Translations under genes and position numbers: made by a program
Shown: positions 1 through 64,000 of the stretch, one piece after another
Position numbering within the stretch: the first letter of the stretch is position 1
Layout of the letters: the number at the start of each line of letters is the position of its first letter
Origin: Enchytraeus crypticus
Taxonomy: Eukaryota; Annelida; Clitellata; Enchytraeida; Enchytraeidae
Length of the DNA stretch: 64,000 bases
NCBI GenBank assembly: GCA_905160935.1
Contig: CAJHZI010000612.1
Span: 274,501-338,500, forward strand
Reading direction: 5' to 3'
Notes under the pieces: generated by a model
Databases searched by the model: none
What the model was told of the DNA's origin: nothing
The model's input: the letters and a program-made list of their open reading frames with translations, nothing else

Positions 1-81
1 GAACCTGCTCGACTTCCAGCTGCCCCAGTTCTCAGTCCACTGTCTCGTCAGCTCCCACACCTTCTCCAGCTCTCTCAGCTC
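1..81 (-). CDS. DNAH2: DNAH2-like exon 23 (cut by window edge)
   Basis: At least 81 nt, starts phase 0. Encodes ELEKVWELTRQWTENWGSW ending KSSRF, aligned with IARDWEENWNEWKTGRF, the start of the linker region. Continues outside the window. Confidence 0.92.
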
Positions 82-3000
82 CTGCGTCATCCATGATAAC
101 ATCAAGCATTAGCCTATCTAGTAACTGTGCAAGAACTAAGATGTAGTATAACAGCAGTGTCTGATGTAGCACTGAGAGATACTGTACGTCCAGAAGTATA
201 GAGACAAGTACTGAGAGAGCGAGAGAGACTGAGAGAAAGAGATAGAGAGAGAGAGTGAGAGAGAGAGGGAGAGAGAGAGAGAGGGAGAGTGTGAGAGAGA
301 TGAAATTTATATTCACTGTAATAATAATAATAAAGGTTTAACGTCCGTTTCCTCATCCAGGGATGATGTCAGGGACGTCATAAGTCATTACTCGTAATCG
401 AGTAATGTAACCGAGTGGTAATAAGTTTGTAGAGCATAGGCAGTATTAGGCACGCAGGCTATCAGAGAACGACAACACTATCACTCAAATCATCAGCCAG
501 TATAACAGTAAAGCAGTGTTCATTATAATGGTAAAATCTACAATATGTAAGGATACACAGCGCTCTACATGATCCTATCCTACATGATATATGGCGGATG
601 AGATAATGAGTTCATGAGATAACCTCTTAAGAGACTGTTTGTTCCTCATCCACACATCACACCGGCATGGACATTACATCATATTTACATACAACTCTAC
701 TAGTGCTACTGTAAAGCTGTAATGCTGAAACATCAGTTTCCTCACTCGAAAGCGATGCCAGTAACGGGCGAGCCCAGGATTTGAACCACGCACATACTGA
801 TCCGCAGTAGGATATGACAATGATGTTTTCAGATCGTTTGGGGCGAATCGATTTGTAGTGACATGTGACGGGGGGGGACGTCCCTGACCTTATCCTTGCA
901 CGAGGGAACGGACGTTAAAACTTTATTGTTATTATTATTAACGAGAGATCTTTAAGAGCTCGACAGGATTCATACTGTTTCGAGTTCTATGAGCTCAGTG
1001 CAGGAGGGGAAGTCAATCCTGAAGATAGCCAGGCCTCTCCGCACTCTCGCCTCCTGACTCTGATACGGGACAATCCTCTGCTTGTAGTCGTTAATGGCGG
1101 AGAAAGCTGTCTCTAGCGGCACCTGAGCACTGAACGGTCCATTAGCTCTGTAGTCATCCAGCAGTTCTCTCGCTCCAGCCAAAAACTGCTCTCCCTCCGC
1201 CAATAGATCCGCTCTGAACTTCTCCTGCGTGGTCAATCAATCAATCAATCAATCAACTATCCCTCCGCCAATAGATCTGCTCTGAACTTCTCCTGTGTGG
1301 TCAATTAATCAATCAATCAATAAGTCAATCAATCAATCATTAACTATCCTTCAGTCAATAGATCAGCTCTGAACTGTTTTTGCTCTCTCAATAATCTTTA
1401 CTGATTGATTGATAGTTGTTATAGTTCTCTAAACTCCTCTATTCTCTTTCATCACAGCTAATATTTATATTACACTTATGTAAAACATACACACATTCTC
1501 AAACCTTTTGTCTCTTGATCATAAGCTCCGCCTCTCTTAATTACACTTATGATCTCAAACCTTTTGTCTCTTGATCATAAGCTCCGCCTCTCTTAATTAC
1601 ACTTATGATCTCAAACCTTTTGTCTCTTGATCATAAGCTCCGCCTCTCTTAATTACACTTATGATCTCAAACCTTTTGTCTCTTGATCATAAGCTCCGCC
1701 TCTCTCAGACCGGTTTGGAACTCCGCCCACCTGGAGCTGAGCGCACTGAGCTGAGCGAGGACGAGGTCATCGACCTCGATGTCGTACTTGTGCAGCACAC
1801 TGAACTGATCTGAGAGGACAGGGAACCTCAGTTCAACCTCAGGCATCTCTGCGCTCACTCGCTCCCACAGCTGTAGACTTACGTCTAGCTCATCCATCGT
1901 GTTCGGTGTCTCAGATATACTGTGCCAATCAATCAGTCAATCAATCAATTCATCAATAAGCTGAGAGGACAGGGAACCTCAGCTCTACATCAGGCATCTC
2001 TGCGCTCACTCGCTCCCACAGCTGTAGACTTACATTCAGCTCATCCATAGCGTTAGGTGACTCTGATATACTGTTGCAATCAATCAATCAGTCAGTCAAT
2101 CAATCAATCGATCAATTCACAGCTGTAGGCTCACGTCCAGCTCATCCGTCGTGTTAGGTGGCTCTGATATACTGTGTCAATCAATCAATCAATCAATCAA
2201 TCCATCATCAATCAGTCAATCAATCAATCCATCAATCAATGCATCAATCAATACATCAATCAATCCACAGCTGTAGACTCAAGTCCATGGTTGCATCAAT
2301 CAATCTACCTATCAATCCATCAATCCATTTATTAATCAATCCATAAATCAATCAATAGATCAGTTCGCTAGTCAGTCAGTCAATCAAATAATCACTCCAT
2401 TAGTCAGAGCTGCTTAAATCCTGCTCATCTGATGCAGTGGGTGACTTTGATATACTGCTAAAAAATCAATCAATCTAGCAACGCACAGGCTTGTGTTAGG
2501 ATGACCACATTAATAAAGCTAAAACAGTAAAGATAAGTTTAAATAAAATTATTAGTATGTTATATTTAAGATATATATTTTAAAATTTTATATACCCCTG
2601 ATAAATACCAGATTACAGAAGGCAAGAAGCAATAACATTAATTAGTAACATTAGCTTGCAATCCTAAAGACTGCGAGCTCAAAGACTGGCTTTGGTCATG
2701 ATATGGCAATCTAAATTATGGTTTCAAAAAGGACGACGCTTAAAGAGACGTGTAGAAGACAATGTAGAAAGTAAAGTAAACACGCATTATAGTTAAATGA
2801 TAAATTATGTTAATATCTATCAATTGTTAGTACCACATGTTTAAACCGTTAGGCAATTTTGTCCATTTTCCATGTAACCAGTCCAGTGAATGTCCGAGAT
2901 TTTACTCTCAGATCAGCGTGGCCGGGATTCGAACCCACAAGAGTTCAATTCACCTCAGGATCTGTCATTTAAAATTTCATGACTTTACCCCTACGCTATT

Positions 3001-6000
3001 AAGACATTCTAATGGAAAACTACGGGGCTTAAAGAGACATGAAGAAGACAATGGAAAACTAACAGGGCGGAACTGAGTTTGATCCAGTCGTAGACGAGAG
3101 CAAGACCATTGATAGCCGTGTTGTGCAGCAGAGCCGTGAGCTGTTGCTGCCACTCTACACAGTGAGTCACTATAGAGGACTTCAGCGAGGTGCAGTCTAT
3201 CTGTACAAACTGTACTATCTGCATAGATGTCAGGCCTTGTACACTCTGTTGTATGTCCATGTATCTACATCAACCAATCAATCAATCACTCACTCCACAC
3301 AGTGTGTCACTATAGAGGACTTGAGCGAGGTGCAGTCTATCTGTACAAACTGTACTGTCTGTATAGATGTCAGGCCTGGTACACTCTGTTGTATGTCCAT
3401 GTATCTACATCAATCAATCAATCAATCACTCACTCCACACAGTGTGTCACTATAGAGGACTTCAGCGAGGTGCAGTCTATCTGTACAAACTGTACTGTCT
3501 GTATAGATGTCAGGCCTGGTACATTCTGTTGTACGTCCATGTGTCTACATCAATCAATCAATCAATCAATCAATCAAGCAAGCAAGCAAGAGAGTAATCA
3601 ATGAACAAATCGATCAAGAACTGCATACTGCTTCCATAACTCTAGCTTCAAAAAAGTATATCTGTTCATCAAATATATGTTCATCAGTACATCTGATTGA
3701 ATTAGTGGGACATTAAAGCCCTACAGATAAGGAAGACGCCGGTAATACCTCTGTATATCTAGACCAAAGTAGTGTACTTCAATGAATTCAGTACCTCTGT
3801 ATATCTAGATCAAAGTACTGGACTTCAGGGTGACACAGCTGATACTCTTCAATGAACTCAGTCTTACTGATCTCCCACAGTTCTCGGTAGCTGTCCCACT
3901 GCTCCAGGTAGCCACTCAGCTTCCTACACATCGACTCCATGTTCAGAGTTATCAGCCGCTCTATCTTATCCACATCACTGTCTCCTCCCAATAACTCGTG
4001 CAGCGGCTTCAATCAATCAATCCATCAGTTAGTCAATCAATCAATCGATCAGTTAGCCAGTCAGTAAATTGGTTAGTCAATCAGTTCGTCAGTCAATCAA
4101 TCAGTTAGTCAGTTAATTAGTTAGTCAATCAGTTAATTAGTCAATTAATCAGTTCGTCAGTTAATTAGTAACCTCCGATGTTATAAAGCAAAGATATCTT
4201 TCACTCAGAACGATATTGTCGCTGGAAGTTGCTTTTGCATATTATGAACGAGATGTCGCTTGGCATCTGAGCTGATTTCAGCTACATGTGACAGAACTAT
4301 ATCTTCTCGAGCTCGGGCGGTTAATGTCACCGTCAGATTAAAACAAAGTCGTCGCCAGGCGGCTGACATTCAACCGTCGCAGGTGGCTCCAGCCAATAGG
4401 AGAGCGTGAAATCCTCGCAAACGTTTTGAATTCTTGGAAATACGACATAACAGGCTCAAGATAAAGTTGAGAATAGTAAAGTTTCATAAGATGCAAAAAG
4501 CAGATTAGTAGTTATCTCGAGGATTAAGTCAAACGGTAGAGATTGATATCGGCGAGAATATCTTTCCGTTTATAAGATCGGATATTAGTCAGTCAGTTAG
4601 TTAATGAGTCAATCAGTTATTCAGTTAATTAGTCAAGCATACAGTTATGTAACTAGTAAGTTAGTTGCTCGATCAGTTAAATCACAAATTAAATCTGAAT
4701 TTTAAAAATTAATCAAAATAAAGTCAAATAAGACATCGTTTAGTCTGAGAATATAAAATGCTTCTAAATCCGATAGTTAACTGACTGTTTATACTCGTAA
4801 ATCAGTATTTTTAGAATTATCAATAAATTAACATAAAAATAAATCACTTCATTAATCACATAAGAGAACTTTCAATCATAACTGAACTACAATTAATAAG
4901 ATTTTAGATTTAGCCAATTAGGTGTTACGCTTAGATTTTCAAAAATCTGCACTGTGCTAGTTTTTATGGATTTAAACATTTCGAAGTGTGCAGATTAAAT
5001 ACTGACTAAGTTATGTGAGCATCAAATATCGACTATAATCAATAGCCAATCAAATATCGACTATAATCAATAGCCAATCAAATATCGATTGTAATCTATA
5101 GCAATTCAAATATCGACTATAATCACTAGCCAATCAAATATCGACTATAACCTGTAGACTAAAGACAATCAAATATCGACTATAACCTGTAGACTAAAGA
5201 CAATCAAATATCGACTATAACCTGTAGACTAAAGACAATCAAATATCGAATATAATCCATAGACAATCGAATTTCGACTATAATGCATATCCACAGGTGT
5301 TGAGAGGACTCACATCTTTTCCAGTTCTGCGCTTGGTGAGGCTCTCAGTCAGCCGGGTGATGTTACAGATGTAGCCGGGCAGGTCTTTAGCCAGGCCCAC
5401 CACCGTCCCCATCAGCTCTGAGGCACTAGGGCTGAACTCCAACTACACAGTCAACCAGCATTCTCTCATTATCATTCTACAGCCACCTTGTTATTAGAGT
5501 CATTTAGAGACATTATTATAGACATTATCCCCGTGTTGTGTCCGAGTTCCCCGTGTTGTGTCCAGGTTGTTTAAAGAATTGACCAACTGGGTGACTGCGC
5601 GTGTCGTAGAAGGCGACTAAAGCACTAAGATCCATACCAACGTTAGAAAAGGCATTCGGTTGATGAGCACCAGAAATTGCTACAAAAATTTAAATGAATA
5701 GAATTCTCAATTAGGGCATTAGCTGACCCTGGTTAAAGTGGGATTCAGGGGAAGATGATAATGATGATTAGAGACATTTTTCAAAATATTAGAGACATTT
5801 CTCGCTCAAGTACTCGGTCAAAACAGGTCCAAGGCAGGTACAAGGTTGCTATCACGCTCCAAAAAGAGCAGTAAATCGATCAACAATTCACTTCTCAAAA
5901 GAGCTTATCCACACATTATAACCTTTTAGATAGATGCATATATATTAAAAAGTACAAATTAGAAACACTAATATTATAATAATGGTTCAAGGGAACGGTT

Positions 6001-9000
6001 TATAAATGTTCTCTAGTTGATAAATCCACCAGGTTAGTAATGAAGACAATAAGAGATTTAATGCCTTCATACCATTATATCCAATCAAATGTAGGATATA
6101 TGGCATATTTATCAGGATATGTAATTTCATCTATAGTATAAATCAGCTAATCTATGTCAGAATACATTTCTTAAATATAAGCCGAAAAATTATTTTAGAA
6201 ATGTGAAGAAAAATCAAACTAACCAATTTAACATAGAATTCAAATTAAAGAATTCCAAACAGATAGTAAAGGAAACTAAAACCTTGAGACACATCAGAAG
6301 CTTATTTAAATAAATAAGTCACACGCATGACGTAGTTTCAAAAGAACTCAACTTGTACAAACCTTGTTCTGTTCTAGAACCAGCTGAATTTTAAAGAGAA
6401 CGTTTTGTCTGCCTGATTTACTGTCACTGCTAATTGATTTGAGCAGTTTCTGGAGCGAGAGGCGAACATTAAACCTCAGAGATTCTTCCAGTATCCTATC
6501 AATCTTCTCCACGTAGTGATACCAGTACGTATGAACCTATGATATCAATTTACAAGTACTTCTAGTATCCTATCAACCTTCTCCACGTTGTGATACCAGT
6601 ACGTCTGAACCCATGATATCAATACACAAGTACTATCTTCTGGGTAATCAATCAACTAGACAATCTATCTACTCTAATCTAGTACACGACGCTGTCAATC
6701 AATCACCCAACAATTGAGGACATGGCGTAGCTGCGAGGACTAGAGAGCAGTTTTATGCCTAATCATGAAAGTGTTTGTCTACTGAAGCATCTGCGAGGAC
6801 TAGAGAGTAGCTGTAGGCCTAATCATGAAAGTGTTTGTCTATTGAAGCAGCTGCGAGGACTAGAGAGTAGCTGTAAGCCTAATCATGAAAGTGTTTGTCT
6901 ATTGAAGCAGCTGCGAGGACTAGAGAGTAGCTGTAGGCCTAATCATGAAAGTGTTTGTCTATTGAAGCAGCTGCGAGGACTGGAGAGCAGTTTTAGGCTT
7001 AATCATGAAAGTGTTTGTCTATTGAAACAGCTGAGTGGACTCGAGAGCAGCTATTAGCCTAATCCTGAAAGTGTTTGTCTATTGAAACGGCTAAGTGGAC
7101 TAGAGAGCAGCTGTTGGCTTGTGGATTAGATATCCTTAAAGCCAATTAGAACTTGAAAGACGTACTTCAGGACCGTCATCTTTAAAGACGTCATACAGAC
7201 TGCCTAACTCCTCTATCAGTCTGGACTGAAGAGCTTCCAGCTGACCCATTACCTGACTCTTGTGCTTCATCTTCAACAATCAATCAAACAAACAATCAAT
7301 CAACAAACTACCAGTACAAATTGTCTAGATGTCTGCAGGATAATCAGTGGCAAAAGACTGAATTCCACCTCAGTCACTGCCAAACGTTAGCCAGTCAGAT
7401 TTCTACGTTTATATTCTGTGATCAAAGTTACAGGAACCCACGTCATCCTACAATTTTAAAGATATTTCAGAGAAATTTTCAAGTGTTTGCTTTACTGTAT
7501 TTTTACGCCTATTATAACATTCTCAGTTTTAGCGAAGAAACCTCACAAAGGTTTATATTTTAGGTGTTGCTTATTTATAAATTAACAGCACTTAGTACTC
7601 TAAAATTACGTCTAATTCACATTCAGCCAAGTTTAATTTATGACTCAACAAATAAATTCTATAGAAATTAACATAAATGACATTTAAAGACAGAATGAGA
7701 ATAAATTGATCACCAAAACAGATAAACTCCTGCCTTACATCGTTCAACGTATCTCACAATATCCTAGAATATAGCCGTAGCATTAAAAAGGTGGTAAAGC
7801 TAAGGTTAATGTCAGTTTCCTCATTCAAAAGCGATGTCAGTGACGGGCGGGTCCAGAATTTGAACCCTGCACATACTGATCCGCGATCGAGTATCTAATC
7901 AACAGCATTAATAACAACAGCATTACTTAATTTCACAATAGTGAGTCAGCAGATGATATTAGAAACTTGAGAGTAGTGCAGTCGTACACTTCATGTATAG
8001 CTTAAGAGTCGACCAATCGTAAGGCAGATAGAGACGTATGATTTAACCTGTAGTTCATCGAACTCCTGCTTGCTGTAGACAATCTGAGGGTCGATGTCGA
8101 CCAGTATGAGAGAGCTCATTGCCTGACACACCTCTGCGAAGTTACCACTAGTCAACTTAAAGTCATCAACCTGTTGCTGCACCTAATATCAATCAGTCAA
8201 TCAATCAATCAATCAATCAATAAATGTTTGGTAAATGGATTATAGTTCAATGTTCGAAAGAAAAAGTAACTTAATTAATATTTTCTTGTGATTTCTAAAC
8301 AATTTACTAAAGATTTTAAACGTTTTAAGTTTAGAGATTAGCAAAAGTAAAAAACACTGAGAATATCTTCCAGCCTTACTGCAGTCCTTCAGTTCATTAG
8401 CAGTAAAAAAGCTAATAGTAACGTCAGTTTCCTCACTCGAAAGCCATGTCAGTGACGGACGAGCCCTGGATTTAAACCCCGCACATACTGATCCGCGGTC
8501 GAGTATCTTACTGACTTCGTCACTGGCTCCAGTGCACTCTCGTAGAGCAGAACCCCTACAACAGCTGCTTAACCTTGTCAATACGTTCCTCAAGGCATGT
8601 ACAGACGACGAAGGGGACGTTAAACCCTGGTCGTGCTGTGTGGCAGACCTTGGCAGAGTTGAGTCGACTCTCGTTGACAAAGAGCTGAGCTTTCTCTCGA
8701 CTGGACCAGAGCAGCTTGGTCAGCCCCAGGTTGATCTTCTTGTTCAGGTTGATCACTCGCTCCTTGAACAGTCCCAGCCCCTCTGCCGACAGAGAGTTCA
8801 GGATTCTACAATCAATCGTGTTAACATCATCATCATCATCTTCGTCTCTGATTAATTTTTTTGATTGACGTTATAGTTCTATTTTTCAAATTTTATTATA
8901 TATTATTTAAACTATTATTATTATTTTTATTTTTTACTTAAACGAATGGATAAAGTCTATTCGCATCCCGACCCTGGTTATGATGATGATGATTATATAT

Positions 9001-10286
9001 TATTTTGCTTTCTGTTCCATTTAACTATGTCTATGTGCTTGTTTTCAATTTGTATGGTATAATTATGCTGTGTTTGGATCTAATAAACATATCTCTCTCT
9101 CTCTCTCTCTTCCCTAGAATCCCAGCTCAACCAGGGTCGGGATAGGAATAGACCTTCTACAATCCTTTCTGTCTCACACCAATCACAATGTGCCCATACC
9201 ATTCCATTTTTGAAGCAATTTCTGGAGCCAAGGCACTCACCAACCGAATGTCCTTTATGACGTTGGTTTGGGTCTTACATTTATGTCGGCTTTTACAACA
9301 CTTGCAGAACACGGTTGATTTATTCTTCAGTAACCAGAAAACAACACAGGGATTACATAATTGTTGGCCCTGATTAAGCAGCAATGGGCCATGACTGATT
9401 AATTGAAGGTTAGCCTGATGGAGATTAGACTTGATAAAAGATTGTAACCAATAGTACAATACTTCAGACCTGTTGTAGTCTCTTATAACGAGGTGGATCC
9501 TTTCTCTAAGCATCCACAGCTCATCCTGTATCGGTTCAAGATCCAGGACAAAGTTGGGCAGTTCAAAGGTCAACCTGCCCCAGTACTTCATCTCCTGGTA
9601 TATCTTCTGCAGCTCTCTGTAGTGCAATACCATACTATAAGAAACTAATGTATAATACCATACAAGAAACTAAAATACAATACCATACAATACACTAAAG
9701 TACAATACCATATAATACACTAAAACAAAAATATCATACAAAGCAAAATAATAGCAATTATGCAATTAAATAAAACGGGAACGCCTCGTGGCCCAGTGCG
9801 TAGAGAGTTTGCCTCTTAAACGAGAGGTCGCTGGTACGAGACTGCGTAGCGACGTGGGTTTTTTCTTCTGAGGGGCGAACAAAAACCTAGTCAGTGGTGG
9901 TGTCAGGCCGTTGGATAGTAGACCTTAATGTTCCATTTTCTATCCAGTCCCCTTCGTGTCGACCCCAAATAGGAATAGGGCACGCTGAAAGGAAGTTTTT
10001 ATGCAATTAAATAAAACGACTAAGGCCTAATGACTAAGACCTTGAATTAACATTAGTTTTTTCTATCATTTACACACTAGATCAGGTGACACAATCACCC
10101 AATCAACAGAGAGAAGCGAGTCCACACAGGCTCACATACAACACAACGAGAGAGACTATCAATACAACAAAGAGACCAGAGAGAGAGAGAGAAAGAGACA
10201 GAGAGAGAAAGAGAGAGAGAGAGATGATTGATGAATATAAAACTAGAATACTAACGAGTTAAAGTAGGTATTTATTCGCCCCGACA

Positions 10287-10338
<52 letters not shown>

Positions 10339-10364
10339 GAAGAGAGAGTATAAAGAGAGCAAGA

Positions 10365-10411
<47 letters not shown>

Positions 10412-13400
10412 GAAGATACTGACGAGTTAAAGTTGGAATCAATGCGACCAGGTGAGATAGGGCTCTTCATTAACAACGGTACAGCTAACAGCGACAACGG
10501 CTCCTACAATATTACACAACTTATATTGCACAACTTATTACAATCATCGTCCATACTAATATCATTAAACAAAATATCATTTCAGCTCCCATCTATTATT
10601 TGAAGGAGCAATTTGCAGAAATCACAGTAAAATACGCTACTGAGATTCAGCTAAAGTAAGAAAATGAGAGAAAGATATAGACGGAGTGGGAGACAGAGAG
10701 TTAGAGAGACCTTGTTAATGGAAGTGGTCCATTGGAAGAATCTCTTATGTACAGACTCCTCAAGTGACCTACAGATACGAGCGTGTTGAGCCAACAGATC
10801 AGTCCACTCTGCTATACGTGGTATGAATGTAGCTGCCTCAAACTCCTAACAACAACAATAACACTACATGACAACATCGAGCAGTAGCAACAGATAAAAA
10901 AACTTGCCAGGAACATGTAAAGCAGTCTCGAAGATTGATCATGGCGGCCATGACACTGTTACAGAAATGATTGTTTCAAAAAGCTGTAAAGCCAATGTAA
11001 ACGTCAGTTTCATCTCTCGAAAGTGTTGTCAGTGACGGACGAGCCATGAACTTGAACCTGCACACACTGATGCGCAGTCGGACATCTTAAGGACATCGCC
11101 ACTGGCTCCAGCCAGTACTAAGATTTGGTATTACAATCAATCAATCAATAAGAATTTAAAGTCCGGTTCCTCGCCATAAGGAAAGTCAGGGACGTCAAAT
11201 CAATCAATCAATTACAATTGATTACCACAGAATAAACGAATTTAAAAAGAAAAAAGGTATATTTAAACTTAAACCTCTTTGATTCTCTCAAGACGTCGTA
11301 TGAGAGTCCTGTCCCAGATGGCTCCACCTGAGTAGTGTGGTTGAAAGAGCTCAACGTGGACGCTTTTGTTGAGCATCTCCTGCTTGACTGCGTTCAGCTC
11401 AGCACTGATCAGTGAGTAGGTAAACACGACCTTCTGATCTAGTATTCTCTTTATAGACTACCAACCAATCAATCAATCAATCAATCTCCTGCTTGACTGC
11501 GTTCAGCTCAGCCCTGATCAGTGAGTAGGTCAACACGATCTTCTGATTTAGTATTCTCTTTATAGACTACCAATCAATCAATCAATCAATGACGCTATGT
11601 GGCATGGGAGAAATACCCAACTAGAGAAAAGAGTACAGTAGAGCCAATAGGCATCTAGAGCCAAGAGTACAGGTGAGTCAATCAATGGTCAATCAATCAA
11701 ATTACGTGGAATCAGAGCATATGGAAGAGCCTACAGTAAAGGTGAGTCAATCAATCAATCAATCAATAAATCAGACAATTCAGTGATGAATAGTGAATAA
11801 AAGGCAGACCAACTTCTGGTACAGCAACAATCTATTATTTAAAAACCATGAAAAGCTAGCTCAAGATTCACACATCTACCTGTAATTTCAAAATCTGTTT
11901 TACACAAAATTGTTCTGATAAATTAAGCAATCACTACATAGACCAAAAGTAAGAATAAGACTAGCAATAAGGTACTTAGCACTCTGACTGCTGGTCGATC
12001 GATTGAATTTTTATCTACAGATAGATTTATTGATTGATTGATTGGTTGATTGATTACCGGTCTGATGGAGAGATGTAGGAATATATCTAGTAGGTCTACA
12101 GCCTGCTCTAGTATAACCACTGTATCGAACGAGAGATGAATGAGATTCTGAAGCATCATCTCTATGTCAGTCATGCCCTGCTTAAATCTGTAAACAACCA
12201 ATCAAATCATCCCTATATCAGTCATGCCCTGCTTAAATCTTTAAACAACTAATCAAATCATCCCTACGTCAGTCATGCCCTGCTTAAATCTACAAACAAC
12301 CAATGAAATCATCTCAATGTCAGTCATTCCCTACTTAAATCTGTAAACAACCAATCAAATCATCTCTATGTCAGTCATGCCCTGCTTAAATCTGTAAACA
12401 AACAATCAAATCTTCTATATGATTTGATTGGTCTATGCATCTCTCTGCCTCCTGATCTCTACTCAAGTTCTGTTATTTCAACTTACTATAGCAGGTTGAA
12501 AAACACATCTCTTCCCAACATAGATTTATACCATCTTAACGGACAGCTTTTAGATCACCACTCCGGCACCGTTTAACTTCTTTTCTTTCTCTGCAGCACA
12601 TTTTTAAAAATCGTTTGGATAAATCGATTTCTAGTGACATACGGTGTGGTTGAGTCACAGACATCCTCCTTGTATGAGGAAACGGACGTTAAACCTTTAT
12701 TACCGACTTCGCCACTGACTGGAGCCAGTGGCGAAGTCGGTAAGATACTCGACTGCGGATCAGAAGGTGCGGGTTCAAATCCTGGGCTCGCCCGTCACTG
12801 ACATCGCTTTCGAGTGAGGAAACTGACGTTAACCTTAGCTTTACCAGCTTCTTTTTGCTTTAGCTTTATTATTTATGATAAGATATAGGACGTACATATC
12901 GAAGTCCTCATGCCACGAGGTGGAGTTGACATCAAGCATAGAGAACTTAACGTTGAAGAGGTTCTGCAGATGTCGAGCAAAGTTGTTTTCTATCTCAGTC
13001 AGTTCTCTCGTTAGCTCAGGACCTCTCTGACCTCCAAAGACTGGCATAGGCAGCACCGTGCCATCTACTGTCCTACCAAAGTGCTCCTGGTACTCACACA
13101 CCTGAATCAATCAATCAATTCTCTGACCTCCAATGACTGGCATAGCCAGCACCGTGCCATGTACCGTCCTACCAAAGTGCTCCTGGTACTCACACACCTG
13201 AATCAATCAATCAATCAATCAATCCTCCGACCTCCAAACACTGGTACCTTATCATCCATCTCTCATATTAATTAGTCATCAAGTCAAACATAAGTGTCTG
13301 GATGCAGAACTGGTTGTAAAGGTTCTACATCTCAGTTCTGGTGGGTCTTATTGAAGAATCGGATAAATGAGACTAGAGGCTTTTTTAAGAAAGGCTAAAA

Positions 13401-16400
13401 AACGCAATTTTTGATGTTACTCATCTCTTTATCGAAACTGATGAGAAAACTGACAGAAAATTGTTTTAAACTGACCAGTCATTCCATTAATCAATCTATA
13501 AATCAATCAGTCAATCAATCAAAGTAATCCACTAGTTAATTAATCGAGAAGCTAACACGCTACCACATAAGATCATTACGTACGCTTAGTAGATCATTAC
13601 AGCGCTGTATAAACGTATCCACTTGAGCAAACACTCCACTATCTTCAACCTTCCAGCCCAAACCTGACATTCGACCGTGCATCTTAGATATCTGTACAAA
13701 CAGTACATTTATAGACCATTCTTCCACCTAAAACAAGCTTATCTTAGATATCTGTACACACAGCACATTCATATGTCACTTTAACACCTAAACAATGCCA
13801 CAGTTTTACTAGAGAGAATATTAAGTGAAAAATAGAAATTAGCAAGAATCAGAAGCTTGGATGTCCAATTCGGTGATTAATTTAATAGATAGACGTTAGT
13901 TGTTCAAGAATACAGACCATTGCTCATCTAGGCAATTCTCATTGAAGCACTTATAAATCAAGTATTTCTAGCAGAAATCTAGGGAAGGAAATCTTAAGAG
14001 TCCATATCATATCTCCTAATTTCAGTAATCTGAGGATTGTCTAAAGAAGAAAAATTGTAGTAATTTTATTATAAGCTAAATTCTTAACATGTTAAACTTC
14101 ATAGTATAAAATGTAATAAAGAAATTCAATCTACTACTAGATTAGACACAATAGTAACCATAGATCTCGTTGAAAGAGACTGTACAGATAATAAATAAGA
14201 TACACACCCAGTTGTAGATCTTCTTGCATTGTTCACAACACTCAATGCTCGCATTTAGAGCCGCCCTACTCTTACTTATTTGACCCTCGTAGAGCGCATC
14301 CAGATCTATAGAGTCTGAACACTGTAGTATGATCTGTACAAACACCTACACATCACATATAACGTCTAGATCTATAGAGTCTGAACACTGTAGTATGATC
14401 AGTACAAACACCTACACATCACACATAACGTCCAGATCTATAGAGTCTGAACACTATAGTATGATCAGTACAAACACCTACACATCACACATAACGTCTA
14501 GATCTATAGAGTCTAAACACTGTAGTATGATCTGTACAAACACCTACATCTCAATCTATCATCATCGATAATCATTAACTAGGTTATCAATTATTGCTCA
14601 ATCAGTCATCATTATTAGTCATTTAATTAATTAGTATATCAGTAAAGGCTTCGTCAAGTCATCGTCATGAAGTCATTAACTGCCTCAATCAAATAATTAG
14701 TGTTCGTCAGAGGCGACTAACGCATCCTTAATTGGATGCACGTCGCTTGCACTATTTGAACTGCGCCACAAGCTGGTGTGATTTGTTATAATCAAATAAT
14801 CATTGAATCATGAACTTAGTTATTATGATATACTCTATCAAAAGTATCACCATTACGATATCAATTAGATTATTAGTGTATGCTTAATCAAATAATCATC
14901 ATTTAGTCTTATGATCTTCTTCTTTGAGGTAAATCTTCAGCAAATTTTGAAATATAAGTTTATTACTTTTCATAATAAATATCAGCCGGATTTGGAAAAA
15001 TTTTCTGGAACCTGAACCGGATTTGCAGAAAATGCCGGAATCAGGTTAAACAGGAATCGGAATCCGGTACACCCTACTAGATCTAAAACAATGCGTTAAT
15101 GCTTTTGACAAATCTATCTACATGTATGTCAGATCTCTATTATGAAACAAGAGCCTTAAGTTATTTGGCAATAACAAAGCCTGATAATTGCAGTCTTAAA
15201 GTAGTTAGCACATGTACATTGAGCGACTAACATTAAGGAATAGGCTGGATAGAACTCATTTAGCACAAAGAAAGAGAGAGTCTCTAGAGAGAGAGAAAGA
15301 GAGAGAGAGAGAGAGTGCGAGAGAGAGCGATACAGAGGAGTCCTTAGAGAGAGAGAGAGAGAGAGTGAAAGAGAGAGAGAGAGGAGTCTCTAGAGAGAGA
15401 GAGAGAGAGAGACTAACGCTACGGAAGAGACCAGAGAGAGCCCTCTCGCTGTTGTAGTGTGGAGATCTCGTCCAGACCATTCTGATCTTGTGCAGCAGTG
15501 GGGGCAGCACGTCAGGGATGTCTATGGGCTTAGAGGCGCAGAGCAGCTCTATAGAGCCCAGCAGAGCCTCCAGGTACAGTCTGTTACTCTCCGCCTCCTC
15601 CACCACTCTCTGATCAATCAATCAATCAGTCATCAACTTCATCAGCTTATCCATCAATCAATCAATCAGCTAATAGACAAGTTAATCAGCCTATCCATCA
15701 ATCAATCTCTCAATCACTCAGTCGGCAAATTAATTAGCTTATCCGTCAATCAATCAATCTCTCAATCAGTTAGTCGACAAATTAATCAGCTTATCCAGTA
15801 CGACAATAGGCAATAAATAAAATACATTATAGCCAACCAAACTAATTGACTCAAAATGTTAAACAAAAAAATTACTTATAAATTTAAAAAATAAATAGGA
15901 CTATGTTAAAAACAATTACTAATTTGGTTACTTAATAATAATCGTAATTAATAACCACAAAATTTTTTGTTGTAGGCAAACAATGAGGCCATAATCACCA
16001 CTGACCATGATCTCTCCAGAGAGTTTGAGGAATGGGGACACGTAGAAGGACTTGGCGTGCTCCAGTATGGCCAGGGTGTTCTTGACTCCGGCGCTGTCCA
16101 GCTGAATCCTGATCCCACTCAAGTCCTCGCAGCGATTCCTCCAGAACCGTACTTCCTGCAGCGGACCCATCGCTTCACTGGATCCTGGCTTAATGCCCTG
16201 CTGAGCACTCAGAACCTCCTTAACCTGCCTCGTCCAGTGGATAACTGTCGCTATGAGTCAATCAATCAATGAATCAACCATTCAGTTTATCTGTGAATAA
16301 ATTGTTAATCAAGTGTTCAGTCAATTAATAGATCAAACCAGCAATATACCATTAATCTAGTAATCAACCAATCAGTTATTCTAGCTGTGAATAAATAGTT

Positions 16401-18851
16401 AGCAAGTGTTCAATCGATTAATAAATCAATCAATCAATATATTATTGATCAAATAATCAACCCAACCAATCATTTAGTTAATCAATATATAAACAATCTA
16501 TCCAGTAATCAATCAATTAGTCAGTTAATGATTGGTATTTGTATTTATGCATTTTATGTTTGCATGTACAGTTGTTATCCATTCGTATCCCGACCCTGGT
16601 TAAACTGGGATTTAAGGGAAGATGATGATGATGATGATGTACAGTTGTTGTCTTGGAGGAAATAAGCATATATCTCTCCATCTATCTAATGTTTAAATAA
16701 ATAGTAACGTATGACTATATGGCAGTACTTACTCTCCAGCTGCTGTACGAGTTCTTTATTTTTAAAGACGAGCTCAGGCTGAGTATTGGTCCCGCCCTCA
16801 TGCGGCACATACAGCTCTGTCTTGCCGTTCTTCTTACCATTAGCATCGGTCAGTGAGGTCATGAACCTGTGCATTTGACCTATGAACTCTCCCTTCAGAC
16901 TGACCGGCCACTGGTCAGTACCACGACAAGCAGGCAGGAACACCCCGTGCATCGTCCTCAGCAGAGCTTCCACCGTGTAGGTGGGTGGAGCCTCCAGTGA
17001 CTTAGTCCCTGGCATTGTCTTAGCTGCTCAACAATAATAACATACAGACTGAGCTAGTAACATGATCAGTTAGGATTCTCACAGCATATCACAATGTGCA
17101 GCATTCGTAGACTGAGCTAGTAACATGATCAGTTAGGCTTCCCACAGCATATCACAATGTGCAGCATTAATAGCTCGTTTCATTGCTGATATAGCATCAT
17201 TTCATTCATGGCTGGAGCCAGTGACGATGTCGGGAAGTTATTCGACTGTGGATCAGTATGTGCGGGTTGAAATCCTGGGCTCGCCCATCACTGACTTCGC
17301 TTTCGAGTGAGGAAACTGACGTTAACATTAGCTTTCAACTAGGAGCCACAGAGCCATTACCGATGCCTGGCCGCTGAGCCACAGGAAGGAGGCGCATGTA
17401 GACGACGTCGCTGTGGAAGCTCTCCACAGAGAGAGACTTGTGCTCTGAGGTCAGCTTAACGCTGTCCCGTGCCTTCTCTTTCACTGCGCTCACTGTGCGA
17501 GGCTTGCGTAGAAACATCTGATACTCTCCCACCTGTCAATCATCGGGATCAGTATAATACATGGCTAGCATAGTTTTCGTTTTATTTGTTTCCTTTATTT
17601 TCTGGGATTTTGTATTCAGTATGTATTAAATTGCTTCTTTGGTTGTGCAATGGCGGAGTGCTATTTGCCCCAGTGGCGAAATAAAGATATATATCAATCA
17701 ACATGTACAGAAATCAATTAACTATAACAAAATTAAAAAGCTCCTAGAAATAGAAATTTGTTTGATGTGTCTACTATACAGAAAGAGCCATCTGCTAGAG
17801 CATACTCAGGGGCAGATTCATAATTTTTCGGGGGGATTGGGCCAAACTTTTTTTAAGAACATTTTTTTAATCATGCAACTGTTTTGTTAGCTTTTGAGAG
17901 ACTGAAACTATTGACTATGATCGCCACCCCCCTGAGACATTAACAGACCACTGGTAAACGTCATTGTAAATTCTTTTCGGTTATATATGACACAATGTTT
18001 AAGTTAAAAATATTTAATAGATTTTGAGGGGCCATGGCACCTTTGGCCACCCCCTGGATCCGCCACTGAACACGCTACGTAGCAAAACTCAAGAGTAGTA
18101 TATTCAAAAGTTTCATCTATTTTGTTAAATTGCATGAAAATTTGTCATATAGTAATAACTACTAGTACTCAATGGAATTTCCAAGTTAAGGTTTACAACT
18201 TGAGATAGGGGAAGCCTGGACTCCTGAGATACACTGATTGACTGGACAATGTATTGACTGAAATATAAAGTCGAATTAAGGATGAATTAAATTAGTATCT
18301 TAAATAAAATCAGTAGACTATAATAACCTGTCGATGAGGTATACTGGTAATGACTCTAAGTTGACCGTTAGGAGCTAGATACACACACAACAAATCCGTT
18401 TTTCCAGCCACAAACTTATCCACCTCGTCGAAATGATCCGGATTCCACTGATCTATGGTAATCTTGTTGTTGAGACACCGATCAATCAGGATCTGCTGGA
18501 CTGAGCCCATGGGACCCAGCGACACGGCTGACTCCACTGTGCTCACAGTGCTTCCACTAAAGGACGCTGCTCTCGTCACAGCACCCGCAGGACCCGGTGT
18601 CTGAGGCTGAACGCTCGCTGATCTCTGACTCGCAGTCGACTCCCCGCCTGCGCTCGACGCAATGGAAGGAACGCGAGAGACGGACAATTCACTTTCTTCG
18701 TAGTTCATCTTGGAGGCGTCAGTGAGGACGCTAGCGGAACTGACAGTCGAGCCGTCGGAGTCAGCACGGCTGCTCTGAGACCTCGCAACGCTGCTGCCCT
18801 TGCTCACGTCTGAGCCTGCCACTGAGGGGCTCACACTGTTCCCTTCCGTCA
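1..18851 (-). CDS. DNAH2: Axonemal dynein heavy chain, DNAH2-like, 5' part of gene (23 exons, partial)
   Basis: Spliced gene read right to left. The exons give about 1,420 codons of dynein heavy-chain tail (DHC_N1-type stem), ending at the start of the linker (DHC_N2). The AAA motor, stalk and microtubule-binding parts lie beyond the left edge. Similarity to vertebrate DNAH2 is collinear: FWRNRCEDLSGI, VWTRSPHYN, STSWHEDF, VIRDYNR, WDSYRELWEI, LDVSLQLW and the terminal WGSWKSSRF all fall in the expected order and spacing. DNAH2 is known as an inner-arm (I1/f type) dynein heavy chain in motile cilia and flagella; the tail binds the partner heavy chain and intermediate chains. Each junction keeps GT/AG and reading phase. 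The N-terminal 100 or so residues are Ser/Thr-rich and unlike other dyneins, as usual for this family. Paralogue choice (DNAH2 rather than another inner-arm heavy chain) is strong but rests on memory of the family. Confidence 0.9.
310..382 (-). mobile_element. Retroposon 3' module, family C, with (ATT)n tail
   Basis: Family C (sense): GGGGACGTCCCTGACATCAT, CCTTGGATGAGGAAACGGAC, GTTAAACCTTTATT then (ATT)n. Shares GAGGAAAC-GACGTTAA with family A. This copy is antisense. Sense copies at 878-942, 12640-12702, 40665-40790, 40945-41035, 53566-53650, 54668-54800, 56228-56300 and 61797-61888; partial or TTGA-tailed copies at 11145-11200, 32538-32612, 34655-34750 and 40865-40925. Confidence 0.65.
714..832 (-). 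mobile_element. tRNA-derived SINE, family A
   Basis: Family consensus (sense): GGCTGGAGCCAGTGGCGAAG then TCGGTAAGATACTCGACCG, GGGTTCAAATCC (B box), CGCCCGTCACTGACATCG, GAGGAAACTGACGTTA. TGGCGAAGTCGG is a good A box. This copy is antisense and 5' truncated. Confidence 0.7.
976..1224 (-). CDS. DNAH2: DNAH2-like exon 22
   Basis: 249 nt, phase 0 to 0. Encodes EKFRADLLAEGEQFLAGARE, AFSAINDYKQRIV and RGLAIFRIDFPS. Two degenerate copies of its 5' edge lie at 1258-1300 and 1345-1390. Confidence 0.92.
1225..1400 (-). repeat. Two copies of the DNAH2 exon 22 acceptor edge with TTGA repeats
   Basis: CAATAGATCTGCTCTGAACT and CAATAGATCAGCTCTGAACT echo exon 22's first codons; the nearer copy keeps TCTCCTGTG (AG acceptor). 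Confidence 0.82.
1501..1668 (-). repeat. 3 x 56-bp tandem copies of the DNAH2 exon 21 donor edge
   Basis: Each unit contains the last codons of exon 21 (ATGATCAAGAGACAAAAG) plus GTTTGAG, then intron. Period exactly 56, nearly identical to each other. They lie downstream of exon 21 in the transcript. Confidence 0.92.
1673..1919 (-). CDS. DNAH2: DNAH2-like exon 21
   Basis: 247 nt, phase 2 to 0. Encodes ISETPNTMDELDVSLQLWE, FSVLHKYDIEVDDLVLAQL and ELMIKRQK, aligned with LGVSLQLVDAL. Has echoes on both sides: 56-bp donor-edge copies and several acceptor-edge copies. Confidence 0.93.
1953..2460 (-). repeat. Partial copies of the DNAH2 exon 21 acceptor edge, interleaved with TTGA repeats
   Basis: Copies at about 1957-2077 (longest), 2108-2180, 2265-2290 and 2405-2455. 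Each is a version of the exon 21 start (CATCCATAGCGTTAGGTGAC on the plus strand) and, in most, the acceptor, separated by CAAT repeats. Confidence 0.85.
2776..3012 (-). mobile_element. tRNA-derived SINE, family B
   Basis: Family B (sense): TTAATAGCGTAGGGGTAACG (A-box-like), CTCGTGGGTTCGAATCCCAG (B box), GAGTAAAATCTCTGACATTC, GCCTAACGGTTTAAACATGT, ending near GATCATTTCACTATAATGCG. This antisense copy is nearly full length, 50 bp from DNAH2 exon 20. Confidence 0.78.
3064..3264 (-). CDS. DNAH2: DNAH2-like exon 20
   Basis: 201 nt, phase 2 to 2. Encodes YMDIQQSVQGL, QFVQIDCTSLKSSIVTHCVE and VYDWIKLSSA, aligned with VLLDCSHLKFSLVQHCNEW. Acceptor GATTGATGTAG, donor CCT|GTTAGT. Its first 111 nt are repeated twice more upstream as separate potential exons (3294-3404 and 3434-3544). 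Confidence 0.9.
3294..3404 (-). CDS. DNAH2: Candidate duplicate mini-exon of DNAH2 exon 20 (copy 2)
   Basis: Acceptor GATTGATGTAG, 111 nt, donor GA|GTGAGTGATT. Starts and ends phase 2 and is fully open (QFVQIDCTSLKSSIVTHCVE), so it could be included between exons 19 and 20 without frameshift. Inclusion would duplicate 37 residues of the stem. Whether it is ever spliced in is unknown. Confidence 0.45.
3434..3544 (-). CDS. DNAH2: Candidate duplicate mini-exon of DNAH2 exon 20 (copy 3)
   Basis: Same design as the copy at 3294-3404: 111 nt, phase 2-2, acceptor GATGTAG and donor GTGAGT, open throughout. It differs from copy 2 by a few bases, two or three of them amino-acid changing. Confidence 0.45.
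3725..3787 (-). repeat. Copy of the DNAH2 exon 19 donor edge
   Basis: Second version of exon 19's last bases (GATCTAGATATACAGAG then GTA) about 55 bp downstream in the transcript; retains a GT. Confidence 0.75.
3795..4006 (-). CDS. DNAH2: DNAH2-like exon 19
   Basis: 212 nt, phase 0 to 2. Encodes PLHELLGGDSDVDKIERL, LEQWDSYRELWEISKTEF and FDLDIQR. Acceptor GATTGATTGAAG. One copy of the donor edge follows at about 3730-3785. Confidence 0.93.
4007..5313. other. DNAH2 intron 18 (transcript order), no gene
   Basis: Starts with a 150-bp TTGA/TTAG tract; 4200-4560 is unique sequence of higher GC that I do not recognise; then AT-rich sequence and the minisatellite at 5020-5290. Confidence 0.6.
5020..5290. 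repeat. Minisatellite in DNAH2 intron 18
   Basis: Units built on AATCAAATATCGACTATAA, of about 24 and 38 bp, roughly eight copies. Confidence 0.85.
5314..5442 (-). CDS. DNAH2: DNAH2-like exon 18
   Basis: 129 nt, phase 0 to 0, donor GAT|GTGAGT. Encodes LEFSPSASELMGTVVGLAKD and ITRLTESLTKRR, collinear with VEFSPTLQTLAGVVNDI. Confidence 0.92.
6363..6536 (-). CDS. DNAH2: DNAH2-like exon 17
   Basis: 174 nt, phase 0 to 0. Encodes VEKIDRILEESLRFNVRLSL and NVLFKIQLVLEQNK. A partial 5'-edge copy at 6556-6620 has lost its AG. Confidence 0.9.
6556..6625 (-). repeat. Copy of the DNAH2 exon 17 acceptor edge
   Basis: Repeats the first 60 or so nt of exon 17 (TACTGGTATCACAACGTGGA); the acceptor AG has become TG. 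Confidence 0.8.
6722..7118. repeat. 60-bp minisatellite, about 7 copies
   Basis: Unit begins CTGCGAGGACTAGAGAGTAG, CCTAATCATGAAAGTGTTTG. In the DNAH2 intron between exons 16 and 17. The open frame through it follows only from a period divisible by three. Confidence 0.9.
7166..7270 (-). CDS. DNAH2: DNAH2-like exon 16
   Basis: 105 nt, phase 0 to 0. Encodes KSQVMGQLEALQSRLIEEL and YDVFKDDGPE, matching YEVFKNDGPE of DNAH2. Acceptor ATTGTTGAAG. Confidence 0.9.
7790..7900 (-). mobile_element. tRNA-derived SINE, family A
   Basis: Antisense copy, 5' end lost; retains the B box (as ATTTGAACCC), the GTCAGTGACGGGCG block and the AATGTCAGTTTCCTCA 3' block. Confidence 0.7.
8048..8182 (-). CDS. DNAH2: DNAH2-like exon 15
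   Basis: 135 nt, phase 0 to 0. Encodes VQQQVDDFKLTSGNF and QIVYSKQEFDELQ. Acceptor follows a TTGA-repeat tract. Confidence 0.9.
8403..8534 (-). mobile_element. tRNA-derived SINE, family A
   Basis: Nearly full antisense copy ending at GTCACTGGCTCCAGTG, with B box and CGTCAGTTTCCTCACTC block. In the DNAH2 intron after exon 14. Confidence 0.75.
8649..8805 (-). CDS. DNAH2: DNAH2-like exon 14
   Basis: 157 nt, phase 2 to 0. Encodes LGLFKERVINLNKKINLGL, KLLWSSREKAQLFVNESRL and NSAK. Acceptor preceded by GATTGATTGTAG. Confidence 0.92.
9470..9634 (-). CDS. DNAH2: DNAH2-like exon 13
   Basis: 165 nt, phase 2 to 2. Encodes MVLHYRELQKIYQEMKYW, LTFELPNFV and LRERIHLVIRDYNR, the classic dynein stem motif. 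Confidence 0.93.
9783..9995 (+). mobile_element. tRNA-like SINE, family F (single copy seen)
   Basis: TCGTGGCCCAGTGCGTAGAG (A-box-like) and GGTCGCTGGTACGAGACTGC (B-box-like) 45 nt apart resemble a tRNA head; the rest is unique here, ending CGTGTCGACCCCAAATAGG. In the intron between DNAH2 exons 12 and 13. Confidence 0.5.
10160..10410. repeat. GA-rich microsatellites
   Basis: Long (GA)n runs in the intron next to DNAH2 exon 12; similar tracts at 200-302, 15275-15412, 31365-31455, 53930-54020, 54345-54390 and 56142-56190. Several are the tails of LINE copies. Confidence 0.85.
10236..10290 (-). repeat. Copy of the DNAH2 exon 12 donor edge
   Basis: Repeats the exon end (ACTTTAACTCG then TTAGTATT) beyond a GA-rich tract. 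Confidence 0.7.
10424..10503 (-). CDS. DNAH2: DNAH2-like exon 12
   Basis: 80 nt, phase 0 to 2 with donor CTC|GTCAGT. Encodes SLLAVPLLMKSPISPG and RIDSNFN. A donor 4 nt later (TCA|GTATCT) also exists but would break phase with exon 13. A partial copy of the donor edge lies at about 10240-10285. Confidence 0.78.
10711..10845 (-). CDS. DNAH2: DNAH2-like exon 11
   Basis: 135 nt, phase 0 to 0. Encodes FEAATFIPRIAEWTDL and ESVHKRFFQWTTSINK, collinear with the QEWTSSLDKD segment of DNAH2. Confidence 0.88.
10978..11118 (-). mobile_element. tRNA-derived SINE, family A
   Basis: Full-length but diverged antisense copy ending CGCCACTGGCTCCAGCCA. Confidence 0.75.
11275..11457 (-). CDS. DNAH2: DNAH2-like exon 10
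   Basis: 183 nt, phase 0 to 0. Encodes SIKRILDQKVVFTYSLISAE and GGAIWDRTLIRRLERIKE, matching the ARWVHILRRRIDRV region. One degenerate copy of the 5' half lies at 11486-11580. Confidence 0.9.
11482..11585 (-). repeat. Copy of the DNAH2 exon 10 5' half
   Basis: About 90 nt of exon 10 with acceptor (ATTGGTAG) and several substitutions; ends in CAAT repeats rather than a donor. Confidence 0.85.
12058..12187 (-). CDS. DNAH2: DNAH2-like exon 9
   Basis: 130 nt, phase 2 to 0. Encodes FKQGMTDIEMMLQNLI and AVDLLDIFLHLSIRP. Four tandem copies of its acceptor edge follow at 12190-12420. Confidence 0.9.
12190..12425 (-). repeat. 4 tandem copies (about 58 bp) of the DNAH2 exon 9 acceptor edge
   Basis: Unit: CTTAAATCTGTAAACAACCA plus AATCAAATCATC and ATGTCAGTCATGCCCTG (plus strand). 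Three copies keep an acceptor-like CTGTAAAC or a variant. Confidence 0.88.
12707..12850 (+). mobile_element. tRNA-derived SINE, family A, with head-to-head palindrome
   Basis: Full copy: A box TGGCGAAGTCGG at 12729-12740, B box GGGTTCAAATCC at 12771-12782. Preceded by an inverted copy of its own first bases, making a palindrome at 12703-12742. Confidence 0.82.
12896..13101 (-). CDS. DNAH2: DNAH2-like exon 8
   Basis: 206 nt, phase 0 to 2. Encodes VCEYQEHFGR, GGQRGPELTRELTEIENNF and MLDVNSTSWHEDFD. The acceptor directly follows TTGA repeats; a partial copy of the 5' edge sits upstream. Confidence 0.93.
13112..13240 (-). repeat. Copy of the DNAH2 exon 8 5' part
   Basis: About 90 nt of exon 8 with its acceptor and TTGA tract, a few substitutions, then a second shorter remnant at 13222-13240. 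Confidence 0.85.
13584..13691 (-). CDS. DNAH2: DNAH2-like exon 7
   Basis: 108 nt, phase 0 to 0. Encodes ISKMHGRMSGLGWKVED and VFAQVDTFIQRCNDLLS, the conserved FAQVDAFxxRCxDL stem motif. Too short to stand out as an ORF; found from frame continuity and the motif. Confidence 0.9.
13738..13792 (-). repeat. Copy of the DNAH2 exon 7 acceptor edge
   Basis: TTATCTTAGATATCTGTACA repeats the exon 7 edge and acceptor at 13681-13700. Confidence 0.7.
14208..14345 (-). CDS. DNAH2: DNAH2-like exon 6
   Basis: 138 nt, phase 0 to 0. Encodes SDSIDLDALYEGQ and SIECCEQCKKIYNW, the expected stem segment after the RSPHYN motif. Three tandem partial copies of its 5' edge lie just upstream in the intron. Confidence 0.88.
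14350..14560 (-). repeat. 3 tandem copies (about 65 bp) of the DNAH2 exon 6 acceptor edge
   Basis: Each unit holds acceptor (ATGTGTAG) and 48 open nt of exon 6 ending at a GAC|GTTATG junction, which happens to be phase 0-0. Confidence 0.9.
15418..15609 (-). CDS. DNAH2: DNAH2-like exon 5
   Basis: 192 nt, phase 0 to 0. Encodes LPPLLHKIRMVWTRSPHYN and ends GLFRS. The acceptor abuts a TTGA repeat. The donor AGC|GTTAGT is followed at once by a CT-rich microsatellite (GA-rich on the plus strand). Confidence 0.93.
16006..16250 (-). CDS. DNAH2: DNAH2-like exon 4
   Basis: 245 nt. Encodes VIHWTRQVKEVLSAQ, then FWRNRCEDLSGI and SFYVSPFLKLSGEIM, a diagnostic stretch of dynein stems. Acceptor follows a TTGATTGA tract; donor ATG|GTCAGT. 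Confidence 0.93.
16568..16645 (+). mobile_element. Retroposon 3' module, family E, with (GAT)n tail
   Basis: TCGTATCCCGACCCTGGTTA, AACTGGGATTTAAGGGAAGA, then (TGA)n. Other copies: 5708-5775, 8945-8995, 49428-49495 (+) and 9108-9160 (-). Confidence 0.55.
16733..17023 (-). CDS. DNAH2: DNAH2-like exon 3
   Basis: 291 nt, phase 1 to phase 1, donor AGA|GTAAGT. Encodes YTVEALLRTMHGVFLPAC and, near the end, KNKELVQQLE, matching the DNAH2 segment KDKELVQRLE. Confidence 0.9.
17207..17337 (+). mobile_element. tRNA-derived SINE, family A
   Basis: Full-length copy (GGCTGGAGCCAGTGACGATG ... GACGTTAACATTAGCTTT). Ends about 25 nt from the donor of DNAH2 exon 2, on the opposite strand to the gene. Confidence 0.78.
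17361..17532 (-). CDS. DNAH2: DNAH2-like exon 2
   Basis: Acceptor preceded by ATTGACAG; begins phase 0 with VGEYQMFLRKP and ends phase 1 at RPGI. 172 nt. A SINE (family A) ends about 26 nt beyond the donor. Confidence 0.8.
17812..18066. mobile_element. Possible hAT-like MITE
   Basis: Left end near CAGGGGCAGATTCAT, right end GGATCCGCCACTG, G-rich inside the left end and C-rich at the right, as in CAGTGGCGGATCC-type MITEs. No clear target duplication. Lies in intron 1 of the DNAH2-like gene. Confidence 0.5.
18328..18851 (-). CDS. DNAH2: DNAH2-like exon 1 (first recognised)
   Basis: Acceptor at 18852-18853, donor at 18326-18327, ends phase 0 after IPHRQ. The first 100 or so residues are Ser-rich and low complexity; the conserved part begins near QQILIDRCLNN and ends LRVITSIPHRQ. 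An in-frame ATG at 18864 could be the true start (179 codons). Otherwise the exon is spliced to an unseen 5' exon at codon position 2. I cannot decide between these. Confidence 0.8.
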
Positions 18852-20377
18852 CTGAAAATAGCATTTTAAAAATGTTATTAACAAATTATTAGTACTGCTA
18901 TCATACAGTACTATAATAACTTACTATATAGTAACTTTGTACAATAAGTACTATAGCAACTTTTGTATTAGGACAGTAGATATAAATGAGTAAGGTTTAA
19001 GTGCATGTCGCACTATGCTTTAGAGGAAAGGCTTAACATCGTATTAATTGATAATTAATTAATCTTTGATAGTGAATTTGAATTAATTATTAATTAATCT
19101 TGTTGTTTGCATTACAGAGACTAGCATTTTTTCTAAAATAGTTTCTACAGAAAGTACTGAATCAGCGTGTTGAATGAGTTTTGTGCGCAGTCAGAATGTC
19201 CTAGATATGATCTTTTAATGAGGAAGTAGACAGTGAAACTATATGTTACAGCTATTAGAAAATCATAATTAAATATTATCTGGCAAATTATAATTATATA
19301 CATGTGTTGAGTATATACTGTATGCTACTAAATATTAGGCGTTTCAAACCTGTAGACATTTTTAATGTCTTATCCTCTGTCCCAAATCTCTAACTTTCTT
19401 AACTAAGCTCTTCTAAGCTCTAAGTTCTTCTTAGTTTCTTAAATGCTAATTTGAAATGTCCTTTCTGTTGATCTATGTAGTACCAAATCCAATAGAAAAC
19501 TTAAAAACCTGGGCCTTTGAATAAGTAGAAATGACTAAAGAACTCTGCAAGTTAAATAAATCTAGAATCCACAATTTATCTGTAAGCTACAATCTACCAG
19601 GCCTGTAAAATAAGAATTACATCTATACATGAATTCAAAGGTTTAAAAAAAAACCTTTAGAAGCTATAACCGATTAACACTTTTAATGTAAATATTTAAC
19701 TGTGTAAATTAACTTAAAGCCACAAATCTAAAATACACAAAATAATTCAGAGTAGGCTCTCCTTATTTAGGCCTAATCTAGCTCGACCGTTTCATAGTTA
19801 AAAGCAACATAAAATAAATTTATAGGCATTCGGTATCATGAGGGTTTTTCTTAGATGCTAGAGTAACTGAGCTTAAAAGGATGAAAATCAAGTCATAAAA
19901 CTAGTCAAATCAACCGAAAAATTTAACTCATCAAAAATATTGGCAGATATCAATTTTCTGCATAATTCGAATTATTCTGTATACTAATTCTGAAACACCA
20001 GTTGATAATTTCTGACAAGTCCCAAATGCTCTTTCGTTATCAGATTTCTGAAAATGTCCATAGATATTTTAGGCACTAAAGTAAATTTAACTTTCTACTA
20101 CGAATGTACTCCTCGCAACGTCACTCGGTGGACACCAGAGCAGCCTCCTCAACCCTCTGCCTCTGCCTATCACTATTCTTAGTTCTTTTCTTTCTAAGAA
20201 AAATGTCAAAAAGTCTACAAAAGACATTGAAAATGACATAGACTATATTAAAATTACAAAAATTGATATTTTTAATAATAATAATAATAATAATAAAATA
20301 TAAAATAAAATAATGAAGTAAAATGATAAAATAAAATAATTAATGATTTTAAAATGACAAATTAAAATGAAAAATTA

Positions 20378-20515
20378 TTATTATTTTTGGAATTTGCACA
20401 GTTTTTGGACTTTCCTTTTGCTCGCCGGCTTTATTTTGACTCTATAGTGCTTGTTGTTGTCATTGATGACAGTAGCACTGTAATTTTTGTTATAATTATT
20501 GTTATTATTAGGCAT
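20378..20515 (+). mobile_element. Unnamed SINE-like repeat, family D
   Basis: Sense: GGAATTTGCACAGTTTTTGG, CTCGCCGGCTTTATTTTGAC, GTTGTCATTGATGACAGTAG then ATT repeats. Other copies: 31640-31765 (+), 20660-20765 (-), 33770-33890 (-), 62876-63015 (-) and 63950-64000 (-, cut by the window end). No tRNA boxes seen. Confidence 0.6.
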
Positions 20516-20659
20516 TTTTCAAATTTTGCTTTCAGCAAAGTTTAAATGGACCGTTTTTAGTGTAAACAATCTTGTTATGTTTCACGGACTTCTTGAATTT
20601 AATAGCGTCATTTCTTTTTACAGCAATATTACGATTGTAGGTTGTGTGATCAATCACTG

Positions 20660-20765
20660 ATAATAATACTAACCACAATTAGAGTGCTACAGTCATCAAT
20701 GCCAACATCGAGCACTATTGAGACAAAATCAAGCCAGCAAGCGAAAAAGACGGTCCAAATAATAA
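20660..20765 (-). mobile_element. Family D repeat, antisense
   Basis: TTAGAGTGCTACAGTCATCA, GAGCACTATTGAGACAAAAT. Forms an inverted pair with the copy 145 bp upstream. Confidence 0.6.
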
Positions 20766-21829
20766 TAACAGGCAAATTAGTGAAATGATTAACCATGTTC
20801 ATATCTAACATTGATCATAACACATGCTCCATTGAGCCATTCTAACTTCGTTTAATAACACAATGAAATGTTATAAAATTATATGAAGCGTCCGTTCTGA
20901 TGTGATACCGCATATACTATGCAGTATACCCAAAGCCAAAGGTTTCCACTTCCAATCCTGCTTGCGTCGATCGCTATACTCGGACCGCTATGAGGGCCCT
21001 TAGTGGTCAGTAATAGACAACTAAATAAATATATAGGACTATATGTATAGACTCATTCCCATTGTAAATATGAAATAGCATAACAGTATGCGAACAAACT
21101 ATACGAACTATGAAATATGAACTATGCGAACAAAAAAAACAAAAAAACAGTGCTTTCCTTTCGTTATTCATTGGAGTTGTACATAGTACATATATAATGC
21201 AGTTGTGTAAGGACCTACATAGCGCTTTATTATATAATTTATACTTACAAGAAAGATAATAATGGTCTATGCCCTGCAGTATGCTTATGACCCAAGGAGT
21301 ATATCTGTTTATTATGCCTATTCATTCTCTGTGAATGTGTGTAAAGTATGTAAGATTCTTTTAAAAATAGTTAACCATTTTAATATTCTACTAATAGAGA
21401 GAAAGAAAGAAATAAAGAAAGAGAGAAAGAGAGTGAGAGAGACAGGTGACAAACTGGACAAAAAATATAGGTCCCTCAAAAAATGATCAGTGGCACAACA
21501 AAATTTAATAATGGATTAAGTTATATTAACTACGCTGATCAAGTCAACATGTAGGATAGTATATTCTGTGTAATTTATAAAGTAAAAGCGAGAGAAGATG
21601 AGAAATGAGGAGATCATCGAACAAGTGGGAGAGTTAAATCTCGGACAATTCCGGACAGGTGAAATGGATGATTGACAACAGAATATATAATGCTTAACCG
21701 TGTCATATTGAAGAGATACAAATATCATCATTGATTATGTACAAAAATTGTACATGTACGTGTGCAAGTCTACAAGAGAATTTGCTGGAATATACATTAT
21801 ATTAAACAAATGTATGTGGGGTACTTTTA

Positions 21830-22025
21830 CCCATAACCGGCCGGTGGGGTAGGTTTATTGCTCAACTCAACTGCCAGGGGGGTAGTTTACCTCTAACCCT
21901 ACCGGTGGGGTAGTTTTACCTCTCACCCTGCAAATAGGGTAGTTTACCCTTCATCATATAGGTGGGTCAGTTTTACCCCTCACACTATAGATAGAGTAGT
22001 TTACCCCTCACTCTGCCGGTAAGGG
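21830..22025. repeat. Imperfect tandem repeat, about 34 bp
   Basis: Units of the GGGTAGTTTACCCCTCACCC type, about six copies, themselves partly palindromic (GGGTAG..TTTACCC). Confidence 0.75.
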
Positions 22026-22559
22026 TTCATATCACCTAGAATGACCTGTGCTTAACACTGGCAGCGCCACACACTATAGGTGTACGACTGTACGTTGTAA
22101 AGCTTTTCATTCAGCGAGATATTAAAGCGTCGTACTGAACGACGTACAACAGCCGTTTCGAATGGGTATTTAGACTGATGTAATAGCGAGGTATTCAGGA
22201 GCTGTTTTTCTTTACGGCTCAATTTCATTTACTAGTGTATCGTTCAGTCAACAACATTGCTTAGGTAAGGACGTACGAAAGCATGGATTTAAATGGATTA
22301 CCATGAAGTAGGCCCTAAAGATTTTTAGAAATTAAAGTAGAGTATAGAGTATAGATCTAATTAGAAAAAAAAAAAAAAAATTAAATTAAATAGAGATTGG
22401 TATAAAATAAGGAATTTAAGAAATTAAATTAAAAATTAAGTTAAAGTAAAGATCAGTCTAGCTAGTAAAGATCAGTCTCGAATTAAAGATCAGTCACTTC
22501 GAGACTGATCTTTACTGCTTTATACTAATACTTTTACTGCTATATACTGATCTTTACTG

Positions 22560-22815
22560 GCTCCAGCCAGTAAAGATCAGTCAGATCAAGACTGATCTTT
22601 ACTGGCTCCAGCCAGTGGCGAAGTGGCTGGCCACTGCCACTGAAGTGGCTCCAGCCACTGGCTCCAGCCACTTCGCCACCGGCTCCAGCCAGTGGCGAAG
22701 TCGGTAAGATACTCGACCGCGGATCCGTTGATGCGGGTTCAAATCCTGGGCTCGCCCGTCACTGACATCGCTTTCGAGTGAGGAAACTGACGTTAACATT
22801 AGCTTTAGCTTTAAG
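22560..22815 (+). mobile_element. tRNA-derived SINE, family A, with expanded palindromic head
   Basis: SINE body from about 22673 with A and B boxes. Upstream (22560-22690) its head sequence (GGCTCCAGCCAGTGGCGAAG and complements) is repeated in alternating orientation, giving nested hairpins. Confidence 0.8.
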
Positions 22816-23459
22816 TTTCAAAATAAATGTAAAAATCGAGATTGTTTGCATCATTTTGCATGGAAAATAATCATTTAAATTATTATGCACTATAAGGCTA
22901 TAGTGGTTTAATAGCAAACATAACTTAAGATTAGACAAGGAGTAAGGATAGTGTTATCTATTGAATTTGACATAGTATTAAATTTCGCAGGGGCATGACA
23001 GTAGTACCAGAAAATGCCATTATACTCTGTCATTGCCGTACTGATCTTCAATTTAGACTTTCAGGTTTACTTTATTTTGCACAATCCCCAAGTGGTTAAT
23101 AAATTTCTATTAAATGAAAGCTACGGGTATATCTATGTTCTAATCGTTCTTTTTTCATCTGAAACTCATCTGTCTATATGCCTATTAGAGTGCAGCTAAT
23201 TTCTAATTTCTAATCTTTTAGCTATCTATTGATTTTTAATAATCAATTTGGAGTTTAAATTAATGTTGTTCATAGTCTTCTACAATAATTCGTTATAGTT
23301 ATTTAAGTTTTATCTATATACAACAGCTTCTCATTGAAAAGATAAGAAATGCGGAATATTGCATATCTTGTGGCATGGAAATTACTAATACTGCAAAATC
23401 TTATTGGTAAGTTTTTTAACGTTCTCAATTCTTGTTTTCATTATTAATACTTTTCATTT

Positions 23460-23515
23460 TTCTCTATAAGTGCACTGCCTACTGGCAGGTCCATGTAGAC
23501 AGTGACTTTCCATCT
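23460..23515 (-). mobile_element. LINE 3'-terminal tail remnant
   Basis: GTGCACTGCCTACTGGCAGG hairpin preceded by a short CTCTATAA tract; only the last 50 or so bases of the element remain. Confidence 0.5.
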
Positions 23516-23634
23516 ATAACTAGTTTTTTCTAATATACTAGCTTTAACTTATTACTACATGTAATATAATTAAATAATATATGAAAATGTTGGAGTTGAT
23601 GTCATGCTACTTCCTTAGTTGATTGACATGATCT

Positions 23635-23780
23635 AGATTGCTGACTAATGTGGCGATGTTGGTAAGATATCCGACAGATTATCGGTATGTGCGGGGTTCA
23701 ATTCTTGAGCTCTCCTGTCACTGATATCGCTTTCGAGAGACGAAACTGACGTTAGCATAACATCAGCTTTGTAGCTTTAA
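23635..23780 (+). mobile_element. tRNA-derived SINE, family A
   Basis: Diverged sense copy: GTGGCGATGTTGGTAAGATA, GGGGTTCAATTCTTG, ACGAAACTGACGTTAGC. Confidence 0.68.
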
Positions 23781-24589
23781 TTTATTCATTTGATCGATGT
23801 ACTAGAGTTTAATGTCAGCTTTCTATATAGAAGACGTGTCATTAGGGAGGAAGCTATATTACTAGATAATATAGTGGATGAGTGGAAAAATAGTGGAACA
23901 ATAACACAATGACAGAGGGTAGACTTTAATTAATTGATTGATTGATTTAGCTGTCGAACATTTGAAGTGTATTATATTGATTTATCCAACGATTCCACAA
24001 ATGACAAAACCGTGTGCTCCCGTCTCGTCATGAGCTGAGAGAGAAATTCCAAATCTGGAACTCTTGCCCAAGGAAAGCATGCTATCGACTAGACCATTCT
24101 ATAGTGATTAAAGAACATAGTAATTTATTTAGCGTGGCAGAGCGTTCGTTACAAAGCTGTATATTCGGTTCGCCATACAAAACGGGTAACATTTCTGAAT
24201 ACAACAAATTTTGGCAGCTTGCCACCCTTAGTTGCCACCTATATAGGCTATATTTCATTCAGCATTTAAGCACTAATATACGATGGCTTCACTTTAACTT
24301 CTTTTGCCGTAAATCTCTGTCAGGAATACTTAAAATGTAGTTTGTACTTCGGTTTTCATTCAAATGACTAAATATAAATTGTCTGGGAAATAATACTAAT
24401 ATTTAATGGACATTAGCATACGGTTTCTAAACAATTAACATAAACTTGCTAACCATTTATAATAATCAACATGTATCTTATAATTATCGTCTGCCACGTT
24501 TCTAAATAGCGTCTTTGCAAACAATTCCAATGGAAATGACGAACTTGTTTAATCCTAATTGAAGCTATTGCTTTTATTGATTAATAAAA

Positions 24590-24845
24590 TGATTGACTGT
24601 CTGATCGATTACTTGACTGATTGACTTAGCTATTAATTGATTGATTGATTGACTGACTGATTGACTGATTGATTGATCAATTAATTAATCAACTGGTGCA
24701 CTGATTTAATAATGAATTGGTTGATTGATAGACTGAATAACTGACTGACTGATTGACTGACTGATTCATTGACTGATGGACTGATTGACTGACTGGCTGA
24801 TCTAATACTTGACTGATTGACTTAACGATTGATTGATTGATTGAT
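24590..24845. repeat. TTGA/CTGA tetranucleotide tract
   Basis: Imperfect (TTGA)n and GACTGATTGACTG blocks over about 250 bp. Similar tracts: 4010-4160, 39310-39595, 46106-46170, 50570-50662. Confidence 0.85.
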
Positions 24846-25427
24846 CGACTGGGTGTATATATCGTCTATGAGGACTCAGATGTCACACAGCTCTGCATAG
24901 ATCTCGCGATCTTGTGTGATATTAGTTCTTCACAGGTATCGCGCTATACCGGTGATCTCTCAGTGTTTACTCAACATATAATAGAAAGCTTTATTAGCGA
25001 GATTAGTGCATATCAGAGGTGAAGATTAGTGGCGAGCTGTGAAGATTGATAGAGTGATTAAATGGGATTTGTGAGTCAGTGATTGATGTTAAAATGTATA
25101 TGAATGGTGTAATGTTTCCTATAGTGATAACTGCATTGCTTGATATAACTAGTGATAGTTGTATTATTACTGTAATGTACACGGTATATCTATTATTTTA
25201 TTTTATTCTTTGCGTTGTTTGCACATTGTACTGCTTGGTGTATCTATTTTGCTTGTATTTCTGATTTCTTGTATAGAATATTAGTGCTTATTATTTCATA
25301 ACTCTGTTGAATGTTTGAATTGCTTAATTATAAATTACTGTAAATTCCGAGAGGGGAGCTTGATCGTTTGATTCATTTTCTCACTGAGCCATACAGTGAG
25401 ATCAAGTTCTGTTCATTGTTGAGGCTT

Positions 25428-25765
25428 AAGCCACATTGGCTGTGTCTTCACATGCTAATCTATATTGAATTCTTAAGCCACATTGGTTGTCTCATTACAT
25501 GCTAATCTATATTGAAGTCTTAAGCCACATTGGCTGTGTCTTCACATGCTAATCTATGTTGAAGTCTTAAGCCACATCGGCTATGTCTTCACATGCTAAT
25601 CTATGTTGAAGTCTTAAGCCACATCGGATATGTCTTCACATGCTAATCTATGTTGAAGTCTTAAGCCACATCGGATATGTCTTCACATGCTAATCTATGT
25701 TGAAGTCTTAAGTCACATCGGATATGTCTTCACATGCTAATCTATGTTGAAGTCTTAAGCCATAT
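25428..25765. repeat. 47-bp minisatellite, about 7 copies
   Basis: Unit: CTTAAGCCACATCGGATATG then TCTTCACATGCTAATCTATG, TTGAAGT. Confidence 0.9.
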
Positions 25766-26682
25766 CGGCTGCATATGGCACTTCACATCTATTAGAGTAC
25801 TTGTGCTGATACTAAATTTATAATTAAATTTCTTGACAGCTTCTGCTAACTGATTGATCTCTTTACTGATTAATCGCTTTATTAGCTGACTGTTAGTTCT
25901 GTAAGAGGGTTGAAATTTCAAACTCAATCGATTGAGATCATTTCCGAGCTTCGACTTTAGAGCAGAAGAGCTTTAGATTGCTGTGTAGTAATTCCATTCA
26001 TTATTTTTCGTAAAAAATACATAAATAATTGCATTGATTTCTTAAGGTCCATAAAATATTGAGAGAAGCCCGTTTATAATTCATTCAGTCGATCCTTTAA
26101 AAAATCGTTAAAAATCTGCTAAACGAATCTGATATAGTTACTTAATTTATAGCGAGATTTTTCATGGTACGAAATATAGACATTTAAAAACTAGAAAATC
26201 GGTAACGGATTTATTCAGTACATTTTCTGCATTGAAGTTACACACATACAGTACATGGAACTATAGGTGCGCAATACATGAACTGTAAGAAGTGCTTGGA
26301 TCTCACGCTTGACTAAATGGCTCATTTGTTAGCGCGTTAGACGATGTCATGCAATTTAGCACATGACGATACCGGAGGTAAAGTAAAATAATCCAGGTCT
26401 GTTCAGATATTAAAATTTCTGTCATGGGAATTTTCCTAAAATGATCTTGCACCTACATAGTATGACTGCGTATTTAATAATCGACGGGATGAAGGAGTTA
26501 GCGTTAGCCTAATTACTTAAACCTATTCGAGGGTTGGAAGAGATAGATATCATTACTGATGATCGATGAATTACATAGTATGCAATTTCGTAATATTATT
26601 GCAGTCACAAAATAATAAGTGTCGAAACTGTATGAACAAGAAATAACATAGGATATACTCATTGTGACGAAAATACGTACAC

Positions 26683-26840
26683 ACACATTACTGCAATGTT
26701 TAGCGTGTGCACAGTCCAAAAACACACAAGTACACTTACACATGCACATACACATACACACGTGCACACACAAACACGCACACACAGACACAAACACATG
26801 CACGCACACACATACACAAACACATACACACACATTCAGA
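26683..26840. repeat. Imperfect (CA)n tract
   Basis: ACACACA/ACATACAC-type repeats over about 150 bp; open frames there are artefacts of the repeat. Confidence 0.85.
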
Positions 26841-27659
26841 GGAGTCTGAGCTATGGGAAATTAGTTTTTCACATTTCAATTCTTCTCTAAGAGTTTCGAT
26901 TAGAGTTATAAAAAGTCTACAATAGTTTGGTTGAGTAGAGCAGAGTCTCCAACCTGTAGAGCTAAGATTTAAAAAATAACAGTATTGTACCACCCAGCAC
27001 ACTCCTATAGGTACATCAGGTTAAATAATTGTGCTCAAATAATTCTCAAACGTTTCTTATGAATCAGCATTTTCACTGCATTGGTTTGTGTTATATTATA
27101 CGAGCTAATTATTGAGGCTTTCTTTTCAACTAGAGAAGATTTCAATGGACTTGTTGAAATTTCAGTGTTGTTCAGGAGTACTATGACACAACATTCTCAG
27201 TGGTTCTTACAATACAGAGCTATTTAGAGTAATGATCTGGCGCCAGTGAACGTACTACTATAGAAAGCTGGGAGCATGTGTGCGTACAGCTTTCAAAATA
27301 ACTATGCTTAGGCCTATGATGTGTGGTACATACAGTAGACAGACTGGACTGTTATAGAATATACATGTAGACCTGCTATATTGTCTGAGTCAGTAATGCA
27401 TTGATTAAAAAATTTGAATACAGAGGAATAGGTTCAGGGTGATATTTTAGATATCTGTTTAAAGACTTAACAATTCCCGATTTCAAATTTTGCATTTGCT
27501 TAGTTGATTCTTACCTAGAAAAATAAAATATAAGATTTTTAATATTATGTAATATATACATGTAATAGAGTATTATTTGAAGAGTTACAACTTAAATGAA
27601 ATTATTATCTCTTAAATACCTGGCAAATGCAAATGTCTGTGCCATCTCATCACTGATAG

Positions 27660-27905
27660 TGTTGCTTGTTCGATAAACCACATATTGATCAGCTAGTTCG
27701 ATAAACCACATATTGATCAGCTAGTTCGATAAACCACATATTGATCAGCTAGTTTGATAAACCAGAGATTGATCAGCTAGTTCGATAAACCACATATTGA
27801 TCAGCTAGTTTGATAAGCTACAGATTGATCAGCTAGTTTGATAAACCACTTATTGATCAGCTAGTTTGATAAGCCAGAGATTGATCAACTAGTGTGATAA
27901 GCCAG
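27660..27905. repeat. 29-bp minisatellite, about 8 copies
   Basis: Unit TTCGATAAACCACATATTGA, TCAGCTAGT, with small changes. Confidence 0.9.
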
Positions 27906-28574
27906 TGCGTCTTCACACGCGGGAAGATTAATGATGTTGTTCTGAAGCTTCGTTAAACAGAAACTAAAACTGATTAGATTAGTTCTACAACAACAGTGGC
28001 TTAAAAATCGAGTATAGAATTACTGGACTCATGTATACGTTTTCATTGCAGACCTAGACGAACCTAATTTACAAAGCTTGCATCTAAATACCTCCCATCA
28101 TTGAATTTATTTGAGTAAATGTATTTTCTCTATTTTACGTTTCATTTATCATCCATGAAGCCGTCTAGTAACAACTGCATGGGTTGACCTTGGATTTTGA
28201 TTTGATGAAATTCTAGCGTTGTATAGTGTTTCGGTATTGTCTAATGATAGGTCGTTGTTATAATGGCGTATAATTGACATATTACGTGTCAATGTTGGCA
28301 GTTTAATCAACAAGCAGGCAATATATTGAGGCGCCAATGTTAACATTTCAACTTTTGTTTTCAGAATGATGCAAATGCAATAGATACATCATGACTATGC
28401 TTAACCTTCTGTAACCTTCAGCATTGATTTACGCCTATATCCGTGATTACAAACAGTTGATGGCTAGATTTCAATAAACATTAATTACGGTTATATTGAT
28501 AAAATATAGTCAATCTCTCGATATATTCGATATAGCCTTTCATCCCTAATTTTATAGCGCATAGATTGCATGTG

Positions 28575-28805
28575 GAACTGATTTAAGAATGCTATGTGAC
28601 ATATACAGCTGTTGCTACTATATGTGACATATACATCATAGGCCTACATCAGTAGCTACTGTATGTGACACATACATATACAACTGCTGCTATGTGACAT
28701 ATGCATATACAGCTGCTGCTAGGCATATACATATGCAACTGCTGCCATGTGACATATGCATATATGGCTGCTGCCATGTGACATATACATATACAGCTGC
28801 TGCAG
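28575..28805. repeat. Imperfect tandem repeat, about 28-30 bp
   Basis: Units of the TGTGACATATACATATACAG plus CTGCTGC type, about seven. Confidence 0.78.
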
Positions 28806-28946
28806 CTCTAATGCATCATGGTGCATTTGAACAAGAGACTATTCAAATATCTGATAAATATGAACCGTGTTAAAAAATATATCATGCTTGAAAGCAAATT
28901 ATTAAGAAAAAAAAAAAAAATAAAAGGAAAGTTAGTAAATGAAATT

Positions 28947-29092
28947 GGCTGGAGCCAGTGGCAATGTCGGTAAGATATTCGACCGCGGATCAGTATGTGC
29001 GGGGTTCAAATCTTGTGCTCGCCCGTCCGTCACTGACATCGTTTTCGAGTGAGGAAACTGACGTTACCACTAGCTTTATAGCTTTCTTTAAA
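28947..29092 (+). mobile_element. tRNA-derived SINE, family A
   Basis: Full-length sense copy with a 4-bp duplication in the CGCCCGTCCGTCACTGAC block; A box TGGCAATGTCGG, B box GGGTTCAAATCT. Confidence 0.8.
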
Positions 29093-29279
29093 GCTTAAAG
29101 TTGATTATTTAGGCTATTCGAGTAGGTAGATAAGTGTAATGGTACCAAGTAGCTAGCTGCTGAGTCTCATGGTTTACACGGCAGCTCAAATATTATTGGG
29201 TTACCGTCTGTTGAGGGATAGAAAGTGGATTATCAGGTTATTCGAGTAGGTCAGTGCTGCCCAAGCTTTGTCTTACTAG

Positions 29280-29412
29280 AGCCGAGCGGTGGCTTGTTTG
29301 TAAGTTGTCTGACTGAAGATCAGCAAATGCAAGATTCAAATCCAGCGCTCGCCAAGTCAATGATATGCTTTCGAGGCAAGGATATCAAACTTCTAGCTTT
29401 AGCCTTACCGCA
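29280..29412 (+). mobile_element. Diverged tRNA-derived SINE related to family A
   Basis: GAGCGGTGGCTTGTTTGTAA head and AGATTCAAATCCAGCGCTCG B-box block, TAGCTTTAGCC end; the CTGACGTTA block is degraded. Confidence 0.5.
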
Positions 29413-29894
29413 AGTATACGCTTCTTTGAGATTTTCTCTGCGCTAGAATTGGCCGTTGTTTGAAATAATGTCAAAATGCTGAGATAGTAAAATTAGATGG
29501 TCTATAATTTACCAATACTAGGCAGTAAAACGTGTTGTCAAGCGGAAAAGTAGGTAAACTTTTATTCACTTTTTTAAAGTTGTCTGAATCCCGTAGTTAC
29601 CGATGATTTATTAAACTCACTAAATCTGATTATTTTATTATTACACTTTCTGGTAATATAGTGGTGTTGTGCTACATGTTTTTTAAATAGTGGTGTACAT
29701 GCTTTTTAAATAGTGTTGTTGTGTTACATGTTATTGTTCTATTTTTAAAAATATTTTTTACTCCTTGAACTTTTCTTTTATCGGACCATTGAATAAAAAT
29801 GAATTTTAATTCAGCTGAAAGTAAATTATGGTATCTCTGTTGGCTCCATATGGCCAGTGGACTTTAGATTGCACGTGGCATTGAAGTTGATTGG

Positions 29895-30712
29895 GAGATA
29901 TTGGCTGAAAGTTTCTTGAGAGATATTGGTTGAAAGTGGGTTAAGAGATATTGGTTGAAAGTGAGTTGAGAGATATTGGTTGAAAGTGAGTTGAGAGATA
30001 TTGGTTGAAAGTGGGTTAAGAGATATTGGTTGAAAGTGAGTTGAGAGATATTGGTTGAAAGTTGGTTGAAAGTGAGTTGAGAGATATTGGTTGAAAGTGG
30101 GTTAAGAGATATTGGTTGAAAGTGAGTTGAGAGATATTGGTTGAAAGTGGGTTAAGAGATATTGGTTGAAAGTGAGTTGAGAAATATTGGTTGAAAGTTG
30201 GTTGAAAGTGAGTTGAGAGATATTGGTTGAAAGTGAGTTGAGAGATATTGGTTGAAAGTGAGTTGAGAGATATTGGTTGAAAGTGAGTTGAGAGATATTG
30301 GTTGAAAGTGAGTTGAGAGATATTGGTTGAAAGTGGGTTAAGAGATATTGGTTGAAAGTGAGTTGAGAGATATTGGTTGAAAGTGGGTTAAGAGATATTG
30401 GTTGAAAGTGAGTTGAGAGATATTGGTTGAAAGTGAGTTGAGAGATATTGGTTGAAAGTGAGTTGAGAGATATTGGTTGAAAGTGAGTTGAGAGATAGTG
30501 GTTGAAAGTTGGTTGAAAGTGAGTGGAGAGATATTGGTTGAAAATTGGTTGAGAGATATTGGTTGAAAGTGAGTTGAGAGATATTGGTTGAAAGTGAGTT
30601 GAGAGATATTGGTTGAAAGTGGGTTAAGAGATATTGGTTGAAAGTGGGTTGAGACATATTGGTTGAAAGTAGATAAGAGACATTGGTTGAACTAGAAAAT
30701 GAGTTGAGAGAT
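29895..30712. repeat. 25-bp minisatellite, about 32 copies
   Basis: Unit GAGAGATATTGGTTGAAAGT, GAGTT (with GGGTTAA variants); a few units are shortened. Confidence 0.93.
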
Positions 30713-30929
30713 TGATTGAAAGTGGTCGAGAATGATATTACGTAATTTTGAGACCTGGGAAGTCACTCCAAAGCTCTGGTATACAGGGTTACAGGTTTAT
30801 TGCGTGCTTAGCTGATAGCGCAACATTTGAAAACAATCATTAACCGAGTAGCATCGTGTTTATTAAGAACTGTATACGTGCACACGTGCAGATTATACTT
30901 GTGTCATGCCAATAGTTTACAATACATAG

Positions 30930-31310
30930 CCCCGGTGTTGTGCTCGGGTGTGGTTGAACCACTGCAGAATAGGACAACCGCAAACAATCTGCTGCGTGCA
31001 CGTAAGAGGCGACTAAAGGCAGAAGCTGAGGATGGCAAGAGGGGACCCACCTCACCATGAAATATTTTCTCCCAGGATTAAATGGTAAATAATCCATCTA
31101 ACTGAGGAAGGCAACGGGAATCAACCTCAGAAGCCATACTTCTCCCAAGCTATAGGCTACATAAGATATGGATAAGGCATAGACTTTGTGAAGGGATTAA
31201 CTTATTGATCTAAGGAGTGCTCTTGTGGAGCGAGAAAGCAGGCTTTGAGTATGAATATGAACCTTGCACCTGCCACTTAGCGGTGCACTGAAGAGAGAAG
31301 AGAGAGACAT
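30930..31310 (+). mobile_element. Retroposon sharing the LINE 3' hairpin tail
   Basis: Ends CACCTGCCACTTAGCGGTGC, ACTGAAG, then GA repeat: the same tail design as the LINE. Body includes GTAAGAGGCGACTAAAGG. A second, antisense copy lies at 47600-47800 and a remnant at 60713-60930. Probably a SINE mobilised by this LINE. Confidence 0.6.
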
Positions 31311-31416
31311 AAGTTTCCTCTCTAATAAATACACATAGCCCTTCCTCTCTTGAAAATAAACATAGTTCTCTCTCTCTCTCCCTCTCCCTCTCTCTCTATA
31401 TCTATCTCTATCTCTA

Positions 31417-31458
<42 letters not shown>

Positions 31459-31639
31459 AACCATCCACTGCAATACATAAGCTTCCATCTTTCCTCCTTC
31501 CATCCACGAAGATCCTTCTCTGCGGTTAACCGATTCAGAAGCGATTTTAATCATCTGCATCTGCTAGATGTAATCATGAACAATCATTTCATCGTTATGT
31601 AAAACGTTGTTTATATAAGTATTGTACTTTGCATTGATT

Positions 31640-31765
31640 TTCTGGATTTTGGAATTTGCACCGTTTTTGGACCTTCTTTTTGCTCGCCGTCTTGATTTTG
31701 TCTCAATAGTGCTCGATGTTGTCATTGATGACTGTAGCACTCTAATTGCTATTATTATTGTTATT
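31640..31765 (+). mobile_element. Family D repeat
   Basis: TGGAATTTGCACCGTTTTTG, GTTGTCATTGATGACTGTAG, then ATT repeats; about 140 bp before the first recognised Ig exon. Confidence 0.6.
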
Positions 31766-31806
31766 ATTTTTTTAATTACCCCGGTGTAAAGAACCTGGGG
31801 TTTGAA

Positions 31807-31860
<54 letters not shown>

Positions 31861-31900
31861 GCTTGACGGTCTCTAATGATGTCGATGTTTTGTCTCGTAG

Positions 31901-32032
31901 GTCAATTCCTGGGTGAAGAGATGCGCATAGCAAGCTTTAGAGCGGAGGGGCCTAACCTCGTGGTCCCGGGTTCAACTCTCACCCTGCACTGTAACGTCAC
32001 AGGCATGGACGCCAGCAGATTTGTGCAGTTCG
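31901..32032 (+). CDS. Ig-superfamily gene, exon A (domain 1, first part)
   Basis: Acceptor TCTCGTAG, donor TTCG|GTGAGT; 132 nt, phase 1-1. Encodes GPNLVVPGSTLTLHCNVTG and DASRFVQF: B-strand Cys of Ig domain 1 and an N-glycosylation site. In-frame ATGs at 31876-31887 give no convincing signal peptide. A hairpin and heptanucleotide expansion begin 28 nt after this exon. Confidence 0.85.
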
Positions 32033-35000
32033 GTGAGTTAAGCGTTAACCTAGTTTATGATAATAGATAATGTTACACATTACTGTGTAACATTATCTAT
32101 TATCTATTATCTATTATCTATTATCTATTATCTATTATCTATTATCTATTATCTATTATCTATTATCTATTATCTATTATCTATTATCTATTATCTATTA
32201 TCTATTATCTATTATCTATTATCTATTATCTATTATCTATTATCTATTATCTATTATTTATTATCTATTATCTATTATCTATTATCTATTATCTTACTAT
32301 TATCTATTATCTATTATCTATTTCTATATCTATTCTCTATCTTTTATCTATTATCTATCTATATCTATTATCTATTATCTATTATCTATTATCTATTATC
32401 TATTATCTATTATCTATTATCTATTATCTATTATCTATTATCTATTATCTATTATCTATTATCTATTATCTATTATCTATTATCTATTATCTATTATCTA
32501 TTATCTATTATCTATTATCTATTATCAGTATCTTATTTTTGACGTCCCTGACATTGCCTTATGGCGAGGAACCGGACGTTAAATTGTTATTGATTGATTG
32601 ATTGATTAATATATAGCATTAAAATATGTATTCTTGCTGATGTTAAACATTACTCTGTGTAATCTAGTTAATGTTACGCATTGCTATGTGTAATATATAG
32701 CATTAACATGTGTAATCTAGCTGATGTTACACATTACTATGTGTAATATACCTGATGTTAAGCACTATTTAAATTTTAAATAATGACAGTTCATAAAATG
32801 TTAATTCATACATCTCATAGCATGCATATATATGATATCCGACTGTGGATCAGTAGGTGCAAGTTTCAAATCCAGTGCTCGCCTCAGCACTGATGTGCAT
32901 TCAATGCAAGAAATCGACGTTAAACAAGCTTTTACCACTAGCCTGCAAAGTCGTTAATTGAATATTTCCGTTATTTGTTTTAGTTAAAATAAACTCGTTT
33001 GTGTGTGGAAGGCCCGTTATGACTCGTTAGAGTAACAACTGCCATGTATCAGGAAATTATATCCATTTAAATGATCTCTCTCTCTTAGTGCACTGCCCAC
33101 TGACAGGTCCATTTTATATAACGTCTCCAATCTTCTCTGTCTTCCGCTTTCCTTTTCATTTCCACATACGAGTGGCTCTTTAAATCATCTAACATACCTA
33201 ATCTCGGCCTGTCCCTGCCTCTTTTTTCTTCCAATATACCTTCTATGACCTCTTTTAATAGACCTTCCCCTCTTAGAATGTGTCCTATCCAACTCTTCTT
33301 CCTATTTCTTAATAAACTTATCAACTGTCTACCTGTACCAACAATCTCCAGAACTTCCTCATTTGTAACGTTTTGAGTCCCGCTAATCCTTTCCATTCTT
33401 CTCCAAGTCCACATTTCCAAATATATTCCTTCCTTAAGGTCCAGCGTGGTCCAAACCAAATTTTTCACTACCTCTATCACATTTAAATGATAAAGTCACG
33501 TTTATCTCGAACATATATCTGTTTAGGTAAGCTTTTGCCGTCAGATCAGTCAGTGAAGGTTATATTCTCGACTAACATGAACGTGGAGCAGTCGATCAGG
33601 AACATAGAGAGATACGTAGTGACAGCCAAGCAGATAAGCACAGGTCCATGGGGACAGACACAGGGGCAGCACACTTCAGGCTACGACTTTATGCTCAAGA
33701 TTAACGGTTAGATTCTGTTAAGTTATTTTAAAATGAATTTAAATTAAAAATGAATGAATTTTTAATAATAACAACCATTAGAGTGCTACAGTTATCAATG
33801 ACAACATCGAGCACTATTGAGACAAAATCAAGCCAGGGAGCAAAAAGAAGGTCCAAAAACGCAAGTTCCAAAATCCAGAAAATCAGTCCAAAGTAATTAA
33901 GTGTTAATTTAAAATTAAAATGAATTGAAAATGAACTTAAACTTGTAATTTGTATTTATTTTTTACTTTTTATCCCAAAAATATACGGATTCCTTTTAAT
34001 ATAAAAGAGACTAGTTATTACTGTAAATAGCTTAACCTTTCTTTATCGTTTATTTAAAAGATATTAATCTTTATATGTATAATTAATTACTTTTTGGATT
34101 TATTGTTGCTATACAGATGTAAGACTTGAGGACGCTGGAATGTACTTCTGCTCAGTACCCTCTCTTGATCAGCACGAATATCTAGACATCACTGTGTTCT
34201 GTTAGTTACCTCTTTCTCTCTCTCTCTCACTCTCTCTCGCTCTCTCTCTCTCTCTTTCTCTCTCTCACTCTTTTTCTCTTTCATCATCTCTATCTCTCTC
34301 TCTGTCTCTCTCTCACTCTGTCTCTCTCACTCTCTTTCATTCTCTCTCTCTCTCTTACTCTGTCTCTCTTTCTTTCTTCATACTGACTCTCTGTCTGTTT
34401 TTCTATTTCTTTGCCGCCTTATTAGGCAGGCTACTCTTTCTTCTCTTGTCTCTCTCTATCTCTCTTCCTCTTTCTCCAAACCTCACTATCTTTCTCTCCT
34501 TGTCCCTCTAGCCTAACTTAGTTATTTGTATGAATGGTTAAATATACAATGTACCTATAGACACTTATTAATAAAATGTTACGTAGCGCTAAGTACATTC
34601 ATTCTCCGGAATCTGTAACACAGTTTTGAGTGGGTTGTTGAGAGTTGGTCCTCTCAGGACGTCCCTGACATCACATGGGGCTGTCAACGAACCCAACGTT
34701 AAATCCTCATTGATTTGTTGATTGATTGATTTATTTATTGACTGATTGATTGGTCGGATTAAATGAGTATTTGGTATAGTAATGTTTGGTGACTAATGAT
34801 TGATTGATGGAAGGATTTATTGATTGATTGTAAACAATACTAATCACTGAATATCTTAATAGCATAGGGGTAACGTCATGAAGTTGTAAATGAAAAATTC
34901 TGAGGTGAATTGAACTCTCGTGGGTTCGAATCCCAGCCGCGCTGATCTGAGAGTAAAATCTCTGACATTCACTGGACTGTTACACGGAAAATGATCTAAA

Positions 35001-37919
35001 TTGCCTAACGGTTTAAACATGTGGAATTAGAAGTGATAGATATCAACATGGTTGATAATTTCACTATAATGCGTGTTTACTGTTTACTTTAATATGATGG
35101 CTGGATATCTGTCAATTACTTGCCGGTATTTAGACGTTGATTAACCTAGAAAAGAAAAACTAGGTACATCAGATCCTGTGGTCCTATTAAAAGTATTATA
35201 ATTTGTGTTTACTTTCACTGAGAGCGTTGTTATTACTGTTGTTGTTGCAGCCGAGCCTCAGAGCTTAGATCTCTACGTAGACGGTGTTCGGGTTGCAGAC
35301 AAAACCCACGTCACATTCGAATCCTCCAGTACCCACGAAATCCGCTGTCAGGCCAAGGGCAGCTACCCCCAGGCAATATTTCAATTCAGAGTAGGGGGTG
35401 ACATTTCCCACCCTCGTGTCGACCGCAAGAACGATCTATTTGGCCCCCAGGAAGACGACGAGGAGGTGGGGGAGAGGTTCCAGTCCCACCTGACCAGCCA
35501 CCAGGTAACCACCGTGCCCGTCCCCTCCTATCCCGAGTTCTTCGCTCACACCACCTACACGACCACGGCCGTCATCAAGGAGGCGTACATCGACTACCTG
35601 TCGGCGGGCAGGCCCATCACCTGCTCGGCCCGGATCCCAGGCTGGGCCTCCGCTAAGAGCCTCTCTACCAGCTTTACCCCCGTCTTCACTGGATGTAGGT
35701 CTTCTTTTGTAATGTCTTAGTAGCGTAGGGGTAACTTCATGAAATTTTAAATGACAGATCCTGGGGTGAATTGAACCCTCGTGGGTTCGAATCACGGCCG
35801 CGCTGGTCTGAGAGTAAAATCTCGGACGTTCATTTTTCGGATACGCTGAAAATGGAATAAATTGCCTAACGGTTTAAACATGTGGTATTAAAAAGTGATT
35901 GATATCAACATAGTTGATCATTTCACTATAGTGCGTGTTTTCTTTCATTTCTTTACTTCTAATATTTTGTTGGGTCTTGTTTGCTTTCTCTAAAATCATC
36001 TAGTGGTTATTAGCTTAATGTTTCTGGTAGTCTTATGGACAATGTTAAGTATTAAATGTCAGACAAATAACTGATAACTATAAACCGTGTTAACAAATAT
36101 ATCATGCTTGAAAGCAATTGATTATTAAGTAATTATTAAGGTTATATAAAAAAATAAAAGGAATGTTAGTAAATGAAATTGTCTTGAACCAGTGGCGATG
36201 TCGGTAAGATACTCGATCGCGGTATGTACGAAGTTCAAATCCTGGGCTCGCCCGTCACTGACATCGCTTCCGAGTGATGAAACTGACGTTAACATTAGCT
36301 TTAGCTTTTTATCTGCCACTTGGCACACAGTCTAGAGATAGACATTGCCAATAGTTGGAATATGATATAATGATATAATAATATAATATAATGATATAAT
36401 TATGTAAAGCCAAGGTTAACGTCAGTTTCCTCACTCGAAAGCGATGTAAGTGACGGGCGAGCCCAGGATTTGAACTCCGCACATACTGATCCATGGTCGA
36501 GTATCTTACCGACTTCACCACAGTATAATGATATAACTACTGTGATACAATGCACAGGGGCCCCAGAGTTCTCGTGTAAACGTCACGTGATGGCTTCGCC
36601 TGGTTCTGGTGACGTCACTGTTAAGTGCCTGGTCCACGCTAAGCCTGCCGCCTCCGAGATCTACGTCTACTACTTCTCCACGTCCTCGCCACTCCAGGCG
36701 GAGTCTTCTAGAAACCTCTCAGGTTCGTCCTCTAGTGACATAAACGAAACATATTACTGTTGTCATGTGTTAGGCAAAACTTTAGTGATTCTTCGATCTC
36801 CTTCTTTCTTTTTGTTTACTGCGGTAGTCAGCTCGATAGGGTACTTCAGTGCCCTCTCTGATGACCGTAGTGAGCAAATTTTAGTTTCTGTTTGATGCTA
36901 CATATGTTGATTCTCAATTTTGACTGCTGATTTATCTGTTTTCAGAATTATCTGTCGATGTTTGATGAATTTCTAAATAAACATATGTACTACTACTACC
37001 TCTAGTTCTCCACTGATCCTCAAAATCTTATCAGTTACTAGAATGATTTTGTTTTTATTTGATTTTTATTTTGAATGATTTTGTTTTTATTTTGTTAGAT
37101 CTGTTAAGTTCACACAGCACAGTTCATATCTAAAAACAGATTAATGTTATAAGAGTTGCACTTGTTATCAGTAATACTTCTTTATTTCTACTCAGTCATT
37201 TCAGCTGAATTATTAATTTATAACTCATTCATTTGCTACTTTTGTGCGTTGGTTCATTGATTAGGTTATTGATGTGCCGATTAATTGATAAGGTTACGGT
37301 TGCATTGATTAACTGAATAGGTTACTGATGCATTGATTAATATTTTTGATAAGTTTTCAGGAGGTTATTCTTGTGTTTAAAAAACCCAAAGACTAAAATC
37401 AAATTTAACGTCAGTTTCCTGCTCGATAGCATGTCAGTGATGGAAAGAGCAATGGATTTGAATCCTACACCTACTAATCCGCAGTCGAACAACTGAACAA
37501 CAAGCCACCGGTTCAGCCCAATTTTATGCAGTTCAGGTGATTTTAAATTTGTGACTTTCAACTTTCTGATCGATTGCATTCATTTACTCTAATTAATTAT
37601 ACATTTCACCGGTTTATGAACTTAATTATGCTGGTTCAGGAAGTCTCAAAGACTTGTAACACCAGTCTATTATTACTAATCAATAATTACTTAATGATTA
37701 TTAATATATTATTAATTATTTATCAATTATTATTAATTACTACATAAAATTGGCATCAGTTAGCTAATTTACCTGTATTCGTCTATTTCTTATTTCTCTT
37801 ATTTTAAATTTTTTACTTTAATTTATTGATTAACTTTAGAAATAAGCTGATTATTTAGTAGATTGATCAGTTTATTGATTGATTGATTTTTTATTTATTA
37901 AGAAAACGGACATTAAACC

Positions 37920-37964
<45 letters not shown>

Positions 37965-38062
37965 TTTATTTTACCCCGGTGTAAAGAACCTGGGGTTTGA
38001 TAAAAACGATTCAAGCAATACGTGCTGAATCGCCGCCCGACTACTCGAGGTCATCAATCGGC

Positions 38063-38096
<34 letters not shown>

Positions 38097-38972
38097 CATT
38101 ATTATTATGGTAGGAGGGAATAGAAACATCTCCAGTGGTCCTCTGTCGACCATTCACAACCTCTACCCCACACGACGCAGTAGACAGGCCCCACCTGGGG
38201 GTCAGGGGGCTCAGAGGGGCAGAGCCCCTGGTTCTGAGGGGGTTCAGGGGGTCAGAGCTCCTAGTTCTGAGGGGTTTCAAGGTGGCAGCTCCCCTAGGCC
38301 TGAGGCCAACCAGTTCTCAGAGTATTACGATTTCGATAAAGACATCGACGACGATGAAGATGGTGGTGATGGTGGTGTGAACATTGGTGGAGGATTAGCT
38401 GGTGGAGGAAATGCTGATGAGGACCTTGGTGGTGAAGATCACGATAGCACACATAGAGTTACAGTTGATAAAGTAGGAATTTGATTATTCTATGAAAAGT
38501 CTTTTAGAAATACATTAATGGTCTATATTTGAGAATTGAATTGAATCATGTTTATTTCACATTAGGCTACATCTTACTCAAGAAATACATGGAGATAAAG
38601 TGAAAAAGGACACAAAGGCCATGAAAGCACTAACATGTGCACTGAACAATCGTAGACAAAATAACCATACAGTTAAAAACTTAACAGAAAATAAATACGA
38701 TACCAGTTGATCTCTTGAATGCTACGATATTTAAATACTATTTACTACCTCGTTCATTAGAGAGCCACCAGCCTTTTTTACACAAGTACTACCTTCTAGG
38801 CTTAATTCTGTTATTAAAATCTATTTAGACATTTCTATGAGCCACTTGCAATAAACACTAGGCATTGTTCATATTGTATTTCATATCAAATTGTCTTTGT
38901 TAAATAATTGCTATAGCCTGCTGTATTTTAATGCGTAATGTAAAGGCTCTAATATACGAGCTATATATAGAC

Positions 38973-39015
<43 letters not shown>

Positions 39016-40163
39016 ACATGTATATAGCAATTGAAGGAAGACTGGATGGAAAGAAGGTTAGAGGAAGACCGACACTTGGGATTATGAATGAGTTGATAAC
39101 TTATTCGTACGTTGATTTATGGAGAAAAAAGCAGAAGATAGAAATATGTTGAGGAAATATGTGCATGGTTCTGCCAATAGGCGATACACTGAGAGAGATT
39201 AATTAACTTAATTAATTAAGTTCAATATTTTACTTTAAAAGTGAATTAAATAATTAATTTCACTTTAGATATCGAAATGATATCGAAACCTGACATATGT
39301 CGCTGAATAATTTATTAAATTAATTGATTGATTGATTGTTTGATTGATAGATTGATTGATTGATCGATCGATTTTTTTAATTGATTAAATTGAAAGATTG
39401 ATTGATAGATTAATTGATCGATCAATCGATTAATTTAATTTATTGATTGATTTAAGTGATTGATTGATTGATTAATTGATTAAATTTATTGATTGATTGA
39501 TCGATTGATTGATTGATCAATTAATTGATCGATTGATTGGTTGATTGATTGATCGATTGATTGCTCGATTGATTGATTGATATGATGTCTGGCCTGTAGA
39601 CTGGTGTAGAGACAACGATTATTCAGTTGCTCATAGACACATCGGCTGAGGACGTGTTCAGAGATTACTACTTCGTGGCCTCTAACAAGTACGGGACCGC
39701 TCTACACATCGTCACTCTGCTTCAAGGTAAACTCTGCCAACGTCCCTGCTGTCCATTCTCTCTCACTCTTCTGTCCAAAAACTCACTCTTGTCTTCTCTT
39801 GTGTCTCGAAATATCTTCAGCTTTTAGAATGATATGATGGCTGGAGGCATTGGCGATGTCGGTAAGATATTCGACCGCGGATCAGTTCTTGCAGAGTTCA
39901 AATCCTGGGCTCACCCGTCACTGACATCGCTTTCGAGTGAGGAAACTGACGTCAATATTAGCTTTTTTACTTTTACTTTAAAGCTTCCTTTGTGTATTTG
40001 TTGTCTGTTAAATATTGACTCGATATTTTCAGACCCGGCTCACCAGGTGGCTGCTCAGATCTATGGTTCAGCTCTGCGCATTCAACCAGCAACGACAGTG
40101 GTAACGCTCGCAGTCGCCATCTTGATTCAATTCTGCTTCAGTATTTGCAGGCGAACTCTCTGA
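31901..40163 (+). CDS. Immunoglobulin-superfamily membrane protein, 7 recognised exons, 5' end missing
   Basis: Three Ig-like domains followed by a C-terminal hydrophobic segment. Exons (31901-32032, 33527-33706, 34117-34200, 35251-35694, 36558-36722, 39610-39726, 40033-40163) total 1,253 nt; every internal junction is phase 1, the usual pattern for Ig domains. Domain 1 is split over three exons, with LTLHCNVTG and the hallmark LEDAGMYFCS. Domain 2 is one exon (HEIRCQA ... PITCSAR). Domain 3 has VTVKCLVHA but YYFVASNKYG where Cys is expected. The C-terminus is VVTLAVAILIQFCFSI then CRRTL, either a transmembrane helix with almost no tail or a GPI-attachment signal. NVT and NLS sites suggest glycosylation. 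Exon 1, expected to carry the signal peptide and end in phase 1, was not found. Subfamily not recognised; an adhesion or recognition role is inference. Confidence 0.82.
32058..32526. repeat. Heptanucleotide (TATTATC)n expansion seeded at a hairpin
   Basis: About 60 copies of a 7-bp unit from 32094. Immediately before it is a perfect 19-bp inverted repeat, 32060-32078 and 32085-32103, 6-nt loop. Starts 28 nt after the donor of the first recognised Ig exon. Confidence 0.95.
32538..32612 (+). mobile_element. Family C module with (TTGA)n tail
   Basis: GACGTCCCTGACATTGCCTT, GGCGAGGAACCGGACGTTAA, then TTGTTATTGATTGATTGATT. Same module as family C but the tail is TTGA rather than ATT. Confidence 0.6.
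32833..32935 (+). mobile_element. Partial tRNA-derived SINE, family A-related
   Basis: GATATCCGACTGTGGATCAG, TTTCAAATCCAGTGCTCG, ATCGACGTTAAACAAGC; 5' truncated. In the Ig-gene intron. Confidence 0.55.
33072..33482 (-). mobile_element. LINE 3'-end fragment with C-terminal ORF2 coding
   Basis: 131-codon frame including RNRKKSWIGHILRGEGLL, RGRDRPRLGMLDDLKSHS and MKRKAEDREDWRRYI, the tail that follows reverse transcriptase in many invertebrate non-LTR elements. It ends in the hairpin CTGTCAGTGGGCAG then GTGCACTAAGAGAGAG. Truncated at its 5' end. In an Ig-gene intron, antisense. Confidence 0.8.
33527..33706 (+). CDS. Ig-superfamily gene, exon B (domain 1, middle)
   Basis: 180 nt, phase 1-1. Encodes KLLPSDQSVKVIFSTN, IRNIERYVVTAKQI and YDFMLKIN, which reads as the C' to E strands of a V-like domain. 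Lies just after an antisense LINE fragment. Confidence 0.83.
33770..33890 (-). mobile_element. Family D repeat, antisense
   Basis: ATTAGAGTGCTACAGTTATC, GAGCACTATTGAGACAAAAT, AAAATCCAGAAAATCAGTCC; between Ig exons B and C. Confidence 0.6.
34117..34200 (+). CDS. Ig-superfamily gene, exon C (domain 1, end)
   Basis: 84 nt, phase 1-1. Encodes VRLEDAGMYFCSVPSLDQ then EYLDITVF; the DxGxYxC motif closes Ig domain 1. Donor TCT|GTTAGT; a CT-rich microsatellite follows directly. Confidence 0.9.
34202..34500. repeat. CT-rich microsatellite
   Basis: (CT)n with TTTCTC and CTCACT variants, beginning at the donor of Ig exon C. Confidence 0.85.
34655..34760 (+). mobile_element. Family C module with (TTGA)n tail
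   Basis: GGACGTCCCTGACATCACAT, CCCAACGTTAAATCCTCATT then TGATTGATTGATT repeats; second example of a TTGA-tailed copy. Confidence 0.55.
34853..35100 (+). mobile_element. tRNA-derived SINE, family B
   Basis: Full sense copy with B box GGGTTCGAATCCC; between Ig exons C and D. Confidence 0.8.
35251..35694 (+). CDS. Ig-superfamily gene, exon D (domain 2)
   Basis: 444 nt, phase 1-1, a complete Ig-like domain: EPQSLDLYVDGVRVADKT, EIRCQAKGSYPQAIFQF, then GRPITCSARIPG. GC-rich relative to its introns. A family-B SINE starts about 20 nt past the donor. Confidence 0.9.
35713..35960 (+). mobile_element. tRNA-derived SINE, family B
   Basis: Full sense copy starting about 20 nt after the donor of Ig exon D. 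Confidence 0.8.
36176..36315 (+). mobile_element. tRNA-derived SINE, family A
   Basis: Sense copy with A box TGGCGATGTCGG and B box AGTTCAAATCC. Lies about 90 bp from an antisense copy (36403-36527), an inverted pair within an Ig-gene intron. Confidence 0.75.
36403..36527 (-). mobile_element. tRNA-derived SINE, family A
   Basis: Antisense copy ending ATCTTACCGACTTCACCA, about 30 nt before the acceptor of Ig exon E. Confidence 0.75.
36558..36722 (+). CDS. Ig-superfamily gene, exon E (domain 3, first part)
   Basis: 165 nt, phase 1-1. Encodes APEFSCKRHVMASP, VTVKCLVHAKPAASEIYVYY and ending SRNLS. Donor CAG|GTTCGT is weak. A minus-strand SINE ends just upstream of the acceptor. Confidence 0.82.
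37403..37500 (-). mobile_element. tRNA-derived SINE, family A, partial
   Basis: AACGTCAGTTTCCTGCTCGA and GGATTTGAATCCTACACCTA blocks; diverged. Confidence 0.55.
38114..38470 (+). CDS. Possible alternative exon of the Ig gene (acidic/Gly-rich)
   Basis: Open stretch of about 120 codons in the large intron between exons E and F. It is GC-rich against its surroundings. The acceptor ATGGTAG fits phase 1, so it could join exon E in frame; several phase-1 GT donors exist inside it (for example near 38400 and 38430). The translation is low complexity: repeated RAPGSEGVQGV-type units, then FDKDIDDDEDGGDGG. It could instead be chance open sequence; no homology recognised. The 3' boundary is unresolved. 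Confidence 0.35.
38500..39600. other. Ig-gene intron, distal part
   Basis: Unique AT-rich sequence, a TA run, a diverged LINE end and a 280-bp TTGA tract up to the acceptor of exon F. No other coding seen. Confidence 0.6.
39025..39195 (+). mobile_element. Diverged LINE 3'-end fragment
   Basis: Encodes EGRLDGKKVRGRPTLGIMNE, the same RGRPRLGMLDD motif, and ends near CTGCCAATAGGCGATACACT. A TA microsatellite lies just upstream. Confidence 0.6.
39610..39726 (+). CDS. Ig-superfamily gene, exon F (domain 3, end)
   Basis: 117 nt, phase 1-1. Encodes TTIIQLLIDTSAEDVFRDYY then FVASNKYGTALHIVTLLQ. The pattern is the F-G strands of an Ig domain (YxCxAxNxxG) with Phe in place of Cys. A long TTGA-repeat tract lies directly upstream. 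Confidence 0.87.
39836..39985 (+). mobile_element. tRNA-derived SINE, family A
   Basis: Sense copy: GCATTGGCGATGTCGGTAAG, AGTTCAAATCCTGGGCTC, GAAACTGACGTCAATATTAG. Between Ig exons F and the last exon. Confidence 0.75.
40033..40163 (+). CDS. Ig-superfamily gene, last exon (membrane anchor)
   Basis: Acceptor TATTTTCAG; 131 nt to a TGA stop. Encodes a linker, about 18 hydrophobic residues (VVTLAVAILIQFCFSI) and CRRTL. Either a single-pass helix with a five-residue tail or a GPI signal. Confidence 0.85.
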
Positions 40164-40664
40164 ACGAACTAATGCTTTGTTTTTGTTTTTGATTATATCT
40201 CGTTAATTTTTTTCTGCGCAGCATTGAACTGAATATGATAGACAATTGAAATGAAAGATAATTGATTGACGCTACGTTACAATCAGATTCAACGTCCGTT
40301 ATATCCAGTGCATAACTATTCTGTTACTGATCTCTAAAAATCTTTTAGCCCCTAAACTTTATTCAGCTCCACGAATAATCTAGTATATTAACCCGAAGTT
40401 CAGAAGCATAATTAGCGACCGAATTAATCTTAAATTATTTCCTTTTTTTTTTTTTTTTCAGACTTTTGTTACACATTTTTCACACCAAGAATTTATCACC
40501 AGTTTTCACATCAGCAGGTTAAGAATTTCAGGTTGATCTGTGGCAGTGGGGCAAATCTAGATGACATAGATACAGTGCCCTTTCTGACGTTGGTTTAGAA
40601 GTTAGTGCTTTGTCGCCTTTTGCAGCACATTCAGTCTACGGTTGATTTATTCTTTAGTGTTGTG

Positions 40665-40790
40665 TGCTGTGGGGACGTCCCTGACATCATCCCTAGATGA
40701 GGAAACAGACATTGAACATTTATTATTACTATAATAATAATAATAATAATAATAATAATTATAATAATTATTATTATTATTATAAAGAGG
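40665..40790 (+). mobile_element. Family C module with ATT/TAA repeats
   Basis: GTGCTGTGGGGACGTCCCTG, ATGAGGAAACAGACATTGAA, then ATT and AAT repeats; another copy follows at 40945-41035. Confidence 0.6.
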
Positions 40791-41159
40791 GTCATCGAAA
40801 TTGTATCCAAGTAAAAAAATATGCAGCCGGTAGGGATGAAATATTAACTCTTGTCGGTTGATTGATTGATTTAAGTCCATGACATCACCCCGGGATGAGG
40901 CACTGGACGTTAAATCTTCAGCGTATTGTGTGTAGTGTGCTGTCAATGTACTACGTCCCTGACGTCATCCTTGGATGAGGAAACGAAAAAATTTATTATT
41001 ATTATTATTATTGTCATTATTATTATTATTAGCGCGTTGTAGTCAAGCATCACTAACTCGAATTTGGATTGTAGATTTGTGCTTCTAATAACACTTTAAT
41101 ATCTTTTTTAACTCGATTTTTATATGTAATGTTGAAATAAATAAATAAATAACACGTAT

Positions 41160-41292
41160 TTGAGTGAAATGATCAACTATGTTGATATCTATCACTTTTA
41201 ATACTACCTGCTTAAACCGTTAGGCAATATTTACCATTTTTCGTATAATTAGTCCAGTGAATGTCCGAGATTTTACTCTCAAATCAGCGAAA
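41160..41292 (-). mobile_element. tRNA-derived SINE, family B, 3' part
   Basis: Antisense; retains TAAACCGTTAGGCAATATTT and GTCCGAGATTTTACTCTC; truncated before the B box. Confidence 0.7.
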
Positions 41293-41393
41293 AAAACTTC
41301 ATCACGAATAAAACGCAGAACTTTATTTCACCTCAAAATAAAAAATAAAGCCCTGTATTTAATCATAGCAATAAAAGTTGAAAAAAACGATAC

Positions 41394-41512
41394 AGTCAGT
41401 TTCCTCACTCTAAAATGTGATGTCAGTGACGGGCGAGCCCAGGATTTGAACCTGAACATACTGTTCTTCGTTCGAATATCTCACCAACATCGCAACTGGC
41501 TCCAGCCAATAT
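41394..41512 (-). mobile_element. tRNA-derived SINE, family A
   Basis: Antisense copy: GTCAGTTTCCTCACTC, GATGTCAGTGACGGGCGAGC, CATCGCAACTGGCTCCAGCC. Confidence 0.72.
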
Positions 41513-42029
41513 AACTATCCGTCCCCTTATATAAGTATCCTTCATCATCATACGTATCTATGACCTCACCATCAACTATTTAAAATTTGATGACAAAGGC
41601 CTGACGCTCTACGCAATGAGCTATTTAAGCATCAGATGAAGGACGCAGCATCACGGCTGTTCTACTGAATCAAGAACAACAACAAGAATATCAGTAACAA
41701 CTAAAGACTAAAGAGTCACAGATAGCAGGTATAATAAATAGCTTATAAAGTGTCACAGTCAATAAAATGAAAACAACGCCAACAAATGAAATCTTGAGAG
41801 ATTGAATCCACAAAGTGGCACAAAGTTGTATGTGCAACTTTTGTGGCGATGAAACTAAGTACAAACTACTAAACTATATACAACATATAAAATAATGAAC
41901 TTAAATACAAATCGTAGCTGTGTTGTGATGCTTTAACCTATCTTTTAATTTCTTTCAATCTACGGCACAAATATCAGTCAATAATTCCCATCCGTCAAAT
42001 AGCATGTCCAGATGTTATACTACTATCTC

Positions 42030-42260
42030 GATCTCTCTCTCTCTTAGTGCACTGCCTACTGGCAGGTCCATGGCACATAACGCCTCCACTCTTCTCTATC
42101 TTCCGCCTTCCTCTTCATTTCCACATATGAAGGGGTCTTTAAATCATCTAACATACCTAATCTCGGCCTGCCTCTGCCTCTTTTTCCTTCCATTCTACTT
42201 TCTATGACCTCTTTTAATAGACTTTCCCCCCTTAGAATGTGTCCTATCAATCTCTTATAC
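42030..42260 (-). mobile_element. LINE 3'-end fragment
   Basis: Same family as 33072-33482: MIGHILRGESLLKEVIESRM, RGRPRLGMLDDLK, AEDREEWRRY. Ends CTGCCAGTAGGCAG, GTGCACTAA, then (GA)n. Confidence 0.8.
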
Positions 42261-42581
42261 TATCTCGCTCATCAAATGAATAAACCATCTAATAGTTCAA
42301 ATTACAGTGCCGTAACACATACAGTGTTTTAAAAAAAAAGAAAACTTATTGATTTTCAAAGTATTTTCAGACGCAGTCAATATCATTGGTATATTATAGA
42401 CGCAATAGTTGACATATTGACATGGTATATTATAGACGCAACTTTGCGGCTTTGCATTCTTTTATCACAGCTGAAAATTAATGATAACAATTTAAATGCT
42501 CGTTTAAGGGTCGTAGAAACTTATCACAAGAAATCAACTACATCATAACAACAATAAATATCTTTACAGAATTGTATTGAG

Positions 42582-44730
42582 CTACAGATAGGCCGATTGT
42601 TCTTGTTGCATCTTTCTCTGTCTGGCTAAAGCTTTCTCAGCTGCTATCTGCGCAATGCTCAATGGGTCACCACTCTGCTGCAGCTGCTGCTTGTGCTGCA
42701 GCTGCTGCTGCTGTGGCACACTGCTGCGCAGCTGCTGCAGCTGCTTGTGCTGCTGCTGCTTAGAATCCTGCGCAGCTGCTGCTTCTAAATTAAGAGTTTT
42801 GAGAGTTTTACCCCCCAGGGCCCCAGCACCCGGATGTAATAGTACGGGAGGTGGGGGCGGGGGTGGGGGGCAGCCCCCCTCAGAACTGAATTCCACAGGG
42901 GGCGGTATGATCATTAGGCCATGAGATTCTCGTGCTGGCGGATCAATGAATGAAGTACTTTGATAAGAACTTTGATAAGAACTCTGATAACAATTTGACA
43001 ATTCCGAATTTCTCGACTTCGGTTCTGATATACGAGAAGTTGCGTGATTGTAATTTCTAGAAAGCTGGTGCACTTGCTGATTTTCTCTGTCCAAAGTCGT
43101 ATCCATACTGTTACAAATCTTTTCTTGCTCATCTCCATCTTTAAGTAGTAAATCGTCCAAACTTTTCCACCGGTTTGATTTTAGGTCGGTCGTTGATGCA
43201 TCAGAAAATTGTTTGGCGCCCTCTGTTGGAGTCATGGCGACTCTCATAACTCCAGTGGTCGCCTCTTTACGACCAGGCGACCAGCCCGGTCTCTGAGGGG
43301 ACCCACGAGGGGGTGCCCCTAAGAGAGGGGGTTCCGAGCTTGCCTCTGCCGCTAGACGTCTTTTCTCTACAGCTGCCTGTAGCTGCGATATGACTGAGAT
43401 AGAAGAGGGTTCGGTCTTTAGTGCTGGTGGCATGTTGATTCCAGCTGAAGATAGATTTCTGTCGTCAGAAGTTAAATGTTTGGATTGATTCATATTCCGC
43501 ATATATCTGGACTCATTTGAAGATGATAACGCTCTGGGTTGTTCCGTATTTGATGAAGGCAGAGATCTTGAATATGGAGATGTGTCAGTATATGAAGAGA
43601 ATTTTGATGTAGTTGAGAAACCATCCGTAGAGTATCCGTATACGCTGAAGTCTATAGGGGGAGGTGGTGGGGGAAGACCCGGGGAATTGGGGGAGAAGGG
43701 AATGTCGTCTGCAAGGGAGGCTAACAGGTGGGGAGGGGGAGGGGGTGGTAGGAAATCTGCTGAGTCATCTTCTTCTAGATATGAGTCATCAGTGGATCTT
43801 GTTGTGAAAGACCCAACAGTGGGCGTGGTTAATTTAGACATGGCTGTATGATTGGTGGGAGTGGTTAGTTTAGACATCGCTATATGATTGGCGGGCGTGC
43901 TTGCAGTGATTGACAGTGATTGACCCTGTTCCACGCTGTGTAGGGAGGTTCTTCTGGGTGGAGGGGGAGGGGGAACAGCATGACTCGACCTCTTCCTTCC
44001 TTCCAGTAGATCCTCCACTGATCCATGCTTCCTCAACACCACTCCGGCTGGAAAGTTCTGGGATGTCTTTCCATTTCCATCTACACCGGGTTTCAGTTGC
44101 GGTAGCTGCGCAAGAGATTTCCCAGATTTGCTTTGAGCGGATTCCCCAGTGTTGGTTCTTTCGCCGGACGTTCCCAGACTCTTCTGTCCAGAACTCGAGC
44201 TAACTCTTGATTGACTATGAGAGCGCCCAGAAGCAGCAAGAAGATCTTCCGATGACTTGCTCTGCCTCAGAGGAGCTACCGATGTCCTTTCAACCTGAAA
44301 ATCCGGTGGAGTCCCACCAGTAGCTTGGAGTTGATCCTTTTCCCTTGATCTTCTGAATTTAGCAATTCTCTTCTCCAGTGTCGTTGGAGTGTATTCCTTG
44401 CCTGACGTCCCTGTATCCACTTCACCCTTGTTGAGGCTGTAGACGTCCAGATACTTGGGCTGACCTTTCTTGACGGCATCTCTTAGAGTTCTGGTGTGTA
44501 GCTGTTGGGCTAGGGCGCCCTTAGGCTTGACATCAGTGGCTAAGAGATCAGGGGTGCTGGAGTACATGTGTTGAGAGATAAGAGAGGTCTTCTGGAAGTA
44601 TTGGTCACCTGAGGATTTCACTTTGTCACTTTTCTTATCGGAAGCCTTGATCTTGTCTGTGGCTCTGCCATTAGGTTTGTCAAGGGTGGAGATGTGGTAG
44701 GAGACGGGTTCTGATCGAGCTGTGCTCACT
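42582..44730 (-). CDS. SHANK: SHANK-like exon 14 (large terminal exon)
   Basis: 2,149 nt, phase 2 to stop. Disordered, Ser/Pro/Gln-rich, about 716 residues. PPIDF at 43647-43661 and PPVEF at 42888-42902 follow polyproline runs and fit PPxxF Homer-binding motifs. SVISQLQAAVEKRRLA near 43360-43405 resembles a conserved SHANK stretch. It ends QQEQSAYL; no SAM domain. No clear AATAAA was seen just downstream. Confidence 0.9.
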
Positions 44731-45811
44731 CTACAATGACGTCACGAAAATATAATTCTTTCATTAATCAGGAAATTATTTACCAAATAATTTGCTTCTG
44801 TTCCTGTTAATTATTAATGACTCAAATTTATGTACATCATACAGTACATCTGTCAAGTTGTCCCTTACCTCAGCAGACTAAAGACATCCAAAACAGACGC
44901 TAAATCCTTAAATATCCTAACTATTCAAAGGATTTGTGTCTGCCCTCGTACATTAAACTAAACTAATCTAAAAGACCCCGCCCTTTTTCGGATTTACTGA
45001 CCAACGACTGTAGTTAAAATTAAATTATTTTAATTTAAACTAAAACGCGAATTTAATACAGATCAAGAAATAAAGAAATATCCGAATTGATAATATCAAC
45101 GAAAAACTAAGTAAGTTCAAATTGACTCCATACTTTCCTACAATTGGTTGCTTGATACTTTGGCCTGAGTCTTACCTGTGGTTTACCTGATTCTTACCTG
45201 TGGTTTTACCTGTGATTTTACCTGATTGTTACCTGTGGTTTCACCTGTGGTTTCATCTGATTCTTACCTGTGGCTCACCTGAATCTTACCTGTGGTTTCA
45301 CCTGATTCTTACCTGTGATTTTACCTGGGTTTTACCAGTGGTTTTACCTGGATTCTACCAGTGGTTTTACCTTAGTTTTACATGTGGGTTTATCTGTGGT
45401 TTTACCTGGGTTTTACCTGTGGTTTTTCCTGTGGTTTTCTTGTGGTTTTACCCCGAGTCTTACCTGTGGTTTTCCAGTTCAGCGGCTGTGGGGGGCTGGA
45501 ACATGAGTTCACTGAGTGCAGTGCCAGTGAGCCTCTTGTTGGAGGTTCTGATGGAAGCAATCTTCTCTTCTTCCACGGACTTGGAAGGCACTGCCTTACG
45601 TCTGAGCAGTGAACGAAAAGCAAGTTCATCTGAGATGATCTCGTAGATTCCTTCTTCAGGTCCTGCAATCAAAAAGAATATTGTATTCATTACAGGAATG
45701 TGTAAAGCGGTCTCGAAGACCGGACACCGGCCATGACATCGCTCTAGAAATTGTCCGAGGTTATTATTATTATTATTATTATTGTTATTATTAATATTAT
45801 TACTATTATTA

Positions 45812-45852
<41 letters not shown>

Positions 45853-46112
45853 GTGCATTTTAGAGGACACAAAAATGACCCACCAAAAATACTGAAGTTT
45901 TTAGAGCCGACAAAGTCATACATTCTAAAAATAGAAACTCATGACAGTTTTTAGCAATTTGTTGCTAATACTAGCATCATAAGTATTGTAACTGATTGTA
46001 TTATTTTACAAGTAAGACTGCTAACCAGTATTGTCATCATTTGTCTTCAGGTTCTTTGCTTTAGTTAATGCTCGGCTCATGATTTCAGTGTAAATCCTAT
46101 CTGCTTCATCTG

Positions 46113-46153
<41 letters not shown>

Positions 46154-49100
46154 ATCAATCAATCAATCAACATTCAAACAATAGTTTTATCTGTCAGTTA
46201 ATCAATCATTCTATCAATAAGTCAGTCAGTCTAACAATCAAACATTTATTCAGTCAATCAAACAATCAACCAAATCTCTATTAGCCAAATAGCCACTATA
46301 ATATCAAAATTACATTTCAAAATATTAACAAAAACTAATTTATGGAGAATTAATTACGGAAAAGTTTGTACGGAGAATAGTAGAAATCTTAAATGCAATT
46401 TCAACAAATTACAACAAAATACACTGAAACAATAAATAAAATGCAAATAGATTACAAATAAACTATAATAAGCCACAACTAACTTAAAATAAGCTACAAA
46501 TAATTTACAAAATAAACTACAAATAAACTACAAATAACTAAAAATAAACTACAACCTTCTGGACTGCAATCATCCGAATCGAATGAATCTATAAATACAA
46601 TCAAGTTTAATCAATCAATCAATCAATTGATCGATTGAGCTGAAAAGCAATGAATATAGTTAAGAGTACATGGAAAATCAGTTTTATTACATAAATAGAA
46701 AATAATTCTTTTATCTGTCCGCAAATTATTTTCTATTGCAGTCCAAAATATTTTTACTAACGTTATAGTGAGCTAAATAGTAGTTAGCATAACTTAGCAG
46801 TAATCGCTTATATTTATTTGACACAGAAATAAAAACCACAAAGTATAGTGGAATTGCTTGCAAATACCTTTCAAATATAATCACGAATTAATTGATCAGG
46901 ACTTATTTATTAAGAATAAATAATTAACCTACATGTATGCTTCACTGAATTATCAACCCTGCATTGTTTTGTTCAATATTCTGAATTTAATCCTCACCCA
47001 CTTATTAATGGTACACACCCACTGAAATGGTACCGCCCACTGATTAATAGTACATAGATGCCGAGGACCTCTTTGGACTCTAATAATCTAATTATGACAC
47101 AGTGTCTACAAATCTCATCAGTCAAACCAGTATAAAAACAGCATGAATACCATCAGTGCAGTCCTCAGAAGTTTTATGATTTGCCCTCTGGTGTTGATGT
47201 CCGACACTAACAACTGCCACGCTCCTCACATTCATCAGGTCTTCACTCGACTGACTGGCACCTAACCCCACCCCAACAGTGCTAGATGTTGTCTTGGGTC
47301 TCAGAGATCCGGTACCGAGGTCTTGTATGGACGCAGCCGGACTGGATCTGGTGGAGGAGGGTGTGGAGTGGGAATTCAGCATGGGGGTGGAGGTACTAAG
47401 CTGACGTAGTGCGGAGAGGTTAGAGCCCTGGGATAGAGAGGAGTAGAGGGGGATCTTCCCCCCGTGACGACGTCTTGTACTGTATGCAGGGGGGTCCTTG
47501 TAGAGCACTGAAAACAGTCAATTAGTCCGATCAATATATCAAAGATTCATTCAATCAATCAATATATCAAAGATTCAATCGCTTAAGCAATCAGGTATCT
47601 CTCTGTTTTCAGTGCACTGCCAAGTGGCAGGTTCAAAGAACATATTCATACTCAAAGTCTGTTTTTTCGCACCACAAGAACATCTACTTCACAAAGTCTA
47701 TGCCTTACCATACCATAGCTATATGTAACCTATCGCTTGGGAAAAGTATGGCTTCTGAGGTGGTTTCCCATTGCCCTCAATTAGGTATAATTATTGAAAA
47801 TGCTAAGAGAGCAATTAAGTTTTATGAACATTTCGGTAAACATTGGGGTCCTTGTGGATCACTGGGTTTAATCAATAAATAAATTGATAAATAACTTTTT
47901 CAATGAAGTACTAAATTAGCAATTGACTCAGATGACAACGAAATGATCTTCTTAGTACAATGAAACATTCATTTATAAGAATATGTGAGTGCATGTATCT
48001 TAAGAAAAGAACATTTCATCAACTGTCACACATTAGTTCCTGACATGCTCTCATACTTACAGTCTACATCGTCCACACGCTACTCCGCCATTTCAGTGAA
48101 AAAACTTATCGAGTTAGTTTAACAAGTTTGATGGAGTGGATAGCACGTTTATCTGACAAGCAAGAGATTATTTGTTTCGAACCCCAGCGTCGCTGAAAAT
48201 ATCTCTTACACCAGTAAGCAGACGTTATGTTTAGCTTTGTGAGTTTTAATTAGATACATCTACATTATATTTATTATCGGAGCCTAATCTGATACTAACC
48301 CACATCTTCTGGTTTGTGTTCTTTCAACAGTGTTGCTAGGGCCTGGTTACCTGAAACTACAGCCAGCAGGGCTGCGTCTTGATTTGAGAAATTCTTTAAA
48401 TACTTGTCAGCCCCTCTGAATAACAGCATCCTAATGCAGTCAACCTGTTTTATAACAGCAGCCTAATTCAGTCAACATGTTTTATAACAGCAGCCTAATG
48501 CAGTTAACCTGTTTTATAACAGCAGCCTAATGCAGTCAACCTGTTTTATAACAACAGCCTAATGCAGTCAACCTGTTTTATAACAGAAGCCTAATGCAGT
48601 CAACCTATTTTATAACAGTAGCCTAGCCTAATGCAGTCAACCTGTTTTATATCAACAGTCTAATGCAGTCAACCTGTTTTATAACAGCAGCCTAATGCAG
48701 TAAACTGTTTTCTAACAGCAGCCTAATGCAGTCAACCTGTTTTCTAACAGCATCCTAATGCGGTCAACATGTTTTATAACAGCAGCCTAATGCAGTCAAC
48801 CTGTTTTCTAACAGCAGCCTAATGCAGTCAACCTGTTTTATAACAGAAGCCTAATGCAGTCAACCTGTTGCATTTCAATACATTGAAACGATGCAGCGGT
48901 TGAACTTTTAAGATTAAAACTTTATCGAACTTAGTACAAAAGGAAATTGAAAATACTGAAAACACAATACACATAATTATACCAGGTATACTTTGTACCA
49001 TTTTATATAAAGCTCATTTAATAGAAGGAAAGAAAAGTACAAAGTCTAAATATTGAAACAATAGAAAGCAAGTATGTTACAATGTATAAGCATTACATCA

Positions 49101-51896
49101 CAGACACAATTTTTTATAGTATGATACATTTTCTAATAAAGCAAAGCATAGTGCATTACTAATCGAATCAGATAACTCCGGTCATTTCAACAACTTCTGT
49201 TTAATCACCATCATTATTTCTCAATCGTCTCAAACTGGTTGTTAGCTGCTTTGATTCTTTATTTCATTTATATAATAACAGACAGATCATATGATCATAT
49301 TGTCTCTTACTGTTGTTATTATACGTTATCATCTACTATTATATATTATTATCTACTATTATATGTTATTCTCTAATATATAGGGGATTGACTTAATATG
49401 GCGTGGACAGAGAACAATGGAAAAAGTCTAATCGTATCTCGATCCTAGTTAAACTGGGATTTAAGGGAAGATAATGACAATGATGATGATGATTGTAGAT
49501 TACTGTGTGATCTTAATCAGATAGTAATTTAGAATCATACCAGATAGACTGGCTGGAGCCAGTGGCGACGTCGGTAGGACATTCGACCGCGGATCAGTAT
49601 GTGCAGGGTTCAAATACTGGGGTCGCCCGTCTCTGGCATCGCTCTCGAGTGAGGAAACTGACGTTAACCTTAGCTTTATCAGCTTCAGCTGTAATGCGTA
49701 TGGATACTAAGCACAATGCAGACCTGGTTATACAGAACAGCAAGATGTAGGGGTGTGTTTCCCACCCCGTTACCCGCGTTGATATCTGCTCCATAGTAAA
49801 TCAGCTGTTCTACCATCTTCACCCTTCCTCTCCTGCACGCCTGAAACACAGCAGTGTGGAGACATGATAAGTGATATAAGTGAATAAGTTGTGTGTAGAG
49901 ACATGATAAGTGGTATAAGTGAATAAGTAGTGTGTGAAGATTTGATAAGCGGTGTAAGTGAATAAGTTTTTGGTGGAGACATGATAAGTTGTATAAGTGA
50001 ATAAGTTACTTCACCCTTCCTCTCCTGCACGCCTGAAACACAGCAGCGTGGAGATATGATAAGTGATATAAGTGAATAAGTTGTGTGTGGAGACATGATA
50101 AGTGATAATTGAATAAGTTGTGTGTAGAGACATGATAAGTGGTATAAGTGAATGAGTTGCGTGTGGCGACATGGTAAGTGGTATAAGTGAATAAGTTATT
50201 TCACCCTTCCTCTCCTGCAATGCCTGCAAACAGCGAGGAGCATGTGGAGCAATGATGGATCGGCATATTTCACTTTTTGAGATTTCATAATTTTTCTACA
50301 ATGCCGGTACAATACACGTAGATAGAGCCATTACATCGCTTGTAATATCGATAAAGCTGTACACGTGAACTGAGGCAATTTTCCTTTCTATTGGTATAAA
50401 TTAGGTAACACAGCATACACCCAGTATTTCCTAAACTTGTTAAACATGTTTAAATCAAATTGTGGAAAAGTCTGTTTTAAGGATTAATGTAATGCATTAA
50501 ATATGCATCATAATGAGCTGATTTGATTTGGTTGACCGTATTTTTGATTAATTAATTAACTAATTAGTTGCATTACTGACAGATTGGTTGATTGATTGAC
50601 TGAGTGCCTCATTAATTGAGTAGCTGATTGATTGACTGATTGATTGATTGATTGATTGACTAACCTGATGTAACTCAGTCCAGCCCATGTGATCAGTAAC
50701 ATTGAGTAAAGCTCTTTCGTTCAATAACAGCTGTACACAGCTGCTGTTGTCTAGCTCATCAGCGCTGCACACACAGTGGTAGAGGGGTGTCAGTCCCTTG
50801 TTGTCCCTGTAGTTAGGTGCTGCACCCAGGTCTAGCAGGGTCTACAAACAATCAATCAGTTAACCATTCAATCAATCAGTTAATTAGTTCATATAGTTCA
50901 TCATCGCTATACAGTGGTAGAGATGCGTCAGATTCTAGAAGTAGTTAGGCGGTGCACTCAGGTGTAGCTGGTTCTAGAATCAATCAATCAAATCAATCAA
51001 CTTTTAGCAGACATTCCCCCTTAGAATGTGTCCTATCCAACTCTTCCTCCTATTTCCTTTGTGTGCCTATATCCGTGCAGCAATGAGCTAGGCAAAATTC
51101 TCAGAAATGAGAGACATATGTTTATTTGTTCACATATCACACAGTACCGCAGTCAACATATTTCGAATAACACAAAGATACTTAAGTAAAACGCAAAGAC
51201 AGGCACTCTAATACATGCAAAACCAGGCCATCAATGAAGGAGCATAACACCCTATCTAGTTGACCACCTTTGTGTCTTAGATGTGTGTCTTAAATGTGTG
51301 TCTCAGGCCCACCTGTAGAGCGGCTTGATGCCCATACAGTGCGGCCCTATGTACAGCTGTCCAGCCCTGTCTACTTCTGTAGTCCAGATGGGCACCTCCC
51401 TCTACGAGCGTCATCAGCATCTGTTTGGGATCCCTGAGTCCCACTGCCAATCCTAGCGGACTCTCTGCAATCAATCAATCGTGATTTATTAGACTAGACA
51501 ATCAAAATCAGTCAAATATCAATCAATCAATCGATTGTTATCGATATGGCACTCACTGAATTGTGCTGTATAAATGGCACTAAATAGTACTAAATTGTGC
51601 TATATATGTGGCACTAAATGGCACTGAATTTTATTACATAAATGGCACTGAATTGTGCTATATAAATGGCACAACCTCCTGTGCGATCGTCATGGAAGTT
51701 AGGATCGAGTCCCTTGATCAGAGCCTTCCTGACTGCTTCCCTCTTGTTCTCCTCCACATAGTGGAGAAACTTTATCCGCTCAGCCTGGAAAACATCATCA
51801 TCATCATCGTCATCATCATCGTCATCGTCATCGTCATTATCCCCATCATCATCATCATCACCGTTATCGTCATCGTCATCGTCGTCGTCGTCGTCG

Positions 51897-51930
<34 letters not shown>

Positions 51931-54341
51931 TATCATTATGGTCATCATCATCATCAGCGTCAACATCATCGACGGATCTAGGGGGGGCCCAGGGGGCCCG
52001 GCCCCCCCTTAGGTCTGACGATAAAAAATTGTAAACTATATTTTCATTGTTTCTATGGCAATTTCGATGTGTCAGTATGTTTGTAAGAGTAGTGGTTAGG
52101 GTGGGGGGGGGGGGGGGGGGGGTACGAGAGGGAACTCAGTTTCGCTAGATCTAATATTTTGAAATATGGTACTAGGGGCCACATTTTTTATACTAGGAGC
52201 CCCTTAAATGGTCGGGGGCCCGAAAAATGTCGACCGTTTCACTAGCTCTCAATTTTCGCTTTAACCACTGCATAAGAGGAAAAAAGGATGCTACTAAAAA
52301 AATGTGATCTCTGTCCCGCAGCATTGGTGCGAGCAGCCTTAGCTGGGAAGCCTCCCTCCTACTGCCAAATTTAGGGCCATTTTGCAATTCGTCCAAATCC
52401 GCTGAGTTTCCTCATAGGTGAAAAAATTGACCTACTTTTTTTCAAAACAAATGCATGAATTTATGCATTTTAGGTTTTCCTCACACTTTAGTGAGGGTGT
52501 GAGTGGTGGGGGGGGGGGGGAGGTAAGATACACTCACTTTATGAGCCGAGCTCAATAATGAAATCACTTTGAGCCCCCCTAGCATTTCTTCTGATTGCGT
52601 CACATGTCCCGATCTAGGCGGGGCGTAAGCAAAAATGGGTACATTCTCAAAAAAAAATTTCAGGCCCCCCTTAAAAATTCCTGGATCCGCTCCTGAACAC
52701 GTCTCACAACACACAAATACGATCAATCGTCTAATAATGTGCATTCCGTGTTAATCCCTGAGCTTCAGAATATACCCCCAAACACTAGCGGGTGATTCAC
52801 AGGTCCCGACATCATTAAATAGTGACAACTTTTGTTATAATGTAATGGTATCTAGAATGTGTCTAGTCACTTTGTAGACGAGTTAAGCTTCTGATCGTGA
52901 AGTTAAACAAAACCCATCTTCGAGGTCAGATTCTTGCAGCCGATAGCCTTGAAACAGCCTACTAGACCTACAGCAGCCCGAGCCTACTAGGCCTACAGCG
53001 GCCCGAGCCTACTAGGCCTACAGCAGTTCGAGCCTACTAGGCTTACAACTGCCCGAGCCTACTAGGCCTACAGCAGCCCGAGTTTACTAGGCCTACAGGT
53101 TCTTCGACGTGCTTCGTGCTGCAGATGACACCGTTTTAGATGTTGTTCTGACTTTCTTTACACAACGATGGCGTCAGGCCCACAAAGTGCTCGCTGTCAT
53201 TATCATGCTGTAACATTTTCAGCTATTAGAAGCCCATAGAATGCAACCCAAGCACGTTTTTATAACGTAACGCTAAATAGAATTAAGATGTAATTAATAC
53301 CGAATGACTGCCTTCGTGCATGGTTTCTTTTGTGGTTCTATTTAAGAAAACGTTAATTATAATTGTAGAATAGTTCTCTTTCTCTCTCTCTCTCTGTCTC
53401 TCGCTCTCCTCTCCCTCTCTCCTTAATCTGCCCTGTTTCTTTCTCTTTTTCTTACCTTCAGTACAGCATGCCATGCAGAATATGAAATTATCTGTAACTC
53501 TTTTGCTCTTTCTCTTCAGCGCCTGTTTTATTTCAATTCGCTTGGGTGAATCGATTTGTTTTCGACGGGGGACGCCCTTGACACCATCCTTGTATGTGGT
53601 AACAGACGTTAAACCTTTCTTTTTTATTAATATTACTGTTATTGTTACTGTTATTGCCATATCATTGCTATTGTTATTGCTATTGCTATCGCTATTGCTA
53701 TTTCTATTCTTAATGCTATAGCTATTGCTATTGCTATTGTTACTATTAATTAGACGGGGATAGTTTGAACCAGAAAAAATATGAAGGAAATAGAGGCAGA
53801 GTCAGACCGAGATTAGGTATGTTAGATGATTTAAAGACTCACGCATATGTGGAAATGAATAGGAAAGCTGAAGACAGAGAAGAGTGGAGGCGTTATATAC
53901 CATGGACCTGCCAGTAGGCAGTGCACTAAGAGAGAGAGAGAGAAAGAGAGAAAGAGAAAGAGAATGAGAGAAAGAGAGAAAGAGAGAGAGAGAGAGAGAA
54001 AGAGAGAAAGAGAGAGAGAGAGTATGAACCTTTGTGTTGGCAGCTTTGAGAGATCTCGGCTTGAGGGCGATTGACTTGTGCAGTCTCTTCTTGTACTTCA
54101 TCTGCAGAAAAATAAATAAGTAAATTACACAATATTGGTTCTTAGATGTAAATCTTAAAATAGTTCAACTGCACGTATGTCTTAAAACTCGACTAAAGCA
54201 GCCTAAGTTTTTTATGAAGTACTATGTCTGCAGTTCTTATCGGAGAATTGGACCACTATAGTTTCATATTAAGAGGAAACAGGAAGACAGGGAAGAGTGG
54301 AGGCGTTATATAGCATGGACCTGCCAGTAGGTAATGCAATA

Positions 54342-54384
<43 letters not shown>

Positions 54385-54758
54385 GAGAAAGTTTCATATT
54401 GCGCTATTCCTGCAACTCCTAAATAATTTTTATTTATTATACCTGTAAATATTTTGCATGACAGCAGGTTATACGTGTGAATCTTATTATTTAGCAGCGG
54501 ATTACGATTGTTATTGTGTGATTCTTTGGTTATTGTTATAATATAGCACGTTATACATGGCATTCTATTTCTTTGAAGATATGTCATGTATGTATCTGTA
54601 ACTCTACTAATTAGACGATATGTTTTACCATTAACTCTAATTAATTATAGAAGTCTTATTAGAAGACGTGTGCTGTGGGGATATCCCTGACATTATCTTT
54701 GGATGAGGAAACGGACGATAAACCTGTATGATTATTATTATTATTACTATTATTGCTA

Positions 54759-54799
<41 letters not shown>

Positions 54800-56633
54800 T
54801 ATTTGATATGATATACCTGTATCTCTTGATTATTCGACAAGGAGTACTCTCTCATTGTTCTCTCGTCATCTAAGAACTTTCCAGACCGACCGTTACACGG
54901 AGGCTGAAATAGACCGTAATTCTGTCCGTCCTGTAAATTCTTCAATCAATCAATCCATCGATAAAGCAATCAATCAACCAATCGATCAATCAATCAATCA
55001 ATCAATTTATTTATTAATCGTTTGGCAATGAAATCTATGTCAATTTTGGCGATCTTATATTTATTTTAATCAATACTAATCCCTGTGATGGTCAGCTAGA
55101 TAGAGCACTTTTTATCTTCTCTGATAGTAACAGGATAAATTGATTTGCGTAGTTTTTATTAAACTGATAAATGACGGGTCTTTATCTTTCTATTTCAGTT
55201 CTATTCTCCAATTATTAACACTTCCAGCAAACCACCCCTCCTTGCACGTGGCTTATCTGAGACTCTACGGTGTAGAGCGAGAGATTTGGTGTGTTCCATG
55301 TTGTCGTGAACGACAGTAGTACTCCCATCTAGTTGTTGTTTTTGTTGTTGTTGTTATTGCTGCTGCAGTTGTTGGTGTTGTTGGTGTTATTGGTGTTATT
55401 GTTGGTGTTGCAATATACCGGCGCAATGTCAGAGAGAATGTGCTGCTTGACGGCCCAGACTCGGTCTTCCTCATTAACTCTCAGCGCCATCTGTAGAATC
55501 AATCAATTCAATCATCAATTAATCAATCAGTTAAATAATTGTTTCAATTATTAAGAAATAAAGAAGCTACTAAACAAGACATTAAAAATGTTTAGTAATT
55601 GTTTAACACAGCAATTTTTAAGACATAAATAACACACAAGTTCAATATGCTATTTATACATGTTGTTAGTAGTTTAGAAAATCGATTAATTGATTAGTTA
55701 CACATATTTAACTGAATATTAATACTGTGATAATTAATTGTGTAGGCTATTAATATTAATTATGAATTAATTATGTAGGCTATTAATATTAATTATGAAT
55801 TAATTATGTGGCTCTTAATATTAATTATGAATTGATAGTTAATTGAATTGAACTAATTGAAAATAGTGTCTGGTGTCATTAAATTTCCATATCCTCTAGT
55901 AAAAGTACATTTAAGTGAGAAATTACAATACAATAAAACGAGAAATACTATTGGGCTTTGAAGAAAATAGTACACATATATTAGCGTATATTTCCACCTT
56001 TCAGCCTGGGCTATTGCTTTTTGATCTCCGCTTAAAATAGTGCCATAGATCAATTAAAAGTTACGGATTCTACATACGTTACCATACCATACTTCTCCTC
56101 AGCACATTTATTCTGCAGATTGGTCTTCGTGAATTGATCTGTAGTGAGAGAGAGAGAGAGAGAGAGAGGGAGAAAGAGAGAGAGAGAACTATGTTTATTT
56201 AAAAAACATACTGCAATACTGTAGTGATGTGTGCTATGGGGACGTCCCTGACCTTATCCTTGGATGAGAAAACGGATGTTAAACCTTTATTATTATTACC
56301 TAACAAATAACTTTATAACAACAACAACAACAACAACAGCAAAATTAGAAAGATACACGAAGACTGAATAAGTCCTTAGTTCTGCACTTCCAGAAATTGT
56401 GTGATAGATGTTGTCATTCACGACAACTTCTATCACACAAGTCATTGTGAATCGTGAGGTACCTGGGCCTGCAGGTCTGGAATGACGAGCTGTATGGTGA
56501 TGGTGTCCAGCCCTTCCGCTGACATAGACGACATCGAGGCCAGGGCCGAGGGCTCGTAGCCGCCCAGGAGACTCCTCTGCCTCAGAGGTGGCGCCTTGTC
56601 GCCCTCTGATGGACTCCTCGAGAGCATGTTCAT
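42582..56633 (-). CDS. SHANK: SHANK/ProSAP-like scaffold protein, 14 coding exons, complete CDS
   Basis: Coding exons from 56633 down to a TAG at 42582 add up to 3,951 nt with phase kept at every junction: 1,316 residues. Residues about 45-135 match the SHANK N-terminal (SPN, Ras-associating-like) domain (TIQLVIPDLQAQ, WAVKQHIL, NYGLFQPPCNGRSGKFLDDE). About 147-375 are six ankyrin repeats ending in the SHANK-specific DPPAYSTRRR. The C-terminal third is Ser/Pro/Gln-rich with polyproline runs, PPIDF and PPVEF (PPxxF Homer-type ligands), and SVISQLQAAVEKRRLA, resembling the NVISELNSILQQMNREKLA stretch of SHANKs. SHANKs scaffold receptors to actin at postsynaptic and epithelial membranes. I see no SH3, PDZ or SAM coding sequence, so this is a reduced paralogue or divergent orthologue. 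The start is the first ATG after an acceptor, so 5'UTR exons probably lie upstream. Confidence 0.88.
45165..45463 (-). repeat. Array of 5' splice-site-like motifs after SHANK-like exon 13
   Basis: About 16 CAGGTAA/CAGGTGA motifs spaced 10-20 nt, in the context CCACAGGTAAAA, the same as the real donor at the end of exon 13. Confidence 0.85.
45464..45662 (-). CDS. SHANK: SHANK-like exon 13
   Basis: 199 nt, phase 1-2. GIYEIISDELAFRSLLRRKA, LSELMFQPPTAAELEN. Donor CAG|GTAAGA heads an array of near-copies of itself extending to about 45170. No known domain. Confidence 0.82.
46026..46109 (-). CDS. SHANK: SHANK-like exon 12
   Basis: 84 nt, phase 1-1. EADRIYTEIMSRALTKAKNL. Acceptor sits directly on a (TTGA)n tract of about 60 bp. 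No known domain. Confidence 0.72.
46556..46588 (-). CDS. SHANK: SHANK-like exon 11 (33-nt microexon)
   Basis: 33 nt, phase 1-1, acceptor ATTTATAG, donor AAG|GTTGTA. Encodes SFDSDDCSPE, acidic. Symmetric, so it could be skipped without loss of frame. Called from splice sites and phase only. Confidence 0.6.
47151..47507 (-). CDS. SHANK: SHANK-like exon 10
   Basis: 357 nt, phase 1-1. LYKDPPAYSTRRR opens it, equivalent to REAPAYSNRRRR just after the ankyrin domain of SHANKs. The rest is Ser/Thr-rich (STSTPMLNSHSTPSSTRSS), presumed disordered. In SHANKs the SH3 follows about here; none is seen. Confidence 0.88.
47595..47800 (-). mobile_element. Retroposon sharing the LINE 3' hairpin tail, antisense copy
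   Basis: Antisense match to 31060-31310 (AGTGCACTGCCAAGTGGCAG, CATATTCATACTCAAAG, CAAAGTCTATGCCTTA). In the intron before SHANK-like exon 10. Confidence 0.6.
48132..48235 (+). mobile_element. Possible tRNA-like SINE remnant
   Basis: TGGAGTGGATAGCACGTTTA (A-box-like), TTTGTTTCGAACCCCAGCG (B-box-like) and CAGACGTTATGTTTAGCTTT, resembling the family A end. Confidence 0.4.
48300..48444 (-). CDS. SHANK: SHANK-like exon 9 (last ankyrin repeat)
   Basis: 145 nt, phase 0-1. VDCIRMLLFRGADKYLKN, then ALLAVVSGNQALATLLKEHK. Its acceptor edge is the first unit of a 14-unit, 32-bp tandem array. Confidence 0.9.
48445..48872 (-). repeat. Array of 13 extra 32-bp copies of the SHANK-like exon 9 acceptor edge
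   Basis: Unit on the plus strand: CAGCAGCCTAATGCAGTCAA plus CCTGTTTTATAA. In the transcript each gives AAACAG followed by the first codons of exon 9 (GTTGACTGCATTAGG). Exon 9's own edge is the 14th unit. Confidence 0.93.
49548..49690 (+). mobile_element. tRNA-derived SINE, family A
   Basis: Full sense copy, A box TGGCGACGTCGG, B box GGGTTCAAATAC, ending GACGTTAACCTTAGCTTT. About 35 bp from SHANK-like exon 8. Confidence 0.8.
49724..49840 (-). CDS. SHANK: SHANK-like exon 8 (ankyrin repeat)
   Basis: 117 nt, phase 0-0. ACRRGRVKMVEQLIYYGADI, GVGNTPLHLAVLYNQ. A family-A SINE lies about 40 nt past the donor. Two 5'-edge copies lie upstream. Confidence 0.93.
49985..50240 (-). repeat. Two copies of the SHANK-like exon 8 acceptor edge within longer tandem repeats
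   Basis: TTCACCCTTCCTCTCCTGCA (exon 8 edge plus acceptor) recurs at about 50011-50045 and 50200-50235. In between are 36-bp repeats of GACATGATAAGTGGTATAAG type from 49855. Confidence 0.88.
50665..50841 (-). CDS. SHANK: SHANK-like exon 7 (ankyrin repeats)
   Basis: 177 nt, phase 0-0. TLLDLGAAPNYRDNKGLTPL, CVQLLLNERALLNVTDHMGW. A degenerate copy of the 5' half follows at about 50896-50985. TTGA repeats flank both sides. Confidence 0.93.
50890..50990 (-). repeat. Degenerate copy of the SHANK-like exon 7 5' part
   Basis: CATCGCTATACAGTGGTAGA and GTAGTTAGGCGGTGCACTCA correspond to exon 7 (50760-50841); the acceptor survives as ATTCTAG next to TTGA repeats. Confidence 0.75.
50998..51062 (-). mobile_element. 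Short LINE internal fragment
   Basis: Contains CCTTAGAATGTGTCCTATCC, shared with the LINE copies at 33072 and 42030. In an intron of the SHANK-like gene. Confidence 0.5.
51313..51464 (-). CDS. SHANK: SHANK-like exon 6 (ankyrin repeats)
   Basis: 152 nt, phase 1-0. ESPLGLAVGL, GGAHLDYRSRQGWTAVHRAA. Acceptor CGATTGATTGATTGCAG. Confidence 0.93.
51676..51784 (-). CDS. SHANK: SHANK-like exon 5 (first ankyrin repeat)
   Basis: 109 nt, phase 0-1. ERIKFLHYVEENKREAV, then LIKGLDPNFHDDRTG, matching MLDRGLDPNFHDPETGE. An imperfect ATC/GTC trinucleotide tract abuts the acceptor side. Confidence 0.93.
51788..51965. repeat. Trinucleotide (ATC/GTC)n tract
   Basis: CATCATCATCGTCATC-type repeats next to SHANK-like exon 5; long open frames here are artefacts. 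Confidence 0.88.
51972..52695. mobile_element. Possible hAT-like non-autonomous element with poly-G/poly-C ends
   Basis: Left end CGGATCTAGGGGGGGCCC, right end CCTGGATCCGCTCCTG: imperfect inverted ends of the CGGATCCAGG type. Contains a run of about 22 G near 52103. No coding recognised. Lies in the intron between SHANK-like exons 4 and 5. Confidence 0.5.
52955..53102. repeat. Imperfect tandem repeat, about 28 bp, 5 copies
   Basis: Unit: GCCTACTAGGCCTACAGCAG, CCCGA. The unit is partly palindromic. Confidence 0.85.
53750..54020 (+). mobile_element. LINE 3'-end fragment with long GA tail
   Basis: Plus-strand copy (RGRVRPRLGMLDDLKTHA in translation, then EDREEWRRY) ending CCTGCCAGTAGGCAG, TGCACTAAG and about 80 bp of GA-rich repeat. 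The tail lies in the intron next to the SHANK-like exon 4 donor. Confidence 0.78.
54030..54101 (-). CDS. SHANK: SHANK-like exon 4
   Basis: 72 nt, phase 0-0. MKYKKRLHKSIALKPRSLKA, matching FRYKKRVYKQASLDEKQLA of SHANKs. The donor is followed directly by the GA-rich tail of an opposite-strand LINE fragment (CT-rich in the transcript). Confidence 0.88.
54268..54390 (+). mobile_element. LINE 3'-terminal fragment with GA tail
   Basis: Short copy: GAAGACAGGGAAGAGTGGAG, then CCTGCCAGTAGGTAATGCA and a GA repeat. Confidence 0.65.
54817..54930 (-). CDS. SHANK: SHANK-like exon 3
   Basis: 114 nt, phase 0-0. NYGLFQPPCNGRSGKFLDDE then RTMREY, nearly identical to the SHANK NYGLFQPxxNGRxGKFLDEE block. The strongest family marker in this gene. 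Confidence 0.94.
55419..55490 (-). CDS. SHANK: SHANK-like exon 2
   Basis: 72 nt, phase 0-0. MALRVNEEDRVWAVKQHIL, matching the xxTVWVAKQRIL segment of the SPN domain. Acceptor TTGATTGATTCTACAG. Confidence 0.87.
55730..55840. repeat. 35-bp tandem repeat, 3 copies
   Basis: Unit: GAATTAATTATGTAGGCTAT, TAATATTAATTAT. Confidence 0.8.
56397..56440. repeat. 19-bp inverted repeat in SHANK-like intron 1
   Basis: Left arm 56397-56415, right arm 56422-56440, one mismatch, 6-nt loop. In the transcript the hairpin starts about 22 nt after the exon 1 donor. Confidence 0.9.
56463..56633 (-). CDS. SHANK: SHANK-like exon 1 (start codon)
   Basis: 171 coding nt, ends phase 0. MNMLSRSPSEGDKAPP opening, then GLDTITIQLVIPDLQAQ, matching TLVIRVVIQDLQQ of SHANKs. 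An acceptor (TTTCACAG) lies 2 nt before the ATG, implying a 5'UTR exon upstream. Donor CAG|GTACCT, with an intronic hairpin 20 nt later. Confidence 0.85.
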
Positions 56634-57069
56634 CTCTGTGAAAGTGATTAGTTCTTCGATCAAATGCTGGAGTTATTCCTTCGAGCAAATGCTGGAATTA
56701 TTCACTCAAGCAAACGATGGAGTTATTCCAGCTGATTGGAGATTAGTACTAAAATTATTTTGTTTAGTATTATTATTATTTATTGTTTAAATTATTATTA
56801 TAATTATTCCAGAGATTCATTTATAAGTTAAGTAGAAACTAAACATCAGTTTATTAACGGGATTTCATTGTTGTATTTTATTTTGTCCAGAAATATTCAG
56901 TATTTACATGTACACTTCTGCTATTACTGAGCAACTTTGTTTTTTCATCAATCTAAGGTATAACAAATTAAAAACATAAATTTTCTAATAGGTAAATCTC
57001 TCGAGGTTTACTGTTGTAAGAATAAACACAGTTAATATAACAACTCCGTGTTAACACTCATTATACTAT

Positions 57070-57232
57070 TTACAGTCATGACAGTCATAACAGTCATAAT
57101 ACTAATAACAGTCATAATACTAATAACAGTCATAGTACTAATAACAGTCATAATACTAATAACAGTCATAAGAGTCATAAGAGTCATAACGGTCATAACA
57201 GTTATAACAGTCATAACAGTCATAACAAAATG
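57070..57232. repeat. Short tandem repeats of CATAACAGT / CATAATACTAATAACAGT
   Basis: Nine-base-derived units over about 160 bp in the region 5' of the SHANK-like gene. Confidence 0.8.
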
Positions 57233-57791
57233 ACTCTTTTTAGACACAATCGGTATAATCTCTTTAACGTATATAAAGTGTAGACATAATATATTATCTT
57301 ATTTTATAAGAGGAAAAGGTGTACATTAGCTTCTAATTTTCTGCATTATTATTTCTTATACATATATTTATTATAACTGAAATGCTACAGTCAACTAGTG
57401 ACGCACTCTAGTATTAGCACAGGTTTGTTATGTTACAGGTAGGCGCTCAGTGCCTGTGCCTACATCGTGCCTACAGATGAAAATGACAAAATAAGCGGAA
57501 CTCTTTACATAGCAATGAATAGCTGAATTATGACCGTGTACGTGTCTGTAACATGTGCGTGTGCGTGTGCGTGTGTGTGTGCGTATGTGAGTGTGAGTGT
57601 GCGTGTTTTTAAGACGTCAGAAATAGTTGCGATTTTAATCGCTCATTTAATGCATGCACAACCATATAATAAATTCTGGTGGCGCAGTGGCTGCTTACAT
57701 GTGCCTGTTGATAGCCTATGTCTCAACTCCCAGGAGGCCAGGTTTAGGGGCAGAATTAAGGCTGGGAGTGAGAGTGGGAGGCTGACCCCAT

Positions 57792-58026
57792 CAGTGGCGT
57801 AGCGAGGGGAGACAGGGAGGGGCATGTGCCCCCTCCAAGATGTCATGTAAAAGTTTTATTAAGGCCAAAATATAAGAGAAAACATTGTATAAAGTGCGTA
57901 CATCCCTAAAGTGCCTCCCCCAAGATTAAAGTGCCTCCCCCAAGATTAAAGTGCCTCCCCAAGATTAAAGTGCCTCCCCCAAGATTAAAGTGACTCCCCA
58001 AAGACTAAATCCAGGCTACGCCACTG
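57792..58026. mobile_element. hAT-like MITE with perfect 8-bp target duplication
   Basis: Begins CAGTGGCGTAGC and ends GCTACGCCACTG, flanked by GACCCCAT on both sides (57784-57791, 58027-58034). 235 bp, no coding. Contains five tandem copies of a 20-bp unit (AAAGTGCCTCCCCCAAGATT) at about 57907-58010. Confidence 0.85.
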
Positions 58027-58119
58027 GACCCCATTAGGTCTAGAATGTGGCAAGTGGCAGTATGCCCCGAGGTATAATGTTTTCTTAAATTTAATAAGGA
58101 AATGCAATGGAAAGGAAGA

Positions 58120-58176
58120 GGGTTGAGGAAAGGAATGCAATGGGCCATTGGCCCATTGCATTCCTTTCCTCAACCC
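58120..58176. repeat. Perfect 28-bp inverted repeat (1-nt spacer)
   Basis: Arms 58120-58147 and 58149-58176 (GGGTTGAGGAAAGGAATGCA ... and complement) can extrude as a cruciform. Confidence 0.92.
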
Positions 58177-58249
58177 TTGATTTAAGATAAAATCAAATAA
58201 GGAATGAGCATTTGTTTCATCTAACTTGGCACGAAAGTTATTTGTAGTA

Positions 58250-58326
58250 CTACAGTTGTACAGTACAGTTGTACAGTACAGTTGTACAGTACAGTTGTAC
58301 AGTACAGTTGTACAGTACAGTTTTAC
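58250..58326. repeat. 15-bp tandem palindromic repeat
   Basis: Five copies of a GTACAGTTGTACAGT-type unit, itself an inverted repeat. Confidence 0.85.
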
Positions 58327-59095
58327 TGTGCTGTTTGAACAACAGCGAGAGTTAAATTAATGCCCCATCAATCATCTGACCAGTCAAGCGAACTGTTACG
58401 AAAAGTTTCTCGTTTTACCCGCTCACACCTATCGGATATCTACTTACGACTGGTCTCACAGGTAGTCAGCTAGATAGGATACTCTGTAAGCTCATTGAAG
58501 GCATAGAGTCTGTATTATTTATTTGAGAAATGTAATCATAGATTCCGCTTTATTCACACATGCTCTGTTTTCTCTAGCATGTTCTTATTGTCTTCGTTTT
58601 AAACGCTAAACGCTTAGTCGATGGCGAGAACCTCTCAATTTAATGTAAAAGAGACCTTCATGAAAAGTAATGATGACATAACCGCTGAGAAGCTACAAAG
58701 ATCTAGGACAAAGAACCGGGACAGCTCCAGTAGAGTTCCAAAAGATCTCCAGTAGAGCTTCAGGAAAGCTCCAGGAGAAGTCCTGAAGAGCTTCAGGAAA
58801 GCTTCAATATATCTCCAGTATAACTTAACTTAACATAATTATACTGGTTAAGGAGGTCACAAAGACCTGTAACACCAGTATAGCTTCAAGTGATATTCAC
58901 AAGAACTTCACAAGAGAACTTTCAGCATCACACTGGAGCATACGGAATTATATCACACTGGGACATAAGGACTTACTCATCCCTCTAAACTCGGCTGCAA
59001 ATTGTCGTACCATATAACTTCACGTCATGTACAAGCTGCAAGGTTCTTAAGAGTGGAATGCAACTCTTGTGGTCGATGAGGTGAGAGAGAGAGAG

Positions 59096-59173
<78 letters not shown>

Positions 59174-59432
59174 TGCGAGAGAGAGAGGGGGTGAGAGGGA
59201 GAGGGTAACTTACGAAGAGTTATAAACTTGAGTCAGACCAGCCCTCAGAGCTCTGCTGAGGTTACAACAGAGCTCAACAAAGAAAGTCTTGTATTGTACA
59301 AGAGTCACTGCCTGGGGGGGGGGGGGGAGGGTAGTAACGACTCCCCTGAAACAAGAAGTAAATTGTAAATAATTATATCTGAAAATGTCAATGTATTATA
59401 TAATTATAAATATATATCTGGACTCAGATCTT

Positions 59433-59495
<63 letters not shown>

Positions 59496-59518
59496 TTATG
59501 TATATATATATACATATA

Positions 59519-60697
59519 CAGGGTGAGTAAAAAAATGATAACACCTGTTAAAAGTTTGAATATCTCAGGCTATTGTTAATATTTTCAAACCAAATTTTTA
59601 CCAAATACTAAAGGCCCCATTTCTGATGGGGTGGCCAATTTTCATCCAATTTAATGCATAGATTGGCCAGTTATGCAAGTTTCAGCAGACCAACCCCCCA
59701 TTTTTACCTAATTCGGGATTATTAAAAAATAATTTAGCATTAGATCTAAGGATGGAAATAAATTTTATGCCGCAGATGTTATTTATGCCTACCCAATAAG
59801 ACATTTTTCACTGACGAAAAGATTTTTTACATCAGTCCGCCTGTGAACAGTCAAAACAACCGTGTGTGGGCAGCGGGGAAAAGGAGGAAATCAGCTCCGA
59901 GCGACTGCTTGTTCAACGTGCTAAGTTCTTTGAGCATGCTATGGTTTCGGCTGGCGTTTGCTACAACGGTAAGGACAAATTGCACTTCATTGGTGAGAAG
60001 GAAAAGGTGAAAGCTCAGTATTGCGTCAATACTTTACTTTCCAAGCTGTTTGATGATGGCAATGCTCTTCTATCAAACGGCTTCATCTTTCATCAGGATG
60101 GTGCTCCGGCTCATGCATCTCGTCATGCACAGGAATGGATCAGCGAGAGAAATCCGCATATCATCATGAAGAGTGAATGGCCTCCAAACTCTCCTGATCT
60201 AAATCCTCTGGATAACCATATCTGGGGAACCATGCTGCATCTCTATCAGAAACACCTGCCGAAGCCTAAAAACAAGACAGAACTGCAGGAAGTGCAACAA
60301 TCAATCTGGGAGAGAATGCCCCAAGCTGGAATTAACAAGGCTGTCCTAGCGTTCCGAAAGCGACTGCAATCCAGCACAGCAGCCGGAGGAAATCATATAG
60401 AATAGTCAGTAATGCTAGCAGATACAATTGGTTCTTTCTGAACCACCACAACGACCCTTTTCAGGGCCAAAATAAAAATTATATAAAATATTATTTTATT
60501 TACAGTTAAAACGGGGGGGGGGTTGCTCTGCTGAAACTTGCATAACTGGCCGATATATGCATTAAAATGGATGCAAATTGGTCACCCTATCAGAAATTGG
60601 TCCTTTAGTATTTGGTAAAAGTTTGGTTTGAAAATATTAACAATAGCCTGAGATATTCAAACTTTTAGCAGGTGTTATCATTTTTTTACTCACCCTG
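59519..60697 (+). mobile_element. Tc1/mariner-superfamily element (DD37D, maT-like), defective
   Basis: 1,179 bp element bounded by TA on both sides, inside a TA microsatellite. Terminal inverted repeats are long, about 185 bp (59519-59703 and 60513-60697), starting CAGGGTGAGTAAAAAAATGA. The open frame 59866-60405 carries FIFHQDGAPAH and WPPNSPDLNPLDNHIW; the two Asp are 37 residues apart, the DD37D signature. The first catalytic Asp region (FTDEK at 59807-59821) is in another frame, and the N-terminal DNA-binding half is missing, so it is not autonomous. Confidence 0.9.
59866..60405 (+). pseudogene. Mariner-type transposase fragment (C-terminal catalytic part)
   Basis: About 180 codons of catalytic domain: MVSAGVCYNGKDKLHFIG, FHQDGAPAHASRHAQEW, SEWPPNSPDLNPLD, WERMPQAGINKAV. 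The first Asp motif upstream is separated by a frameshift and there is no helix-turn-helix region, so it is broken. Confidence 0.88.
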
Positions 60698-60712
60698 TAT
60701 ATATATATCGTG

Positions 60713-60930
60713 TATGCCTAGCGGCAGGTCCCATGTATTTCTTTCTATTTGGAGCCTGATGTCTTGGCTCATATAATATAGCACTATAGAAAACACTTCC
60801 ATCATCCGATAAATTAATCCTTCATAAAAGATAAAAAGCCTTATCTGCACTTTAATACAGCCTCTCTAAATTCTGGTTTAGTCGCCTCTTACGACAAGTG
60901 TAGTTTACCGGTTGATTTAGCTTTCAGTAG
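60713..60930 (-). mobile_element. Remnant of the same retroposon
   Basis: GCCTAGCGGCAGG end and AGTCGCCTCTTACG internal block match the copy at 30930-31310 in reverse. Directly flanks the mariner-type element. Confidence 0.45.
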
Positions 60931-61989
60931 CTCGAACACAAAGCGGGTTGCACAGTTTATATATATGACATACCGGTACTGCCAGTGACTTAGAATCATT
61001 AAAAATTCTAAAGCCAATGGAGCGCATTTCGTTGCGTAGGCTGCCAGGTTTCAATAACTTGTTAAGAAACTATTACATTAGCAAATATGCCGGCTCTACA
61101 CTCTTTAAACTTTAATCTCCTCTTAATCTCAATCTTGTAGCAGTAGACTTAAATCTAGACCCTGATAGAGAATTACAGTCCAACCTACTGTAAATCAGCA
61201 GTATTGGTGAAGACGTGAATTGAAATACTCTTGCACTGACTCTGTTGAGGGCTTTGATAATATTTTCTTACATCTTACGACCATAATAATTTAACATAAC
61301 ATAACATTACTGAGTCAGGAAGCAACTACATGCTTGTTTAAGACTCACTAAACACTAAGCTAATACTATTTAATTTAATAACACCTCAGAGTTCAATAGG
61401 AGACTAAAAATTACACCATACAAGTACATAATTATACCAAAAAGAGCCAGTGGCCAACTATGAGAATATCGCACATATTATATATCGCACTTTTAGCAGA
61501 ATCATCTGTTCACAGGTGATTACTTCTTCTGTCTCCAGCAGACAAATAACACACATTATTCACTGCAGCGTCGTGATATTACAGCTACAGGACATCCTGA
61601 AGAACTTAACTTTTGGGGCGGTTAAATCAGGTCGGGATTTAATTGAGAGAGGTGTAGTCCGGTGAAGTGTATCTGATATAAAGACAGAAACTCCGCAAGT
61701 GCGTATAGTTCATCAGTATATATTCACTATATAATATATATGGAATACTAGTAATCATAGGCTTGTGACAGAGAGGAAGACCTACACTGCATGTAAACTT
61801 CCCTGACATCTTCCTGGTATGAAGAAACGGACGTTAAACCTTTATTATTATTATTATTTATTATTATTATCATTATTATTATTATTAGACCCACACAGCA
61901 GTGGAATCGACATTCGATTCATCCACAGGGACTTTTGTAATACAATTAAATAAATGATCAAAACTTATTTAATTTATTAAATTTGATTT

Positions 61990-62006
61990 GATTAATTTTC
62001 TAGTGA

Positions 62007-62055
<49 letters not shown>

Positions 62056-62082
62056 TGAATGATCGAATATATATATATATAC

Positions 62083-62140
<58 letters not shown>

Positions 62141-62182
62141 TTTAGATATTTGATGTCATGTATATATATATATATAGTGAAT
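61990..62182. repeat. (TA)n microsatellite cluster
   Basis: Several long TA runs with short interruptions; others at 38965-39012, 59098-59138, 59471-59520 and 62392-62456. Confidence 0.92.
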
Positions 62183-62390
62183 TATCTAAGTTAAATCTCT
62201 AAATTTAAAAAAATAGTTCAACACTGGAACATTGGATTAGTTTTTAATTAAAGCTTTTGTTAGCTAGCATTAGTTAGCAAGAGTTGCTGTTTGCATTTTT
62301 CGAAATATTATTATAGTGTATTTGTATTATTTGTGCGTTTGTAATTTATTGGCTATATTGCTACCCAAATAATGGTGAAATGAAGATATA

Positions 62391-62458
<68 letters not shown>

Positions 62459-62875
62459 TGCATATTAGTTAATTGTTAATAAGATAGTGAGATCGCCAAT
62501 CTTCACGATTAACATGTAATAGATGATTTTTAAAGTGCTATTAAATGTTATCTCGCCAATATCTAGGCCTAAATTCATCCTATACAATAACACATAATAT
62601 TCTAGCTATAAGAATACGTAGATAAACTGTCGGTCACGCAGTGTTGTAATTGCTGGTCTATGCCGCAGAACTGGCCTATGGCAGAGCCGGCATGCTTGGC
62701 TGTTGCAGCGCTGTTTTTATATATACAATGAGATTTGTGTTCTAGATTTCTACATTGACTAAATGGCATCAACCGTTATGGGCAGGACTCGCATAGAGGC
62801 TTGTGTAACTATTCATGTGCCAATTGTAATGTGTATAGACTCCACTGCTCTGTTGGGTCACTAGTTGAAACCACA

Positions 62876-63015
62876 ACAACAACAACGGAATTAGAGTGCT
62901 ACTGTCGTCAATGACAACATTGAGCACTATGGTACCCATATCAAATCCGATGAGCAGAGTGTGAGGTCCAAAAATAGTGCAAGCCAAAATCCGAGAGTTC
63001 AGTCCGAAGAAGGGT
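62876..63015 (-). mobile_element. Family D repeat, antisense
   Basis: GAATTAGAGTGCTACTGTCG, GACAACATTGAGCACTATGG, AAATCCGAGAGTTCAGTCC. Confidence 0.58.
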
Positions 63016-63087
63016 ACTAGTGGAATGGAGGTTTACGTGTTGGTCTCAGTTCCTGTGCAATGGTTGAATAGGAGAGGTCAAAGAGAA

Positions 63088-63335
63088 TGTCTTAATAGCG
63101 TAGTGGTAACGTCAAGAAGTTTTAAATGACAAATCCTGAGGTGAATTGAACCCTCGTGAGTTCGAATCCCAGCCGCGCTGGTCTGAGAGTAAAATCTCTG
63201 ACATTCATTGGACTGGCTATACGGAAAATTGTCTAAATTGCCAAATGGTTTAAACATGTGGTAATAAAAGTGATAGATATCAACATAGCTGATCATTTCA
63301 CTATAATGCATGTTTACTTTTTACTTTAAAAGCCT
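63088..63335 (+). mobile_element. tRNA-derived SINE, family B
   Basis: Full sense copy: TTAATAGCGTAGTGGTAACG, GAGTTCGAATCCCAGCCGCG, ATGGTTTAAACATGTGG. Confidence 0.8.
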
Positions 63336-64000
63336 TCGACCGTCTATGAAACTGTTCATGAAAGTAAAACAATCAAAAACTGTACGTTTATTTTAAGATT
63401 AGACAAAATGCCGATGACTGAATGTAATGACGACAGTACCTTGTGTTAGCACAAGGTCTAGACCCAACACTACCTCAGCAATTGTGGCCTATGGTTGCTT
63501 CTCGACTCTTCATATTTCTACTGGTGCCGTAACATTTATTTTGACGAAGCGTTGTCTGAATTTTTTCTGATACGGTGACGTCAAGTCAAACAAACAGAGA
63601 AACTATAAAAATGAATGTTACAAATATTTACAATTTTATATAATAATTCTACTTTAAAAGCGAAAACGAAAATTAATACCGGTAATTGTCTAATGAGAGA
63701 GACCAAGATATTCCATATCCATAGCGATTACATTCACATTGTCAGCTAGGCCTATCTAATCGTTCTTTCCAGCATGCTGCTCCGCAGATCTGGAATTCTC
63801 TTCCAGCCACTCTTCGGAAGACTTCTTTTGATTATCATAAGCCTTTGCTTACCTATGAGCAGTTCATAAGCAGTTAATGTCCATCTATTTGTCTTTTTTC
63901 CATCCAGTTTCAACGAATAAACGACCAGCACAAAAACCTCTTTTCTCTAATAATAACAATAATAACAACAATTAGAGTGCTACAGTCATCAATGACATAA

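Follow-up and report, generated by a model that had tools for sequence, protein, structure and literature searches.

The introns of an axonemal dynein heavy chain gene in Enchytraeus crypticus contain, beside many of its exons, tandem partial copies of the exon edge with the splice site included. This structure is real, belongs to a kind that has already been described, occurs here at high density and is joined to an unusual 3′ intron end. The copies, which are called echoes below, are probably minisatellites of the type known from lancelets as mirages, wherein UG/TTGAT tracts would slip, grow and promote tandem duplications that are purged from exons and tolerated in introns.

The window, meaning the whole 64,000-nucleotide stretch that was analyzed (C519:274501-338500, in an assembly of 524 Mb and 802 contigs), carries on its minus strand the gene for axonemal dynein heavy chain 2 (DNAH2). 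Its best matches in a PDB search are DNAH2 chains (9fqr_D0, E 8.1e-221 to the gene; a second DNAH2 chain, E 1.3e-216), and 323 amino acids of the motor region are 75.9% identical to a turtle, 69.6% to a schistosome and 78.8% to one further record; a fish fragment reaches 82.5%, over 211 amino acids only. With splice sites picked by phase and homology, a 22-exon model yields 1,398 residues and 0 stops, and its exon 22 end and exon 1 start coincide with the end points of the original prediction. The acceptor at 81 belongs to a 23rd exon, which continues beyond the window edge. The gene goes on to the left of the window and was modelled to about C519:234417, giving some 78 modelled exons in total. 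Exon models beyond the window's 22 are predictions without RNA support, and about the last ten C519 exons are out of frame in the concatenation (38 stops). The gene and the repeats at its exon borders are arranged as follows.

976..18851, minus strand: DNAH2 exons 22 to 1 (22-exon model, PDB DNAH2 match)
976..1224, minus strand: exon 22 (22-exon model)
1192..1396, minus strand: exon 22 acceptor array; two echoes joined by TTGA tracts, the first with AG (38/40), the second partial and lacking AG
1497..1705, minus strand: exon 21 donor array; the exon end with its GT is copied three times into the intron, unit 56 bp (TRF 3.7 copies, 100%)
1673..1919, minus strand: exon 21 (22-exon model)
1810..2214, minus strand: exon 21 acceptor array; two echoes, both with AG, each preceded by a TTGA-type tract
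3064..3264, minus strand: exon 20 (22-exon model)
3151..3572, minus strand: exon 20 acceptor array; 140-bp unit, two echoes, both with AG, one TTGA tract per unit (TRF 3.0 copies, 95%)
3741..3827, minus strand: exon 19 donor echo; offset 46 nt, 33/40, GT retained
6485..6634, minus strand: exon 17 acceptor array; 74-bp unit, echo without AG, no TTGA array
11375..11590, minus strand: exon 10 acceptor array; 109-bp unit, AG retained, TTGA tract
12155..12421, minus strand: exon 9 acceptor array; 51-bp unit, four echoes, 4/4 with AG, just a short TTGATTGG-like tract
13024..13215, minus strand: exon 8 acceptor array; 96-bp unit, one echo of 40/40, (TTGA)n immediately 5′ of each AG
13689..13790, minus strand: exon 7 acceptor, degenerate echo; 28/40, under threshold in the 32-nt test
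14302..14548, minus strand: exon 6 acceptor array; 66-bp unit, three echoes, 3/3 with AG, no TTGA array
15613..15797, minus strand: TTGA-rich intron array immediately before the exon 5 acceptor; acceptor window uncopied (16/32)

An echo was counted where the 32-nt window across a splice site was matched at 26 or more of its 32 positions within 500 nt, low-complexity windows being left out. By this test, 8 of the 22 acceptors in the window (exons 6, 8, 9, 10, 17, 20, 21 and 22) and 2 of the 22 donors (exons 19 and 21) bear echoes. Copies had been proposed at 11 exons, nine of which pass; exon 7 (acceptor, 21/32) and exon 12 (donor, 25/32) lie under the threshold. Indeed, chance would not repeat echoes so often, as had been argued, given that an order-1 Markov version of the locus produced an echo in 0 of 900 windows. 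The stated lean toward the acceptor side is evident from the counts, and the AG that many copies were said to keep is intact in 15 of the 17 listed acceptor copies of the window, the weak exon 7 copy among them. The description of the copies as usually spaced by TTGA fits 5 of the 8 echo-bearing acceptors (exons 8, 10, 20, 21 and 22), where (TTGA)2 is present, and fails at the other three. Tandem acceptor copies number three at exon 6, four at exon 9 and two each at exons 20, 21 and 22 (one of those at exon 22 being partial); the exon 21 donor has three tandem copies, each matching 40/40. Repeat units in the window measure 46-151 bp.

To place these counts in context, the whole of DNAH2 was combined with six more stretches that match the dynein MT domain, giving seven loci, with a GC content of 0.31-0.43, and 202 modelled exons. 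One of the added loci, C196, is a second DNAH2-like gene, and another, C360, is nearest to DNAH7. Echo-like, low-complexity and SINE-like calls were removed by hand from the automatic exon models (7 in C519, 17 in C196, 5 in C360), and we also excluded calls with a coding score below 10 or a length below 60, as well as C519 calls outside 234000-274581, the 22 curated exons being substituted in the window. Low-complexity windows were omitted from all echo counts and from the rotation test, in which the duplicated stretches of a locus are rotated relative to its exons.

Over the seven loci, echoes occur at 36 of 202 acceptors and 17 of 202 donors, and thus at 53 of 404 borders (13.1%), compared with 1,084 of 7,674 intron-interior windows lying at least 60 nt from a border (14.1%). 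The whole of DNAH2 gives 33 of 156 borders (21 of 78 acceptors, 12 of 78 donors) versus 405 of 1,878 intron-interior windows. Exon interiors have fewer echoes in 6 of the 7 loci. Under rotation, 3,720 exonic bases of DNAH2 would be expected within duplicated stretches and 2,461 are found there (P 0.004); 5 of the 7 loci show such a deficit of exonic duplicated bases at P under 0.02. Because borders are not enriched and exon interiors are depleted, the duplications appear to fall along introns, and the remnants at borders look like copies of exon edges. Anchoring of the copies at exon borders is therefore not supported. Within the seven dynein loci, duplication is as frequent at intronic positions as at borders, the outcome that the original prediction had itself named as speaking against the border-anchored process it suggested. 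What stands of that suggestion is recurrent local tandem duplication that leans toward acceptors and often includes TTGA in its unit.

Acceptor copies lie almost entirely on one side, 35 of the 36 being upstream of the exon and 1 downstream. The best copy is 0.80-1.00 identical in 6 of the 7 loci, C204 having none. The fraction of windows with an echo is 0.17-0.24 in DNAH2, 0.18-0.38 in C196, 0.09-0.16 in C360 and C440, and 0.002-0.11 in C452, C204 and C328. A regional effect was considered and rejected, as the rate of about 0.2 within the gene gives way to 0.019 in L013, the stretch next to it, and to 0.038-0.095 in the other flank, which is the rest of the window; echo density goes with the gene and not with the region. 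Four random 5-kb stretches gave 0-0.03 in three cases and 0.34 in the fourth, L030, where nine tandem 67-bp units at 680-1266 each combine an exon head with an AG that is preceded by (TTG)n.

What is anchored at acceptors is the TTGA repeat. Within the last 40 nucleotides of the intron, (TTGA)2 is present at 60 of the 202 acceptors of the seven loci, as opposed to 3 of 202 positions after donors, 2 of 202 on the antisense strand before acceptors and 154 of 3,044 deep-intron windows. The corresponding values for DNAH2 are 31 of 78 acceptors, 1 of 78 after donors, 1 of 78 antisense and 52 of 701 deep windows. The remaining loci differ widely: such acceptors make up 17/29 in C196, 6/21 in C360, 3/16 in C440, 3/17 in C328, 0/28 in C452 and 0/13 in C204. 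Deep C196 introns carry (TTGA)2 without strand bias (44 sense versus 47 antisense among 438 windows), and antisense arrays follow 16 of 202 donors in the seven loci. Some of the other acceptors were seen by eye to bear (TTG)n, (TGTA)n or (TATTG)n. A periodicity test at p 0.01 was passed by 40 of the 78 tracts at DNAH2 acceptors, by 17 of the 78 on the donor side and by 30 of 192 windows deep in introns. We dropped the idea that TTGA arrays are the 3′ tail of a retroelement, for which a one-strand position right before acceptors would be unexpected.

Acceptors free of arrays point to what the arrays may have grown from. Among 138 such acceptors, GTTGT was found at 34, TGTTG at 35 and TGTGT at 35, compared with 106, 121 and 140 of 2,087 deep windows, and TTGAT was found at 25 of 138 versus 144 of 2,087; no enrichment of poly-T (TTTTT) was found in the same comparison. 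As these acceptors are UG-rich and enriched in TTGAT and have no poly-T excess, we infer a native 3′ signal made of UG-rich sequence with TTGAT, of which the arrays would be the expanded form. The branch-site consensus is YTNAY, which TTGAT fits. The general pattern YTRAY shows no enrichment upstream of acceptors (29/66 versus 524/1,391, p 0.30; 30/72 versus 252/696, p 0.37), so that a branch-site role, to which TTGAT itself would point, is a guess.

The association may extend to the whole genome, where (TTGA)3.75 has 10,922 hits with a YAG no more than 5 nt downstream and 3,793 with a YAC, a ratio of 2.88 in overlapping hits rather than site counts; the ratio of the bare triplets YAG and YAC in the analyzed loci is 1.17. 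In the seven loci and L030 together, the sense strand has 35 (TTGA)3.75-YAG sites, of which 15 coincide with acceptors of the models and 11 with echoes of the acceptor that follows; the comparison counts are 12 with YAG on the 5′ side, 9 with YAC and 3 with antisense YAG. Twenty places were then taken from the head of the listed genome hits, near neighbors being skipped. An open frame with a coding score of at least 9.9 begins from such an AG at 7 of the 20, where other AGs in the same frame score alike, and at the other 13 there is none. The 24-nt head recurs at 20 or more of 24 positions in 9 of the 20 places, three of which were judged by eye to be of low complexity. A literature search, which left most subscription journals uncovered, found no description of TTGA repeats as 3′ splice elements.

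If TTGA tracts drove the copying, acceptors with arrays should be those with echoes. Pooled over genes, such an association is seen (OR 2.95, p 0.005), but it is confounded by gene and within genes holds in C360 only (5 of 6 array acceptors versus 0 of 15 others, p 0.0003), and TTGA was accordingly rejected as the driver of echoes. In DNAH2, echoes accompany 9 of 31 array acceptors versus 12 of 47 others (p 0.80), and the link is absent from C196 (p 1). Since array and echo are not associated within these two genes, the tract is not required for the copies.

The second DNAH2-like gene (C196:325656-354793, L017-L019) permits a comparison of the arrays by descent. Its exons are 60-91% identical to those of C519, exon by exon; 27 of 29 match a C519 exon, and 23 of these 27 start with the same residue, which indicates that the introns predate the split of the paralogues. 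Among the 27 matched introns, an array is present in both genes at 7, in C196 only at 10, in C519 only at 4 and in neither at 6 (p 1). Array presence is thus statistically independent between the paralogues, and arrays have accordingly come and gone independently in the two genes.

The original prediction knew of no described class of this kind, yet the same structure has been described as mirages in lancelets (PMC3087553, PMC3902484). In these two papers, the globin mirages involve both border types, have 3 and 6 units in two haplotypes that are 81-100% identical, and are spliced regularly by RT-PCR (PMC3087553), and the PGBD5 mirage has a 60-bp unit present in 2 versus 7 copies in two assemblies (PMC3902484); the latter paper adds PGBD5 to the mirage cases and cites troponin C. 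As in these lancelet cases, the unit in the dynein genes spans the exon-intron boundary, acceptor and donor borders are both involved, and many copies retain AG or GT. The copies lie on the intron side, and the true exons stay open, as the stop-free 1,398-residue model illustrates. Units of tens to about 160 bp (roughly 10-160 bp for mirages, with copies about 81-100% identical) likewise agree with the unit lengths and best-copy identities given above. Unlike in these lancelet mirages, the unit here often has (TTGA)n, (TTG)n or (TGTA)n right before the AG, at acceptors nearly always in sense orientation; about a fifth of the borders of one gene (the 33 of 156) are affected, and the structure is known here from DNA alone. 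No mirages outside lancelets were found in a literature search to which most subscription journals did not contribute.

Two other systems share single features with these arrays. CFTR intron 8 has a (TG)m(T)n tract, a UG repeat near the 3′ splice site, at a single polymorphic site. The dynein introns resemble it in having a simple UG-type repeat immediately upstream of the acceptor and differ in that such repeats abound across several genes and most often have TTGA as their unit. The RdRp gene of potato reportedly gained an intron by tandem genomic duplication. That event is likewise a local tandem duplication with splice signals inside, whereas the introns here are common to paralogues and older than the copies.

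The differences between exons and their echoes are rich in silent changes. Of 106 differences in the copied exon heads, 64 fall at third codon positions; counted as distinct variants, there are 115 silent, 75 missense and 5 stop, a silent fraction of 0.59 (115/195) versus 0.28 for neutral change. We reasoned that one copy that is neutral from birth, placed beside an evolving exon, should give a silent fraction not above about 0.44. With the neutral rate set to 0.28, 0.31 or 0.34, the pooled excess over this bound has a p of 1e-5, 7e-4 or 0.013, respectively. DNAH2 alone shows no significant excess over it (51/102 silent, p 0.12), the other loci being more silent-rich (64/93, p 0.009), and in the window's eight arrays 20 of 50 are silent, a departure from plain neutrality alone (p 0.045). 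Across the 17 arrays that have at least two echoes, the variants seen in a single echo comprise 39 silent, 30 missense and 2 stop. The pattern is no more than suggestive of selection on the echoes; exchange between diverged exon alleles and use of the copies would account for it equally.

The mirage-type account that we favor begins with a unit made of an intron end (often a UG or TTGA repeat), a YAG and the first exon codons, or of the corresponding donor segment. UG-rich, TTGAT-enriched 3′ intron ends, whose tracts may serve in splicing, would slip into (TTGA)n, (TTG)n or (TGTA)n arrays. These repeats would permit misaligned pairing, whereby neighboring DNA, including the exon head, could be duplicated. 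Slippage or template switching into the repeat, followed by unequal exchange within the array, would be the simplest course of events. Duplications could arise anywhere along introns, with those in exons removed by selection, such that border copies are left on the intron side, where splicing presumably skips the outer ones as a rule. The copied exon head often ends, and the next unit starts, in a repeat tract, and the short shared words GAT, ATTG and GATTGA are seen by eye at some joints. Several observations count against this account: (TTGA)2 is missing from three of the window's eight echo-bearing acceptors and from every acceptor of C452 and C204, array and echo are unlinked in DNAH2 and C196, and plain slippage does not predict a silent excess between copies. 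Our confidence in it is also slightly lowered by the unenriched YTRAY pattern and by the missing strand bias in deep C196 introns.

Each of the alternatives accounts for part of these data. Were the echoes maintained because they serve as decoys or alternative acceptors, with splice site and frame under selection, one would expect the silent-rich, mostly third-position differences described above and an AG as well preserved as it is (65 of 72 echoes, in matching windows that included the AG and so favored its retention). We nevertheless consider this unlikely, given that DNAH2 alone shows no significant silent excess, that the window's arrays depart from plain neutrality only, and that exchange between diverged alleles also yields silent-rich differences. 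Moreover, the TTGA arrays have stops in all three frames, so that splicing to an echo would yield a truncated protein. A process that is anchored at borders and copies splice sites preferentially, as first proposed, draws on the larger number of acceptor than donor copies and on a slight excess of covered acceptors in DNAH2 (24 observed versus 18.2 expected under rotation, P 0.046). However, covered donors in the same gene fall below expectation (13 versus 18.3), in none of the other loci does an acceptor excess reach P below 0.17, the seven-locus totals are 45 acceptors versus about 38 expected and 25 donors versus about 38, and borders as a whole are no richer in echoes than intron interiors; we regard such a process as very improbable.

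The partial copies might also be scars of intron gain by tandem duplication, a route proposed in the lancelet globin paper (PMC3087553). This origin would require introns that are new relative to the paralogues. The match between nearly all C196 exons and their C519 counterparts instead dates the introns to before the paralogues diverged, whereas copies reach 100% identity with the exon, and the proposal is left with scant probability. That the arrays are an assembly artefact or uncollapsed haplotypes is scarcely credible. The differing PGBD5 copy number in lancelet assemblies (2 versus 7; PMC3902484) and an identical 2,454-base overlap between two contigs of the present assembly speak for it, but the copies differ mutually by point changes, their rate falls to 0.019 in adjacent L013, and the same class of structure recurs in two paralogues and in L030.

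A bolder extension of the mirage-type account, which we regard as doubtful though worth stating, is that the usual pyrimidine tract has been replaced by a UG/TTGAT signal that grows into simple repeats at a large proportion of acceptors, and that many acceptors lie in a small treadmill of exon-head copies. These copies would owe their retained AG and silent-rich changes to exchange with exon alleles or to occasional use. If this were true, earlier forms of the exon head would be stored in the intron, and gene structure would remain open to change. Acceptors are usually thought of as fixed; many here are low-complexity, fast-changing repeats with duplicated exon heads alongside, in a gene for a large motor protein that, with some 78 modelled exons, is still open despite the copies. 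The arrays form a natural set of cases for how the spliceosome picks one AG among several near-identical ones, and they bear on whether mirages are confined to lancelets.

Several further features were observed. The two overlapping contigs (C24:9201-11700 and C199:6101-8600) share their 2,454 identical bases near the contig starts, by overlap or duplication in the assembly; being identical throughout, they were uninformative as a source of heterozygosity between haplotigs. A SINE-looking dispersed repeat with a tRNA-like stretch was noted by eye at window positions 720-800, 7800-7900, 8400-8500, 10980-11100, 12700-12850 and 17200-17340; ARAGORN found no tRNA in the window. Gene pieces lie at 31901-39726 on the plus strand, with an immunoglobulin-domain match of 27.6 bits that is under the curated cut-off of 30, and at 42671-56635 on the minus strand, two of the latter without a Pfam match. 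The window also holds a minisatellite at 29891-30691 with a 25-bp TTGA-containing unit, TTGAGAGATATTGGTTGAAAGTGAG, and about 63 copies of the heptamer ATTATCT at 32092-32526.
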